Part shown: positions 1 to 64,000 of the stretch, in pieces
How positions within the stretch are numbered: the first letter of the stretch is position 1
How the letters are laid out: each line of letters opens with the position of its first letter
Assembly: GCA_963971285.1 (NCBI GenBank)
Contig: OZ020259.1
Location: 9,672,001-9,736,000, forward strand
Direction of reading: 5' to 3'
DNA length: 64,000 bases
Origin: Astropecten irregularis
Lineage: Eukaryota; Echinodermata; Asteroidea; Paxillosida; Astropectinidae
Position numbers and translations under genes: made by a program
The notes under the pieces: model-generated
Told to the model about the DNA's origin: nothing
The model's input: only the letters and a program-made list of their open reading frames with translations
The model's database searches: none

Positions 1-1263
<1,263 letters not shown>

Positions 1264-1383
1264 TAAGCAACTAAAGATAATCTTCTTGCATGGCGCCAAT
1301 TTGTAGGCCAATGCGAAATGACAAATGTAGGAAATTCGAAATATAAACTTATAACCGTAAATTTATCTGCATTTTCTATACAG

Positions 1384-1516
1384 GCTTTCAATCGTGCTTC
1401 CAACCTTCACACCCATATGCGGACTCACACAAATTATAAACCATTTGTGTGCCAGTTTTGCGGTAAAGGATTTCACCAGAAGATTGACATGAAGATTCAT
1501 TCCTATACTCATACAG
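1384..1516 (+). CDS. C2H2 zinc-finger gene, second visible exon (end of finger 2, finger 3)
   Basis: The acceptor is TTTTCTATACAG|GC and the donor ATACAG|GTAAGA. The 133-nt exon ends in phase 1. It completes finger 2 ([15 protein letters not shown]) and encodes finger 3 ([19 protein letters not shown]). The next exon restores the reading frame by supplying GT to make the linker glycine of HTGEKPHK. The splice site inside a finger is conserved-looking rather than a break, because both halves match the consensus exactly. Confidence 0.87.
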
Positions 1517-1882
1517 GTAAGACGAACGATAAATCTTTATTGAAGTATTACTTTTTCGCAAAACCTAAAAAAAAAAGAAGGAAAAATTACCGACATCATG
1601 GTAGTTCTAGATATCATTTTCTAATCAAGGTTTCTACATTGGTCAAATTCGACAGTAATTTCAGTCTATAATCTCCGACTGTGAAATGGCTACATGTACA
1701 TGATCAGTTTACAGTTGACACTGTGAGGTTTTTAATCTGTTGTCAGAAAATGAAGACGTAGGCCTACAATATACTTCCGAATGATCAGGAACCGGCAAAA
1801 TGTGAAATGATATATTTTATATAGCGCATGTGGAATTTCGCGTGTTTAAGTTAGCAGCTGTTTATAAATGCCCCTGAGTTTA

Positions 1883-2130
1883 AAGGTATAATACATAATT
1901 GGCAATGGTCACAGAACATCACATACACTGTCTAATCCAGCATGTACATGAAATGATAAGCCCGTGAACATTTTTAGCTCAATCGGACATCTGAGTCACG
2001 AGAAAATAGCGAAAACCCGACTAAACTGTTCATATAAAGCATAAAGAGTGGTTTTGATCTTACCCCAAGATCTAAACGGTTTTCCGTCTTTGTTTTACTA
2101 ATATCTTGAGTGTACACCATTTCAATTACT
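1883..2130 (+). repeat. Interspersed repeat copy (family also at 29999-30170)
   Basis: The block starting TTTAAAGGTATAATACAT and continuing through GACCCGAAAACC-type and GATCTAAACGG-type segments recurs in the same order at 29999-30170. It is inside a zinc-finger gene intron. No ORF is present, and I did not find clear terminal repeats, so the class is unknown. Confidence 0.55.
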
Positions 2131-2285
2131 ATTTGTGTTCTTCCCTTTGTCGTCACTCTTTCGAGTTTGGAGAAAGTCATACATTGTGGAGATTATGAAT
2201 ATACACTCTTATATACTTCGGTAAATAATCAATGTTCATGAAGCATTGGCATAATGTATATATTATTTGGATTATTTCCTACTAG

Positions 2286-2453
2286 GTGAGAAACCACATA
2301 AGTGCAAGAAGTGTGGGCGTGGCTTCAAACAACTAACGCATCTTACCTATCATATGCGTACTCATTCAGATATTAAAATGTACTCATGTACATATTGCGG
2401 CAAAGGCTTCAATCAGAAAGGCAATCTACAAGCACACATCTATGGCCATACAG
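2286..2453 (+). CDS. C2H2 zinc-finger gene, third visible exon (fingers 4-5)
   Basis: The acceptor is TTTCCTACTAG|GT and the donor CATACAG|GTAATT. The exon encodes the canonical TGEKPHK linker, finger 4 (CKKCGRGFKQLTHLTYHMRTH) and finger 5 (CTYCGKGFNQKGNLQAHIYGH), and ends in phase 1 like the preceding exon. This two-finger, phase-1 exon looks like a duplicated unit. Confidence 0.88.
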
Positions 2454-2651
2454 GTAATTCAGCAACTTTCAATCAATTACAGCCGGGTTGTAATAACTTT
2501 TAACTTCATAAGGCGGACGCTGTGACAAAAGATTACTCGTGTAAAAAGATGCAATAGTCATTTGTAATTATGTCCATAACCCCTATCAATTACGCCTGCA
2601 TTAGGCCTGTAATGTTTAATAATATGAGATATTTTTTATTTGTGTGTATAG

Positions 2652-2845
2652 GTGAACGTCCGTATCATTGCGAGATATGCAACAAAGGGTTCACTCTTGC
2701 AAGTACACTCAATACCCACCGACGAACCCATGCAGATAGGAAGCCGTATGCATGCCAGCATTGCGGCAAAGATTTCTACCAGAAAAACGCCCTCAGAAGT
2801 CATATGATATCATCTCATCCATACACTGGCGAAAGTTTGTTGTAG
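2652..2845 (+). CDS. C2H2 zinc-finger gene, last exon (fingers 6-7 and stop)
   Basis: The acceptor is TTTGTGTGTATAG|GT. The exon encodes the linker GERPYH, finger 6 (CEICNKGFTLASTLNTHRRTH) and finger 7 (CQHCGKDFYQKNALRSH...SH, with a longer H-x4-H spacing), then a short tail (PYTGESLL) and TAG. The protein ends 10 residues after the last finger, so the DNA-binding array is C-terminal. About 3' UTR length nothing can be said, because no clear poly-A signal stands out. Confidence 0.88.
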
Positions 2846-5800
2846 TAGTACATGTACTTCCTTGGATCATGGATATAATGATGACTTCTCTTTGAGTCTA
2901 AATATCCCGTGGACATTGTAGACTATGTCATGAGATAGATGTAAACTCGATATGCTTAATGCATCATGAGGCCTAATGTTGCTTAGCAACTGAAAATGAC
3001 CAACCCATTTTACCGGAAAACAGTAATTAATGTGAAGTCGTTGGATAAATATCAGTGATAATGCGCTAAACACTCATTCCTTTGCGTTTGCGTTGGAAGA
3101 TATTTTGCTCTTAAAATAATTTTTTTTCATACACGATTCCGAAGATAGTCAAACAAAAGAAATTTCAAAATGGTTGATGGGGGTGATTCATTGACTATTT
3201 CATGAATGAACAAAACAAACAAACAGAAATAGTTGAATGTCTGTCATTAGGGTGCAGGAAAACATTAAACAGCCACTCAGTTGCATGGTCCATAATTATG
3301 TCCAGTTTCGCATCTTTAGGGACTTCCTGCAAGTTTTTTTTTTATGTAATCATATCGACATATTGGATAAATAGTCGAGATGTACGGAATGTGAATGGTA
3401 TTTTTGTCGACTAACATGATTCTGTTAAACATGAGATTAACATCACTGAAGAAGTGCAAGAAACTAATAATAATGTCATTATGCTGTTATGTGGTGTGTT
3501 GGAAAAGATGTATTTAAACTGTATGACTATTTACTGCTGTTATGAAAAACAACACACTAAACTATACTTGTTCAAAATGATAACGACTTAATTTTAAACA
3601 TTTCGCTGACGATGTATACTACAGCATGATATACTAAATTGTACTTAAATTCCATTTTTTTTCTTTAAAGTGTAGGCAGGGTAATGTAAAGGAAATTTGT
3701 TTTTGTGAAACTCGTCCATGGATGAATAATTTGTGCACATTTTGTTCAAAGGTGATGTTCCAATTTCTTTCATTTTTCAAAAACATTTTGTCCAATTTCT
3801 TATAAGAAGGATATTTTTTAACTTGTGGTATTCAATATTTGTAACTCGTGGTGAACTGCGTATGATTGTCAATTCAAAACATGTTCCTATTTACATTGAT
3901 TGATTCTGAATTGTAAGACGAAGGTGAGTTGGTAAACCCTCTAGAACGTACGATGCGTACATTGAATGAAGAGCGGGAAAAGGGGTTTAAAGATAGTTTC
4001 CGTTATATTGTTTCGATTAATACTTCCAGCAATATTATTATTTGAGCAATAGTTAATTTAGACCCAAGGTTGGATGCTTGACAACTGATACGACCATATT
4101 TACAAAACAAGATACATGTACAATAATTAATTTACATTATTTTGCCACTTGACAATGTTCTTTATATATATTTTTTGTTCGATATTATTACTGAAAGTTA
4201 CCGAATAGAATTAAGAAATAATTTATTAAAACATTTTCAGGGGCATACTAATTCTATTCACACTCCATAACTCGTTTACCGTTTCGAGCAATTGATGTTT
4301 GCTTGGTTATTTGAGAATATTAGTGGTTAACTGACAACAATTTTTAAATTTACGTCTATAAAGGTCCCATTAAAAACATAATTTGCATTTATTCGATCCA
4401 TGTTATTCTTTGTAATTCCTTTGATTTTTGCTGATGACAACTGTTTTGGAATTTCGCCCATGCCTATGTTGTTTGGATTGGTATTCTCTCTCAAACCCCG
4501 GCCTCAAGTTTCGAGGAGAACAGCAGTAGACCTACGTGAAAGCTCCTTCATACCATTCACACTTTCCACTTACATTAATCTTACTTACATGTACATTGAT
4601 TATAATGAGTCACATTTAGTCTCTGCAAACAGAATACTCGTGAATCAACCAAACATTATTTTGATGTACAATAACAAATTGATGACATCCCAAATCACAT
4701 TGGATGTGCAGGGGACTCGTTGGAGCTGGTCATGGGCCTTTTGTGCATCACAGCTTGTTTCCACTGCACGGCACTGAGAAAATCATCCGATACGAGACCA
4801 TTTTTGCATGCATTAATCAAATAGTAACCCGACAAAAATGAGCTTGAAGCAAAACCCCAATCAGGCATTACACATTGTATAAAGTGCATTTACTTATTTT
4901 GACTACCCAATTCACAAGTGAATGGGGAACTTTGCAAGTGATATTTTGTAGGTTAAGAGACCCTATTCAAACTATATGTATGATGGAACGTCTGGCAAAA
5001 CCCATATCCCTATAACCGCTATACCACTTTCCATTGTTTTATTTTCGTAGCCGACCTGAAAGTAAATAAACCTCGGACAATTTAGGATTATTTTTGGTAA
5101 TTGATGCACCGTCCCCTCGCGGATTTTATTCTTTGACTTAACAGCTGCTTGCATTGTAATATTCGTGACAGACTAAGCCAAACTCCGAATGCAGTAGAAC
5201 AAAGATCAGTCAGCAATTGTGAACAAAGCGACAGCAAACGGCAAATCGATGAATTATGTAACAACTCCTGCTCTTTCTCGCAGACTTTAATTAAAAAACG
5301 AAAACGGAAGCCCTGCTTATTTCGGAGACTGTGTGCCGATCACCATTGAAATACATTGTACGCTAATGACTCGGTAAATGGCCACTGTAATCTTCAATGG
5401 ACGTGAGGTAAATGTACACATGTATTCATATATCTTTTCCACAAGGTGACGATTATTTAATTTAAACTGTGAAAAAACTCAGCATATTTCATAATAAGGT
5501 TATATTACAAATGCTGGCTTGAATAATTTGCGTCAGACTTATCTAATCAGTGTCTGACTCGCACTGAAGATGTGGTAATCTTCCATTTCATATAGAATTC
5601 AGACAAACTGAAGACAATTGAAGAATCCTATGAATCTCACCATGAGAATACATGTACATACCTTTTATTCAGACCGAACCAGCTACATGTACATGTATAG
5701 GTCAGGCCCGTATTCAATACACAACCTCTTCTGGCCTCTCACCTGCTAGGTATTATGGCGGCTTTGTACGTAGTTTGCCTTGGCATTTTGCTTCATTAAT

Positions 5801-6836
5801 ATCTTAATTTTTCCCTATTAAAATAAAAAAGAAAACTATTTCATTGTGCTGAAAGTAAATATCTCTGATTTCTACATTACATACTTGGTGTAGATTTGAT
5901 CGGTTACGTTCATATGAGTAATAATAATGCTATTATTCTTTAGTTCTGATCGACCGCACCGAGTGAAATCGTGAAAATTAAAATACAAATTGCAAGCTGT
6001 TCGTTTGCAGTATGTGATGTGCGTATATTGGCCGTCTATGTTGCATGTAATGACTTCTGCTGACACGTTCAATCAATAACGGTGTATCAAATGCATTGTG
6101 CGTCTGTGCGCTCTGACACCCTTATAATGGTACACTGCTTTAGTATTCAATGGCATGTTCTAATTACCGCGGGTCACGAGCCGGAAAATGAAGGGCCTTC
6201 AGAAACTAATTACACTGCATCAGTTTGAGATTGTTTGCTGTCCAACAGCAAGTTGCTTTATTGCCAACGGCTGACGAAACGAAGCTCAAGAAAACGTTAT
6301 GAGAACAGCTCTATGCAACATTTCGGTCGCGCACCCTGCTCATTGTGTACGGAAGACCAAAATCATACATGTGTTGAATGAATGAAAAGAGAACACAATG
6401 TACACAGAGAAACCAGTTTGATGGATGTGTGGATGTAAAGAAGCCATATTCGGGATGCGTACGGATTGATTTAACAAAGACTGCGATACCGGCAGCAGGC
6501 TGAATCTCAGATGAAGCCACGTCGTATGCAGCTTTTGTCTTTATATTTTGTTATGTCACCGTTGCATTTCAAGTTTTGTTTTATTCCAATGCAATGTTAT
6601 TCCGTTCCCTTAACTCGTTCCCTATCAATAATTTTATCCCTTTCAAATATTCACTTTTGTTACATTGAAATTGCAATATAACTTCAAGAATATAAGTCAC
6701 TTATGGAGACCACCATGATTAGGAGCCGATGAGTTACTTTCCCTGTCCGGAGTTAGTGTCCTTGTTTTGTCCCATCAATTTAAGTGGAAGTAACCTACAA
6801 AATCGGCGGTCTTTTCTCTTCTTTTTCATTAACGTT
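2846..6836. other. Intergenic, no gene recognised
   Basis: AT-rich sequence with several TACATGTA words (for example near 5650-5700) and short open frames without homology or codon structure. The left part is the presumed 3' UTR of the zinc-finger gene. No splice-bounded coding segment is convincing. Confidence 0.6.
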
Positions 6837-6945
6837 ATAGTGCGCCTCCAAGAGTTTGCCGACGTGTTGGCCAATCACCGCGCAAATGACCGATTCCGCA
6901 CATTGTAATTGGCCAAGGTATTGCAAATTCCTTGAGGCGCACTAT
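6837..6945. mobile_element. Short MITE, about 109 bp
   Basis: The ends are imperfect inverted repeats. The left end reads ATAGTGCGCCTCCAAGAG and the right end, reverse complemented, reads ATAGTGCGCCTCAAGGAA. A second inverted pair lies inside (TTGGCCAAT-like and ATTGGCCAAG). There is no coding capacity. A target duplication is not clear beyond TA-like bases. Confidence 0.7.
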
Positions 6946-7485
6946 TGTGAATCACAGGCTCGTATTATGTTGCAAAATGTAACCATAATGTTTTACTCTT
7001 CGTGTCATAGTTAACATAACTTAAGTGTTAAAATGGCATCATTAAGGTTGGGCGTGCAAAACCTGATTGTATTCTACAGGAAAGACCTTTTCACACGGTG
7101 AGTGAGAGAAATCTTACGAAAGTGTTATCGTGTGAAAGGACACCAATGCTTTATGGCAACCGATGTCCCTATTGGTGAATACTTGAAACATTTCTCAAGC
7201 ATGAGAAAAACTCGCAAGCCTGTCATGTTCTTTTTAGCATCGCGTGCAAATTAGTGCGACTGAGGGAGAACGTTGTAAGTTGGACTTTTGTGACATTTTC
7301 GTTTCTTATCACTTTAATATTTCTCGATATGGGCCTACGTTCTGTAACCGTACGCTAGGCCTATGGACATTTGTGTCACACCATGAGCTAAAGCAAATCC
7401 AGAAAAAATACACTCGCAAGCCGCTGTGCCCGCCGCTACGATGTCATAATTTGAAAAAAGATAACAGAAAGAAAGAAAAGAAAGA

Positions 7486-8063
7486 AATGCGAGGTATTTT
7501 TGAACGCATGAGGGCGCTGTTAGGTGTACAACTTTATTTACTTCCGGGGGTATGGTCCGGTTAATTGTCAATGGGAGACTTTTGACTAACCATTGTTAAT
7601 CATAAGAGGGCGCGCTTCACCAGGCTCGGGAAAAGTGTCTTGATTTTGTTGTCATTGCTTTTGTGCACAGAGTTTTTACTTTGCAAGCGAAGCCTATCAC
7701 ATTATTCCTCGCCAAACATCAGAATATAAAAATTAATTGTAAATGACCTGAATTTAATGTTTACAGAGTTTTTCTGCGTCTTCCGGTGAGTTTTTGGACA
7801 ACCGCCGTACTTACAGCGTGTAAAAAAGTTTTAAGGAGCCTGGTAGTTTGCTGCCCTCTATCGACAGCCCTCTCCAAAAGTCTCCCATTGAGCAGAGGTC
7901 ATTTACGGAAAATGTTGTCTTTTGGGATACGATAGAAGTGTATATTTTTACTACGACATGTACGAGTTGTATTGTGACACAGCGGTACACAAGAACAAGG
8001 CATTGTCAAATGACCCCCGGAAGTAATTCGAAGCGCCCTCAGGCGTTCAAAAATACCGCGCAT
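7486..8063. mobile_element. Foldback element with imperfect long inverted arms
   Basis: The left arm from 7486 (ATGCGAGGTATTTTTGAACG) is matched by the reverse complement of sequence ending at 8063 (ATGCGCGGTATTTTTGAACG). Both continue into GAGGGCGCT and ACTTCCGGGGGT. A second, inner inverted pair, CAATGGGAGACTTTTG near 7570 and its complement near 7876-7891, is nested inside. Open frames in the arms are shadows of this palindrome. Confidence 0.65.
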
Positions 8064-8116
8064 AGGTATCGTATGTAGGATGAAATAAAAAATACTGTGA
8101 TTTAAGCATGCAGACC

Positions 8117-8718
8117 TTAAAGGTAGTATCATACTTTGGTAAGAAACCCAAACAGAAATGTTCACAGATTTACGTATAACGTACAGGGTATGAAGATGGT
8201 GCCGGTAGAAACATACTGTTAAAATTGTTCCGCCTGAATTGGGGTATTTATCCAGAAATTAGTAAAACAACGACCGAAAAATAAAAGAGAAGATACATCA
8301 AGAAATACTGTGGCTGTTTTTCCACTGTTTTCTCAAAAAGTGGGCAACGTATTGGACTGAAATTGTCACAGATGACTGTTACTGTATCTGTCTTGATATT
8401 TTTGCCAATGCATCTGCATTTCTTTGATAAAAACCACCGAGTATCACATGCGCGGTTCTACGGGGGGGGGGGGGGGGCTGGGGGGGGCTGTAGCCCCCCC
8501 AAATTTTTGTCTAGCCCCCCCAAAAAAATGCAAGTGAAAAAAAAAAAATTCTTGAAATTACTGGATTTTTTCAGTAATTAAGCGCCAATTACATAAAAAC
8601 GCATTGTGTGGGCTATAATGTGCATGTTTTTCGACTCCTAATAAGACATAGCAGAAGCGAGTCTTAAAAGAAAATTGGCTCTAGAACCGCGCCTGGAGTA
8701 TCATACTCGATTAATAGG
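8117..8718. repeat. MITE-like repeat of the CATACTTTGGT family, split by a hAT MITE
   Basis: From AAGGTAGTATCATACTTTGG at 8117 the sequence is collinear with 42470-42840: shared blocks include TGTTCACAGATTTACGTATA, CTCAAAAAGTGGGC and ACAGATGACTGTTACTGTAT. The 42-kb copy ends in ACCAAAGTATGATATCATTA, the inverted form of the start, so the family has terminal inverted repeats. Here the right part is interrupted at 8447 by another element. Confidence 0.65.
8447..8695. mobile_element. Non-autonomous hAT-type MITE
   Basis: A 249-bp insertion flanked by identical 8-bp duplications GAGTATCA (8439-8446 and 8696-8703). The ends are inverted repeats: left CATGCGCGGTTCTAC, right (reverse complement) CAGGCGCGGTTCTAG. 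An 8-bp duplication and CAGGSGCGG-type ends followed by a G run are characteristic of hAT-derived MITEs. The poly-G/poly-C interior (8461-8521) can itself fold. It sits inside a different MITE-like repeat. Confidence 0.8.
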
Positions 8719-8869
8719 CCATCAGCAACAGTTCAGTGAGTCCTCAAAGTTCAAAGCTTTCTCCAAGTCCTGCGTGGAGGGTCTAGCCGTGTAAAATTGA
8801 GATGTTAATTTCTTGAATGGCCATTTTTAATTGAAGATGAAGTTCTGTTTCCTTTTCAAACTATAAAAT

Positions 8870-8985
8870 ATCTACTTCCGAACTGCTGTCAAAAGCCTGT
8901 ATTTTGATACCCGTTATTTCAGAATGGATTAATGAAAATGGAGCCGGAGCCTGAGACGGAGCCTGAGCCCCCGTTTCGTAAACGC
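8870..8985. repeat. Fragment of the GAGCCGGAGCC MITE family
   Basis: The segment ending in GAGCCGGAGCCTGAG at 8941-8961, with the preceding TTTTGATACCCGTTATTTCA, matches the reverse complement of sequence at 29190-29240 and parts of the complete copies at 29353-29593 and 38341-38549. Only one terminus is present. Confidence 0.55.
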
Positions 8986-9289
8986 CAAAATAACCAATGG
9001 ATTTCGTCTATAGACGTCTGTACGTACGTGGATACACCACTCATTAAGGTAATTATCGTAACTTGTATATCATTGCTCAGGGAGATCAAAACGCCCGTGA
9101 ATACATTTGAAATACCGTGTGGATTTCCACTCTTTTCTCAAAAAGTGGGCATGCATGCACCGTTTAGGCTAGGACTGGAGTTTCACAGATGAATGTTACT
9201 GTACCTATCTTTCTTGATATCTTTGTTTATGAATATGAAGTTCTTGTGTAAAAAACTTTGGTAAGGTGTAGGCCTACTACATTGCGGGG

Positions 9290-9760
9290 ACTTACTCACA
9301 CAACGGCATGATACGGCACGACAGCTCCATCGCATTGTGCTGTCGCTTCTTTCCATTTCCCTTTGTACACAAGCTTGCGTCGTATCGTGCGTCGCGTCTT
9401 GTCGTCGCCTTTAGCGTCGTGCCGTCGCGTCGTACTTTAAATTTTACATTTTTGTTCCTGCTAAAATAAAAACGTCGGCCCTTTCATCGCCCGTCGCGTC
9501 GTTCCGTCAAGCACTTACGTCGTACGTCCCGTCATGCAACTAATACGACGCGATGCGTGCCGCGAGTTGTCCCGTCGTGCGTGCCATCGTCGCCTTCCGG
9601 ACATGTTGTCCTTGTAGAATTGTACGAAGCGACACACGGCGCTGCAGGACACGACGCGTTATCAGTCCGTTGCGTAGTAACCTCCGACGTGATGCACGAC
9701 TTATCGCCCGTCCTCCGGGACGACGCGGTGGGCGACGCCGGAGTCAACGTTTTAACTGCA
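9290..9760. repeat. CpG-rich region of degenerate CGTCG repeats
   Basis: Short words such as CGTCG, GTCGCGTCGT and their complements recur irregularly on both strands, giving a strongly CpG-rich patch in an AT-rich neighbourhood. Overlapping open frames in all phases here have low-complexity Arg/Thr/Ser composition and are not genes. Its origin (decayed minisatellite or transposon) is unknown. Confidence 0.55.
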
Positions 9761-10369
9761 AAGTTTAAAAGTACACAGTAATAGAAAGGGGCGCCCTTTT
9801 AATTAGCTATTACACTTTTGTCTATGGGTATATACTGTACTTAGCCGTGCATTAAATAACAAGTGGACTAATGTCGGGAAAATTTTTTGGGAGTCCTATA
9901 TTTTTGTGCAAGGTTGAATTACTTTGAAATAGTTGATAAAGTTGTACTGCAGATCTATTTCCAAAAATAATGGTCAATCTAGAAAAAAAAATGTATTTAA
10001 AAATACTCTTAAGTTCTAAGACATCCAATTGCCTGGAAGATACACAGCTGAAATCTCAAATTTTCATTTTCTATTCAATTTGCTATTATAGGTTAATGAC
10101 TGAAGTGATTGAAAAAATTCCATCCAAAGAAAAATATCCCTAAAACTGGCAAATTGATTGCAGTGCCAGACTAAAAAATTAAGACCTCCTCCACAACGTG
10201 GCAAAAGAGAAGGGATTTCAGGGCCTGAATTAATGCAAACAGCTCAACGGTGAAAGTCCAAACGCTGGGTACCGGGTAACACCTCCCTCATATTTTGTAA
10301 ATGCTAAACAAACTCATGGAGACAGGGACAATATTACACTGTTCCTCCTGACATTACAAACAAACAAAT

Positions 10370-10690
10370 AGCAAAAGGTAAGCAGACCGCCAGGCGTTCA
10401 GGGGCACGCAATTCACCGGGATTCTTTCACCCGGCTTACCGGCTCCCATAGTACCCGTAGGCTTACTGGCAAGCCGACTACTGCATATCCTCCCCACCAT
10501 TGAGACCTTAGCCTGACATGCAAAGCTCTGAAGACTAAGAGGGAGAAACAAGGCGGCCCCTGGACCATCGCGGTGCCAGGGTCCGCACATGCCATGTTCT
10601 ATTCGATCAGAGAGTCGGGATCGGGGATCGAACCCAGGCTGCCGGAAGTCTGGGCTGTGTTACCATCGCCTATCCCACCGAGCCACAAGC
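10370..10690 (-). mobile_element. tRNA-derived SINE, minus strand
   Basis: Read on the minus strand the 5' end has an A-box-like TGGCTCGGTGGG (complement at 10674-10685) and a B-box GGTTCGATCCC (complement at 10624-10634), spaced as in tRNA-derived pol III promoters. A tRNA-unrelated body follows to about 10370. No intact cloverleaf is present, so it is a SINE rather than a tRNA gene. Body boundaries are approximate. Confidence 0.65.
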
Positions 10691-11026
10691 GTTGGTGGCA
10701 TCCCCGCAGTTTCTAAAACTATCTATAACATACAATTATTGACTGGAGTAAAACATTAAGAAAGAATAGTGTGTCACTGCAGTACAAAGTCGCATCCCGA
10801 ACCACTCGACCATGTCAAATGTATTGACGGTGGCATGGAATAAAGCAAATTGACTGAAGTGACTGTTGTCAAATCACTCCGGCGTGTTGTCTTTTCTTTT
10901 TTATTGGTTTAATTTTGAAACAGTAGCCTACTCAAAAGAAACATCTTTTTCTATGTTTCCATAAACCATTATTTTGGAGGATAACTCAGGACAGTTTTTG
11001 GAGCCCTGTAATGTCCCTTTATACTG

Positions 11027-11524
11027 ATATGGGTGCACCACACTAAATAGCTAAAAAATCAATGCTCCGAGCTGCATCATATTCTGTGTACCCTCAAATG
11101 TTTTTAAAATATGCGATTTGGGGGGGGGGGGGGGCCGTGCAATTAATATATTGTGTAATTATGACGGGTTATGACAACCTGGGGGTTCAGTGCTTCAGCC
11201 TGTTGTGACGACTTGAGAAATGTTGGCTTAAAATGTGGCCCTACATTGTTTTGAACGTGGAGGGTTGCTTCATGGAAACCGGCTGCAAGATGGTTTGGGA
11301 AAATTGACATTTTGGGGATGTTTTTTTCTTGGGGCAATTAGCAAAAAATCTGATCGGCTAACAAACCAAAAATTGAAAGGAATCAGGTAGATGACGGTTC
11401 AAGCTTTGTTTTGCATTATTGCACCAAACACTGAGAGACTCCTGGATGGGATTTTTTGAACTGTGAAGTTGAGGCATTTTACACTAAACTCAATGGGACA
11501 CTATTTAGTGTGGTGCACCCATAT
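11027..11524. mobile_element. TIR element A of a back-to-back pair
   Basis: It begins with ATATGGGTGCACCACACTAA (11027) and ends with the exact inverse complement at 11501-11524, so the terminal inverted repeat is about 24 bp and perfect. The 498-bp interior has no gene and includes a poly-G run near 11120. Confidence 0.75.
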
Positions 11525-11912
11525 GGGTGCACCCAAGTAAATAGTGCCAAAATCTGTCCGCCGAGCTCATGAATAAAAGTTATGCACTCAATTTATTTTA
11601 AATAAGAGAGTTGTGAGAGCTATGAAAATGAAGGATTGAAGAAATATGGCACTGGACCTCCTGCCTGGCTTCTTTGACTGGAGTGATCCATACCTTGTTT
11701 TAGGGGTGGTCAGTTGAGAATGAGTATATCTCAAAAATTCAATGGTCACCCTACCATAAAATGAAAAGAAAATGAAAGGTGACATGTTCCTCATAATTTT
11801 TCTGTGCAACTTGAACAGCTGTGAGAGTTTTGTCTATTTTTAAATGATTTTTGAATTTGGAGGATTTACCACTGTTGTCTATGGGAGTTTATTTACTTGG
11901 GTGCAACCATAT
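11521..11912. mobile_element. TIR element B of a back-to-back pair
   Basis: It begins with ATATGGGTGCACCCAAGTAA at 11521, overlapping the ATAT end of the previous element, and ends at 11912 with the inverted form (TTTACTTGGGTGCAACCATA). The terminal repeats are related to but distinct from those of its neighbour (CACCCAAGTAAATAG instead of CACCACACTAAATAG). Confidence 0.7.
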
Positions 11913-12279
11913 TATTACAACAGCGCCCTCTCTGACGAGTACCAGCCGCTAAAGTTCTTTTCGTACGATGGATGGTCAGAGTGTACGCGTGCGTGTGCAT
12001 GTGCGGTTAAGGACTAAAATCTGTCTGAATACACAAAAACCTAAAGAAAATGATGAGAAATGTTAAATGTATTCACTGTAATCTCGTTTGAATATGTTTT
12101 TTTTTCTGTGATAGAAAGTATACAAATGTAGGCCTATTGACAACATTTATCTCCAGAAATCTGGAAATTTCTTCTTCTTTTTATTGAATTTATATGTTAA
12201 CATTCTAGAGGTTTTTTTTTTCTTCGGTCGGAGCCCAAAATCTTGGTCAGTCGGAAATGAGAACCACAGTAAATACTGG
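11913..12279. other. Left flank of the Polinton, no feature recognised
   Basis: Host sequence with no convincing gene. Only T-runs and a GTGTGCATGTGC-like patch are visible. It ends directly at the 5-bp duplication that abuts the Polinton. Confidence 0.5.
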
Positions 12280-12284
12280 GGAGC
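12280..12284. repeat. Left target-site duplication of the Polinton (GGAGC)
   Basis: GGAGC lies directly before the left terminal repeat and again at 29185-29189 directly after the right one. Polintons usually make 6-bp duplications; the sixth base differs on both sides (G before, C after), so five bases are what the sequence supports. Confidence 0.65.
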
Positions 12285-12397
12285 AGTAGGGAGAGAATCC
12301 CAATGCTTGCCCAATTGAGCTTTCGATGTTCAAGTCTGGGCTGGGCATAATAAAAAAAATCGGAAAAAATGAAAAAATTAAATAATATTATTTTATA
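12285..12397 (+). repeat. Left terminal inverted repeat of the Polinton (113 bp)
   Basis: It starts AGTAGGGAGAGAATCCC and matches the reverse complement of 29072-29184 over 113 bases without a visible mismatch or gap. The AG start is typical of Polinton ends. The inner 45 bases are AT-rich and reappear, slightly diverged, at about 12409-12458, directly before the first gene. Confidence 0.93.
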
Positions 12398-12458
12398 CTG
12401 GACATGATAAAAAAAATCAGAAAAAAATGAGAAAATTAAATAATATTATTTTATATTA
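12353..12458 (+). repeat. Tandem duplication of the inner TIR sequence
   Basis: The AT-rich inner part of the left TIR (AAAAAAATCGG, then AAATAATATTATTTTATA) is repeated once in tandem with a few changes, ending 11 bases before the first ATG at 12470. The right end has only one copy, which directly precedes the polymerase start at 29055. The second copy thus gives the left gene the same upstream sequence as the polymerase gene. Confidence 0.75.
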
Positions 12459-12469
12459 TTATAAATAAG

Positions 12470-13240
12470 ATGGAACAAAACAAAACAATAAAACATACAT
12501 ACTTTGTAACTGAAAAACATGATCTATATAAAAACGCAGATAAAAGTGAATATAATCATTATGGGTTGTTTAATGAGAAAAATTTAATAATAAATCCAGC
12601 GATTAAAACTTCACAAGAAGTAGTAGAATGTGCTAAATCAAAAATTACTTATAAACATGATGATAAAGAATGTAATTTAATTTTTATGTTACCAACAAAT
12701 TTTTGTTTTGGAATAAATACAATTAATACTTTTGGTGAAGAAAAAAATCCAGACAACACAACTGGCTATCAAATTGTATATAATTTACAAAATGATTGTG
12801 ATGAAATTGTTAAATACTTTGATAAAATGAGATGTACAGTAACTAAATATATTGAATCTGATAAAGATAAAAATATACCAAAAATAACCAGAACTATGTA
12901 TATAAACATGGGAAAACAAAGTGTTAAACCAATTTATGATGATAAAAACAAAAAAATGTATATTAAACTTAAATCATATGGAAAAGGAAATCAATTAAAA
13001 CAATATACAAAATTGTTTGATTCTAAAAAGAAAAAGATTGATAACATCGATGAATATATGAATAAATCATGTAAAGTTACACCTGTTCTCATCTGTAATG
13101 ATATATTTTTTGGTTCTCATGGAAATAGTGGATTTGGTGCAAGTATCAGATTTAAATTAGAACAAGCTTTTATTAGGCAATATGAAACTATACAAATCCC
13201 CACTAATGTCATGTTTGATATTGAAGATATTGATGACTAA
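12470..13240 (+). CDS. Polinton conserved-type protein of unknown function, possible ssDNA-binding protein
   Basis: 256 aa, lysine- and asparagine-rich, no signal peptide or membrane segment. The C-terminal third has a beta-rich pattern (VTPVLICNDIFFG, then GFGASIRFKLEQAFI) that resembles, from memory, a family of presumed single-stranded-DNA-binding proteins in large DNA viruses (DUF5871-like); this is a weak inference. It is the leftmost gene, reads inward from the TIR and starts just behind the duplicated TIR sequence (TATTATAAATAAG|ATG). That is the mirror image of the polymerase gene, which fits a replication role. A terminator-like hairpin follows 72 bases after the stop. Confidence 0.85.
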   Translation: MEQNKTIKHTYFVTEKHDLYKNADKSEYNHYGLFNEKNLIINPAIKTSQEVVECAKSKITYKHDDKECNLIFMLPTNFCFGINTINTFGEEKNPDNTTGYQIVYNLQNDCDEIVKYFDKMRCTVTKYIESDKDKNIPKITRTMYINMGKQSVKPIYDDKNKKMYIKLKSYGKGNQLKQYTKLFDSKKKKIDNIDEYMNKSCKVTPVLICNDIFFGSHGNSGFGASIRFKLEQAFIRQYETIQIPTNVMFDIEDIDD

Positions 13241-13311
13241 ATCTAGAATATAAAAAAGAAAGCCAAAAAAAATAACAAAAAAATTATCATTTTTATTTAC
13301 ACACTAAATTA

Positions 13312-13345
13312 AGCCACATCCAAATTAGGATGTGGCTTTTTTTTT
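13312..13345 (+). terminator. Hairpin plus T-run terminator after the first Polinton gene
   Basis: Perfect 10-bp stem AGCCACATCC (13312-13321), 6-base loop AAATTA, then GGATGTGGCT (13328-13337) followed by nine T. On the minus strand there is no T-run, so it works in one direction, matching the single upstream plus-strand gene. Similar hairpins mark transcript ends in some giant viruses such as Mimivirus (established knowledge). Confidence 0.75.
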
Positions 13346-13730
13346 ACGTCGTATGCATGTACACTACTCATATGCACTTGACAATGCACTAAAGGTTATT
13401 TACCTTAAGTGTATACACAACACTCGCTTGAAAAAAACAGCCATTCAATGTCACGCGTGGTTGTCCCCAGCGTAAACAGGGTTTTTGTTATTCAAATTTC
13501 ATTCATGACTGAACGTAGTGTAAAACGCTTAGTCATCCGCTGACACAAAGGTTAAATTCCTAAAAGCGCTCGGTTTTGTTATTGAAATATAACACATGAC
13601 TGAACCTGTGTAAACCGTCACAATCACAGTCAAACACCCCTCAAAAAATAGACTCGTCCTTTGTGTCGTCATCGTTGTTATTGCACCATTTCGAGTATAA
13701 TATATATCAAATTAAAAAACCATTTTCAGT
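13346..13730. other. Polinton intergenic stretch, no gene
   Basis: It contains two related segments with similar order (TTTGTTATTCAAAT ... ATGACTGAAC ... GTAAA at about 13483-13530 and TTTTGTTATTGAAAT ... ATGACTGAACC at about 13572-13612), suggesting an old duplication of roughly 90 bp. No coding signal is seen. Confidence 0.5.
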
Positions 13731-13806
13731 CGGGGCTGGGAGGATAGCTCAGTGGATAAGCTCGGCGGTTTGCAACCATGGGGTACCGGGTTCGACGCAC
13801 GGTCTG
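13731..13806 (+). ncRNA. tRNA-like sequence inside the Polinton
   Basis: GGATAGCTCAGTGGATAAGC contains a good pol III A-box (TAGCTCAGTGG) and about 40 bases later there is a B-box-like GGGTTCGACGC. The spacing fits a tRNA-derived promoter. The putative anticodon arm GGTTTGCAACC would place TGC (Ala type) in the loop, but acceptor and D stems pair poorly, so a functional tRNA is unlikely. It may be a captured SINE head or a pol III unit. The T-arm region GGGGTACCGGGTTC has an inverted copy at 14059-14072. Confidence 0.55.
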
Positions 13807-13841
13807 TAAAATTGAAATTAACATAACAAAAAATATGAATA

Positions 13842-14042
13842 AAAAATAGAAAAAGAAAAAATGTTTCTCGTTGAATATTTGATGTGGGTATTTAATAAGA
13901 AACATAAAAAACAATATCCTGACATAAAAAAACATGAAAAAAAAATAGAAAAAGAAAGAAAATGTTTCTCGTTGAATATTTGGGGTGATATTTAATAAGA
14001 AACATAAAAAACAATATCCTGACATAAAAAAACATGAAAAAA
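13842..14042. repeat. 101-bp tandem duplication in the Polinton
   Basis: The unit containing ATGTTTCTCGTTGAATATTT, AATAAGAAACATAAAAAACA and ATATCCTGACATAAAAAAAC occurs at about 13843-13940 and again with a period of 101 bases. Minus-strand open frames over it (F/Y/L-rich) are artefacts of the repeat. It lies between the tRNA-like sequence and its inverted partner. Confidence 0.75.
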
Positions 14043-14058
14043 AAAACCTTTAAACTTT

Positions 14059-14102
14059 GAACCCGGTACCCCAAAAAAGGGGGTCAATAGTGTTGTTGAC
14101 CC
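14059..14102. other. Inverted partner of the tRNA-like T-arm plus short hairpins
   Basis: GAACCCGGTACCCC (14059-14072) is the exact reverse complement of GGGGTACCGGGTTC in the tRNA-like sequence about 270 bases upstream, so a transcript could close a large stem around the tandem repeat. Directly after it are ACCCC-A6-GGGGT and GGGTCAA/TTGACCC (14081-14087 with 14096-14102) mini-hairpins. Confidence 0.55.
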
Positions 14103-14239
14103 TCTTTGATGAGTTTAAGGCATAGACCCCGGCCCCTTTACACTCTTTATAAAAACGCCCACGCATTGTGAGTAAAGTATTAGGTGAAAAACAATGATTG
14201 AAAAAAAAAAAAAAAAACATTATTTTTTTTTAAATATAA

Positions 14240-14673
14240 ATGGATGAGATAGATATGTGTAACCATAACATCATTATCGATGAGGCTAAAGATGAGTATT
14301 ATTGCAACAAGTGTGGATTAATTATAGGTTATAGTCTCATGGATTATTCTACGGAAAATATTAATGGAAAGTATAATCAGAGATTTTTCTATAAAAAAAC
14401 AAAGGCTTCTATAGTAAAAAAAGTCTTTGATAAATTAAACATTCAATACCAAATGTGTGACCTTAAACTCGTCGAGTTTAAATTAAAACAAATATTAAAG
14501 GGAAAAATATCTAGGGGTCATCCACTCAGGTCGTTAATGGCAGTATGTTATCTAAAAAAAACATTTTAAACGTAACCCAAGAAACAGTACAAAAGTTATT
14601 TCAAGTAGAATTAAAATATTTTAATCAAGCGTTAAAAAGATACAACGAAACTTTTAAAGAGGAGGAGCCGTAG
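14240..14673 (+). pseudogene. TFIIB-like transcription factor, interrupted by one frameshift
   Basis: The N-terminus is a TFIIB-type zinc ribbon: C7, H9, C22 and C25 (CNH ... CNKCG), followed by GLIIGYSLMDYSTEN, which matches the B-reader pattern GLVVG-(D)RVID of TFIIB. The middle (SRGHPLRSLMAVCYL) resembles the first helices of a cyclin-like repeat. The frame stops at 14569, right after an A8 run (about 14553-14560). The +2-shifted frame stays open to TAG at 14671-14673 and continues in the same style (ILNVTQETVQKLF, YFNQALKRY). The break is therefore a homopolymer slip, real or a sequencing error. Only one cyclin repeat would fit; cellular TFIIB has two. TFIIB-like factors are known in nucleocytoplasmic large DNA viruses, but I do not know them as a standard Polinton gene. 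Confidence 0.8.
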
Positions 14674-14751
14674 GGCTAACTCTCGCTTGACTTTCTTTAT
14701 AACTCGGAGGTTTACTCTCCTCGTTTTTAAACGACTTTGTCAAACTTAAAC

Positions 14752-15423
14752 TTAATTTCCAAGTTTTTTCATAAGCTCTTTTTTTTCTTTGGCGAGTAAA
14801 TCACTCGCCATCGCTTTAGCCTTTTCTTCAACTTGTCGTTCAAATTCAACTTTATTTAAATGTTTAGCTTCTTCTAACTTTGTAGAAGTTTTTAATCTTA
14901 TTTTTTCTTTCAAGTCGTTAAATTTTTTAAGTTCTGACGTAATTAATATAAATTCTTCGTGAGAAATATCACCATCTTCGATGGCTTTTGACACGTATTC
15001 ATCTATCGTGTTTAACTTTGCATCTGCTAAAATTTTAATCTGATCGTGTTTTTTACTCTTTACCGTTAATTTTTTGCTTGCGTATTTAAGTACCGCGTAA
15101 AATCCAAAGGCACCTATGCTAGTCCCCTCTAAGACTAAGCCAATTGGGGCACTAATAACACCCATTAATGCGGGGATCCCTATCGCGGCTGCAGTGACCC
15201 CCAGTACTTCAACCCCGTGCTCTACATATTGAATCGCAGAGATCCACCTTTTTAACTTTTTAAAAGAAACCTCGCGCGAGTTTCTTTCTTTACAGATTAG
15301 AGATTTAATATCTTCAATTTTTTGAAGTCGATAAATTTTAGTTTCGTCTTTAATATCATCACCGCTGTTTAAGTTTAGATCAGGATATAAAGGTTTTATT
15401 TCATTTACATTTACGGTTGCCAT
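14752..15423 (-). CDS. Conserved Polinton membrane protein with helical C-terminal domain
   Basis: 223 aa. Residues about 75-115 form two closely spaced hydrophobic segments (VLGVTAAAIGIPALMGVI; then LVLEGTSIGAFGFYAVL). They are followed by a charged helical region with the pattern KKHDQIKILADAKLNTIDEY and DGDISHEEFILITSEL, which I recognise from uncharacterised proteins of other metazoan Polintons. The C-terminus is Lys/Glu-rich. The start is supported by a CTTATATATTAAA element just upstream (15427-15439). It is the last gene of the minus-strand block and converges with the TFIIB-like gene. Function is unknown; a membrane-remodelling or virion-membrane role is only a guess. Confidence 0.85.
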   Translation of the reverse strand: MATVNVNEIKPLYPDLNLNSGDDIKDETKIYRLQKIEDIKSLICKERNSREVSFKKLKRWISAIQYVEHGVEVLGVTAAAIGIPALMGVISAPIGLVLEGTSIGAFGFYAVLKYASKKLTVKSKKHDQIKILADAKLNTIDEYVSKAIEDGDISHEEFILITSELKKFNDLKEKIRLKTSTKLEEAKHLNKVEFERQVEEKAKAMASDLLAKEKKELMKKLGN

Positions 15424-15426
15424 ATT

Positions 15427-15439
15427 TTTAATATATAAG
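15427..15439 (-). promoter_or_regulatory. CTTATATATTAAA promoter-like element
   Basis: On the minus strand, a TTTAAAAACG run leads into CTTATATATTAAA, 3 bases before the ATG region of the 223-aa gene. It is one of at least seven such sites in this Polinton. Confidence 0.65.
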
Positions 15440-15444
15440 CGTTT

Positions 15445-16635
15445 TTAAATTATTTCACATTCGATTAAAATCCCCGCGCCTTTGTTATTGATGATTTTTC
15501 CTTCCTCGTTTTTAATTGAAAAGGCAAGTTTATTAATTTTACCGTTTTTTAATGTTTTCCCAACGTGAGTTTGGTTTGTTTGGCTTGTGTGATAAAATGA
15601 TAACATATTTGAAGGAAACCCGTTGTAAAAATTATCACTCGTGTTTAACTGCTCGCAATGAATAAACGTAATGTTAAATGGGTTAATATCGTAATCACCC
15701 TTATAAATGACATTTGGGATTAACCTTCCTTTGGGTAAATTGAGCAAATTAGAAACTTCTCGATTTAAACGTAGATTAAGGTTTATATCAGTGACCCTTA
15801 AGGTCACCGTTTTACTTTCTCTATAGACTTTAAAGCTCACACCAGGTATCGCGTTTATCAATGACTCGAACCAATCGATACCATAAAATCCAGGTAAAAT
15901 AATGATGCTTCCTGATTTGCCCTCGGGCAAAGCCGTAACCTCACTCACCGGATGTAGCGCATTTACGATTGGCTCTTTATGTCCTAAAACAACGAGGCTG
16001 TTTTTAATTTGTGGTAAACGCATATTTTCTGTTTTTTCTTGATTGTCATTGTTGTATCCATATCGAAGTAAATCTGCGGCTAATACTTGACCTTCTATGA
16101 TATATTCTATTCTTTTATTTAATAAATGTATTACATAGTTAACTTTATTTTGTAATTCATCATCAAGTCTATCCCTAGATGATTCTAGGGTTCGTTTTCG
16201 TTGTCTTAGGACCTGTATTTCTTCTTGTATTTTTATTTCCACTTCGTTAAGAATTCCAGTATCATATCCATCAAACATCTGTTTAATAATGCGTGTTATG
16301 ATTTCTTCTCGGCTTTGTTGAATTTCTTCGGTTGTCATCGATAAACGAAATTGATTCATTATCTCAGGGGTCAGTTCTAATGGCTTTGTCTGTGGTTGTG
16401 AGCTTTCATCAGTTTGTCTATTGTCTCTAGGCCTACCGTTAGTATAAGCGGGTTGCCCATCTATCTCCTTTTCCCAAGTAATCTCACTGGATTTAGTTAT
16501 GTTAAAATAGCCTACCGTAAACACGAGATTTTTAACGCGAATTTGTTTTGAGCCATCTAAATTATCAATCACCTCTTGCAATTTAAACGTTTGTTCGTTT
16601 TTTGTCAAATAAAATGTGTGTTGTATTCCGCTCAT
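15445..16635 (-). CDS. Putative Polinton minor virion protein
   Basis: 396 aa. The N-terminus (HTFYLTKNEQTFKLQEVIDN) and C-terminus (ITFIHCEQLNTS, then GKINKLAFSIKNEEGKII) follow the layout of a large Polinton virion-type protein: beta-rich ends with an 'IHC'-like strand and a final hydrophobic strand. The middle (about residues 95-200) is Gln/Glu-rich and predicted helical or coiled coil. No catalytic motif and no membrane span. It shares a divergent intergenic region of 39 bases with the 419-aa gene on the other strand. Minor capsid or fibre-like role is inferred from resemblance and position only. Confidence 0.75.
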   Translation of the reverse strand: MSGIQHTFYLTKNEQTFKLQEVIDNLDGSKQIRVKNLVFTVGYFNITKSSEITWEKEIDGQPAYTNGRPRDNRQTDESSQPQTKPLELTPEIMNQFRLSMTTEEIQQSREEIITRIIKQMFDGYDTGILNEVEIKIQEEIQVLRQRKRTLESSRDRLDDELQNKVNYVIHLLNKRIEYIIEGQVLAADLLRYGYNNDNQEKTENMRLPQIKNSLVVLGHKEPIVNALHPVSEVTALPEGKSGSIIILPGFYGIDWFESLINAIPGVSFKVYRESKTVTLRVTDINLNLRLNREVSNLLNLPKGRLIPNVIYKGDYDINPFNITFIHCEQLNTSDNFYNGFPSNMLSFYHTSQTNQTHVGKTLKNGKINKLAFSIKNEEGKIINNKGAGILIECEII

Positions 16636-16662
16636 TCTTACTCTACTTTTATTATAAAAAGA

Positions 16663-16674
16663 CTTATATTATAA
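16663..16674 (+). promoter_or_regulatory. CTTATATTATAA element abutting the ATG
   Basis: The element ends directly at the ATG of the 419-aa gene (16675), leaving almost no 5' leader. It is the plus-strand representative of the motif found before the minus-strand structural genes. Confidence 0.65.
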
Positions 16675-17934
16675 ATGGGAAACTCTTTAGGCGCTTTAGC
16701 TATTATCGTCAATAAAAATAATACTTTTTTTGTACAATTTAAAGATATGTCAACCGCGTATAAATTACCACGTGTTGAAACGGACGAAGCAATCACACGT
16801 TGGCAAACCAACCCTTTGTCTTTTTATCAAAACCAATTCAACTTTGCGATTTATTGTGCCACGACCGCGTGTGGAGTAGGTCTTGACCTCCTCCACAATA
16901 AAAACCAATATATTTCATCGCTGTATCATTTTCACGTGTATTATACTATACGAAAAATATTTTATAATTTGGTAGCACCTATACCTGGTGATGATGTATT
17001 TAACGCGTTAAATAACCGTTATGATACGAGAGCTTTTACGGACACGTGCCGCGTATTTGGCATCGATCGAAGCAAGTCTTTTAAACAAACGAGAGATACG
17101 ACCTCAAACGGCTTGGGTACTGCTTTTTACTACAATTCGGGGTCAGTTCCAGTACCGGGAAAAAACTATGACCCCCACGACTTGGGTGTAAACTACGGTA
17201 CGTATGCAGGCTCAACTTTTATGGGATTTGGTTTAATGGATCCACCAAAAGGATCGGGTCACGCGAGTACCTATACGGTCACTTGGCTTGAACAATCCAA
17301 TAATGTTTTAGGTGCTTGGACAGACTTTATTTCAAAGACGAGTTCTTTTACCGATGTTGGAATTACAAAAATTAACGAATCGATAAGGGCTTACGTGTAC
17401 GCGCTTTTAGGTGCACAAGCACAAACAAAAACCAGTGCATTAACCCCGGGAACCGGTTTAGATGCGCAGCATCAGTTTGTTACCATCGTAGAAAGTCTTA
17501 TTAATAGCGAACCAGATTTAGAGCAAAGTATCAATCAATTTCAAGATTCACTGCAGTATGCTAAAACTCCACTCAACTTTGTCGTAAGACCCGGGCTATA
17601 CCTCATTCCGTCAGATATGGATTTAAGGGTAGGCATACACGATGGTTACAATAATAACTTGCAAATTGCACCTTTAACCGCTAAACCGGGATTTCAACCA
17701 ACCTTAAACGCTCCGATACAAGTTGATGACTTTGATCCTCAGCCAACCCTTGAACCCAAACCCACTCAAGAACCAACAGAAGAACCTACACCACGTTTAT
17801 CACCTATACCTAAAACCTCAGAGTCAAATCCTAAAGCATCTTTAGACATTCATCAAGATGAAAAATTATCTTTAACGATAGGAACAGTTGCAATCATTGC
17901 GATAGGAGTTTTAGTCTACAAAATTTTGACTTAG
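16675..17934 (+). CDS. Conserved Polinton virion-type protein with C-terminal membrane anchor
   Basis: 419 aa. The stretch GAWTDFISKTSSFTDVGITK followed by SIRAYVYALLGAQAQTKTS matches a signature I know from uncharacterised Polinton proteins (aromatic-YALLGAQ motif). Residues about 345-385 are a Pro/Thr/Glu-rich repeat-like linker (PTQEPTEEPTPR). Residues about 399-417 are a single hydrophobic span (LTIGTVAIIAIGVLVYKIL), so the protein is tail-anchored with its bulk on one side of a membrane. There is no signal peptide. A structural or membrane role in particle assembly is inferred. The gene converges on the 450-aa gene, and a bidirectional terminator lies between them. Confidence 0.83.
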   Translation: MGNSLGALAIIVNKNNTFFVQFKDMSTAYKLPRVETDEAITRWQTNPLSFYQNQFNFAIYCATTACGVGLDLLHNKNQYISSLYHFHVYYTIRKIFYNLVAPIPGDDVFNALNNRYDTRAFTDTCRVFGIDRSKSFKQTRDTTSNGLGTAFYYNSGSVPVPGKNYDPHDLGVNYGTYAGSTFMGFGLMDPPKGSGHASTYTVTWLEQSNNVLGAWTDFISKTSSFTDVGITKINESIRAYVYALLGAQAQTKTSALTPGTGLDAQHQFVTIVESLINSEPDLEQSINQFQDSLQYAKTPLNFVVRPGLYLIPSDMDLRVGIHDGYNNNLQIAPLTAKPGFQPTLNAPIQVDDFDPQPTLEPKPTQEPTEEPTPRLSPIPKTSESNPKASLDIHQDEKLSLTIGTVAIIAIGVLVYKILT

Positions 17935-17964
17935 AAAAATATAAATATTTAAACCAAAAAAAAT

Positions 17965-18005
17965 ACCCCCAAGCTCAAAAGAGCTTGGGGGTTATTTTTT
18001 TTTTT
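17965..18005. terminator. Bidirectional hairpin terminator between convergent Polinton genes
   Basis: Perfect 12-bp stem ACCCCCAAGCTC (17965-17976), loop AAAA, GAGCTTGGGGGT (17981-17992). On the plus side a TTATTTTTTTTTTT run follows; on the minus side the stem is followed by TATTTTTTTT. T-runs on both sides fit its place between stop codons at 17934 (plus) and 18028 (minus). Confidence 0.85.
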
Positions 18006-18027
18006 ATTATTTTGTTAAAAAACAAAA

Positions 18028-19380
18028 CTACCAATTATTTTTAATATAAGCAATAATTAAAGCACCTGCACCTATAAATAAAGCCCACACGTGTTCTGCT
18101 AGCCAGCCAACTGATTTACTTAAAACATTTAGTAACCAACTTATGACGCTACCAATGACCCCCGGCAGCGCACCTAATGCGGCTAACCCTAATTTTTTCA
18201 AAGCGTTTGCTAAGTTTTTCAAGTGCTTGTGTACCCACTCTTTGATGCCACCTCCTGATGGTGGCTCAGGTTTAGGTGCGGGTGGTTCTGGGGTTGGGAT
18301 ACCTACACCTCTAACGGCTGCTACCACAGAGCTTACCAGTGTGCTGATGGCCATAGAAATTGCTGCTAAAATACTCGCGATCGTGACACCTTGCTCTTTA
18401 AATAAAAACTTAATTTTTTCTCTAAGCGTTACATCACTGTCTAACATTATATTGATTGTTTCTTTGACGCGATTGATTTGAGATTTTATTTTATCTGATT
18501 CTCTAATGATATTATTAGACCTTTCTCGTATTTCAATGTTTACATTTTCTAACTCTTCTGTGAGTGATCCTATTTGTTCTTCATCTTCTGCTTTTTTTGC
18601 TTCGTTTAATTCTTTTTTAACTCTTTCTTTTGTCTCATTTAACTCAGTTAGCTTTGATTGTTCCAATAATAAATTTGCTTTAAGCGATTGTAATGTTTTG
18701 TCTAAACCACGTAGCTCTCTGATATTAAATTCACTTTGTTCATCAATATTGGTTTCTTGTTCGAGTTCTTCTATAACATTACTCGTTTGATCAGCTGCTT
18801 GTGGTAAATCTTGTAAGGGTATGTTTTCACTTTGAATATCAGTTAAAGATGTACTTGCTTGTTGAAGCGCTGTGCTTGCTTCTTTGCTGCGTTTTGATTT
18901 ATTAAAATCAACAATTCCTAAATCGTTTCGCATAAAACTAGATCTATATTTAATTCCTTTATCTTTTGTTCTAGAATATATTGTACTCACAGAAGCAATT
19001 TTTTTAAAATCATTTTCCAACGTTAATTTTATTTTAATTCCATCTTTTTCGTAATATATTCCATCCTTTTCAAATCTAAAGTTTTCGCGTTGAATTAAAT
19101 CAAAAGTTTTATAACCTTCACTTTTTATGCTAGCATAAAAATTATCAATGTACTGATTTTGAATTTGAAACGCTAGAAAAACATTTTCACCATTACGAAG
19201 AGCTCTTAATTCCTCTTGTTGTTTTTGTGCATCACCACCTCGTAAATTATTTAATCGAGCTTGATTTTCTTCAGTATCGAGTTCAGTATCATCATAAATG
19301 GGGTTGTTAAATTGTTGATCGTCTCTATCTTCTGTTTCATTTAACAGGGGATCATTCTCTTGATAATCAAAATCATCCAT
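18028..19380 (-). CDS. Conserved Polinton coiled-coil membrane protein
   Basis: 450 aa, a recognisable Polinton family. The order is: acidic N-terminus (MDDFDYQENDPLLNETEDRD); a beta-rich segment around residues 70-150; a long heptad-rich coiled coil (about 225-315); the strongly conserved TLREKIKFLFKEQGVTIASI motif running into a first hydrophobic span (about 335-360); a Pro-rich linker (PTPEPPAPKPEPPSGGG); GIKEWVHKHLKNLANALKKL amphipathic helix; and two C-terminal hydrophobic spans to the end. The architecture suggests a membrane-inserted, oligomeric protein. Its job is not known; a role in an internal virion membrane or in entry is speculation. Confidence 0.88.
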   Translation of the reverse strand: MDDFDYQENDPLLNETEDRDDQQFNNPIYDDTELDTEENQARLNNLRGGDAQKQQEELRALRNGENVFLAFQIQNQYIDNFYASIKSEGYKTFDLIQRENFRFEKDGIYYEKDGIKIKLTLENDFKKIASVSTIYSRTKDKGIKYRSSFMRNDLGIVDFNKSKRSKEASTALQQASTSLTDIQSENIPLQDLPQAADQTSNVIEELEQETNIDEQSEFNIRELRGLDKTLQSLKANLLLEQSKLTELNETKERVKKELNEAKKAEDEEQIGSLTEELENVNIEIRERSNNIIRESDKIKSQINRVKETINIMLDSDVTLREKIKFLFKEQGVTIASILAAISMAISTLVSSVVAAVRGVGIPTPEPPAPKPEPPSGGGIKEWVHKHLKNLANALKKLGLAALGALPGVIGSVISWLLNVLSKSVGWLAEHVWALFIGAGALIIAYIKNNW

Positions 19381-19406
19381 CTTTAATTATTTATTATATA
19401 CACATT

Positions 19407-19661
19407 TTAAACTGTAGGTTTATTTATAATACTACCCGGTAAGATTCCCTGTGTGACTAGCCACTGTTGCGTTGCTAAAGAACCTCCGACTAATGCGGTT
19501 AGTTTAGCCGCATCTTCTACGCTAAGCCTATCTAAATCAGGTGATTTAATTTTGAGTAATTTTTTACTTACCATTGAGTATCCCATGGTTAAAAGGCTTA
19601 ACACTGCACCATGATAAACTGTGTTTGCTATTCCGTTTATATCAATATTTGTATTTGCCAT
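19407..19661 (-). CDS. Small conserved Polinton membrane protein
   Basis: 84 aa with a hydrophobic stretch after residue 15 (VYHGAVLSLLTMGYSMVSKK) and a second near residues 50-70 (AAKLTALVGGSLATQQWLV), ending in QGILPGSIINKP. This layout (span, KK-L motif, short helix, 'QGIIP' end) is shared by small Polinton proteins of unknown function. A CTTATATAGTAA element precedes the start (19664-19675). Confidence 0.82.
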   Translation of the reverse strand: MANTNIDINGIANTVYHGAVLSLLTMGYSMVSKKLLKIKSPDLDRLSVEDAAKLTALVGGSLATQQWLVTQGILPGSIINKPTV

Positions 19662-19663
19662 TC

Positions 19664-19675
19664 TTACTATATAAG
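19664..19675 (-). promoter_or_regulatory. CTTATATAGTAA promoter-like element
   Basis: On the minus strand it is preceded by AATTTTAAAAA and lies 2 bases from the ATG of the 84-aa gene, in the same arrangement as at the other structural genes. Confidence 0.65.
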
Positions 19676-19690
19676 TTTTTAAAATTTAAA

Positions 19691-19801
19691 TTAGTTCCCC
19701 TTTTTTAAAGATTGATAAAAGGGAAAGCCAATGGTGACTGCTGCTATTAAAACACAAATATAAACTGCGGCGGCAATATCATTTACGGTTGTTTCATCCA
19801 T
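19691..19801 (-). CDS. 36-residue membrane miniprotein of the Polinton
   Basis: A short open frame beginning MDETTVNDIAAAVYICVLIA and ending in SLKKGN: one hydrophobic span (about residues 10-29) with an acidic outside and a basic end. It is too short for ordinary ORF lists. It fills the gap between two larger genes exactly and has its own TATATATTAAAAATG element directly upstream (19802-19815), so it is very probably expressed. Confidence 0.75.
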   Translation of the reverse strand: MDETTVNDIAAAVYICVLIAAVTIGFPFYQSLKKGN

Positions 19802-19826
19802 TTTTAATATATAAACATTTAAAAAA

Positions 19827-20234
19827 TCAATCCATTAAAAGTTCTTCGGGTTGACTCTGTGGTAGACTTGGTTTTGTTATTTGAATAGGTTTATAGTTTT
19901 CTGGTGATTTGTTTAATGATTTATACAATAAAAAACCTATACCGCCTACTAAAATTAAACCGCCAACATAAAGTAATCTCGAATCAGGGGTATTTTGAAT
20001 AATCTCCGACTCTGTCTCTTCTGTTTTTATTTTAGCTAATTGCTCTTTCATTTTTTTATTATGTTCTGCCAGGCGTTTACCTTGTTCAACGCGTTTAGCG
20101 TTTTTAGGTTTTACGGTTTGTTTTTTAGTTACTTGCGCCACTGGGGTTGTTGGTATCGGTGTTGGTGCTGCTGGTGCTGTTGTTGGGGGTGCTGTTGGTA
20201 AAGCTTGCTCCTTCTCCTGATGCATAGTTGTCAT
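19827..20234 (-). CDS. Conserved Polinton single-span protein with Pro/Thr-rich N-terminus
   Basis: 135 aa. The N-terminal 35 residues are Pro/Ala/Thr-rich. Then comes a basic region with the recognisable KRVEQGKRLAEHNKKMKEQL pattern known from Polinton proteins, and one membrane span (about residues 88-106, LLYVGGLILVGGIGFLLYK), then a short tail. Its first 110 bases overlap the end of the 205-aa gene in another frame. The CTTATATAATAAA element lies inside that upstream gene's 3' coding part. Start chosen at the first ATG after the element; a second ATG is three codons later. Confidence 0.82.
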   Translation of the reverse strand: MTTMHQEKEQALPTAPPTTAPAAPTPIPTTPVAQVTKKQTVKPKNAKRVEQGKRLAEHNKKMKEQLAKIKTEETESEIIQNTPDSRLLYVGGLILVGGIGFLLYKSLNKSPENYKPIQITKPSLPQSQPEELLMD

Positions 20235-20742
20235 TTGAATTATTTATTATATAAGTATTTTTATTTGTTGTGGATTTGTTAAAGTTTAAATGTTTTGTGG
20301 TAATAAGTGTTGCTATCAAAGGTGATAGATAGACACCATATTTGTAACAAACCTCACTAAGTGCATAAGCTAAGCTATTACTAATGATAGGATCGTTATT
20401 TAAATCATTGGTTAAATTTTCCTCAGAATTTAAGCTAATTCTAATTCCTAAAATATCAGCCGGAGTTGCTAAACCTATAGCTCGTGCATACAAACTCAAA
20501 ATTGAGTTACCCACTGTAGCTACCACTTCTTTACCGAATTTAACTTGATACCGGTTAAATAATTTTTCTTGATCTGCAGGTGTTAGTGCTTCTATGTCTT
20601 TGATGGTGTATTCTTTTCCTAAATATTTTTTTGAATCACCTGCTGCAACTATGCCACAAAGTCGATCTTTATAACTACTGTCGTTTGTTGGTGTTGAAGG
20701 TGTATTTACATCGCTATTTATAATTGTTGTCAAGTCGTTCAT
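20125..20742 (-). CDS. Conserved Polinton protein of unknown function
   Basis: 205 aa from MNDLTTIINSD. An upstream ATG at 20853 would add 37 residues, but that part runs into a tandem repeat and past the TATATAGTAAAATG element that abuts the start chosen here. The middle follows a pattern I know from Polintons: LFNRYQVKFGKEVVATVGNS, LYARAIGL, NDPIISNSLAYALSEVCYK, YGVYLSPLIATLITTKH. It is predicted all-helical. The C-terminal 45 residues are low-complexity Asn/Ser/Thr and coincide with the overlapping start of the 135-aa gene, so the disordered tail may exist only to accommodate the overlap. Confidence 0.82.
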   Translation of the reverse strand: MNDLTTIINSDVNTPSTPTNDSSYKDRLCGIVAAGDSKKYLGKEYTIKDIEALTPADQEKLFNRYQVKFGKEVVATVGNSILSLYARAIGLATPADILGIRISLNSEENLTNDLNNDPIISNSLAYALSEVCYKYGVYLSPLIATLITTKHLNFNKSTTNKNTYIINNSNDNYASGEGASFTNSTPNNSTSSTNTDTNNPSGASN

Positions 20743-20756
20743 TTTACTATATAACA
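20743..20756 (-). promoter_or_regulatory. TTATATAGTAAA element at the start of the 205-aa gene
   Basis: On the minus strand GTTGTTATATAGTAAA runs straight into ATG. It supports the shorter start for this gene. Confidence 0.6.
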
Positions 20757-20815
20757 ACTTATAAATTTTGTTAAAGCAAAATAAATTATAACATAAGTAG
20801 CTTAAGTTTAAAGTA

Positions 20816-21071
20816 ATAACAAACTTAATAATAACATCAACGTATTGTAGCATTGGTGTTTTTTATTTATAACAAAATTAAAAATTGCTATAAATAACTT
20901 GATAGGTAGTTATTAGCAAATTTTTAACAAAATACAACAAATGATAACAAACTTAATAATAACATCAACGTATTATAGCATTGGTGTTTTTTATTTATAA
21001 CAAAATTAAAAATTGCTATAAATAACTTGATAGGTAGTTATTAGCAAATTTTTAACAAAATACAACAAATG
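20816..21071. repeat. Tandem duplication, two 128-bp units
   Basis: Units at 20816-20943 and 20944-21071 are identical except for one base (CGTATTGTAG versus CGTATTATAG). The block is non-coding, AT-rich, and separates the ATPase gene from the 205-aa gene. It contains short internal palindromic words (TAACTTGATAGGTAGTTA). Near-identity indicates a recent duplication; a regulatory or origin-like role is possible but unproven. Confidence 0.85.
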
Positions 21072-21089
21072 ATAACAAAAATTAGGTTG

Positions 21090-21695
21090 TTAATCAAAAA
21101 CTTGATATGAAACTGGAGGTTCTGTGTTAATAACCAATTTACTATATTTTTTATCGCACAAATGTTTTTTAATTACGTCTCTTTTTTGATCACACACAAC
21201 ATCATTTTCATCTAATGCAATATCAAAACTCGTTTTATCTTTTGTATAAAACATCGCAACCCAACTTGTATTCTCACGATAGTCTTTTAAAACCGAATTA
21301 TACTTTTGTGTTAATAACCAACAGCTATGGTTATAATGCCTCCCAGAGAAAGCGATTTTGCTCAACGCACATGTTTTTTTTCGATATTTTATTTCCTGCT
21401 GACTCGAACAATCATCTATGATAAATAATGTTTTTATTCCATCTAAAATATTTTGATACAAATCTAGGGCTTCATTTAAAGTTATTTTTTCAAAGTCTAA
21501 ATCACACAAATATACATTTTCATCCATTGATATCCAAAGCCTCGATAAATAAGTTTTATTTTTAAATAAGGTCGGGCAAATGACCACGATCGATTCAAAT
21601 TTATCACGATATTCGGTTTCCAATAAATCTAAAATCCATTTAGTCTTTCCCGAGTTTGTTTTTCCTACAATTAAAGCACAATGACAAGATTCCAT
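21090..21695 (-). CDS. Genome-packaging ATPase (FtsK/HerA, A32-like)
   Basis: 201 aa P-loop ATPase that would pump DNA into the capsid. Walker A is GKTNSGKT at residues 11-18. Walker B is TLFIIDD with the acidic pair D94-D95. A sensor-like glutamine lies at Q130 in WLLTQKY, preceded by the SGRHYNHS segment typical of this family. Length matches Polinton and adenovirus-like packaging ATPases. It directly follows the capsid gene (17 bases between stop and start codons), so the two read as one late module. Confidence 0.94.
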   Translation of the reverse strand: MESCHCALIVGKTNSGKTKWILDLLETEYRDKFESIVVICPTLFKNKTYLSRLWISMDENVYLCDLDFEKITLNEALDLYQNILDGIKTLFIIDDCSSQQEIKYRKKTCALSKIAFSGRHYNHSCWLLTQKYNSVLKDYRENTSWVAMFYTKDKTSFDIALDENDVVCDQKRDVIKKHLCDKKYSKLVINTEPPVSYQVFD

Positions 21696-21711
21696 TTATT
21701 TTAATAAGCTT

Positions 21712-22974
21712 TTAAAAAACTAAATTCTTAAAATTTCCATCCTCAATGGTTAATTGCGCATCCATGACTAAAAATACAAACATCGTTAAATCTCCCGCTG
21801 TTTCAGCCTCTCGAGTCATCTGAATCTGAATTCCTCCTCCGTCGTTTAAACGTCTTCCACTTCCGTGAGCACTATTATCATCAGTTGAGCGAAAATCTAG
21901 CCACAGGCCGTATTTATCTTTATAGTAGTCAGCCATTTCTAGACCCACTAAATTTAAATCTTTTACAATCGATTGACCATTTTCGGTATCGCTATCACCA
22001 AAAAATTTATTAACTTCTTGCCAGTGCTGATACTCAAACATACCTTGCGAAAAAAGTTGATTGGGTTTTCCTTCAACCGTAATGCTGGTTTTGCTAATGT
22101 GAGGGTTGTAAAATCTTTGAGGGTTTTTTACCGTTGGATCTCTAAATAAGATTAAAACGCCTTTGAGACTTTTAATCGGTTGATTAATCATAACGTTCCA
22201 TAAGGTATCTGATTTGTTGATCGATCTTGTTTCTAAATTATGTACGTGATCAAAAAGATAGTATTTCATTCGTTTGTTTTTTAGCTCTTGTGTCAAATCT
22301 CGGTTAGTGACAACTTCGTATTCAAGCGTTAAATCTGAAATTGAATATTGGGCACTTGTATCCGCGCTATTAACGACTTTATCGTGATCGTTAAATGTTA
22401 ATTCATACGTTAGGGGTTGCTTTAGACTGCTAGGATAAAAAGGATGATGTGCCGTTAAAAGCTCAATATCTAAAGGAATACAATATCGATTACCAAACGC
22501 GTCAGCGATAGCTTTATCTTTTCCGCTATTATTTTCAGCATTAGCATCTGCCGTGCCTAATCTTAATTTTGTGACGTTTTCTTTTTCAAGGCCTACATAA
22601 GCCATATTTCGTGTAATGTAGGGGTGCAGCCAGTTATCTTTAAAATTGTGAAAGACATCCGCATCGCGATAACTCACGATTGTGTTACCTTGAAGCCTAA
22701 CATTGATTTCGCGTATTAAGTTACGACATAAGTTGTTAAACACCGTTCGATTACCATCTGTCCCTCCCTCTAACTCGAGTTTAAAAGCGAGTTTAGAAGT
22801 ACCGGGTACGATAACATCGTCGGGTCCTAATTGCGGAAACTTAACGATGAGTTTTTGACCAGCCGCAATCGTGCTTGGATTATGAGTGATTGACACTTCT
22901 CTTCGTTCGCCTTTAATGGCTTTAGGGATTTTAAGACGCCTCATTGGGTTTAGTTTTTTACCGTAATGATTCAT
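21712..22974 (-). CDS. Major capsid protein (double jelly-roll, hexon-like)
   Basis: 420 aa. The segment PQRFYNPHISKTSITVEGKP followed by NQLFSQGM and a WQEVNKFF helix is the recognisable core of Polinton/adintovirus major capsid proteins. The protein is beta-rich throughout with hydrophobic strands at both ends (final FVFLVMDAQLTIEDG). It would form the pseudo-hexameric capsomers of an icosahedral particle. No membrane span. The start MNHYGKKLNPMRRLKIP is basic and in the position expected. A CTTATATATTAAAAA element lies 20 bases upstream, in a short region shared with the divergent 140-aa gene. Confidence 0.9.
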   Translation of the reverse strand: MNHYGKKLNPMRRLKIPKAIKGERREVSITHNPSTIAAGQKLIVKFPQLGPDDVIVPGTSKLAFKLELEGGTDGNRTVFNNLCRNLIREINVRLQGNTIVSYRDADVFHNFKDNWLHPYITRNMAYVGLEKENVTKLRLGTADANAENNSGKDKAIADAFGNRYCIPLDIELLTAHHPFYPSSLKQPLTYELTFNDHDKVVNSADTSAQYSISDLTLEYEVVTNRDLTQELKNKRMKYYLFDHVHNLETRSINKSDTLWNVMINQPIKSLKGVLILFRDPTVKNPQRFYNPHISKTSITVEGKPNQLFSQGMFEYQHWQEVNKFFGDSDTENGQSIVKDLNLVGLEMADYYKDKYGLWLDFRSTDDNSAHGSGRRLNDGGGIQIQMTREAETAGDLTMFVFLVMDAQLTIEDGNFKNLVF

Positions 22975-22990
22975 AGTTCAAAATAGTGTG

Positions 22991-23005
22991 TTTTTAATAT
23001 ATAAG
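22991..23005 (-). promoter_or_regulatory. CTTATATATTAAAAA element before the capsid gene
   Basis: On the minus strand AATTTAAAAACC leads into CTTATATATTAAAAA. The same 57-bp gap holds an AGTATAAATTAAAAG|ATG context for the divergent plus-strand gene. Confidence 0.65.
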
Positions 23006-23031
23006 GTTTTTAAATTAGTATAAATTAAAAG

Positions 23032-23454
23032 ATGGCAGGAATAGCAATGATGGTTGGCGGGGCAGTAGTAAATGCGTTAGCGTTTACCGGTAGTAACTTT
23101 TTATTTAGCAGTTTATCAAAACAACAAATTGACAAAGAACGAAAAAGACACGACTTAGCATTAGAAAAATTAGCGCGAGCCAAAGAAGATTGGGAACAAC
23201 AACGCGTTAAATATCTCGATTATTTGAATAAACGTATGGTACAACAAAAATTATCAGAAAAAACGTTTAGTAACGTAAACGAAGCGCTTAGAGTGTACAG
23301 CGAAATAACGGGTGAAAATTACGATTTAGAATTACCACCTAAACCAAAACTTAGTGACTTTTATACTCCGAGTGATGATCAACAAATTAGAGAACTCGTG
23401 TGGGTATTAGGTGGTACAGCCGCAGTGGGATTCTTCATTTATAGATATGTATAA
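23032..23454 (+). CDS. Conserved Polinton small membrane-associated protein
   Basis: 140 aa. The N-terminal hydrophobic segment (AMMVGGAVVNALAFTGSNFL) is followed by a charged helix with the familiar RHDLALEKLARAKEDWEQQR pattern. Then come KPKLSDFYTPSDD, which corresponds to the 'LSDFYEPS' motif of Polinton proteins, and a C-terminal span (VWVLGGTAAVGFFIYRYV). Its last codons lie 8 bases upstream of the integrase start. Function unknown. Confidence 0.85.
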   Translation: MAGIAMMVGGAVVNALAFTGSNFLFSSLSKQQIDKERKRHDLALEKLARAKEDWEQQRVKYLDYLNKRMVQQKLSEKTFSNVNEALRVYSEITGENYDLELPPKPKLSDFYTPSDDQQIRELVWVLGGTAAVGFFIYRYV

Positions 23455-23461
23455 AATAAAA

Positions 23462-24505
23462 ATGAGTGAGTTAAATAAAAAACAAAGAGAACAGCTTTCA
23501 GGTTTGTTTTACAGTCCTAAAGGTTATTGGAAAGGTGAGGGTGCTGTCACGCATTTGCATAAAAAAACGGGGGTTGATAAACAAAAAGTTAGATCTTGGT
23601 TAAAAAAACAAGCCGTTTGGCAAATTTATTTACCACCTCCCTCATATGTACCCAGGCCGACGGCAATGTCGAGTGATTGGTTAGAACCAAATTACGTACA
23701 TCAGTTAGATATATTATACTTACCCTGGGATCTAGTTAAACAAAAAACGTTTAAATACGCGTTGACGGTCATAGACGTGGCGAGTCGGTATAAAGAGGCT
23801 GAACCCATAACTTCTAAAGTTGCCGGTCAAGTGAAAGACGCGATTATTAAAATTTACAAGCGTTCGTCTTTAACGTGGCCTAAATTAGCACAAATCGATG
23901 CTGGAACAGAATTTAAAGGAGATTTTAAAAAGTTGTTTCAGTCTCATGGCGTAGAGATCAGTGTAGGTGTGCCGGGTGTGCATCGATCGCAAGGAGTGGT
24001 CGAAAGATTTAACCGAACCTTAGCCGAAAGATTATTCGGTCATCAATACGTGCAAGAAATGCTTGATCCGCAGGCGAGAAACGTTGAATGGGTGGTGAGG
24101 TTGCCCCAGGTTATAAAATCCCTCAATGAAGAAACAACACGATTGATTCGAGATTCAAAAGATAAAGAAATCACTCCTACGCAAGCGATCAAGTTAAAAC
24201 GGGTTAAACAATTACCCTCATCACCACAAAAAACAAACGTTAGTGATCTTCCGACTAATGTTTTAGTTCGTTATTTATATCAACCAGGGGAACAAGAAGG
24301 AGGTACGGTGAGGAGGGCTACCGATCCCATATGGAGCGTTAACATGTATCAAATTGAAAAAAGAACGAGTCAATTTAAAATCATGAGTGGTAAAAAAGTT
24401 ACTACAGGTCCTACGCTTTATTACTTAAAAGACGGACCCAAACGATCGTTTGTGAAAGAAGAACTTCAAATCGTTTCAGATGACACCGAATTGCCAGAAT
24501 CTTGA
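23462..24505 (+). CDS. Polinton integrase (retroviral-type rve, DDE)
   Basis: 347 aa enzyme that inserts the linear element DNA into the host chromosome. Catalytic triad D83 (HQLDILYL), D146 (QIDAGTEF) and E181 (GVVERFNRTL), giving D-x62-D-x34-E, close to the canonical D,D-35-E. An N-terminal helix-turn-helix-like region (THLHKKTGVDKQKVRSWL) replaces a retroviral zinc finger. The C-terminal 80 residues (after about 270) are beta-rich, as in chromo/SH3-like integrase tails. An earlier in-frame ATG overlaps the preceding gene; 23462 is chosen because it leaves no overlap and has TATAAAATAAAA just upstream. The 3' end overlaps the polymerase gene convergently by 40 bases. Confidence 0.94.
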   Translation: MSELNKKQREQLSGLFYSPKGYWKGEGAVTHLHKKTGVDKQKVRSWLKKQAVWQIYLPPPSYVPRPTAMSSDWLEPNYVHQLDILYLPWDLVKQKTFKYALTVIDVASRYKEAEPITSKVAGQVKDAIIKIYKRSSLTWPKLAQIDAGTEFKGDFKKLFQSHGVEISVGVPGVHRSQGVVERFNRTLAERLFGHQYVQEMLDPQARNVEWVVRLPQVIKSLNEETTRLIRDSKDKEITPTQAIKLKRVKQLPSSPQKTNVSDLPTNVLVRYLYQPGEQEGGTVRRATDPIWSVNMYQIEKRTSQFKIMSGKKVTTGPTLYYLKDGPKRSFVKEELQIVSDDTELPES

Positions 24506-27500
24506 TATTTAATTTTTTTATTGCCAAATGCTAAAGTATTGATTCCATCGAATAAAATATATCTTTTTCCATCATAAGGACTCAATGAAGTTTTGGTTTT
24601 CACTTGCGTATAAATTTGATGTTTGTTAGATTGAATTATATTCATTTGATGTTCTTGAGATTTTTTATTTTGTAAACAATTATAAAAATTTTCAAAGTTA
24701 ATATTTTTTTCAGTCACGGTTTTTGTTATACCTTTAATTTTTTTAACCTCTTTATCATCTTGTATTAAGATCACATACATTTTTGATCTTAAACAAATGG
24801 CTTGTTTTACTACTTGGCCACCGTATTCATCTTTCATTTTTCCAATTACTTTTTTGTTTTTAGGGTCAAATAAAGGGTGAGTGGGTGAATAATTAGATAG
24901 ATCGTAAAGTTCTGAGTCTCGTTTAATATCCTCGTAAACATCGTCGGTTTTAACGATCAATAATAAACTATCGGTATCGGTATACATGAGATTTATGTTA
25001 TCGTTATATTTTTTCTTCAAGTGATTGTAATAAAAGTCGTACATAAAAGATTTGCTTAAATCTAATATACTCACTCCACAATAGATGGGTTTATTTAAAT
25101 ACGTTTTTTCTTTGTACCTTTCAAAGAAACCTATATTAGAATCTGTAAATTTAGTTGATGTTTTATAATTAGATTTGGATGCTAGTTTTAATATTTTTTT
25201 TATCGATAAATCGCTATCATCGTCTATAATAATATTTCCATCTATTCTATTTCGAACATTTTCCATTGTTTTACCAAAAACGGAATTGTTCATGAGTTTA
25301 AAAAAATCTTTTTCAAAATCTGATTTGGCTATTTTTCTGAGTTGTGTATTTTTATCGATGTAAGACCGCATCCACGGTTTTTGCTTAAATCGTAAAACAC
25401 GATGTACGCGTGTGAGTTTTAATCCTAGTTGTAAATACAGTTTTAACGTTTTATAATGAATGACATATTTTTTACGAGGTCCTAAATGAGCGATGAGTCT
25501 GTCATCTCGCGAAGCTTTTTCTCCGCTAGATAACAATTCTTTTTGATAAGGGCTCAACCATTCAGCCGATACGGTTATGTTCTCTGGGGCTAAGGGTAAG
25601 TCGTTGTGTAAGTCGTGAAGCTCTTTAGGATAGTCTAGATCTACTTCCAACATAAATCCGTAGTCGTTGTCATCGGCTAAACCTAAAATATGATCGACCG
25701 TAAAGTTAGCGACTTGGTAATCGGTTAACCATTTAAAATCGGCGTAGGGTAACGATTGACTCATTGCCCAACCGTATAAATTGTTCGCATCTAAATAAAG
25801 TAAATAAGAAGATTCTTTTTCAGGATCGTAATCTTTTAAATATTTATTGTTGGCTTTGTGATGCCTACAACTACCCACGCTAGAATAACCACCTCTTTTA
25901 CCTTTTTCAAAAAATAAATATTGTTCGATATCGGTTAAAAGTTCTAATTCTATTTTAGAATGCAGCAACAAGGCATCCCAAGACAATCCCGGTGCCGTGA
26001 GATATTTCGCTGGATCTAAACGATATGTTTTCTTACAAGTGGTTCTGAAGTTTTGAAACACATCGGCGAGTAATAACGTATCCGTGGTCACGTATAAGTC
26101 GTGATAATCACCTAGAGTTTTACAGTTGAAAGTTTTCCAAACCAACTCCGCGTGAGTATATTCTTCTCGCGTAATACCTTTGAGTTTTATCTTACTATAA
26201 AACTTTTCAATGGGTGGTAATTGAGTTTCTTTAAATCTATCAAAGGAATCCATATATTCGTATGGATAACACCCCTTTTTTAATAAAAGATCAACATCAT
26301 CCGTATTATAATCTTTAAAATGTTTTCTAAATAAATGAAATGCGTCTTTAGGGCAAGCAGCGACTAATTTTTCTAAGGAAGAGTTCATAAAATTTAACGA
26401 ATCTATAAAACGGAGTTGACCTATACTAATACTTATGTATTTTTCCGAGTTTTGAGGAATACAAAATATATTATCGAATACGTTTTTTTCCTTTTGATAA
26501 TAATTTAATATACTTAAAACCTCTTTTAGTTTATCGATTTTAACATTTATTTTTTCATCGATTATTTTTAGTTTTTGATTAATTAGTTTTATTTTTTCTC
26601 TATTACAACGTTCGCTTTTGTTTGCTTTTTGGTTAATTTTTATATTAAGTTTCTTATCGAATGTAATTCCGTATTTTTCTTCAAACGTTTTTATTTTTGA
26701 ATTATCACCTTTTCTTATATTTCGACGAAACTCGTTAAAAATTTCACGTTTTTCTTTTATGTATCTAATTTTTTTGCGGAGTTTTATTTCTTGCGTTTCG
26801 AGTTTTTCTTTATACGCTTCGATTTTTTCTATACGCGTTTTGATTTTTTCTATACACGTTTCACGTTTTTTTATTTTATTATTTAACGTTTCGACGCAAG
26901 CGCTTACCCCCTGCATGATCAAATGACCGTCGTAATTTTTAAAATTGTGAAAAATAACCGGTATTTGTGTTCGATTTGTTATTTTAAGTTTTAGGTTACA
27001 ATGTGCATGTGCAACTCCTCTAAATTTACCCGTGATGTGGCAGTGATCTCTAACTTTTCTAAATTTATTAATTTTTTTACCGCATTCTAAACACAAAAAA
27101 TCTGTATAACCTTTACTGTTTGTGACCGCGTTTTCTTCTTTTTCGGATTTGGTTTTGGGTTCACGAGGTATCTCACAATTACAATATAAAACGCTAGTTT
27201 GATATATTTCCTTTTCACAAATCCAACACTCGTTACTCATCATTAATGATTCGTCGATCTCTTCAATCGGTATAGGATTATTAAATATTTGTTTAATTTT
27301 ACGTTGTTCTTTTAACAATGAATTAATTAAATGCTCGCTAGCGTTACACCCTCTATAGGTTTTTTGCTTCATTAGTTTTCCATCAAATCTTACCACAACA
27401 TAAGAATAACCGCTGGGTTTATGAACGCTCAACTTTTGAGTTTTTTTCATCTTTTCTACATTGTATTTTTCTAAAATACATTCAAAATCCGCGTAAATCA

Positions 27501-29055
27501 CAAACGGTGCATCTTGAAAATTTTTAAAGTTTTTAAATTTTAAAATATTTTTATCTTCTTCTGGAAGGATGACTCTTGAAGGATGAACGGTTAATCCTTG
27601 ACATATTTCATCGTGAATTTTTAATTTTTGCGGTGTATAAAAATGCGATAGACATCTGTAACAAAAATATAATTTATGCCCATCTTTACATGTACCATTG
27701 CTGAATAGGGCCGAAAAATTCTTAATCCAACCATAGTGACTTTTGATTATTTTTTCTCCTTCTTCTTCTACCTCTCTAGTAAATAATAATAGATTTATGT
27801 GAATGTCGTTTGTTTCTTTAGAGATATGTAATGGATAAGGAAATTCTTCTTTTTCATCATTACAATCTAACCCAAACACGTTAATATTTAAATTATTTTG
27901 TTTTTCTATTTTAGAAATCTGCTTTAAGGGTGTTGGAAAATCTATACCGGTAAAGTCTAACCCATCATTTAACTTATAAGTACTGACTCTTTCATCGTGA
28001 ATTCTGTATTTCGGGTTATTTTTTTTCTTTTCTTTGATTTCATCCTTGTATAACCCTAACGCAGATCTGATAGCCCATCTAATGCATTGATCGTCGTCAT
28101 TTTGTACGCTAACAACAGCCTTTTTATGTTTAATAAATGGCGTAAGTTCAATATATGAACTACCAGAAACATTGGTATATTTAATAAAGTTCATATAAAA
28201 CGCTAATATTTTATTTAAAGTTAAACCCGAGGGTCCAAAATCTTTTGATTCAACTACATTTATTAGCTCGAACAAAATGCTATTAACCTTTTCATTTATT
28301 TCATCTTCCCTTAAAATAATATGTTGTTCGGTTCGAAAAGTAAAATCATGTAATGTTTCATCCAAAACTTCAACTTTTATATATTCGAGTTTTATCCTAA
28401 ATTCAAGCTTAAATTGACCTTTTTTTCTAAAGATCTTTGTTACTTCTTTAATCATATTTTTATGCTGATGTTTAAAAAATGTATTTAGATCGGAATATTG
28501 TCTTTGAAGAATTATTTCTAAATTTATAAGATTACCACGAAAAGATCTCACTTCTCTCCAGTTTGTCGCTTCACGAATTTCCTCCGATGATAAATTTTCT
28601 TTAATCGTTTTGATATAATCTCGTTTTATTACTTGTCCTCTTTGACCCGTTGGAACAACATTGAGGTTATATTTTCTAGCTAATTCTCTAAGTTCTTGAT
28701 TATCTTTCTTTATTAAATTTTTAAATTGATTTGTAAACGTTTTAATTGCTTTGATATATTCACGTCTAGTGTGATCGAGCTTTTTAGATAAATCTAACCT
28801 AATATTATTATCTTGAACATAATTTTTTAATTTTAAATAATCCCATCTTTTATACCCACGCGGGGTTGGTTGTCTGCGTGTAATAGCATTAATATATTCA
28901 CTTTTAGTAAAATCCGTTTCTGGATCTTCTATTGGAATTTTGGTTTCTTCAACAAAATGTTTTAAGTTATCTTTTGTCCAATGGCTAAACCCCTTTGCAA
29001 TAATTGGTCTAGCCATCTGCTCCGTCGTTTGCTGATTCGTTGTTTGATCAGTCAT
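24466..29055 (-). CDS. Protein-primed family-B DNA polymerase (Polinton POLB)
   Basis: 1529 aa, replicates the element. The first 140 residues hold three SAP-like repeats (WTKDNLKHFVEE; WDYLKLKNYVQDN; NQELRELARKYN). Residues about 320-500 are the Polinton-specific region ending in a C2H2-like zinc site (YFCYRCLSHF ... H ... C). Exonuclease motifs: ExoI DFE at D523, ExoII FKNYD with D709, ExoIII YHDLYVTTD. Polymerase motifs: A, DANNLYGWAM, from 1089; B, KLMNNSVFG, with NNS from 1256; C, YTDTDS, at about 1358. A lysine-rich coiled coil of about 150 residues (718-865) sits between ExoII and CIPQNSEKYISISI. The upstream ATG at 29100 is rejected because it lies in the terminal repeat. Confidence 0.95.
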   Translation of the reverse strand: MTDQTTNQQTTEQMARPIIAKGFSHWTKDNLKHFVEETKIPIEDPETDFTKSEYINAITRRQPTPRGYKRWDYLKLKNYVQDNNIRLDLSKKLDHTRREYIKAIKTFTNQFKNLIKKDNQELRELARKYNLNVVPTGQRGQVIKRDYIKTIKENLSSEEIREATNWREVRSFRGNLINLEIILQRQYSDLNTFFKHQHKNMIKEVTKIFRKKGQFKLEFRIKLEYIKVEVLDETLHDFTFRTEQHIILREDEINEKVNSILFELINVVESKDFGPSGLTLNKILAFYMNFIKYTNVSGSSYIELTPFIKHKKAVVSVQNDDDQCIRWAIRSALGLYKDEIKEKKKNNPKYRIHDERVSTYKLNDGLDFTGIDFPTPLKQISKIEKQNNLNINVFGLDCNDEKEEFPYPLHISKETNDIHINLLLFTREVEEEGEKIIKSHYGWIKNFSALFSNGTCKDGHKLYFCYRCLSHFYTPQKLKIHDEICQGLTVHPSRVILPEEDKNILKFKNFKNFQDAPFVIYADFECILEKYNVEKMKKTQKLSVHKPSGYSYVVVRFDGKLMKQKTYRGCNASEHLINSLLKEQRKIKQIFNNPIPIEEIDESLMMSNECWICEKEIYQTSVLYCNCEIPREPKTKSEKEENAVTNSKGYTDFLCLECGKKINKFRKVRDHCHITGKFRGVAHAHCNLKLKITNRTQIPVIFHNFKNYDGHLIMQGVSACVETLNNKIKKRETCIEKIKTRIEKIEAYKEKLETQEIKLRKKIRYIKEKREIFNEFRRNIRKGDNSKIKTFEEKYGITFDKKLNIKINQKANKSERCNREKIKLINQKLKIIDEKINVKIDKLKEVLSILNYYQKEKNVFDNIFCIPQNSEKYISISIGQLRFIDSLNFMNSSLEKLVAACPKDAFHLFRKHFKDYNTDDVDLLLKKGCYPYEYMDSFDRFKETQLPPIEKFYSKIKLKGITREEYTHAELVWKTFNCKTLGDYHDLYVTTDTLLLADVFQNFRTTCKKTYRLDPAKYLTAPGLSWDALLLHSKIELELLTDIEQYLFFEKGKRGGYSSVGSCRHHKANNKYLKDYDPEKESSYLLYLDANNLYGWAMSQSLPYADFKWLTDYQVANFTVDHILGLADDNDYGFMLEVDLDYPKELHDLHNDLPLAPENITVSAEWLSPYQKELLSSGEKASRDDRLIAHLGPRKKYVIHYKTLKLYLQLGLKLTRVHRVLRFKQKPWMRSYIDKNTQLRKIAKSDFEKDFFKLMNNSVFGKTMENVRNRIDGNIIIDDDSDLSIKKILKLASKSNYKTSTKFTDSNIGFFERYKEKTYLNKPIYCGVSILDLSKSFMYDFYYNHLKKKYNDNINLMYTDTDSLLLIVKTDDVYEDIKRDSELYDLSNYSPTHPLFDPKNKKVIGKMKDEYGGQVVKQAICLRSKMYVILIQDDKEVKKIKGITKTVTEKNINFENFYNCLQNKKSQEHQMNIIQSNKHQIYTQVKTKTSLSPYDGKRYILFDGINTLAFGNKKIKYQDSGNSVSSETI

Positions 29056-29071
29056 TATCCTTTTATTATAA

Positions 29072-29184
29072 TATAAAATAATATTATTTAATTTTTTCAT
29101 TTTTTCCGATTTTTTTTATTATGCCCAGCCCAGACTTGAACATCGAAAGCTCAATTGGGCAAGCATTGGGATTCTCTCCCTACT
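29072..29184 (-). repeat. Right terminal inverted repeat of the Polinton (113 bp)
   Basis: Exact inverse of 12285-12397. Its inner AT-rich end lies 17 bases from the polymerase ATG, so polymerase transcription probably starts in or next to the repeat. Confidence 0.93.
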
Positions 29185-29189
29185 GGAGC
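29185..29189. repeat. Right target-site duplication of the Polinton (GGAGC)
   Basis: Direct copy of 12280-12284. The following sequence belongs to a MITE copy, so the target was repetitive DNA. Confidence 0.65.
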
Positions 29190-29352
29190 CCTTATTCTAA
29201 AATAACGGGTATCAAAATAACTACTTTCGACTGCGGTTTGGGGTAGATTCTCTGGTTTGAAAAAAAACCCACAGAGCTTCAGCTTCAATGACAAACCCCA
29301 CAACCTATATTTTCACCATGGATTACAGAGATGAAGCCGGAGCCCGAGCTAA
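29190..29352. repeat. Truncated copy of the GAGCCGGAGCC MITE family, adjoining the Polinton
   Basis: ACTTTCGACTGCGGTTTGGG through CACAACCTATATTTTCA to GAAGCCGGAGCC follows the interior and right part of the complete copy that starts next to it. The outer left terminus is missing and does not appear on the other side of the Polinton. Confidence 0.6.
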
Positions 29353-29593
29353 GGGCCTTTTCCAAACCTCGGCTCCGGCTCAGGCTCCGGCTCCGGCCCC
29401 ATTTCGTAAGACCATCCTAAAATAACACGTATGAAAATATAATCTTTTGGCTATGGCTTAGAAGTAGATACTCTATTTTGAACAAGGAAACAGAGATTCA
29501 GCTTCAATGAAAAGCCACAACCTATATTTTCAGCATATGGATGACAGCGCCGAAGCCGGAGCCTGAGCCAGAGCCGAGGTTTGGAAAAGGGCC
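29353..29593. mobile_element. Complete MITE, GGGCCTTTTCCAAACCTCGG family
   Basis: 241 bp. It starts GGGCCTTTTCCAAACCTCGG and ends with its inverse (CCGAGGTTTGGAAAAGGGCC). Inside the ends are GGCTCCGGCTC minirepeats. Flanks TAA on both sides suggest a 2-3-bp duplication. A second full copy is at 38341-38549. Confidence 0.75.
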
Positions 29594-32390
29594 TAAAAAA
29601 GCCCCCGTGTTCTCCTTTTTTGGTCGTATGAATGCTGCCCTCTATGGGTGATAAATAGCCATTATAAATCCCCCGCCCTCTCAAACCACCCGCCCACCGG
29701 CTCCCACTTTTTGTTATAACATCAAAGTTGACAATTTTGTATTAATGATGTCTTCTCAAAAGTTAATGCAAATCATTAGCGGGATTTCTGTCAGTAACAA
29801 TGGAAAATTGCAAGACAGAAATGCGGCGATAACTCCCGCACGTGGTGAAGTTCACTGACACCAACAGCCCCACGAACCCACACACAGAGCTATGGACAGT
29901 GAAAGACAAATCAGTCAGCCTCGTGTCCATCCACAATGTCAAAGATGCAGCCCCTGGCCTACAGCGAGAATGAGAACACTTATATGCAAACTGGTATTAA
30001 AGGTATAATACATGATTGGTAAATGTCAGCAGCACTTTGTCTGGTCAAACACCTGACCCGAAAACCTGACTCAATTTTTCTTATAAACATAAGAATGGTT
30101 TAGACCTTACCTAGAGATCAAAACTGTTTTTGTGTTTTTCTAATTTCTGGATAAACTACAGCATTTCAGCCGGAAATATTTTAACAGTGTTTCTACCAGC
30201 ACCATGATCTTCATATCCTGAAAGTTATACGCAAAACTGTAAATTCTGTTAGGGTATGTTAATACCAATCCTGTACTGTACCATTGAATCATTGGTATTA
30301 ATCATAAACTTTATCAACAATTAGTTTCCTCACAGAAACTTTCAATTTCTTGTAGAAATGTAAAAAGTTCATTCCCAGAATGTGAACATCTGTGTGTCTT
30401 CGTTTTTTACGTTTTATTTCATCTACCTGGGTTGGTTTTGACCACTACTTGCCCTTCACAGACATCGTGAATGCTAGAACTGACATCAAAGATCCCATAA
30501 CACATTCAATATCTGTAGAACGGATTGTCATGACGGCTAAAGCTCGCAAGACCATACCCCAACCCCACCGTAACACCAGTCTTATTCTGCATGGCTTTTA
30601 GGGTTTATGTAATAGTATTCTTGCTGCACGACCCATGGTAAATGCTTGTTTCCCTAACCTATATTTTCAGCTGGAAAGAAATTAAGACAGGACAATATTT
30701 TAGTGATGGACGCAAACTGTTTCAATTTCCACTCGTATCCGTTTCAAATTTTCAGTTTAATACACGAAAACTGTTTCTATATCATAATAAACCTAGCCTG
30801 TAGGGTCTATCAATTAGACTATAATGCATAATACTGTATATAGATTTCGAGCTACATGTATATGGAACAAATTGCTCAGCATATTGAATTCCGTTGATGT
30901 AACATTGTCTAGTCCGACCCGACTGCCTACATCATGGTCCGTCATGGACTTTTTAACTCCTGAACTCCAAGGCAGGCTGGCTAATGTGTTGGAGTTCGTG
31001 TCATAAAGCCTTTATTTTCCAGCATATCGTTGTGCACACAGTTCAGACTGTATCCAATATTTACCACAGTATTTATGAACTTGGCATATAATTAATAGAG
31101 AAGTTGAACAAAACGGTAATACGGACGTGACAACGTATTAATCTTTTACCATAATTATTTTCATTTGGTGTATGGACACCTCGACCACACACTGTCACTT
31201 TCAAAGTACTACTCTATTCGTTCACTTTCAATTAAGTTTGAGCAAAGCTCCCCAGCATGCATTGATGAATTAGTTGGAAGTGAGCAAGGGTGTTGACCAT
31301 CAACCCTGCGGGAACCACAGTGAAAGCGTGAAAATATGGCATTGATTTACGTGCACTGAAGGTTTTCCACTAGCTTATAAGTTATAACAAACATTTTAAA
31401 AGACCCCGCTCAGTATGTTATTGGCTCAGGCGGGTCATTGATTGATGTGGTGATCGCTTGGGGACAAGTCTGTACAGTATAACCTATGGTATAACCTTGC
31501 AATTCTTGGCAATTTCACCTTCTGTGTCACACGAATGCGTCCTATCGAGTTGTTGACTGCCACAAGTTTTTGGCTTATACACTGTATTTACGGTTACACC
31601 ATATTTTTACACGTTGGTTTTAACGGTGTATGTAAAACGTACTCGTTGAACTGCTATGAATGCAGTTCGTCTTTTCGGTCTACTTTCTTCTGAGTCGTAA
31701 ATGGTTTCGGTGTGTTATACGTGTGCTTGTGTAGGACACTTTTCTGAACGGTACGGGGGTTCTTTGTGGTATGTAGATGTATAGTACATGTGATGGAGAC
31801 GCTGACTAAACCATTTACTGACTACGTATTCGTGTGTGAGAAAATCGTGGTCGGTTGACTTTGCCAGTGCTGAAAGCTGAACGCATACAGTTTGTGATAT
31901 ACCAGCCGCAGAGTCCAACTGACTGCAGATTGGATCTAGGACGACGTCAAGTCAAGAGTGGTCGTGTTGAAAAGTTGCTTCTGAGAATACGGTCTGTTTG
32001 TGGGAATGCCATGAAAGATTCTTGACACAATAGATGATAGGCTGTCCTTTGTGATCTCTTGGAACTGATAGTAAGAATCATTCAAGTGGAACTACATCTG
32101 TGTAGTTTCTTATTTTGTGTTGAGCATGCTTCATCATACAGCATGTCACATGTGACTGGTGATAAAGGACCACTGATGCTGGTTGTTTTCCAGTTACTCT
32201 AGGCTTTGTGTACGAATCTGCTCTGTATACTACATGTACAACGCGTTGATAATTCTGTCTTCTAAGGGTTGTTGTGAACCACGGATTAAAAAGAGTACAT
32301 ACTGGGATGCAGTAACAGTTCTACATTCATTTGGAATATAATTCGTTAGACTGAACATTTTAGGATTTCCTGCTCAGGTAGAATCTCAAG
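29594..32390. other. Host non-coding region upstream of the BMP gene
   Basis: No gene is recognised. 29999-30170 is a copy of the repeat at 1883-2130. The last kilobase probably contains the BMP promoter and 5' UTR, but I see no decisive TATA box or initiator. Short open frames here lack homology. Confidence 0.5.
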
Positions 32391-32808
32391 ATGTATCCAT
32401 TCTCCTTGTTCCTCTGCTTCGTGTTGATATGTCCATGTACAGCTCAGTTTTATTCCAGTGATGAAATTCGTCGGTTTTCGAGAGATGTGGACTCTGGATC
32501 GAGCGGAATGCGAAGGTCGGCATATAGCCCCGACGACACACAAGAAATCCAAGAAGAAATTCTGAATCTGCTTGGTTTGAAACGGAGACCACGACCCGAA
32601 GCTGTGAAAGGATCCCATAATCACTCGGCGCCATTGTTTATGATGGATCTGTACCGATCGCTTAATACCAAGGAATTTGAAGACGACGATTTGGATTTGT
32701 ATTTGCTGTCTGATGATGTAGTTCCATGGATGCCTGGTACAGCATTTAACTACACACTCAATGAAGTATCTGCGCTTAACAAAGCCGATACTATCATGAG
32801 TCTGCCAG
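32391..32808 (+). CDS. BMP5/6/7/8-like ligand, coding exon 1
   Basis: 139 codons plus one base, donor CCAG|GTAATA. It starts with a signal peptide (MYPFSLFLCFVLICPCTAQ), then the TGF-beta propeptide: EEILNLLGLKRRPRP, SAPLFMMDLYRSL and ALNKADTIMSLP, all typical of the BMP5-8 subgroup. The secreted dimeric ligand would act through type I/II serine-kinase receptors and Smads, patterning tissue along body axes. The ATG is fixed by the signal peptide. Exon ends in phase 1 and joins in frame to the exon at 57790, about 25 kb away. No prohormone cleavage site or cystine knot is in the window. Confidence 0.92.
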
Positions 32809-34087
32809 GTAATATGAATATCTATTGTTTTTACCTTTTGCAAATCTTAATCTGATTTCTGGAATTCCCTTTTTTTTTTCACAGCGTAATGTTTTAACTT
32901 TAACTTTATATTTCAATGTCGTTGACATTTATTGATACTAAAGAAATATGGAATGTTGCCTAAAGGTTATCCTTAAATTAATTGGCCTTTACTAATTGTT
33001 TTGTACATTCCCTTTATGTTTACCTTTGATCGAGCTAAGGCAAATGCGTGATTAGCCTGTTGCATATGGCATGCACGTTGACATCAGGCTTGACCTCCGT
33101 GACATAAATACATCCTGCACTCCTGCAGCAAAGTGGTTACTTCGGGTCCTAAGTGAAGTTTACCAGCTCTCGACTGAGAAGTGTTGTCTTACCGAGTCTC
33201 CTTTGCAAATTACGGATTTTTCGGGTGTTTTCAGGAAAGGACAGGATTTATTTTTAAGAATATAACGCCTATGATTTCAACCACTTCATTCACGCTTTAA
33301 TGTTGAATGAATGCATCGTATTGCGAAGGGCAGCTCCGTTGTTTTATTGATTTACTGAAACCAAATTACGTGATTTACACCCGTCTGTTTTATGCTCAGG
33401 TTAATTATATCCAAGGTATGTGCCATGTTGTAAAGGACTTAAATTTGTCATGGAATTGATCAGACTCTGAACATGGAGAAGTGAATCAACATCCGTTCAT
33501 ATGATTAATCTGAAGTGTGATTAACAATTACCAGCATTTCTGTTTAGTCAATAGTGTCTGTGATGTGACAAAGTAAAGGTTGGTTTCGGTGTAAAAGAAG
33601 ACGCCTTGCTGTGTGACTGTGTGTATTGTGCAGACTACTGGGACTGATGGCTGACCTTCCCACCTGTCATGTGGATAGAAACCAGCTGGGCGGCTAATTA
33701 GCCCACATATTGTAAACCCAGCAAGAAACCTCATCGCCCAATACTCACAGGTTGTGGGCATTATACTGGGATTTAGGGAAATGTGATCGGTGGGAAGAAT
33801 GCTGGTTGTATGCATCGGGATTTTACTTATAAACATGGAGCAAGGAAACATAATGATTCGTATCAATGGTGATCGTGGGTTGATGTGGCCAGTATACATA
33901 ATTAACAAGATCTGGGATGTGCGGTTTGTCAATATTTAGTTCAGAGCTGCACTTTTATTGATATTCATTAATTTATGTTTTATACCCAAATAGCTAGGAA
34001 GACTAGTACTGACTAGCTCTATGATTATAACTTCATGTAACAAAACTGTTGAATTTATCTATATCTTTTCGCTGTTATTTTTTATCT
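32809..34087. other. BMP intron 1, proximal part
   Basis: Nothing beyond short open frames is seen. An AT-rich sequence without recognised repeats. Confidence 0.5.
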
Positions 34088-34815
34088 TTTAAAGATCAAA
34101 ATTCGGTCGTTGCTGTTACTAATTTCTTGATAAATACAGCATTTCAGGGCTTCGGACGGAAACAAATTTTAACGTATGTTTGTAAAGGTACCATATTTAT
34201 ACCCTATAGGTAAATCTGTGAACATTTCTGTTTTGGTTTCCTAGTCCTACCAAAGTATGATAGTACCTTTAACGAGAATAATACCTTTAGGCGATTGTGG
34301 GTTGACGGGATCCCAAAACACATTGATTTTTTTGGCTCTGAACTAACTTCTACTCCTCAAAAATGATACTTTTGACTTCCAGCAAATGTTCCTGGGTCCT
34401 TAAAAGCCTAGATTGAAGAAATTTGTTAAACATTTCAGGGTTAAAATTCAGTTTTCTTACGCGCTTCTTGTAAACTTTAAAACGGGCCGTCTGATCACGT
34501 GAGGCCATTTTGTCTGGTCTGGTTAGTCTAGTGCCCAGACCCAACATATCAAGAGTCCTCAAAATGTCAGAGTGGAAACCAGACTATTCTCTTGTGCGGC
34601 CGTCCGTGCAGCGATGAAATGTTACAATCTTGGTTACCGTTTTTACCCCATAATTTCCCTCAAAAATCAAAGCCATGCCCTCTTTAAAAAAATTAACCTT
34701 GGTAATATAGAGGAGAAGACCAACAAAGTATATGTAGGTAAGTTACTTTTCAAAAAGAAGTTTCCTTTCCTTTATAGTTTTTGGACCCGTAAAGCTACAA
34801 TCCCCCTTTACTTAA
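34088..34815 (+). repeat. Interspersed repeat, copy 1 (pair with 43549-44215)
   Basis: Collinear with 43549-44215 over several hundred bases: GGATCCCAAAACACATTGAT, CTCCTCAAAAATGATACTTT, GAGGCCATTTTGTCT, CCCATAATTTCCCTCAAAAA are shared with point differences and small indels. Parts overlap the CATACTTTGGT family (ACCAAAGTATGATAGTACC at about 34252). It is non-coding. Confidence 0.7.
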
Positions 34816-37800
34816 TTCTATAGTGCTACAAACGTAATGAACCTGCCCAAATAATGCACTTAGTGAAGTTGGGGAACCCCATTCAGGCTAGGTCGAGTCA
34901 GACCATGTCAGACAGAAATTGGTCAACTTGAGCCAGGTCGAGTCAATAATGTACTATGTAGCCTATACATTTTTGGCAATGTGACTAGTTTATTACATTT
35001 AGAGGAAATGTCGAACAGTGACAATATTGGGACCGTCCATGTATGATACTTACGCACTAAATGACGATTTTCAGCCCCATACGCATGACGCACGCAGTGC
35101 TCCTTCTACCCCCGTAATACCTTGCTTCAGCATCATACAAAATGTCACTATTCTACACCGGGACCGGTACTGTTATTGGGACGTCGCTTCCAATTCGGGA
35201 GTAAATGTCTAAATGACCAAAGTTGTATACAGGTATTTTACTATTTTTATTTTGTTGAATAAAACGAAATGAGGGAAAACCACCAAATTCCGGTGTTTTT
35301 CTCTCTCTTCTCTCTTTTCGCGCGACACGATTAAAATATACGCACGGCGTATACGCATCCGTACTTTATGTATACATTTCCTTGAATGTTTGTCATGCTT
35401 TTTGTTGTTGATTTACTAAGATGTAATTCACAATTGCTAATTTTCAAGGGAGGTGGACTCAATACATAGGCCTACATGTGAGTGAATGTAACAGCAAAAC
35501 CACAGAGAAATTAGTAAAATAAAAGGAAGACCCCGGGTTGTTTATAACTAATCCAGCCCATGTACTTCACGACCTGCCGATCATTCTTCTCTTGGGTGAA
35601 ATAACAAATACATGAAATGGCTTTCTCGGACTTCGTTTTCCCAATGCCATCATTCCCCAAACGAAAACATTGACATCACCTGGCGCAGGCGTTGTAATAA
35701 TCTTAAGTTTATATTTCAGCATCAATGGAGACCCTATGTAGGCTTATACAAAATGTTGCATTTTTACCATTGATACCTCTCAGTCCTATGAAACGGCAAT
35801 CTCCAGGGTGCCGGTTTTTATTCAATGACTCTTGACATAAACGGTAAGTCTGTAGTACACGACAGGGCCTAAATGGAAAAAAAGAGATCTCCAAATTGGA
35901 AAAATGTTCGTGTTATGGTAGGCCTATACGTAATGTTGTTGTTATATTCCATCATACATGATTACACCCATTATTACAAAGACTATTAAAATACGTAGTA
36001 CATCTTCAACTTGTGCCTATACGATACTACAAAATAATAATAGCCGTGGTTTGGTTTACATGTCATCAATCATCATGCGAGAGTACTATACATGGTGCAT
36101 GGGCGTGTTCTTGTGATATCTTATTTAGAAGCATCCGAATTTTTGTGGCAGACGCATAGACAGCATTTTCTTCGAATTTATCTTCGAATTTAGACCCCAA
36201 GCTTCTGCCGTATTTCTGCATTTAATGTCATCAATCAACACCATAGCCTATTTGAGTTAAATATCACAAATCTGTGACTCCGGTAATCAACCAAATTGGT
36301 GTGTGCAATGTTGGAAATTTACAAAGAAAACAGTGAGGATTTGGTGAGGCATTTTGGGAAAAAAACGGATGTCGTTGATTAATAATAAGCGTTATGACGA
36401 TGGCCAGTAATTGATCTTGACATCCTGAAGGTACAATGAGTCACACGTCTGTGCTGTGGTGCTAATCTAATTGACTTGATGGCTTACATTGTTGTGACGC
36501 ATTACCAAATCAGACTAAAGATCACTGTATTAAACTTCATGTAAACTTCACATTTCAGTATCGTTTCAACATTTCGATTCGGAAAAGACAATGCATATTG
36601 TTAGTTTATCTATTTTGCAACTAATTTGGACTAAATACATTTATTGGCAAAATGGGGGCGACTAAAACAAAATGACTTGTAAGAATGGCCACATTGTAAT
36701 TACGCGATGTCATCCGTTTAGCAGTATTTTGAAGAGTTATACTTGCGTTTGGGAGTTTGTCTTTATACTTTTGTGTAAAACAAACCCACAATTTTGAACG
36801 TTTTAAGTTGAGAGCATCGACATGAAAAATTGGTCAGTTTTTTTTTTACTTTGTCATTTTTTTCAGGACTCAGGATACCCAAATATTGAATATTCATATC
36901 CAAAGTTGAACATGCCATGAATTATTGTACTGAAATAATATGTGAGTATAATGGGTCGGAAACCCTTGGAAATAAAATTATCGGTGCATGCTAATTATGC
37001 AGTGTGAAATGATACCAGACATAGTCTGCAGGTCGTAGGGTTCAGCCGTGCACTCGACGTCTTTAGAAAAAAGAATCTATCCAGGCACAAATTGATTTAT
37101 AGCAATAAGGAAGCGGGTATTTCCTTTTCTGCTGAGCGAGGTGTGTCATTTTAATGGCTAACTGATTCCTGCTGCATTTTATTCAACAAGATGGTTGACG
37201 TTGACATTTTCTTCGGTAAAGCGTAACGATGCGGTTGCGTATTATATAATGATTATAATTATTGACACTGATATCATCGAAAGTTGATTGAATAACTGTG
37301 CTATCGTGAAGCTGCGGTATCGGAAGAAACATTATCCATATACAGGTGTATATGTAAATATATATTCAGAAATATTAATACCAACCACTACAGTAATGAC
37401 TGCGGTTCGGCGGCTCTGCCCTCTTCGGTGGCTGGCCGTATCTCTGTATTCGTTGCTTCGTGTATTCGTTAAGTACGCAACCAGATTTGTTGCGCGAAAT
37501 AGTTACTTAGCGACGTTTTTAATGGGCAGGTTTTCGAATAATAATGATAAGTCTAGATGAATATTTTTGACAAGCAGAAAACCAGTTGTGTTGGTCGGAA
37601 GTTCTCATGTAGGTCCGTCATGCATGAGTAGGCGTAACGGTTCGCTGGAACCCGTTCGTATTGCTTTGAATGCTTGTTCTACATCGACACACTACATCGC
37701 TGATAGCAGTGAAACCTGCACATAATCAGTTTGTGTTATTGTGAATTGTGGATGGTGAGACGCACCGGGAATACGCAGTACCTCCGCATGAACCCGCACA

Positions 37801-38340
37801 TAACCGATGAGGACGGGTTTGCCTACCCCGGCCCTCATCAACCAGGCCAGGTGTGCATTCATACTGATACGACTGCTATAAGGCCATGGGCAAACCAAAG
37901 CCGTTTTGTCGATACGACTCTGTAATTGCAGGTGGAGTCTTAGTGGGCTACGCTGGGGAGAGAGGGACACATTATAGTAAACACCGGTTCACGCACGTAC
38001 TTGCTGTGTATTTACTGCGTACGCAGCGCGGTGATAATGGATATTCTATATGGTCTGCCTGACGGCAAAGATAAGAACGCGCACTGCGTATTCAATGAAA
38101 GTGCGCGTCTTTTTCCGCAGCATTTGAAGAACAGTTCGTGCGCACTGATGAATCTTTATTCGGACAAATGTAAATACTGTAACAAGCCGCCGGATGCGTA
38201 CACGCAACAGAGACTTGAAACATTTGACGTAATCCCGAACATTCGTTGCAAATAGTTTTGACATTACTTTCAGCTCAGTGGTTTCGGCGTATCGAAAGAG
38301 GCCGCTCATCCTATGACGAAACATAACTTTTGGCCGATCA
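34816..38340. other. BMP intron 1, unannotated stretch
   Basis: I find no gene, no long inverted repeat and no conserved motif that I can name. TAGGCCT and TACATGT words are frequent. Open frames at 37288-37560 and 37692-38255 have no recognisable domain. Confidence 0.45.
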
Positions 38341-38549
38341 GGGCCCTTTTCCAAACCTCGGCTCCGGCTCCGTCATCCATATGCTGAAAATAGAGGTTGT
38401 GGGTTTTCGTTGAAGCTGAAGCTCCGTTTTCCCTTTCAACCAGAGAATCTACTTCCGAACCACAGCCAAAAGTCTCTATTTTGAAATTGACTCAAGAAAT
38501 GGAGCTGGAGCCGGAGCCTGAGCCGGAGCCGAGGTTTGGAAAAGGGCCC
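38341..38549. mobile_element. Complete MITE, GGGCCCTTTTCCAAACCTCG family
   Basis: 209 bp with about 30-bp inverted ends: GGGCCCTTTTCCAAACCTCG at the left, and its inverse ending AAAGGGCCC at 38549. The interior matches 29353-29593 in reverse orientation (ATATGCTGAAAATAGAGGTT, GAGAATCTACTTCCGAACCA). The right arm carries GAGCCGGAGCCTGAGCCGG minirepeats. Confidence 0.78.
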
Positions 38550-39023
38550 CTACTAGCCACGCGGCCTACACGCGTGACCATTTTGAAAATCCCTTCTGCA
38601 AACTCTTTTAGACATATAATTCCCGTGTGTTATTTCTTAGGAAAGGAAGGACTCCACATTTTGGAACCATCAAGTAAAGTATTAATCCACACTCGTTATA
38701 ATGCACACATTCTCGCGTGGCATCCACCCCAGCATGGCGAAAAGATGGGTGCGATCTTGCAGACCCAACATTCTGAACGAGTCGTTATGCCCGTCGGTAA
38801 AGGGCAAACCTAAATTGCATTGAAATATTGCAAAATTAACACGCATCGCTACCGGTAGTGAATAATACGGATCAACATTGACCAGGTTCTTGTATTTACG
38901 GCAACATAAATATGTCGTCTTTAATTTTACTCTGAGTTGCTGTGAAGTTGCTGATTTTGATTCTTTTTCTGTTATCGTATAAACGTATGCGACAAGCAGA
39001 GGTTAGACCGCTGAACAAAATAC

Positions 39024-39180
39024 TTAAAGGTAATATACCAATATCATACTTTGGTTTCGCAGATGACTGTTACAGTATCTTCCTTGATATCTGTGCCCAT
39101 GAATCTGCATTTCTTTGACAAAACCCAGTCATCTGTGACATTTTCAGTCCCGATAAAAAAAGCCCGCAGTATTTAAAAAA
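39024..39180. repeat. Fragment of the CATACTTTGGT repeat family
   Basis: AATATCATACTTTGGTTTCG is followed directly by CAGATGACTGTTACAGTATC and GAATCTGCATTTCTTTGAC, matching the distal part of the copies at 8117 and 42470 while skipping the middle, so it is an internally deleted or solo-end derivative. Confidence 0.55.
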
Positions 39181-40460
39181 AAAATGTTCATCGTTATTTG
39201 TTATCTTTAAAAGGTCAAAACGGTTTGTTGTTCTTGACACGGAGTTTGAAACGTCAAACCCAGCTAAACCTAACCTTTCTGACAGTTTGCCTGTATATAA
39301 AATATACGTGTCAGAGAATGGCAGTACATGTATAATTGGTACATGAGTATTATTGCTTTGCGAAGTCATGACCTCTCCTCTGCGTAAGTTCTCATCAGTC
39401 TCATTTAAAAATAAGTTTGGATATATTTTAATAGAAAAATAATATTTCCCCAAAACTTGGAGACTATAAACTCATTGATATGTTGGTGTTGTATTAGGAC
39501 GTAAAGCATCGTTTGCATACGATCTGTCATTGTAGTCATCAGTCATACTGCTTCTCTCTGGAGATCGTGACCGCCGATCCAACATAAATAGTTGTTTTGG
39601 CCCTTGTCCCCCAATGTAAACATGTCGCAGTTGGCTGGCTTACACAACTTGGGGGCGTTTCCGGATGGCCTGCTGAGCTTCCGAAAATACACTTGGCACG
39701 TGTTACACCTGGAATACAATGTCCCTTATGTTGGCTGAAATTACTCCAAATTATAGAGCTTTTGTTTTTGTTTAACCAATTCCGTCCCATATAGGCTTAT
39801 ACACGGAATTGTGTTGGTGTTAAATTCAGTATTATATAGTGCTTGAAGGGATGGAACGATACAGATTTCTTTATATTCACACAAGTAGGCCTGCTTGGGA
39901 TAACCACGGAGAGCCCCGAGGTTCAGTCCTGCAATTTTGCTATTGCATGCACATTTTTACATCTTGCCTTTCTCAGATTAAAACATCAATAACTTAGCGA
40001 TAATGTTCGTTTATTCTTTAGGGCCTATGCCGGCATTGCGACATTGGTGCATTCTGTTAACTTTCTGTTAACAGTCCGGTTTAATACAGACTGTATAGGC
40101 CTACACTTTCCATCACCATCACAAATCGTACCACCAGCGGTTAAAAGTGAAATGACCGGTCAGTATAAATGACTTCAGTTCAGCCCCAGAACATTCCGAC
40201 TAGGCTCGTCAATTTTCCGTTTCATTGGTATTTGTTTATGATTTCGTGTTCGTGTCGAAGTCACTCCAACCAGAAATAGAACGGGAAATACGTTACTTCC
40301 CTGTCAATGTTTACACTCACTCATATCATTCTGTAGCGACCCTGATGGCATCTCTAAAAATAACCGATATTATTTTGCTTTGTACCCGCAGTTATTCTGT
40401 ATTACGGAGCTCAATTCCCCTCCCGAACAAAAATCCCACGTATTCAAAGCCACGTTTATA

Positions 40461-41759
40461 GGCCTTTTCACACTACGAAAAATCTCCGGGTTGTACACGG
40501 GTCCGACACGTGTTGAAGTGACTGACCGTTTCACACTGCAAGATTTCAACACGGCGTCGACCCGTGTAGAGCGCTCGACACGTGTTGAAACCAACCCTGC
40601 TCGGGAGGTGGGTTGAGAGCTCTCGACCCGTGTTGAGAAGTCCGACACGTGTTGAAACCTGTAGTGTGAACGTCTGTGGGTTGAGTTCGATCCGTGTATT
40701 CGTAGCGGCCGAGTGGAGTGGTTTGCATCCTTGTCAAAAAATTCCTCGCGATTTTTTGTTTGTTCATTTCAATATTATATCTCAGGCTTGCTACAACTTG
40801 GAGGCCTATAAACTCCCACGCCGAACGTGTAAACAGAGTGAAAACTTCACGTGAACTCAATGGACCTGCAGAAATAGAGACCACGTGGGTTTCAATCTGT
40901 CACATGTATTGAGAATTTCGTAAAAAATCCCATTGCATATGTGGCGTACCGCGTGTGCCGAGTGCTTTTCAAATTCTCCCTACGTGTAATTCTTGATACT
41001 GCTGTTGTTTAGAGTTGTAAGGCCGCGTCTAAAATACTTGGCTGTGGCTTGATATTATACACATCTCTATGGCGGTAGCGGCTACAGCCACTTCTCATGA
41101 GTTGCATGCGACTTCGATCGGAGCTGAATGACCGAAGTTTCGTGCGCAAAGAACTATGATGGGGCGATTTCATGTACATGTACTAGGATAGTACATGTAC
41201 CACATGGGAGTCGATCGAGTCGTACGCGTAGCCGTAGTGCTTCATTGGCAAGTGCGTAATTAACGTAATTGTAACACGAAACAAATAATAAATTGGAAGT
41301 CATAATCATCAGTGTTTTTATATTTTAAGGGCTGATTATTCATTATTATGTTGTTCGGGCAATTTGTCCGTGCATATTTGATTTTGTTCGGACAAACTCA
41401 AAAAGTGCTCGGAAAATGTCCGATATCCGGCCGTAATTTCAGGCCTACTAGTACTATGAACAACACGAACATCGTCTGAAAATTACTGGGCGCCGCCATA
41501 TTGGAGAGTGAAGGCCTAGCGTGCAGCAATGCCGCTGTATGGGGAATTTTCTTTTTGTATCCGTGTTGAAAAAGTGTAGTGTGAAACGATCGCGCAATAC
41601 ACGGGTCGAAACATTACACGTGTCGAGCAAATGCCGGTGTTGCGCTGAGTAGTGTGAAAACGGAACGAATGTGACCCGTGTTGAAATTTTAAGAATTCAA
41701 CACGGATCGGACCCGTGTAGATTTCAACACGGGTCGGACGTTCATAGTGTGAAAAGGCC
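40461..41759. mobile_element. 1.3-kb non-autonomous element with GGCCTTTTCACACTA ends
   Basis: Starts GGCCTTTTCACACTA and ends TAGTGTGAAAAGGCC, flanked by 5-bp TTATA on both sides (40456-40460 and 41760-41764). Each arm holds many degenerate copies of GACACGTGTTGAA or GACCCGTGTTGAA in both orientations. The middle (about 40700-41550) is unrelated AT-rich sequence with no transposase. Confidence 0.75.
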
Positions 41760-42148
41760 TTATATCAATGTGCACTTTTTCTTTTGAAAGGTTTCCGTTT
41801 GTTGTAAAAGTAGACGTAGGGCCTACATTTCTGGTTTGGACTAGTTGTAGTTCTTCAAGTTCTATGTTGAGTTGTATATAGTTTAACGGACGTTAGAAAA
41901 GATACTTTTCTTTTCTTTTTCCGGAAGCCGACGATTTGGAAAGCCACAATGTTTCAACGGAAGTAGTGAAACTAATTCAGTCGTTTCCCCGCTGGGGTGA
42001 GGCCGCACCATTTACTCCTGTGCCTCATATTATTAGAAAATCAAAATAAAAAGAAATGAATGGTGCATCTGTCACACAGACATAGCTTGCACGAGTTTTT
42101 ATCTCATTGCCCAATTTAATTTAGATTCAAGCTGATCCAGACTGGAAG

Positions 42149-42446
42149 CAGGGCCCAATTTCATGGAACCCGTTACGGCCTATTTTTGTGATTACGGGTA
42201 CTGCTACGCGTGAAATCTATTTCATGGAATCCACAAGCAAGACTTTCGGTTAGCGAAGAATTTCTAGGGTAACCGTGATTATTTTCTGCTAACCGTCCCT
42301 GTCATATGCATTCTGCGGAAAGTTTTTGCTTACGCAGCGAGAAAGACAGTTCTCCCGAGAAATTCGCTAACCGTAAGCAAACTTAAGTCTGCTATCGTAA
42401 GCGAAGAGTGTTTGCTTACGGTAACGGATTCCATGAAAATGGGCCG
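42149..42446. mobile_element. MITE with GGCCCAATTTCATGGAA ends
   Basis: About 298 bp; the left end GGGCCCAATTTCATGGAACC and the reverse complement of the right end (GGCCCATTTTCATGGAATCC) share the terminal 25 bases with few differences. Inner inverted words GTTAGCGAA/TTCGCTAAC and GCTTACG/CGTAAGC give further stems. Confidence 0.7.
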
Positions 42447-42469
42447 CTAGATTAATTTGTTCCGGATAC

Positions 42470-42840
42470 CTTTAAAGGTTTGGTTAGAAACCAAAACAGA
42501 AATGTTCACAGATTTACGTATAACTTACAGGGTATGAAATATGGTGCTGGTAGAATTACCATCAACATTTTCCCGCTTGAAATGGTGTATTTATCTAGAA
42601 ATTAGTAAAACAAAACGACCGAAAATCTTTTTGATCTTTTAAACTTAGGCCTAGATCAAAAATAAAAGAGAAAATACTTCAGAAATACTTGACTATTTTT
42701 CACGGTTTTCTCAAAAAGCGGGCACCGTATGGGACTGAAATCTTCACAGATGACTATTACTGTATCTGTCTTGATATTTTTGCCCATGAATCTGTATTTC
42801 TTTGACAAAAACCAAAGTATGATATCATTACCTTGAAACC
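42470..42840. repeat. MITE-like repeat, CATACTTTGGT family
   Basis: The most complete copy; collinear with 8117-8446 and ending ACCAAAGTATGATATCATTA. The left end is mutated (AAAGGTTTGGTTAGAAACC). A 43-base segment near 42630-42660 is absent from the 8-kb copy. No ORF with homology. Confidence 0.65.
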
Positions 42841-43387
42841 GTTGGTGACTGATACACTCGCGGATGAATATGGCAATCCAAAACCACAGAACTGCAGTCG
42901 GGCTTTCTGTCGTTCTGTTTTTTCTAGACACGTTTATTTTGTTCAAATAACGAATTGCAAACTTACACAATTTATGGAATTTAATCCAGATGTGTAAAAA
43001 TGTGACAAAACAGTCCGGTGCAAATGTGCTGTGATGACGTATGTTTGAAAAAGTGGTTCATTTTACGATATATCGGACATTTTGTTTTGGACTGCGGATC
43101 TAAAGCACGTGCCACGTGGTATGTGAGAAATTTCGAGCAGCCATTCGGTAGAACGTTGTTTTGTGTTTGCAGCGGCGGCTCCAAGTGGGTTTGGGTAGAA
43201 TTCTATAGTATCGGGTATTAATCGCAAAAAGACCTCACGGGCGTCACAAGCAAAGGCATACTTTAGCCTTGGTAATTATGATATATTTGGAGGCATTATG
43301 TACATCATTACGGGGAAATACGATCTAAAGACACATTGCCAAACATTTTGGATTGAAGACACAGGATTGTTCACGCCTCAGTCATTT

Positions 43388-44260
43388 AAAGGTAATTTTA
43401 TACTTTGTTTTTGTCAAAGAAGTGCATAATATGCATGGGGAAAAATATCAAGAAAGATACAATAACAGTCAATCTGTAAAATTCCAAATCCCGTTGCCAA
43501 CTTTTTGAGAAAACAGTGATAAACGCCCACTGTATTTTTATCTTCCGCAGATCAAAATTGTTTTTGGTCATTGGTTTTACCCTTTTTCTGGATAAATACA
43601 GCATGATCAATATTAATATCAAGGAGAACAATTTTAACGGTTTGTTTTGGCTCCCATCACCGTCTTTGGACCTTGTAAATATAGGTAATAAGTATGTGAA
43701 GATTTCTGGGGATTGCGATAAGAAGGGATTCCCAAAACACATTGATTATTTTAGCTCTTAAATAGCTTCTTCTCCTCAAAAATGATACTTTTGACTTTCA
43801 GCAAAATGTTCATGGATCCTTAAAAGCCTATAACAAAGAAATTTATGCAACATTTCAGTGTAAAAATGCAATTTTCTTACGCGCTTCTTGCAAACTTGAA
43901 AACTGCCCGTGTGATCGCGCGAGGCCATTTTGTCTTGGCTGGTCATCAGTCTAATGCCCAGACCCAACAGGAAAAGAGTCCTCAAAAGAGTTGAAACCAG
44001 ACGTTTCTCGTCTGTGGCCGTCTGTGCGGCCGTGAAATGTTACATCTTCGTTACCGTCTTTACCCCATAATTTCCCTCAAAAATCAAAGCCCTGCCCTCT
44101 TTCCACAAAATTAACCTTGTTAATAATGAAGAAGAGGACACCAGGAAAGTATATTTTAGGTAAGTTACTTTTTAAAAAGTAGTTTTCCTTTCCTTACAGT
44201 TTTGGGACTCGTCTTATCACAATCCCCGATTTCTGTTTCGGTATGCTACCAAAGTATGAT
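43388..44260 (+). repeat. Interspersed repeat, copy 2
   Basis: Begins AAAGGTAATTTTATACTTTG, contains the block shared with 34088-34815, and ends near ACCAAAGTATGATTCTTC, so the ends again look like the CATACTTTGGT inverted termini. This copy may be a longer member of the same family. Confidence 0.6.
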
Positions 44261-44326
44261 TCTTCTTCTAGAACGTTGGAGGCCATGGATCTCCAAAATC
44301 TCATATCCTTTGCTGTTCTTATTATT

Positions 44327-44638
44327 TCAATTTTCAGTGATCTTCATCCAGCGGCTGAGACTTGAGATGAAAGTGAGTCTCTGCCTTCCTCTAGCTCTTT
44401 TTCCTTCAATTTTTCCTGTCACTGCAATGTATTCCAATTCTTCCTTTCTTATACTAGCATGATCTAGAAATTGTAACTGTCTTTTCATGATTATTTCAAC
44501 TAGTTTTCTTTTGATTCTTGCCTGAGCGAGTACTTCCTCATTTGACATGTGATCTGTTCGAGATATTCTGAGCATTCTTCTGTAAAACCACATTTCAACT
44601 GATTTCTCTTTTCCATAGCATATGATATTGTGCAACAT
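44327..44638 (-). pseudogene. RTE-like LINE, C-terminal fragment
   Basis: About 100 residues of the C-terminal region of an endonuclease-reverse transcriptase: EMWFYRRMLRISRTDHMSNE, then KLVEIIMKRQLQFLDH and GKIEGKRARGRQR, a pattern well known from RTE/BovB-type elements. It is cut off from the rest of the LINE by about 1 kb of unrelated sequence and has lost its normal upstream context. Confidence 0.82.
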
Positions 44639-44649
44639 TCACTACCGTG

Positions 44650-45650
44650 CAGTAGTTAAGGGTGGAGAATATATAGCAATATATTTCTCTTCATTTTGTT
44701 TTGATTGATAACCGTCTGTTTCTGAGTATACATGTATCTCGTCCGGTCATGAGTTTCCGATGGACATATGTTTTCGATGACGAAATTTGATTCCCATTTA
44801 CCGCGAGACCGTGCGTGATACTTTGTGATCAGTATGCCTGAAGTGATGACTACACTCAGGGCCATCTCCGACATTCAGGATATTGAGAATAAAGTTTTTA
44901 GTTGTGAGTGATACTCAAAAGTAAAAAACTATGTAATTTTGGGTATATATTACTAATGCATTTTAAGGCTAATGTTCAAACGTTTATAAAAGACACAATC
45001 TGTGGTCAAATATTTCAAACTAAACTGTCGTCTGCTTGAACAACTTTCATTCTTCCGATGTCAGACGGCAGGTCACGTAATCCCAGTGCGATCTGGGTTT
45101 TTATGGCATGCCAATGTAACAAAAGTGTTAAAGTCTTTCTCAAATGGAAGTGCCATAATTTTATTTTTCTCTTTTTAATTTGAAACTTTGCTAAGCTGAT
45201 GAACTTAAGCTATCCACGTTTAGGCCTTTCATAATGATGCCAGATATTATAAAAATGTTGTGATAATAATTTTACCTACCATGATCTGTACCAAATTCTC
45301 ATTTTGTTGATTCAACCATTAATTTATAAAAAAAATTTTATCATTCACGATCTTGGAATCAAAACCGTTTCAGGACCTTTTATAAATAACTCCATCGACC
45401 CAGTTCGATCAAATCGAGTCAGGACAATATTTCATCAATTTTTGAGTGACTTGGCACGCCATAGCTACTCCTATGTCAACGAACTTTGCCGCACAACCAA
45501 GTTATCGAAAACTGGTGACGCTTGTTTACATTAGAGGAATCGATGTCGCTGTAAATGACGGACAATATTTCCAAAGAAAAGACTTCAACTTCGAGGATTT
45601 TTACAGAGTATAATCTGGAAGTGTCCAGTTCAAAGTTAGTGAAGTGATTT
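44650..45650. other. Unassigned sequence within the LINE
   Basis: Separates the LINE C-terminal fragment from the palm/thumb region. It does not read as LINE protein on the minus strand and has no gene or terminal repeats that I can see. It is probably another, unidentified insertion. Confidence 0.45.
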
Positions 45651-45654
45651 TCTG

Positions 45655-46003
45655 AAATTTTATTTCGTTTCTGTTTTATAGAAGTTTTCCCGTTATCCCA
45701 TCGGAAACTGATGACTGCAGGCTATTTCCCATTTTCTCAAAATTAATTCTTGACATTCCAATCCTCTTTTTTATTCCGCTGTCACTTCTTCCGTCCGATG
45801 TCAATAAACTACCAAGGTAACTGAATTTCTCAACCTGCTTTGTCGTCGTTTCTCCAATTATTAATTGGCAATCTGGTATATACCCTCATTATCCTGTTGT
45901 TGTTTTTGCTTCCACCGTGCAGTCAGTCTTTCCACAATTAATTGATAATCCCTTATTCCTTTCATGCTCTATGACTACCTCAATCTGGTATATACCCTCA
46001 TTA
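45655..46003 (-). pseudogene. RTE-like LINE, middle fragment left of the Ngaro
   Basis: On the minus strand it reads QVEKFSYLGSLLTSDGRSDS and KKRIGMSRINFEKMG, the RT thumb region of an RTE-type LINE. A 112-bp tandem duplication (45869-45980 and, split by the Ngaro, 45981-46004 plus 53986 onward) lies at the junction. Confidence 0.75.
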
Positions 46004-46004
46004 T
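45869..46004. repeat. 112-bp tandem duplication in the LINE; preserves the empty Ngaro target
   Basis: CAATCTGGTATATACCCTC starts at 45869 and again at 45981. The first unit reads on through CTCATTATCCTGTTG uninterrupted; in the second the Ngaro enters after CTCATTAT, and CCTGTTG resumes at 53986. The two units differ by a 3-base indel and a substitution further along. Confidence 0.85.
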
Positions 46005-46853
46005 ACTCAGACAACAAAGTGGGGACTGACACCATTCTTGAATTCATGCCACAGCTTGAAACTGCATTTATTATGCACTTATTAAAAATGCAAAAGAAAA
46101 AACATATGAACAGAAAGTTATGTACATTAATTACACATTATTCAAATTTTCCTAGAATGAAATGGCAAGGAGCCGGATACCGAACACAGGGCAAACCGGC
46201 TAGACAGACAAACAGGACATAACATTTAATTAATGGACTACCACACCATGTCCATTAAAACAGATTTATGAACGCCATCGTCCATACCCACTTGTGGCCA
46301 CACCAAATAGGACTACCAGTCCTTACCAACCAAATTCACCTCACATGGCCGTGTTAACAGCCGGACCTCCACAAACAACACAAGTAACACACCTTGCCTT
46401 CCTATCACCTTATAAAAGATTGGCCCCAACGAAACCGAAGGGCACCAAAATAGTTTAAATAAGGCCTACACACAAAATGATTCCCCAAGTTGGAAAACGA
46501 GGGGTGCAATTGGCCCCAACGAAACCGAAGGGCACCAAAAAATTTAAGTAAGTCCTACACACAAAATGATTCCCCAAGTTGGAAAACGAGGGGTGCAATT
46601 GGCCCCAACGACACCGAAGGGCACCATAATTAATTCATTACAATTGTAAAAGTATTGGGGAAGATTATCCTCTTTTACAAAACATTGAAAATTCCCCAAG
46701 TTGGAAAACTAAGGGGACATGTTACATAGCCCGACCGGAACCGAAGGGCACTATTGTCAAATAAAATACAAATCCCATGCTCTTACTAATGGAGGCCACC
46801 TATAAAATGTAAGTACCTTAGGAATTTTCCTGCGATTTTCTGTCAAAAAATGC
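46000..46853 (-). repeat. Ngaro split direct repeat B2 (854 bp)
   Basis: Appears identical to 47420-48273 (offset 1420). As the element is transcribed from the minus strand this is its 3' end. It contains three copies of a minirepeat with GGCCCCAACGAAACCGAAGG and TTCCCCAAGTTGGAAAACGA. The small open frames inside are present in both copies and are not genes. Confidence 0.9.
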
Positions 46854-46914
46854 AATTCAGATTTGAATAGTTATTCTGCCCCAATTATGGTGGAGCTCAA
46901 GGGGAGGTGGCGGG

Positions 46915-47424
46915 TGAAGCGAAATGGCTTCAAAGAAAAGCTGTGACAAAGTGACCAAAAAATTAACCAAGGCGCCAAAACTCTGCCAATAGGCACCAAG
47001 GTGCCTCTGATTGGCTGAAACTTTCCCACCATTGACCAATCCTGCGCCTTGCTTGTTCCAACGCACTGATTGGTTGTTGGCCCCGATCCCAGGATCCCCC
47101 AGAATCATATAAATAGCTTCAAGTTGGAAAAACCCAACAGTCTGAAACAGCACGCTGCCGAATACACATTCACAGCGCATAAAACAGCGCGTTGTGTAAC
47201 TGTACAAATTAATGATGTGTACAGTTAGATGCATACCCGACTGTTAACGCACGTACGTGGCCTAATGGCTGCACAGCGTACTTTCAATACAGACTACTCA
47301 AAACATGGTTCTAACTGATTTCTGCCTTGCAACATGGATTAAGCGGAGCTTCTGCAAGGAGGTAATGAACCAGACCATTGCTGAGTATAAAGCATTTGAT
47401 CATTAATATGATAAAATGAATTAT
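46915..47424 (-). repeat. Ngaro split direct repeat A2 (510 bp)
   Basis: Appears identical to A1 at 53476-53985 (offset 6561). Its end GAATTAT runs directly into B1 (ACTCAG), so the A2/B1 border reproduces the joint of the circular intermediate. The 61 bases between it and B2 (46854-46914) are unique. Confidence 0.9.
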
Positions 47425-48273
47425 ACTCAGACAACAAAGTGGGGACTGACACCATTCTTGAATTCATGCCACAGCTTGAAACTGCATTTATTATGCACTT
47501 ATTAAAAATGCAAAAGAAAAAACATATGAACAGAAAGTTATGTACATTAATTACACATTATTCAAATTTTCCTAGAATGAAATGGCAAGGAGCCGGATAC
47601 CGAACACAGGGCAAACCGGCTAGACAGACAAACAGGACATAACATTTAATTAATGGACTACCACACCATGTCCATTAAAACAGATTTATGAACGCCATCG
47701 TCCATACCCACTTGTGGCCACACCAAATAGGACTACCAGTCCTTACCAACCAAATTCACCTCACATGGCCGTGTTAACAGCCGGACCTCCACAAACAACA
47801 CAAGTAACACACCTTGCCTTCCTATCACCTTATAAAAGATTGGCCCCAACGAAACCGAAGGGCACCAAAATAGTTTAAATAAGGCCTACACACAAAATGA
47901 TTCCCCAAGTTGGAAAACGAGGGGTGCAATTGGCCCCAACGAAACCGAAGGGCACCAAAAAATTTAAGTAAGTCCTACACACAAAATGATTCCCCAAGTT
48001 GGAAAACGAGGGGTGCAATTGGCCCCAACGACACCGAAGGGCACCATAATTAATTCATTACAATTGTAAAAGTATTGGGGAAGATTATCCTCTTTTACAA
48101 AACATTGAAAATTCCCCAAGTTGGAAAACTAAGGGGACATGTTACATAGCCCGACCGGAACCGAAGGGCACTATTGTCAAATAAAATACAAATCCCATGC
48201 TCTTACTAATGGAGGCCACCTATAAAATGTAAGTACCTTAGGAATTTTCCTGCGATTTTCTGTCAAAAAATGC
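47420..48273 (-). repeat. Ngaro split direct repeat B1 (854 bp)
   Basis: Upstream copy of B2, overlapping A2 by the shared ATTAT. It follows the hydrolase ORF and probably holds transcript 3' signals. Confidence 0.9.
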
Positions 48274-48327
48274 CAAACGTGCAAAGCGCGCCCCAAGAAA
48301 ATAGACAGGAAGCTCAACCAATCCAAC

Positions 48328-48924
48328 TTATACCCCAATGCTATTGATACAAGTGGTCAAATTGTTACGAAATGCAACATTGCCAGAATTTGATAAGTGA
48401 ACACCATCAAAACGATACATGGAAAAATCGGACCAAACAAACTGTGGATGTCGCAAAACTAGGCAGCCCACCCTCAAGGAGCATGTGCGGATCCATCTGT
48501 TCATTTTTCGCCGCTGCTGCTCCATGCTCTTTTGTGAGTGGGCCCCAAAATAAAAAACCCTAGGTAAAATTTCGGACCAAACAATTTTGGTATTCGGAAA
48601 ACACAAGCCAACCTCTTTCATGAAAATTGCAATGCTCTGCCGTATTGAAAAAACATCTAAAGTTATTAGGTCATTTGTCCCCAAGTGGACAATTATGACT
48701 TGTGGATGGGGTGTATTCTCGGGCACAGATGAAAGTAAAGGCCACAGATCTTTCAACCTGGCCCCACTCTTGCCCAACCAGAGGACCGGAAGGCTGGTCG
48801 CCAAAGGGCGCTGAGCCCAACGAACAAGTGAATCCCCTACAATCCAAACACCACCTGTACAATTATAATAAGATAAAAGAAGTGCGTACATTATTACCCC
48901 ATGCTTATGCCTGGTAGAGTACAC
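48328..48924 (-). CDS. SGNH/GDSL hydrolase of the Ngaro element
   Basis: 198 aa. The SGNH blocks are complete: GDSL with S32 (VWIVGDSLV), GTND with N84 (VIIVHLGTNDL), and the C-terminal D173-x-x-H176 (FDGVHLSNSGN). This is a serine-esterase fold; the substrate is unknown, and its role in transposition has not been established. Hydrolase ORFs are a known Ngaro hallmark. The start overlaps the end of the recombinase ORF by 31 bases in another frame, so it needs re-initiation, frameshifting or its own message. Confidence 0.88.
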   Translation of the reverse strand: MYSTRHKHGVIMYALLLSYYNCTGGVWIVGDSLVRWAQRPLATSLPVLWLGKSGARLKDLWPLLSSVPENTPHPQVIIVHLGTNDLITLDVFSIRQSIAIFMKEVGLCFPNTKIVWSEILPRVFYFGAHSQKSMEQQRRKMNRWIRTCSLRVGCLVLRHPQFVWSDFSMYRFDGVHLSNSGNVAFRNNLTTCINSIGV

Positions 48925-49943
48925 AATGCCTCGGGACGAATGTATGCAAGAACAGCATCAGAACGCCAACGCCCCATTTTTTGAATATTCTCAAGTGAAA
49001 CACCTAAGCTATGAGCAAGAGTTGCTGCCCCAATCCGAAATGAATGTGCCCGAATTTGGAGTTCACCGAGCCCACAAAAAACAAGGGCCTTTTTAAGCAC
49101 TGCATTAAACTGGTAACGTGTCAAAGGTGCGCCACCAAAATGACAAAAAAGAGGACCAGGGCATTGTGGACGAACCTGTACGAAGCTATGCAAAGCATAA
49201 ACAGGACAAATAAAATTATCTTCTGTCTGCACAAGCTTAATTACAATCGGTCTTCCTGATTGATTGGTTTTACAGGTCCGAAAAGAAACCGACACTGATG
49301 AGCACTGAAGCTCAGGAGAACTAAAAGTGATATCTGACCTTAATAATAAGGAATCCTGAATGCGCTTCTGTGAATCCGCAGTAAATTCTCCCACTCTCAT
49401 GAACCCAAAAAATGCACACAACATAGCGGCTTTAAATAACAACACCTCAAAACGAGAATCACAGATATGTGGCAACGCTGACAAAATATTGCTTAAAATT
49501 GGCATTGTTACTGGACACCGAGTATCACCTTGCCTCCGATCACGGCGACAGCCCTCCAAAAGCTTAGATACTATGAAATCCTTAGTGGGATCCGAATGCC
49601 CATGAAGCTTATGATAGAATCCCACTCCAGCCACATATGTGGCAATGGTGGATGGTGCTGAACCCCGGAGAGAGAGCCAAGCAATGAATTCCCTAATGAC
49701 TTGGGATGGAACAGGCAAAGATGTATAACCGAACTGCTCGTTGTTAAATTTAGAAAACACATTCCACCCCGTGGAGTAAGTTTTATAGGAATTCCTGGAA
49801 AATGCAACTGACAGCAAGCGAGAGATCTCACATGCTACCAGAGAGTCGGCAGCCGTGGAATCGGTGTCATCACCTGATCGGCATGAGGGGCGGCCTCCCA
49901 AAATCGTTTCATCTGAAAGCGGGACAAAAAATCGGCCAAGCAA
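48894..49943 (-). CDS. Tyrosine recombinase of the Ngaro element
   Basis: 349 aa integrase of the DIRS order. The catalytic set is complete: R183 (FMRVGEF), H300 and R303 (HSFRIGAATLAH), a W/H-position in MGRWRSD, and Y334 nucleophile (AYIRP). The N-terminal SAM-like core-binding region is LSVAFSRNSYKTYSTGW and REFIAWLSLRGSAPSTI. It would insert the circular cDNA by strand exchange at a short shared sequence, without target duplication. It overlaps the RT ORF by 109 bases. Confidence 0.94.
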   Translation of the reverse strand: MLGRFFVPLSDETILGGRPSCRSGDDTDSTAADSLVACEISRLLSVAFSRNSYKTYSTGWNVFSKFNNEQFGYTSLPVPSQVIREFIAWLSLRGSAPSTIATYVAGVGFYHKLHGHSDPTKDFIVSKLLEGCRRDRRQGDTRCPVTMPILSNILSALPHICDSRFEVLLFKAAMLCAFFGFMRVGEFTADSQKRIQDSLLLRSDITFSSPELQCSSVSVSFRTCKTNQSGRPIVIKLVQTEDNFICPVYALHSFVQVRPQCPGPLFCHFGGAPLTRYQFNAVLKKALVFCGLGELQIRAHSFRIGAATLAHSLGVSLENIQKMGRWRSDAVLAYIRPEALCTLPGISMG

Positions 49944-51508
49944 TTATCAACCCCTGGGACATGTACCGCCTTAAAGACAATGTTTAATTTGAGGCAGTGC
50001 AATACAAACAAACGCACTAAATGCATAATTCTCTCACACTGGGAAGATTGTCCGTTAACGATGTGAACAACCGCCAAGTTATCAGAGCGGAACTTAACCC
50101 TGCGATTGGCAAGCACTGGACCCCAGCACAATACAGCCACAAGCAAGGGAAAAAATTCCAGGAATGCAATGGAAGGAGGATGTTCAAGTATACATGATGG
50201 CCACCGACCTTGCACCCATTTGCCCTGAAAGTATGCCCCATAACCTATTGATGCCGCTGCATCAGTAAACAACTCAACTGAATCCTCCCATGCCCTGTCC
50301 AAAAAGGGGGATACTCCATTAAAGTTTGTCAGAAAATCTAGCCACACAATTAAGTCAAGTCTAGCCCCTACAGACAAGCGCACTCGATGATGCGGTTTAG
50401 TAAGACCCTGAGTGAGGGCAATCAATCGCCGTAAAAAGGCTCGCCCAGGAGCTATTGCTTTACAAACGAAATTCAATGATCCCACAAGTGATTGGACCTC
50501 AACCAATGTAATCTTCCGTTTACTTAGCACAGCATGGATTTTGTCACAAAGAGCCTGAACTTTTACAGCAGGTACTTTAACCTGCCGAGATACTGTGTCA
50601 ATTTCTAACCCCAAATAGGTGATTGACTGAACCGGCCCAACGGTTTTCTCATGGGCTAGGGGAACACCCAGTTCTTTGCATAAATCTGCAAATGCAGACA
50701 AGGTTTTTCCACATGACTGACAAGAGGCCCCCACAAATAAAAAATCATCCAAATAATGTGTTACAAATGGTGAATTGGTCACATGTTTAACCTGATGTTC
50801 TAAGAACGTGCTAAACAATTCAAACAATGAACAGGAAATAGAACAGCCCATGGGTAAACATTTATCATAATAATACATGCCTTCAAATGTGAAACCTAAC
50901 AACTCATAATCCGCAGGGTGAACAGGCAGCAGTCTGAAAGCTGATTTGATATCTGATTTTGCTAACCAAACCCCCTCGCCTGCCTTCATAACAAGATCCA
51001 CTGCATTGTCAAACGAAGCATAATGTACTACGCACTTATCACGCTCAATGAAATCATTCACCGAGCAGCCTGCAGGATAAGATAAGTGATGAATGAGACG
51101 AAATGTCCCCGGTTCTTGCTTGGGGACAAGACCAATAGGGGAACACTGCAATTGAACTAGGGGGCGAGCAGCAAATGGCCCGGCAATGCGGCCTAAACTT
51201 ATTTCCTTGGCCAGCTTTTCGCGCACCACATGTGGGAGTTGTGCAGCCGACTGTAAACAACCTGAATCCCTATTCACCCGCGGACCTGAATAACCAATAT
51301 GAAAACCGTAACTGAAACCTTCCAATAAAATCGAAGCCGCTTGTCTATTTGGATAACCTTCCAACCAGTTTTGCAACACAACTAACTTAATTGGTGTTGG
51401 AGGGACGAAAATTACCCGGCTTACCCTGATTAAAATCCTTTGCACCAGAGGTTGCAGCGACAGCGCCGGCCGTTCCCACTCGCGACAGCAGCTGACGCTG
51501 GCCGCCAT
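49835..51508 (-). CDS. Reverse transcriptase and RNase H of the Ngaro element
   Basis: 557 aa. RT motifs in order: IGLVPKQEPGTFRLIHHLS; AKSDIKSAFRLLPVHP (first catalytic Asp); CLPMGCSISCSLFE; YLDD at 252-255 (THYLDDFLFVG); YLGLEID. The RNase H domain follows: TDAAAS with D416, an acidic ALEFF-equivalent (AFLEFFPL), FRSDNLAV and the final NCLADFLSR aspartate. It copies element RNA to cDNA. No methyltransferase domain is present, unlike DIRS1-group elements. Overlaps Gag by 122 bases and the recombinase by 109 bases. Confidence 0.95.
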   Translation of the reverse strand: MAASVSCCREWERPALSLQPLVQRILIRVSRVIFVPPTPIKLVVLQNWLEGYPNRQAASILLEGFSYGFHIGYSGPRVNRDSGCLQSAAQLPHVVREKLAKEISLGRIAGPFAARPLVQLQCSPIGLVPKQEPGTFRLIHHLSYPAGCSVNDFIERDKCVVHYASFDNAVDLVMKAGEGVWLAKSDIKSAFRLLPVHPADYELLGFTFEGMYYYDKCLPMGCSISCSLFELFSTFLEHQVKHVTNSPFVTHYLDDFLFVGASCQSCGKTLSAFADLCKELGVPLAHEKTVGPVQSITYLGLEIDTVSRQVKVPAVKVQALCDKIHAVLSKRKITLVEVQSLVGSLNFVCKAIAPGRAFLRRLIALTQGLTKPHHRVRLSVGARLDLIVWLDFLTNFNGVSPFLDRAWEDSVELFTDAAASIGYGAYFQGKWVQGRWPSCILEHPPSIAFLEFFPLLVAVLCWGPVLANRRVKFRSDNLAVVHIVNGQSSQCERIMHLVRLFVLHCLKLNIVFKAVHVPGVDNCLADFLSRFQMKRFWEAAPHADQVMTPIPRLPTLW

Positions 51509-52718
51509 GTTGGGGAACTGGTGCCCGCCGTGCCATTGCCTCGTAATTACGCCTGTTTGCGCCTATATGTGCGCGGTCACCAGTGAAATTCGAGGCAGGC
51601 CTGTTGCCATGGTTGCCAGAGCGGCATACGAGTGCATTGTGCCCAAAGCGGTAACAAGTGCTGCACTTGTGTGCAAATTTGCAATTAGTGTACCGGCAAC
51701 CGCCGGACCTGTTGAATGCATAACACAAACCCACCCCAGCACGAGATGTGCGACCGAATGCAGATAAACCTGGGCGTGAAGTCGGATTACTAATATTATT
51801 ATAACCACCGGGCTGATTAATTGAGGCAGCCGCTGCTACAGTAACCCACAACTCGATATCCATCTCCCCCCAACTGCTAGCCGGGTCAGCGGCACGACGG
51901 AGCCTAAACTGCTCGTCGTACGCCCGCCAACCAAAGCCGGGAAATTGCACAGAGGCCAAACGGATTGTTTCGGCATATTTAAGCAGCTCGGCAGCCCTAG
52001 TGGAATGTTTTTCCAAGAAGATAGCCATGAAAACATGAAAGGCTGAAAGCCATTTATCAAGGCTATCAATTTTCTTTCTTGCCGGCACTGCGGGCCGTAA
52101 AACCATATTACCTGCGTCATTGACGGTAAAAACCATCTCATTTATATTTTGTTGGTGGCTGTGCGCCAGAAGCTGTATCGAATTGTCGCTCAGCAAGTGA
52201 GCGAAATCGACGAATTCGCCATCCCAAATTTTTTGTTTGACTGTCGCTGGAATGGCAAACCCTAACGCCCCTACCTTTAAGCTAGGCCTACTTGTCACGG
52301 AATCATGAGTGGTGACGCCCAGCTGACCTAAGCCTAAAGTAACAACAGGCTGACCGTCTACGGCCGCCGTAAAATTAACTCCCCCATCCTGCCCACCCGA
52401 ATGAACCGTGTCAGTTAATACAGTGGTTAAAGCAAGGCCTGACTCACCCCCTGCAGCTGTATTTGTGGGTCCGGTGGAGGAGCTCGACGATGCCGTCGCT
52501 GTCGCAGCCGGCACCGAAGCCGAAAGCGAAGTAGGCCTAACGTTAGACCTTGCCACTCGAGTTCCAGCGGATGCCAGCACGGATGTGGAGGTGCTGGTAG
52601 TGGGGGGAGCCTCAGCGGAAGTAACCACACTGGCGACTCTCGTTCTCTTTGGGGGCGGTGGCCGCAAACTGTCAGCCAAACGCGCCGGTGCGCGTGTTGC
52701 TCGCTTGGCCCGCAACAT
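51387..52718 (-). CDS. Gag-like protein of the Ngaro element
   Basis: 443 aa. The N-terminal 110 residues are Ala/Ser/Thr/Pro-rich and basic. A helical core follows (about 150-310: FVDFAHLLSDNSIQLLAHS, DSLDKWLSAFHVFMAIFLEK, LWVTVAAAASI). A cysteine/histidine cluster at about 332-366 (LCYAFNRSGGCRYTNCKFAH, then KCSTCYRFGHNALVC) combines CCCH and CCHC-like zinc sites, as in DIRS-order Gag proteins. It presumably packages the RNA into a nucleoprotein. CpG-rich compared with its neighbours. Confidence 0.88.
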   Translation of the reverse strand: MLRAKRATRAPARLADSLRPPPPKRTRVASVVTSAEAPPTTSTSTSVLASAGTRVARSNVRPTSLSASVPAATATASSSSSTGPTNTAAGGESGLALTTVLTDTVHSGGQDGGVNFTAAVDGQPVVTLGLGQLGVTTHDSVTSRPSLKVGALGFAIPATVKQKIWDGEFVDFAHLLSDNSIQLLAHSHQQNINEMVFTVNDAGNMVLRPAVPARKKIDSLDKWLSAFHVFMAIFLEKHSTRAAELLKYAETIRLASVQFPGFGWRAYDEQFRLRRAADPASSWGEMDIELWVTVAAAASINQPGGYNNISNPTSRPGLSAFGRTSRAGVGLCYAFNRSGGCRYTNCKFAHKCSTCYRFGHNALVCRSGNHGNRPASNFTGDRAHIGANRRNYEAMARRAPVPQHGGQRQLLSRVGTAGAVAATSGAKDFNQGKPGNFRPSNTN

Positions 52719-53475
52719 ATTGGGAAGAAAAGAAAGTTTAGTTGGCGAAGAGACAAAAGTTCAGAAGATGGCGAGAAGATAAAGAGTTCGCAAGACAAGA
52801 CAAAAGTTCGCAGATGACGAGTGAAGTGTTCGCAGGACAAAAGTTCGAAGAAGACAAGAGTTCAAAGATGAAGCGGAGATGAAATCAATTGAAAGTTCAC
52901 GAAAGAAGATCCCAGTTCCACGAAGTGAAAACGTTCCAGTGATCCGTGTAACGTTAGAGGCAGAACCCACTAGAAAGTAGAAGAAGACATCAGGAAGGAA
53001 GGCGACAGCTCCAACACCACTGCAGACTCCCGTGTGCACAAAGAAAGACGACTGAAACGACTGTAGGCCTACACCAAGGCAACTGCGACGACAAAAGAAA
53101 CAGGTGTGTCGAACGTGTAACGTTATGCGTACTCCACACAGACGAAGCCGGGTAGCAAGAAAAACTGGCAGGGAAACTTCAATGGGCGTCAGCAATCTCA
53201 ACGACAACTAATTTGGCCTAGTGCCGCTTAGAAGATCATAGATGGATACAGAGTCGATGACCAGGAACAGCGATGACCACTACGTACGTTACTAACGTCA
53301 GAGAAATTGACTGACAAAAACGTTTCAAACAGAAAAAACTGTCCGTTTGTATAAGAAAATGAATGCGGAATGCACACGACCGTAAAAACGGCAAAAAGTT
53401 CCTTCACCTCCGCAAAATAATCGAAGCCAAATTCGAAAGGATGAGACTTTGTTCAATTTTTTGAAGGAAGATATT
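52719..53475 (-). other. Ngaro 5' leader between A1 and Gag
   Basis: No convincing gene. Contains short repeated GACAAAAGTTCG-like words (about 52755-52860). A 148-aa open frame here lacks family features. Confidence 0.5.
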
Positions 53476-53985
53476 TGAAGCGAAATGGCTTCAAAGAAAA
53501 GCTGTGACAAAGTGACCAAAAAATTAACCAAGGCGCCAAAACTCTGCCAATAGGCACCAAGGTGCCTCTGATTGGCTGAAACTTTCCCACCATTGACCAA
53601 TCCTGCGCCTTGCTTGTTCCAACGCACTGATTGGTTGTTGGCCCCGATCCCAGGATCCCCCAGAATCATATAAATAGCTTCAAGTTGGAAAAACCCAACA
53701 GTCTGAAACAGCACGCTGCCGAATACACATTCACAGCGCATAAAACAGCGCGTTGTGTAACTGTACAAATTAATGATGTGTACAGTTAGATGCATACCCG
53801 ACTGTTAACGCACGTACGTGGCCTAATGGCTGCACAGCGTACTTTCAATACAGACTACTCAAAACATGGTTCTAACTGATTTCTGCCTTGCAACATGGAT
53901 TAAGCGGAGCTTCTGCAAGGAGGTAATGAACCAGACCATTGCTGAGTATAAAGCATTTGATCATTAATATGATAAAATGAATTAT
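53476..53985 (-). repeat. Ngaro split direct repeat A1 (510 bp)
   Basis: 5' terminal repeat, apparently identical to A2. Its outer end is GATAAAATGAATTAT followed by host CCTGTTG. Confidence 0.9.
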
Positions 53986-55339
53986 CCTGTTGTTGTTTTT
54001 GCTTCCACCGTGCAGTCAGTCTTTCCACAATTAATTGATAATCCCTTCCTTTCATGCTCTATAACTACCTTATCCAAAATCTCCTGTAACTGATCTCTTG
54101 AGTCACTTAAGAACACTGTGTCACTGTCATCTGCATAATCTTAGATTATTCGTATTGTAACCTCCTCACAAAACCCTTAAAATCTCTGATCTCTCTTAGA
54201 ATTGTTTCACTATATTAATTCAAATGGTCAGGTGACGATTACGCATCCTTGGCGTACTCCTCTTTATTTCTTTATGATTGCTGGTTCTATCCTCAATCCT
54301 TATGCTTACTGTTTGTTCCCATAACAAATTTCTTAGTTGTCACATATCTTTCCCGGTAATGTCTTAATGTTTACTGTTTTACTTTGTCAAACGCTTGACT
54401 ATAATCAATGAAACATAAATATATGTCCTCTTATTGCATTTCAATGGACCTTTTGCATGTTATTCGTAATGTACAAATTACATTCCTTGTTTCTGTATCT
54501 TGAATCCACTTTGCTCTTTTGCTGTTTCAGGTTTAATGCTCTTCCTTGCCCTCCACATGATAATTCTCAAAATGATTTTGCTGTCATGGCTCATGAAGCT
54601 CACCTTTCAATGAAGCTCACATTCTGTTGCAAGGGTTTTTTTGGTACTTGGTAGAGCTATAAAAATGGACTTGCTCCAATTTTCTGGGATCATACCACTA
54701 TCATAAATTTCATTTATCATTTCAAGTCTTCAAGTGCTACAATCATGTCCACCACCAAACTGTCTGGACCCGCTGCCTTGTTCCTTTTAGTATGTGCAAT
54801 GGCACAGCGGTTTTATCTTCTTGTGCATTAAGGTGTTTTTATCCATTTATCCATGTTTCTGTGGCTTGCTTACATTAAGCTTTTATTTTTTGATATTTTT
54901 GTATTTAAAACGTTCTTTGTTAGCAACCTTTTGATGTTTTTGCATGAGTTCAATGGTTTCTTTTATGTTTTGCTTCACTTTCTTGGGTATACATTATTTA
55001 GCTGCTGTAGTAACTGATTCTTGAAAGCAGTCCCAAGTTGACTTAGATTCTTCATTTTTAGCACTTCAAATCTATTCCTTACATCAATGTTATATTGGTT
55101 TCTAATGTCCTTATCATTCTGTATAAGATGTAACATGATATGTAATTGGGGAGATCATTGAGCCCTTTTCAGTTTGCTATTAGTTTTATCGCAATTTTAC
55201 ATATCACAGGATTATGGTAATTGCTACAATCTACCCCTGGCTAGTTTTTGGAGTATTTTATTGCATTTCTAAACCTTCTTGTAACTGTGATGTAATCAAT
55301 TTGATTTTGAAATTGCCCACCAGGACTTTTCCATGTCAG
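53986..55339 (-). pseudogene. RTE-like LINE, RT and endonuclease fragment right of the Ngaro
   Basis: On the minus strand: TWKSPGGQFQNQIDYITV (end of the AP-endonuclease domain, 55282-55335), NKAAGPDSLVVDMI (RT start, about 54770), FIDYSQAFDKV (RT motif A, about 54381-54415), YADDSDTVFLSDS (motif C, about 54126-54137) and GLSINCGKTDC next to the Ngaro. The frame is interrupted by stops and shifts, so it is decayed. The motif set fits RTE/BovB-like LINEs. It continues left of the Ngaro. Confidence 0.82.
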
Positions 55340-55348
55340 GCTACATCT

Positions 55349-56160
55349 TAGTCTTGATCCAAGACTGACATTATCGTTTGTCCCGCTTCGATAACACCGA
55401 TAGAGGGAGCTATAATCCAACGAACTCGCTGGCGCGGCCTGCAGCCACTGGTACCTGTGTCGCCGCTGGTCACGCGTGCCTGTGTATGCCTATGTCAGTC
55501 TTGGAGCAAATCTCCAAACGACCCGTGAAATTCCGAGGACATTCCAAGCATAGCTCGAATACCTGTTTTCTATGCACTAGCGCGCTGTGACGTATGAGTG
55601 TTATTGTGAATGAATGCATCTGGTAACTAGTGTTCTTGTAATGTTGTAATTGTGTTAAGTTAAATAATGCTATGAAGATTGCAGCGTATATGTAACGTGA
55701 TTTCATTCTCTCTTGTGCTACGGTTGTATCTGATGCCCTAGCATTTGCCGCCCAACAAAATTGGATATTTCTCAGTTTAAAATTTATCAGTCGACTGCTA
55801 TGAAATTGGCCCCCAACCACGGTGCTCTATGACTTGTTATGTATATCATGTGTATTACGCATCGACCATCGGGTGACCACTGTATGAAAACAATCTGCAC
55901 TATTGCGCTTGCGTGATTATTCTGATTCAAGATTGATCGAATTTAAATATATACATATTCAGCACCTCATACCATGCGGGGGGTCTTCACCTGGGCTATT
56001 GATTTGCCTCAAGACTGGCTTATTGGATTATAATGGCAAGCGTACCAGCGGCGGCACAGGTACCAGTGGCTGCAGGCCATCGAGTTCGTTGCAGTATAGC
56101 CCCCTCTATCGGAGTTATCGGAGCGGGACAAACGATAATGCCAGTCTTGGGTCAAGACTA
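55349..56160. mobile_element. MULE-like non-autonomous element with long inverted repeats
   Basis: 812 bp, ends TAGTCTTGATCCAAGACTG / inverse TAGTCTTGACCCAAGACTG, with the inverted similarity extending more than 100 bp (TTATCGTTTGTCCCGCT, CGATAGAGGG, GCAGCCACTGGTACCTGTG). Flanked by identical 9-bp GCTACATCT (55340-55348, 56161-56169). Long TIRs and a 9-bp duplication fit Mutator-like elements. No transposase. It interrupts the LINE endonuclease region. Confidence 0.82.
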
Positions 56161-56290
56161 GCTACATCTAGGATGATCCTTGAATCATGTGTTTGTAATG
56201 ACTTGGTTATTTGCTTCACACCATTTGGTCCAACTTTAACCTCGTTCATTTCTTGGTTCTAACCCATATTTTCCCACTTTATCACTATTT
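56161..56290 (-). pseudogene. RTE-like LINE, endonuclease remnant beyond the MULE-like element
   Basis: On the minus strand reads DKVGKYGLEPRNERG and CEANNQVITN-like residues, which correspond to the part of the endonuclease just before the TWKSP motif on the other side of the insertion. It ends near an ACCAAAGTATGATCAT word at about 56297. Confidence 0.65.
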
Positions 56291-57789
56291 TTTTTTACCA
56301 AAGTATGATCATATTTTTAAGAATCTATATTTGTCTCCATTCTCCAATCTGCTGTCCAAATGTTAAGAAAGGATTTTCCCTGCCTTGGTCCTTTTTCTGC
56401 AATATAATTAGCTTCCTGAAAATGTATGAATGAAAGAGATGAGTTGCACCTTGAATGCACCTCCAGTTCCTCAGTAAACACATTTTGTTTTTAATACAAA
56501 CATGAACCCATCTGGTGGACATTTACATTCATCAATTTCTTTGATTGTTTAGGAACATTATTTGTGGTTTTATGTTTTTGTTTTGCAATGATGGCTTTCC
56601 ATCATCTTGATTAGCAAAAGATGGGGATGTGGCATTGCAAAATCAATATCAGAATGGGATAACAGAAAAGAAGAGAGAAGAAAAGTAAAGACAAGAAACT
56701 AGAAAAACGAACACAGTACAATTAGAGTTTACAAACTAAATCCCATGGCAGTGCATTGACCTTTCTTTTGCGATGTCACAGCCCAAGTTTTTGCTAACTA
56801 CAATGGTGGAAAGTATGGAGAGCCATATAAGCCGGGCATAAAAAATAACCACAATTTGTTCCAAATTTGTTCACAATCCATGTATTTCATAAACATTGAA
56901 AGATATTGCTGAATGTAATGGAAACAGCACAAGCAATGATGGTATATTGTATTGTACAGGTATGGAAAGTTTGCAAAAATGTTAAATTTGGTCACACCGT
57001 CTTTTGGGAAGATGAAATAATGTGCAACATTTGGCCACCCATGCCAACCTCCAGTTAATGTTTGTAAACAAAAAAGGTCTATAAACAAATTACTGAAAGC
57101 TGTCAAAATAATTCCCAATTTTAAATGAAAAGAATGGTGTAAATTTAAACTGAGTTGAAGAGACAAATGGAGTATTAATATGAAACTAGATAATAATGAA
57201 GAGATGGTTCCTTATGTCTCATTTCAATAATTTGATGAAAAGTCATTATACTGCTGCTGCGAGTTATTGATAATTGACCAATCAAAACAAAGAATGATTC
57301 ATTGTTAGATTACTCAGGTAACAATCAATGAAATTATTCCGGTGACAGCTAACATTTGATGACAGTTGATTTTTATGCTTGTTTTTTCCTTCACTGTGCA
57401 TGTTTATATTCTTTTAAATATAAAAAGAATGAATACCTTCTGCAGTGTATGAAATATAAGAAATAATATTACAGTCATTTATTTTCTTTTTGAATTGTGG
57501 TGTTAGTATTAGTAATGCTCCACTCAATATGTATTAATCGACCAGGCACCAATATATGCATCAAAAGTCATAGAATCATTGGTTTATACATAGCAGAGTC
57601 ACACTGAATTGATGAATGTTTAAATGGTCACTACCAGAGTATCATGGTCATCTGGTTTAAAAGATTGATCTCTGCTTGAAATTTTGTGAAGAAGAATACA
57701 ATCGAGATGATGAAAATACTTTTCAATAATCAAAACATGATTTGTATGTTTAAGTAACGATGATTATATTGATCTTTTTCTTGCTATAG
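56291..57789. other. BMP intron 1, distal part
   Basis: No gene recognised. The intron ends with the acceptor TTTTTCTTGCTATAG at 57789. Confidence 0.5.
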
Positions 57790-57985
57790 TTCAGTACAAG
57801 GAGAGAGCTGTTGCTAAGCATGGTCCTCATCGCTATCATTTTGATTTGAATCGCATTCCTGACGAGGAGACAGTTACTGCGGCAGAATTACGAGTCTTTC
57901 GCTACAGCACAAGTCATTCAGATGGTAATGGGACATACAGGATCAACATCTACCAAGTTATACCTCAAGATAATGAAAGTGGAAG
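57790..57985 (+). CDS. BMP5/6/7/8-like ligand, coding exon 2
   Basis: 196 nt between TTGCTATAG and GGAAG|GTATAT. Joined to exon 1 (one base plus TT) it reads QYKERAVAKHGPHRYHFDLN, then RIPDEETVTAAELRVFRYS and YRINIYQVIPQDN: the propeptide stretch 'F-D-L-S-x-IPxGExVTAAEFRIYK' of BMP5-8. The NGT at the H-S-D-G-N-G-T segment is a possible N-glycosylation site. It ends in phase 2. Confidence 0.93.
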
Positions 57986-58139
57986 GTATATTTACATCTT
58001 AAATCTCAATTTGTTTACGTAATAATACTTTTTTAACAGGACGTCGCAGCTATATTAAAATAATGCCAAAGTTAATTGTTTCTTTCATATGAGAATGGAT
58101 TGGAAAAAGTCCACAAATATTAATTGGGGTCACCACAAA

Positions 58140-58240
58140 TGTAGGGCTGGAAAGCTCAGTTGGTAGAGCTCCTGTATGGTGTTTAGGAGGTTGCTGGTTT
58201 GAATCCCTCTCCTGTCAATTTTTCTTTGTTCACTTTTTAA
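58140..58240 (+). mobile_element. tRNA-derived SINE copy
   Basis: GGGCTGGAAAGCTCAGTTGG (A-box) and GCTGGTTTGAATCCCTCT (B-box) are followed by GTCAATTTTTCTTTGTTCAC, the same tail as at 63580-63615 and, inverted, 63240-63275. The enlarged anticodon loop shows that it is not a functional tRNA. Confidence 0.75.
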
Positions 58241-58266
58241 ATGCATTGTAGTTAGAAATCTTTCAA

Positions 58267-58422
58267 TAGCGCTCCGCACTAACGCTAAAAATAGCACCGG
58301 ATCTCAGACAAACATTGCAACCATGCAAACGTGTGCGTATGCGCGTCCATGTACTCTACGCATGTGAGACAATGTTTGTCTGACAGCCGGGGATTTTGTG
58401 ATGTCGTTAGTGCGGAGCGCTA
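58267..58422. mobile_element. 156-bp MITE with TAGCGCTCCGCACTAACG ends
   Basis: Perfect 18-bp terminal inverted repeats, flanked by TTCAA on both sides (58262-58266 and 58423-58427). A second inverted pair (CAGACAAACATTG / CAATGTTTGTCTG) is nested inside, so nearly the whole element can fold. Confidence 0.85.
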
Positions 58423-61400
58423 TTCAACAGGGATGACTGAATTAATGTGTATGTCTCTCCAGATGATTACTACTTCTGAGTAATTTGCCTACGTTAATAT
58501 GTGTAACTGCAAACCAAAAGCCTAAATTTTGGCTCTTTTAAGGTTTTGGGATTGGTGTACATGGTGTAGATTATTCTCACTGTGGTTGGAAGGGCATGTA
58601 ACGATGTATGATATCATTGAATAAATGAATGATGTGCAGTTATGATGCAGAATGCAGAATTATGTGTTGTTAAACCAAACAAGAATTGTTCACAATTCTG
58701 GTTCCCAAGTCAAGTCTATTAGTGAAAATGAATAGGCTAAACAAACCAAGGTATAGCTACATGTACCTATGAGTAAATCCTGCTGGCTATGGCAAATTAT
58801 ATGAAAAATGTATATGAATTGTCATTATTTTGTTGCCGCAATCTGTTGACTTTTACACAGTTTGTTTTCATTTTGATCTCATCAAATTTAAAGAATCATA
58901 TGGGCAATTCCACGGTAACGTAACCTGTTAAGTGACTTTGACCTATTCCTTGATCAATCATTCTTGAAAGACTCCAATTTAAAAATGTCTTATTGGAATC
59001 AGTAAGTATACCAAGTAGGTTCCTTGAAATGCATGCAATTATGCAAAGAAGAGGTAAATTACGTTACAAAATTTCCCCAAACCACGGAAATGCCCATATG
59101 GCCCATGACTTTATTGTCTGTATATTATCAATCATTTATTGCAATTTGTGCCATCAATTTTCTGTTACTATAGCTTTTAATAGGAAATTATGTTTTTGGA
59201 ATATATGTTTGAGTGCACTTCAATTTCAGTTATTGTAGGATTATGCTGAGTTCCAAAAAAATGAGTAGACTAGAACATAAAATTGTCAAACATGTTTGTT
59301 TATTATAAAAAGGGCCATTTATAAGAAGGAATGGCATGATATTGTGATTTACTGGTATGTAATGCATTGACTGCTACCTTCCCTCATAACACATTGATTG
59401 ATGTGTATAATGCAGGCACTCACATTATGACATCTTGTTATTCAGGATGGCAACATCATTACAGCAACATTCCATCTGGCTTGTTTTCAAGGAATCATTA
59501 TATTGAAGGAACCATGTCATCCTATAAGATGTTGAATTCCAGAGATACATGTAGGGCTTAATAAATCACACAATAGAAATACATGTATCTAGTCATGTAC
59601 ATGTATCATGTGAAGACACTTGCTTATGATTAATGAAAACTTTTCTCAGGATGGCAGGATCAGTTGTTATGCTTGGTATGGATGGAAGAAAGATGTTACT
59701 CTCCCTGGAGGCCTGGGTGTATCCTCTCTTGCTAGTTTCAAGATAAATCCTTCAGTAGATGAGCTGCTGTGTTTATTCTGTGGTTGTGACTTACAACATT
59801 TTTGACACAAAATAAATGTCAAAATGTGTTAACATGGCTCATTTGTGGAAGCTTACATTAATTGGCTAAAGTGTAAATTATGAATGGGCCATGCAGTGCA
59901 CATTATAATGATTGCATCTATATAGTGTTTGTCTCATGTACTCATAAAGCAATGACTATAACTCTAATAATGTGGGTAATCTCCTAAGATGATGATTTAA
60001 GGTAATAATGCTTACAGCAGAGTTGGAGGTCTCAAGGCTAGCCCCGACCTTGAGGCAAGACTCAAGTTCCATTTTGCTTGGCCTTGGCCTTGACCACAGA
60101 GCCATTTGGTCTTGATTATGTGGTTGAAGCTGGCTGGAAGCCACCCATTTTCCCCAATTTAAAATGTGTTATTTAAAAACAATATTTCCAAATATAAACT
60201 TTTCAAAACTACAGCATTTGAGCAAAACTGCGCTATGCCAGTCCTATAGCATGGTATGTTTATTTTGTTGCACACAATCCCTATTGATGAATATACATCT
60301 ACATGTACAGTGCATGTATATGAAACTGACTCTTCGTTATATTCAGTGGTTGGATTGCTCTATAAAGGCAGCTATCAGGTAGCATATTTAATTTAATGCT
60401 ATAGTTAAGGATTGGTCATGGTCTTAAGCATTATTGTTCAGTTTTTGGTCTGAAAGTTAAATGTTTCTAAATGTCATATATTTAACAATCAATGCATCTG
60501 TTGAATATGTCCCTTTGAAATTGTGTCATATTCGGAAAAAAACTGCATCAAAATGCAAGAGTTAATTTTTATTACAGAATTTGAAACACATTGAAAACAT
60601 GCACAGCGTTCCATACAAAACCGCAAACTGTTGATAATTGTTTTCCCCAAAACATGAAGCTTGATTTTAATGAAAATTGTGCAGGTATGTCTTACACAAA
60701 CAATTTCCTTAAAAGTATAACAAAACACACATAAAATTGATTATTGATGTACATGTGCATACATAGAATAGACAACTTGCTTGAACATTTTACTCCCCCC
60801 CCCCAATAATCTTTTGAAGCCAAGTTTCTGGAGTGCATTTTGCAGTCAGGTTGTCTCCATTTCAATTTTCTTCAGTGAGAATAAGCTTAAAGCGTGCAGT
60901 TCAACAACTCTACAGACATGAAACAGTTAAAAAAGGGATGTACAATAAGCTGAAGACCTTTATGATGTACTTTATCAGTGCTGTGAGACTCGAGTCCGGT
61001 CTCGGACTCGATCTCGATACCGATTTTGCTGGACTTGGTCTTGGACTTCGACTTGAAGGTTCATTACTTGGTCTCGGACACAGGCTCTGTGACTTGATGA
61101 CTCAGGCAGAGTCTGGCTCAAACCGGCTAATTTGACCAGTTTTTGTTTATGTGCCAAATTTTATTTCTACTGCAAAATCTGTAGCTTTTTGCAATGTCAA
61201 AAGAAGACTTCATAATACAATTTAACCTACTTTTAAAAACCAGTAATACATGACAAACCACAACTGATAAACAACTCTTGATCGAGATGGGTCTTTATAA
61301 CAAAATAAAATGAATAAAAGGGTTAAGTTTTCAGTTAGACTTTTACAAAAAGGGTCCACACCGTATGTAAAGGGCTTCTTGCTGCACGCTTGCAAATTTC

Positions 61401-61668
61401 AACTTTTTTCATGAGATTCTCAACTTTGGTAAAGCCTCCATTCAATTATTTAGTAACAGCAACACTCTTAAAAATGGTGAAAAATGTAACCATTTTTACC
61501 CAACATTGGTGAAAATACTATAAATCCAATAGACCCGATGTTTTCAATGTGAAGTACCCTTCAATTTCTCCAAACCTTTGTATTTATTTCAAGTAAACTA
61601 CAATTATTGCAAAAGAGGGCAGTTTTCAAATGAGCACTCCATTTCTACTTTCCGGTACTTAAGTTTCA

Positions 61669-61820
61669 GGGGTCGATTTCACCAAACTCTTTGTAACTTA
61701 CTATCAATCGTAGGCCTTATCGGTGCATTGCAGCCCTACGTGGGATAGGCCCCCTACGATGGGTTATCCTTCGTAACTCGAGTTACGATCGATCGCAGGG
61801 CTTTGTGAAATCGACTGCCG
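61669..61820. mobile_element. Short MITE with GTCGATTTCAC ends
   Basis: Left GGGGTCGATTTCACCAAAC and inverse of the right end GCAGTCGATTTCACAAAGC. Inner stems AGTTACGA/TCGTAACT and CCTACG/CGTAGG. About 150 bp, non-coding. Confidence 0.65.
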
Positions 61821-62371
61821 GTCTCTCTACTAATTTCTAAGCTGTTTTGATTTGAACCAGTAATATTTAAACTTGTTGTCTTTGTCGTTTAAAAAAACAC
61901 AGGAAAAATTTGTGTGACTTAGATTTATTTTTGTTTATGTATATTATGCGTGCCGGACTCGGTAGGACTGGACTCGGACTTGGTCTAGGACTGACCGGAC
62001 TCAGACACAGCACTGTACTTTGTTACTTGAATGCATACATCATCTACTTGGTTAGCTGTATTTTAACTTTATTTAACTTGAAAGCTGCAATAAATTTATG
62101 ATTCAATCTCTAATTACTCATGTTGAAAAATATTTAAGAAACATAAAGTAGTATAGTTGGAATTTGGAATAGGTGGAGTGGACTCACTGTATACTGGTTA
62201 ACAAACACAGTGCAGGATATGTTTTGTACACAAAAGTTGGGATTCAAGGATGATGTTTGGTATAGAAGTGTTTGTTATGGCTGCAGCATTATGTACCGAT
62301 TCATATGTAACAATAACCAATTAAATCATGTCAGATGTGTGAAGTAATTGTGGATGTGTTTCTTTGTTTAG

Positions 62372-62520
62372 ATCCAAGTCCATGGCGTACCTGGACGGGC
62401 AGGTGGTTGGGAATGATGATCATGGATGGTTGGTATTTGACATCACTATGGCTAGTTCAACATGGAGAACATTTCCACGTGCAAATATGGGCATGCAAGT
62501 GACAGTGGAAACATTGAATG
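62372..62520 (+). CDS. BMP5/6/7/8-like ligand, coding exon 3
   Basis: 149 nt between TTTGTTTAG and TTGAATG|GTTTGT. Reads SKSMAYLDGQVVGNDDHGW, LVFDITMASSTWRTFPRAN and MGMQVTVETLNG, matching the BMP5-8 'D-x-R-x-x-W-x-x-EGWLVFDIT ... NxGLQLxVETxDG' block. It ends in phase 1. The remaining exons, with the RXXR cleavage site and the seven-cysteine ligand domain, must be right of the window. Confidence 0.93.
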
Positions 62521-62744
62521 GTTTGTGCTTTTATCAAGATTATAGATGTAGTGTTATTCATTTATGGCTATTGGTATGTTCACACAAGAAGCTAACTTAG
62601 CTTATTTATTTATTTCTCCAACAAGTTTACTTTGTTACATTTAGATGTACTGTGTAGCACTGTATTTGTTTGTAGGTTGGGATGGAAAATATTAACATCA
62701 TTATTAAAGTAGGATTTGAAGCTTTGCATGGTGGAAATCACGTA

Positions 62745-62926
62745 ATAAGGAAAGATTTGCGGAGACACCATGTATAAACACTTTATAGATACACCCACGC
62801 ACACACTCCCCGAGGACGGCTAGAGTACACTGGCCGGAATGTAGAGATCCAACTTCTCACCGGTTCTTTTCAGAACCACACATCTATAAAGAGTTTATAC
62901 ATGGTGTCTCCGCAAACCTTTCCTTA
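62745..62926. repeat. Inverted-repeat element with 47-bp arms
   Basis: Left arm 62745-62791 and the inverse of 62880-62926 agree at all but about two bases (ATAAGGAAAGATTTGCGGAG; ACACCATGTATAAAC). The 88-bp centre ends in a histone-type stem-loop. Confidence 0.8.
62862..62880 (+). other. Histone-mRNA-type 3' stem-loop sequence
   Basis: GGTTCT-TTTC-AGAACC-ACA: 6-bp stem, 4-base loop and the 3' ACA. It matches the SLBP-binding consensus GGYYYU-UHUH-ARRRCC-AC. No histone ORF is recognisable upstream; the preceding GAGTACACTGGCCG is only weakly like a histone H2A coding segment. Confidence 0.5.
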
Positions 62927-62941
62927 TCAAAATCATTGCTC

Positions 62942-62988
62942 ACTCACCAAATAGATTGATGTGGCCTACATCAATTTATTTGGTGAGT
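62942..62988. repeat. Near-perfect palindrome
   Basis: ACTCACCAAATAGATTGATG pairs with CATCAATTTATTTGGTGAGT around a GGCC-containing centre: a stem of about 21 bp. Probably a very short MITE or remnant. Confidence 0.7.
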
Positions 62989-63239
62989 AAGCCCTGATTT
63001 TGATCTTTTCCATACCATCTTATAATCACGATGCTACGCAGTTTCTCCAGTTTCACGTGTTTGCATATATACACTTACTTGTTGGCCTACTTAACTTTCA
63101 AGCTGTTATGTCGTTGAAATAAAAGCCAGGACAGCTCTGCGATGCTAGCCAATGGCGGAAGGATGTTTGTGACCTCTGAACACACTGTACTGACTGCAGT
63201 TAGCAGTTGTGAAACAGTGCATCAAATTCCCACTGTGAT

Positions 63240-63310
63240 GTTTTAGTCATTGAAAAGTGAACAAAGAAAAATTTACTGGAGTGGGATTCGAACGCTGGTG
63301 GTGACCCCAA
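63240..63310 (-). mobile_element. SINE 3' part, inverted copy
   Basis: On the minus strand GCGTTCGAATCCCACTCCAG (B-box) is followed by AAATTTTTCTTTGTTCACTT and TTCAATGACT, the tail of the SINE at 63507-63615. The pair is in opposite orientation, about 260 bp apart. Confidence 0.7.
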
Positions 63311-63506
63311 TAGTCAACTATCTTTGTTCGTTTGACAGTCAGAAGCCATGAAACCACACACACACCGCCATTCCCCAAGGATCGTTTCAATGATACACGC
63401 AGCAATGCTGCAACCTGGGAACGGCACATGGGGGATCACTCAAAGAGGATAATGCTTCCGACTGCCAAACAAACAAATATAGGTGACTTTTGGGGTCACC
63501 ACCAGC

Positions 63507-63615
63507 ATAGGGCTGGATGGCTCAGTTGGTAGAGCGCCTGTACGGTATTCAGGAGGTCGCCAGTTTGAATCCCGCTCCAGTCAATTTTTCTTTGTTAACT
63601 TTTCAATGACTTTCA
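63507..63615 (+). mobile_element. tRNA-derived SINE copy
   Basis: GGGCTGGATGGCTCAGTTGG (A-box), GCCAGTTTGAATCCCGCTC (B-box), then GTCAATTTTTCTTTGTTAAC and TTCAATGACTTT. The loop between CCTG and CAGG is nine bases, too large for a tRNA anticodon loop. Confidence 0.75.
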
Positions 63616-63974
63616 ATTCAGGCAGTTTCCCTTGTGGTTATTTGTGATCATTTAGTAGTGAAGTTAACAGCTCATGTGAACATACTCTAGGCTTTAACAG
63701 CAAAGATAGCAGTAGATTGAGCGTCTTACATGGATGTGAATGTACTCTTTGTTACTCTGGTGTTTTTTACCTTAAAGGTAGTATGATAGAACATCTGTGA
63801 TCTGTTCAAAATTTGATTTGTCATGGAATGAAAACAAACCTGTAAAATGTTTTCGTTGGGGTAATAGAAATATGCAAATTAGTCTTGCCCTTCACCGACG
63901 TAGATGAGCACTGCATACTCAGTGCTTTTTTGACTGCACTTGAAAAACCCATAGATGATTGGATTGGACTTACC

Positions 63975-64000
63975 CCGCTGACCCAGGCTAGCTCAGTGGC
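63975..64000 (+). other. Partial tRNA-like A-box at the window edge
   Basis: The window ends in GGCTAGCTCAGTGGC, an A-box match; the B-box, if any, is cut off. Probably another SINE. Confidence 0.4.

What the first reader, a model, noticed from the sequence alone, without database searches (positions are those of the whole stretch)
14240..14673. A TFIIB-like transcription factor carried by a Polinton
The sequence shows a TFIIB zinc ribbon (C7, H9, C22, C25) followed by the B-reader-like GLIIGYSLMDYSTEN, then a cyclin-like segment split by a frameshift at an A8 run. TFIIB homologues are known in giant DNA viruses, but I do not know one as a standard Polinton gene. Together with the recurrent promoter element and hairpin terminators it suggests that this Polinton lineage directs its own transcription.
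Basis: partly seen in the sequence, partly recalled or inferred. Interest (0 to 1): 0.88.

Follow-up and report, generated by a model that had tools for sequence, protein, structure and literature searches.

The report
TFIIB-like gene in animal Polintons
More than a hundred copies of a virus-like jumping element in one animal genome carry an open gene for a small protein resembling the general transcription factor TFIIB, which suggests that such elements bring part of their own gene-switching machinery.

Summary
Window 12285-29184 is a Polinton-type element with inverted repeats. At 14240-14673 lies a gene whose first frame has the TFIIB zinc ribbon as best Pfam match (E 2.4e-5, below Pfam's curated cut-off) and which is interrupted at an A8 run. 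The host genome holds 123 matches to it, 107 with an uninterrupted frame of 143 aa or more (counted by hand). In 27 of 27 sister loci read, the flanking DNA is this element. Between copies dN/dS is about 0.25-0.40. After three host genes, copies of this family are the genome's best matches to the TFIIB ribbon. The C-terminal half has no sequence-profile support. A low-confidence AlphaFold model makes it one TFIIB-type cyclin fold; an earlier model showed this poorly. It is TFIIB-like: ribbon plus one cyclin where TFIIB has two. Recruiting host RNA polymerase II to the element's own promoters is the most likely role, and is inferred. Ten searches of held papers gave no TFIIB in a Polinton.

The parts
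12285..29184 (.). Polinton-type element bounded by inverted repeats AGTAGGG...CCCTACT
   Evidence: 114-nt 100% complementary arms 12284-12397 / 29072-29185, one base of each being flank; 5-bp duplication GGAGC at 12280-12284 and 29185-29189
14240..14569 (+). TFIIB-like gene, first frame: zinc ribbon (C7, H9, C22, C25), linker, first part of cyclin-like domain
   Evidence: PF08271 E 2.4e-5; P0001 68% identical over 97%; 123 matches in host genome
14554..14561 (+). A8 run at which the open frame changes
   Evidence: frames 1 and 2 align to consecutive parts of P0001
14515..14673 (+). TFIIB-like gene, second frame (relevant from about the A8 run): rest of the cyclin-like domain
   Evidence: 30 of 38 identical to P0001 108-145, E 5e-21
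12470..13240 (+). ORF g1, 256 aa, unknown; upstream on the same strand
14752..15423 (-). ORF g3, convergent; CTTATAT 16 nt upstream of its ATG, kept in 27 of 27 sister loci
21090..21695 (-). A32-type packaging ATPase
   Evidence: PF04665 E 2.8e-10, 40.5 bits, cut-off 22.8
21712..22974 (-). ORF of 420 aa, capsid candidate by size and place only
   Evidence: no significant profile hit; CTTATAT upstream
23411..24505 (+). rve integrase
   Evidence: PF00665 E 2.1e-8, 34.8 bits, cut-off 32.6
24466..29100 (-). 1544-aa polymerase-like ORF with PolB-type motifs (NNSVFG, YTDTDS) and an endonuclease VII-like region
   Evidence: motifs read (motif names recalled); Endonuclease_7 E 2.3e-4; no PolB profile hit
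17965..17992 (.). 12-pair hairpin with T tracts on both strands between convergent g5 and g6
13311..13338 (.). 11-pair hairpin with T tract downstream of g1

Best explanation
The gene encodes a minimal TFIIB-like initiation factor of 143 aa when intact: an N-terminal B-ribbon and one cyclin fold. Shown: it is a gene of a multi-copy Polinton-type element, open in most copies and kept by purifying selection, with a TFIIB-type zinc ribbon. Predicted only: the C-terminal half is a TFIIB-type cyclin domain. Inferred: the ribbon docks on host RNA polymerase II, as the B-ribbon of TFIIB does, and the cyclin domain touches TBP or promoter DNA, steering polymerase to the element's AT-rich promoters (CTTATAT class). 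In the window's copy the gene is interrupted at the A8 run, so by ordinary reading it gives only the ribbon and about half of the second domain.
Confidence: 0.65

Rival explanations
1. A decoy: the ribbon docks on host RNA polymerase II and, lacking a second cyclin, blocks host TFIIB and lowers host transcription rather than starting the element's own.
For: One cyclin-size domain only in 143-145-aa intact proteins; ribbon match.
Against: The second domain is strongly kept too (invariant GKISRG, RSL, AVCYL in A2; two rows of A2 lack part of the ribbon, so the two halves cannot be compared fairly there); a recurring promoter-like word exists.
Confidence: 0.15
2. A late transcription factor of the A2L/VLTF3 kind rather than TFIIB.
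For: PF08792 E 3.7e-4, 20.5 bits against cut-off 22.9; second hit in 5 of 7 sister proteins and third in one.
Against: The TFIIB ribbon scores better in the window ORF and in 7 of 7 sister proteins; P0001 gives no A2L hit; no VLTF3 domain.
Confidence: 0.08
3. A zinc-ribbon plus helical protein with no role in initiation, whose resemblance to TFIIB is general.
For: No cyclin profile hit; cyclin part below its reversed control in hhalign; low-confidence model; zinc ribbons cross-match.
Against: TFIIB is the best ribbon match almost throughout, and TFIIB-family chains head the structure lists.
Confidence: 0.11
4. Chance capture of a host TFIIB fragment by this one copy.
For: None left.
Against: 123 genomic matches, 107 open; element DNA around 27 of 27; relatives in other sources.
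Confidence: 0.01

Closest known systems
TFIIB / archaeal TFB / Brf (cellular initiation factors)
   Same: N-terminal zinc ribbon; predicted cyclin-type fold next to it
   Different: One cyclin domain instead of two, 143 aa, no cyclin sequence-profile match, C-x-H first ligand pair in the window copy; ribbon scores 20-25 bits where the host's three genes score 34-42
TFIIB homologues of nucleocytoplasmic large DNA viruses (marseillevirus, iridovirus, ASFV)
   Same: Virus-encoded; best viral structure matches. For ASFV the homologue is thought to serve late genes and has a short reader/linker (PMC10881513, passages)
   Different: Such viruses usually encode an RNA polymerase (recalled; for ASFV); no RNA polymerase hit among the ORFs of this element scanned. 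Seven of the 11 rows named TFIIB or TFIIB-cyclin are 290 aa or longer
CpV-BQ1 alga virus TFIIBs
   Same: Virus said to encode two TFIIBs and a TBP that redirect host RNA polymerase II (PMC12085832, passages): the same proposed role
   Different: A larger algal virus, not an animal Polinton; sequences not compared
Gammaherpesvirus vTBP (KSHV ORF24)
   Same: Works-like parallel: a virus-encoded general-factor mimic bringing host Pol II to TATT late promoters (PMC7498053, passages)
   Different: TBP mimic, other fold (recalled) and other virus
Vertebrate Mavericks (PMC8097293, section 7 and passages)
   Same: Size (mean 16.9 kb), end AGTAGG against the common AGTAGT, integrase, ATPase, polymerase
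   Different: 'TFIIB' and 'transcription' do not occur in that main text; gene order differs; no protease detected here

Membership tests
TFIIB family | N-terminal TFIIB zinc ribbon | tested here: met
   PF08271 best Pfam hit, E 2.4e-5, though 24.2 bits is under the 29-bit cut-off; best non-host matches of the whole genome; hhalign above reversed controls
TFIIB family | Zinc ligands C-x2-C/H ... C-x2-C | tested here: inconclusive
   C22/C25 present; first pair C-x-H in window, CDHC in P0001, C-x2-C in P0002/P0003
TFIIB family | Cyclin fold after the ribbon | tested here: inconclusive
   Second model: TFIIB-family chains head both lists; first model not; no sequence-profile support
TFIIB family | Two cyclin repeats | tested here: not met
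   Intact copies have 143 aa, room for one; hence TFIIB-like, not TFIIB
TFIIB family | Binding to RNA polymerase II and TBP-promoter complex | not testable with these tools
   needs biochemistry
Poxvirus A2L/VLTF3 late factor | A2L ribbon followed by VLTF3 domain | tested here: inconclusive
   A2L ribbon 20.5 bits, cut-off 22.9; no VLTF3 hit
Polinton/Maverick | Terminal inverted repeats beginning AG(T) | tested here: met
   AGTAGGG...CCCTACT; same termini at both ends of 5 of 10 sister copies whose ends were fetched
Polinton/Maverick | 6-bp target-site duplication (recalled) | tested here: not met
   5 bp in the window copy and in 5 of 5 sister copies with both termini found (AGAGG, CACAC, GGTTG, CCTTT, AAAGC); hence 'Polinton-type'
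Polinton/Maverick | rve integrase | tested here: met
   PF00665 34.8 bits, cut-off 32.6
Polinton/Maverick | A32-type packaging ATPase | tested here: met
   PF04665 40.5 bits, cut-off 22.8
Polinton/Maverick | Protein-primed family B polymerase | tested here: inconclusive
   Motifs NNSVFG and YTDTDS in a 1544-aa ORF; no PolB profile or PDB sequence hit
Polinton/Maverick | C5-type protease and double-jelly-roll capsid protein | tested here: inconclusive
   No Pfam hit and no such PHROG hit among 7 ORFs; capsid candidate's fold not predicted

The most novel reading that the evidence does not exclude
A successful lineage of animal Polinton-type elements carries its own pared-down TFIIB (ribbon plus a single cyclin) that substitutes for host TFIIB on a dedicated class of AT-rich (CTTATAT) promoters, giving a 17-kb element without a recognised RNA polymerase its own late-gene programme. 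It could also be a relic of how viral TFIIBs arose.
Probability: 0.3. Interest if true: 0.87.

Novelty: new variant of a known kind. Interest (0 to 1): 0.7.

Why it matters
Polintons are usually described with replication, integration and capsid genes, leaving transcription to the host. A general-factor mimic kept open in more than a hundred copies would mean that even small virus-like transposons reprogramme initiation, as herpesviruses do with vTBP. It offers a minimal natural TFIIB for asking which parts of TFIIB are indispensable, and bears on whether viral transcription genes are older than giant viruses.

Tried and rejected
Homologues in IMG/VR: seven scans answered (with TFIIB-like queries; 49, 50, 95, 96 with capsid candidate, polymerase, integrase, ATPase): no relative. 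Phage records by tblastn: no match. PDB by sequence: no TFIIB match.

Relatives from unnamed sources: P0001-P0015 at E 1.4e-9 or better; P0016 only at E 0.22, though it shares an N-terminal segment with P0002 by eye.

Programmed frameshifting at the A8 run: not favoured. The in-frame A7 heptamer also occurs at 8 places in 6 other ORFs and once more in the same ORF; the RNA downstream folds worse than most shuffles (z +1.08, 173 of 200 at least as good); sister copies are open without it.

Promoter word: CTTATAT lies within 50 nt upstream of 5 of 14 genes; 5 of its 7 sites in the element are these; mean 0.19 genes in 500 shuffles. It was chosen after looking. Allowing any 7-mer, 237 of 300 shuffles reach 5; among words with G or C, 1 of 300. 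The 47.1 kb of flanks hold 6 sites. Absence from g1, the TFIIB-like gene, INT and POL is not significant (Fisher 0.22; 0.085 for a looser word). In sister loci the g3 site is present in 27 of 27, the g5 site in 18 of the 20 loci that reach it (my count of those that reach it), but these copies are close relatives.

Terminators: 16 sites against 8.5 +/- 2.8 in shuffles; the one after the TFIIB-like gene is a weak 5-pair stem. Sigma-70-like sites are not informative in an animal.

Ends of sister copies: of 10 copies, 5 gave both termini; L155/L156 a truncated left match, L163/L164 the left end only, and three copies a 34-base partial match on the left and none on the right. I did not look further for those ends.

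Chain identities in polymerase complexes are recalled conventions; six of Foldseek's first 21 titles name TFIIB, TFB or Brf2 themselves. Names Brf1, TFIIB and Brf2 for the host genes L147-L149 are recalled from their ribbons.

Not tested: elements in this genome that lack the gene (integrase search unanswered), and genomes of other animals.

Print: ten searches; in several only 10-20 of more papers were listed, and one term was malformed. Of the eight papers holding both 'Polinton' and 'TFIIB', I saw TFIIB passages of four. The adintovirus paper and the 2015 Polinton review were not held, so prior notice cannot be excluded. Fifteen papers were seen as passages, one of them also as a section.

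Full report
What is there. The window holds a 16.9-kb element at 12285-29184 with 113-bp identical inverted ends that begin AGTAGGG (ends read) and the same five bases, GGAGC, on both flanks. It encodes an rve integrase, an A32-type ATPase and a 1544-aa ORF with polymerase motifs and an endonuclease VII-like region. The host is an animal: TGF-beta propeptide at 32391-32855, a 475.7-Mb assembly. Size, ends and gene set fit Maverick/Polinton elements of vertebrates (PMC8097293, section 7 and passages). No C5 protease, capsid or PolB profile matched and the target duplication is 5 bp, so 'Polinton-type' is the safe label.

The gene. At 14240 an ORF of 109 aa begins with C7, H9, C22 and C25. Its best Pfam family is the TFIIB zinc ribbon, E 2.4e-5, 24.2 bits against a cut-off of 29; the A2L ribbon comes second. 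At the A8 run 14554-14561 the open frame changes and another runs to 14673. That both pieces were one gene is shown by P0001, a 145-aa protein from an unnamed source, 68% identical to the first frame and 79% to the second over its last 38 residues. Fourteen further relatives from unnamed sources score E 1.4e-9 or better, and a sixteenth protein E 0.22.

Sister copies. A search of the host genome, answered only late, gives 123 matches; by hand count 107 have an open frame of 143 aa or more without internal stop, and the window's is one of 16 that do not. In all 27 sister loci that I read (7 with 1.5-kb flanks, 20 of 5.8 kb), the surrounding DNA is the same element, at about 92-99.6% identity apart from one 85% stretch. 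Ends of ten copies were fetched; the five in which both termini were found each have their own perfect 5-bp duplication, so they are separate insertions. Twenty-four of the 28 loci have a 143-aa coding sequence, 20 of them distinct; pooled dN/dS is 0.25, or 0.40 counting distinct changes only (simple Nei-Gojobori counts, not corrected for relatedness or for drift after insertion). The gene is thus a regular, selected part of this element lineage. Whether some elements lack it was not testable.

How it may work. [quoted passage not shown] No RNA polymerase gene was seen among the ORFs scanned, so host RNA polymerase II is the likely partner (inference); the same role is proposed for the TFIIBs of an algal virus (PMC12085832, passages). 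CTTATAT lies 12-31 nt upstream of five of 14 genes, all between 14752 and 22974. Its statistics depend on how the word was chosen, and an early/late split is not significant. A works-like parallel is the gammaherpesvirus vTBP at TATT late promoters (PMC7498053, passages). The main rival is a decoy that blocks host TFIIB.

State of this copy. It is interrupted while its other large ORFs are open and its ends are identical, so the break is recent or a sequencing error. Programmed frameshifting is not favoured.

Novelty. Ten searches and word look-ups in the papers named gave no TFIIB in a Polinton; two key papers were not held and four of eight papers holding both words were not opened. TFIIB is well known in giant viruses, so I rate this a new variant of a known kind.

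Noticed in passing
13740-14075: A tRNA-like (SINE-type, by eye; ARAGORN did not call it) stretch and two ~125-bp copies 92% alike (13821-13945, 13922-14045) between g1 and the TFIIB-like gene; the 14 bases ggggtaccgggttc recur inverted near 14060. The stretch is shared by sister copies.
   Followed up: partly
20811-21066: Tandem duplication of 128 bp, 98% identical, upstream of ORF g9.
   Followed up: no
48328-51508: Minus-strand reverse transcriptase (E 1.2e-16), tyrosine-recombinase-like (below cut-off) and GDSL hydrolase ORFs: looks like a DIRS/Ngaro-type retroelement, name recalled.
   Followed up: no
24466-29100: The polymerase-like ORF carries an endonuclease VII-like region yet no PolB profile hit.
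   Followed up: partly
P0002, P0009, P0015, P0016 (proteins, not window): Some relatives have an extra segment of about 85 aa in front of the zinc ribbon that the window gene and P0001 lack.
   Followed up: no
G000 C15:16536520, C18:6776790, C1:7428645 (host genome): Three older-looking copies of the gene at 61-66% identity with six or seven stops each, suggesting more than one wave of insertion.
   Followed up: no
12280-12284 / 29185-29189 and L157-L160, L165/L166, L171-L174: Target duplications of 5 bp, not 6, in all six copies with both termini read.
   Followed up: partly
32391-32855: TGF-beta propeptide ORF, E 2.5e-16.
   Followed up: no
63511-63583: tRNA-Thr (ggt) predicted.
   Followed up: no
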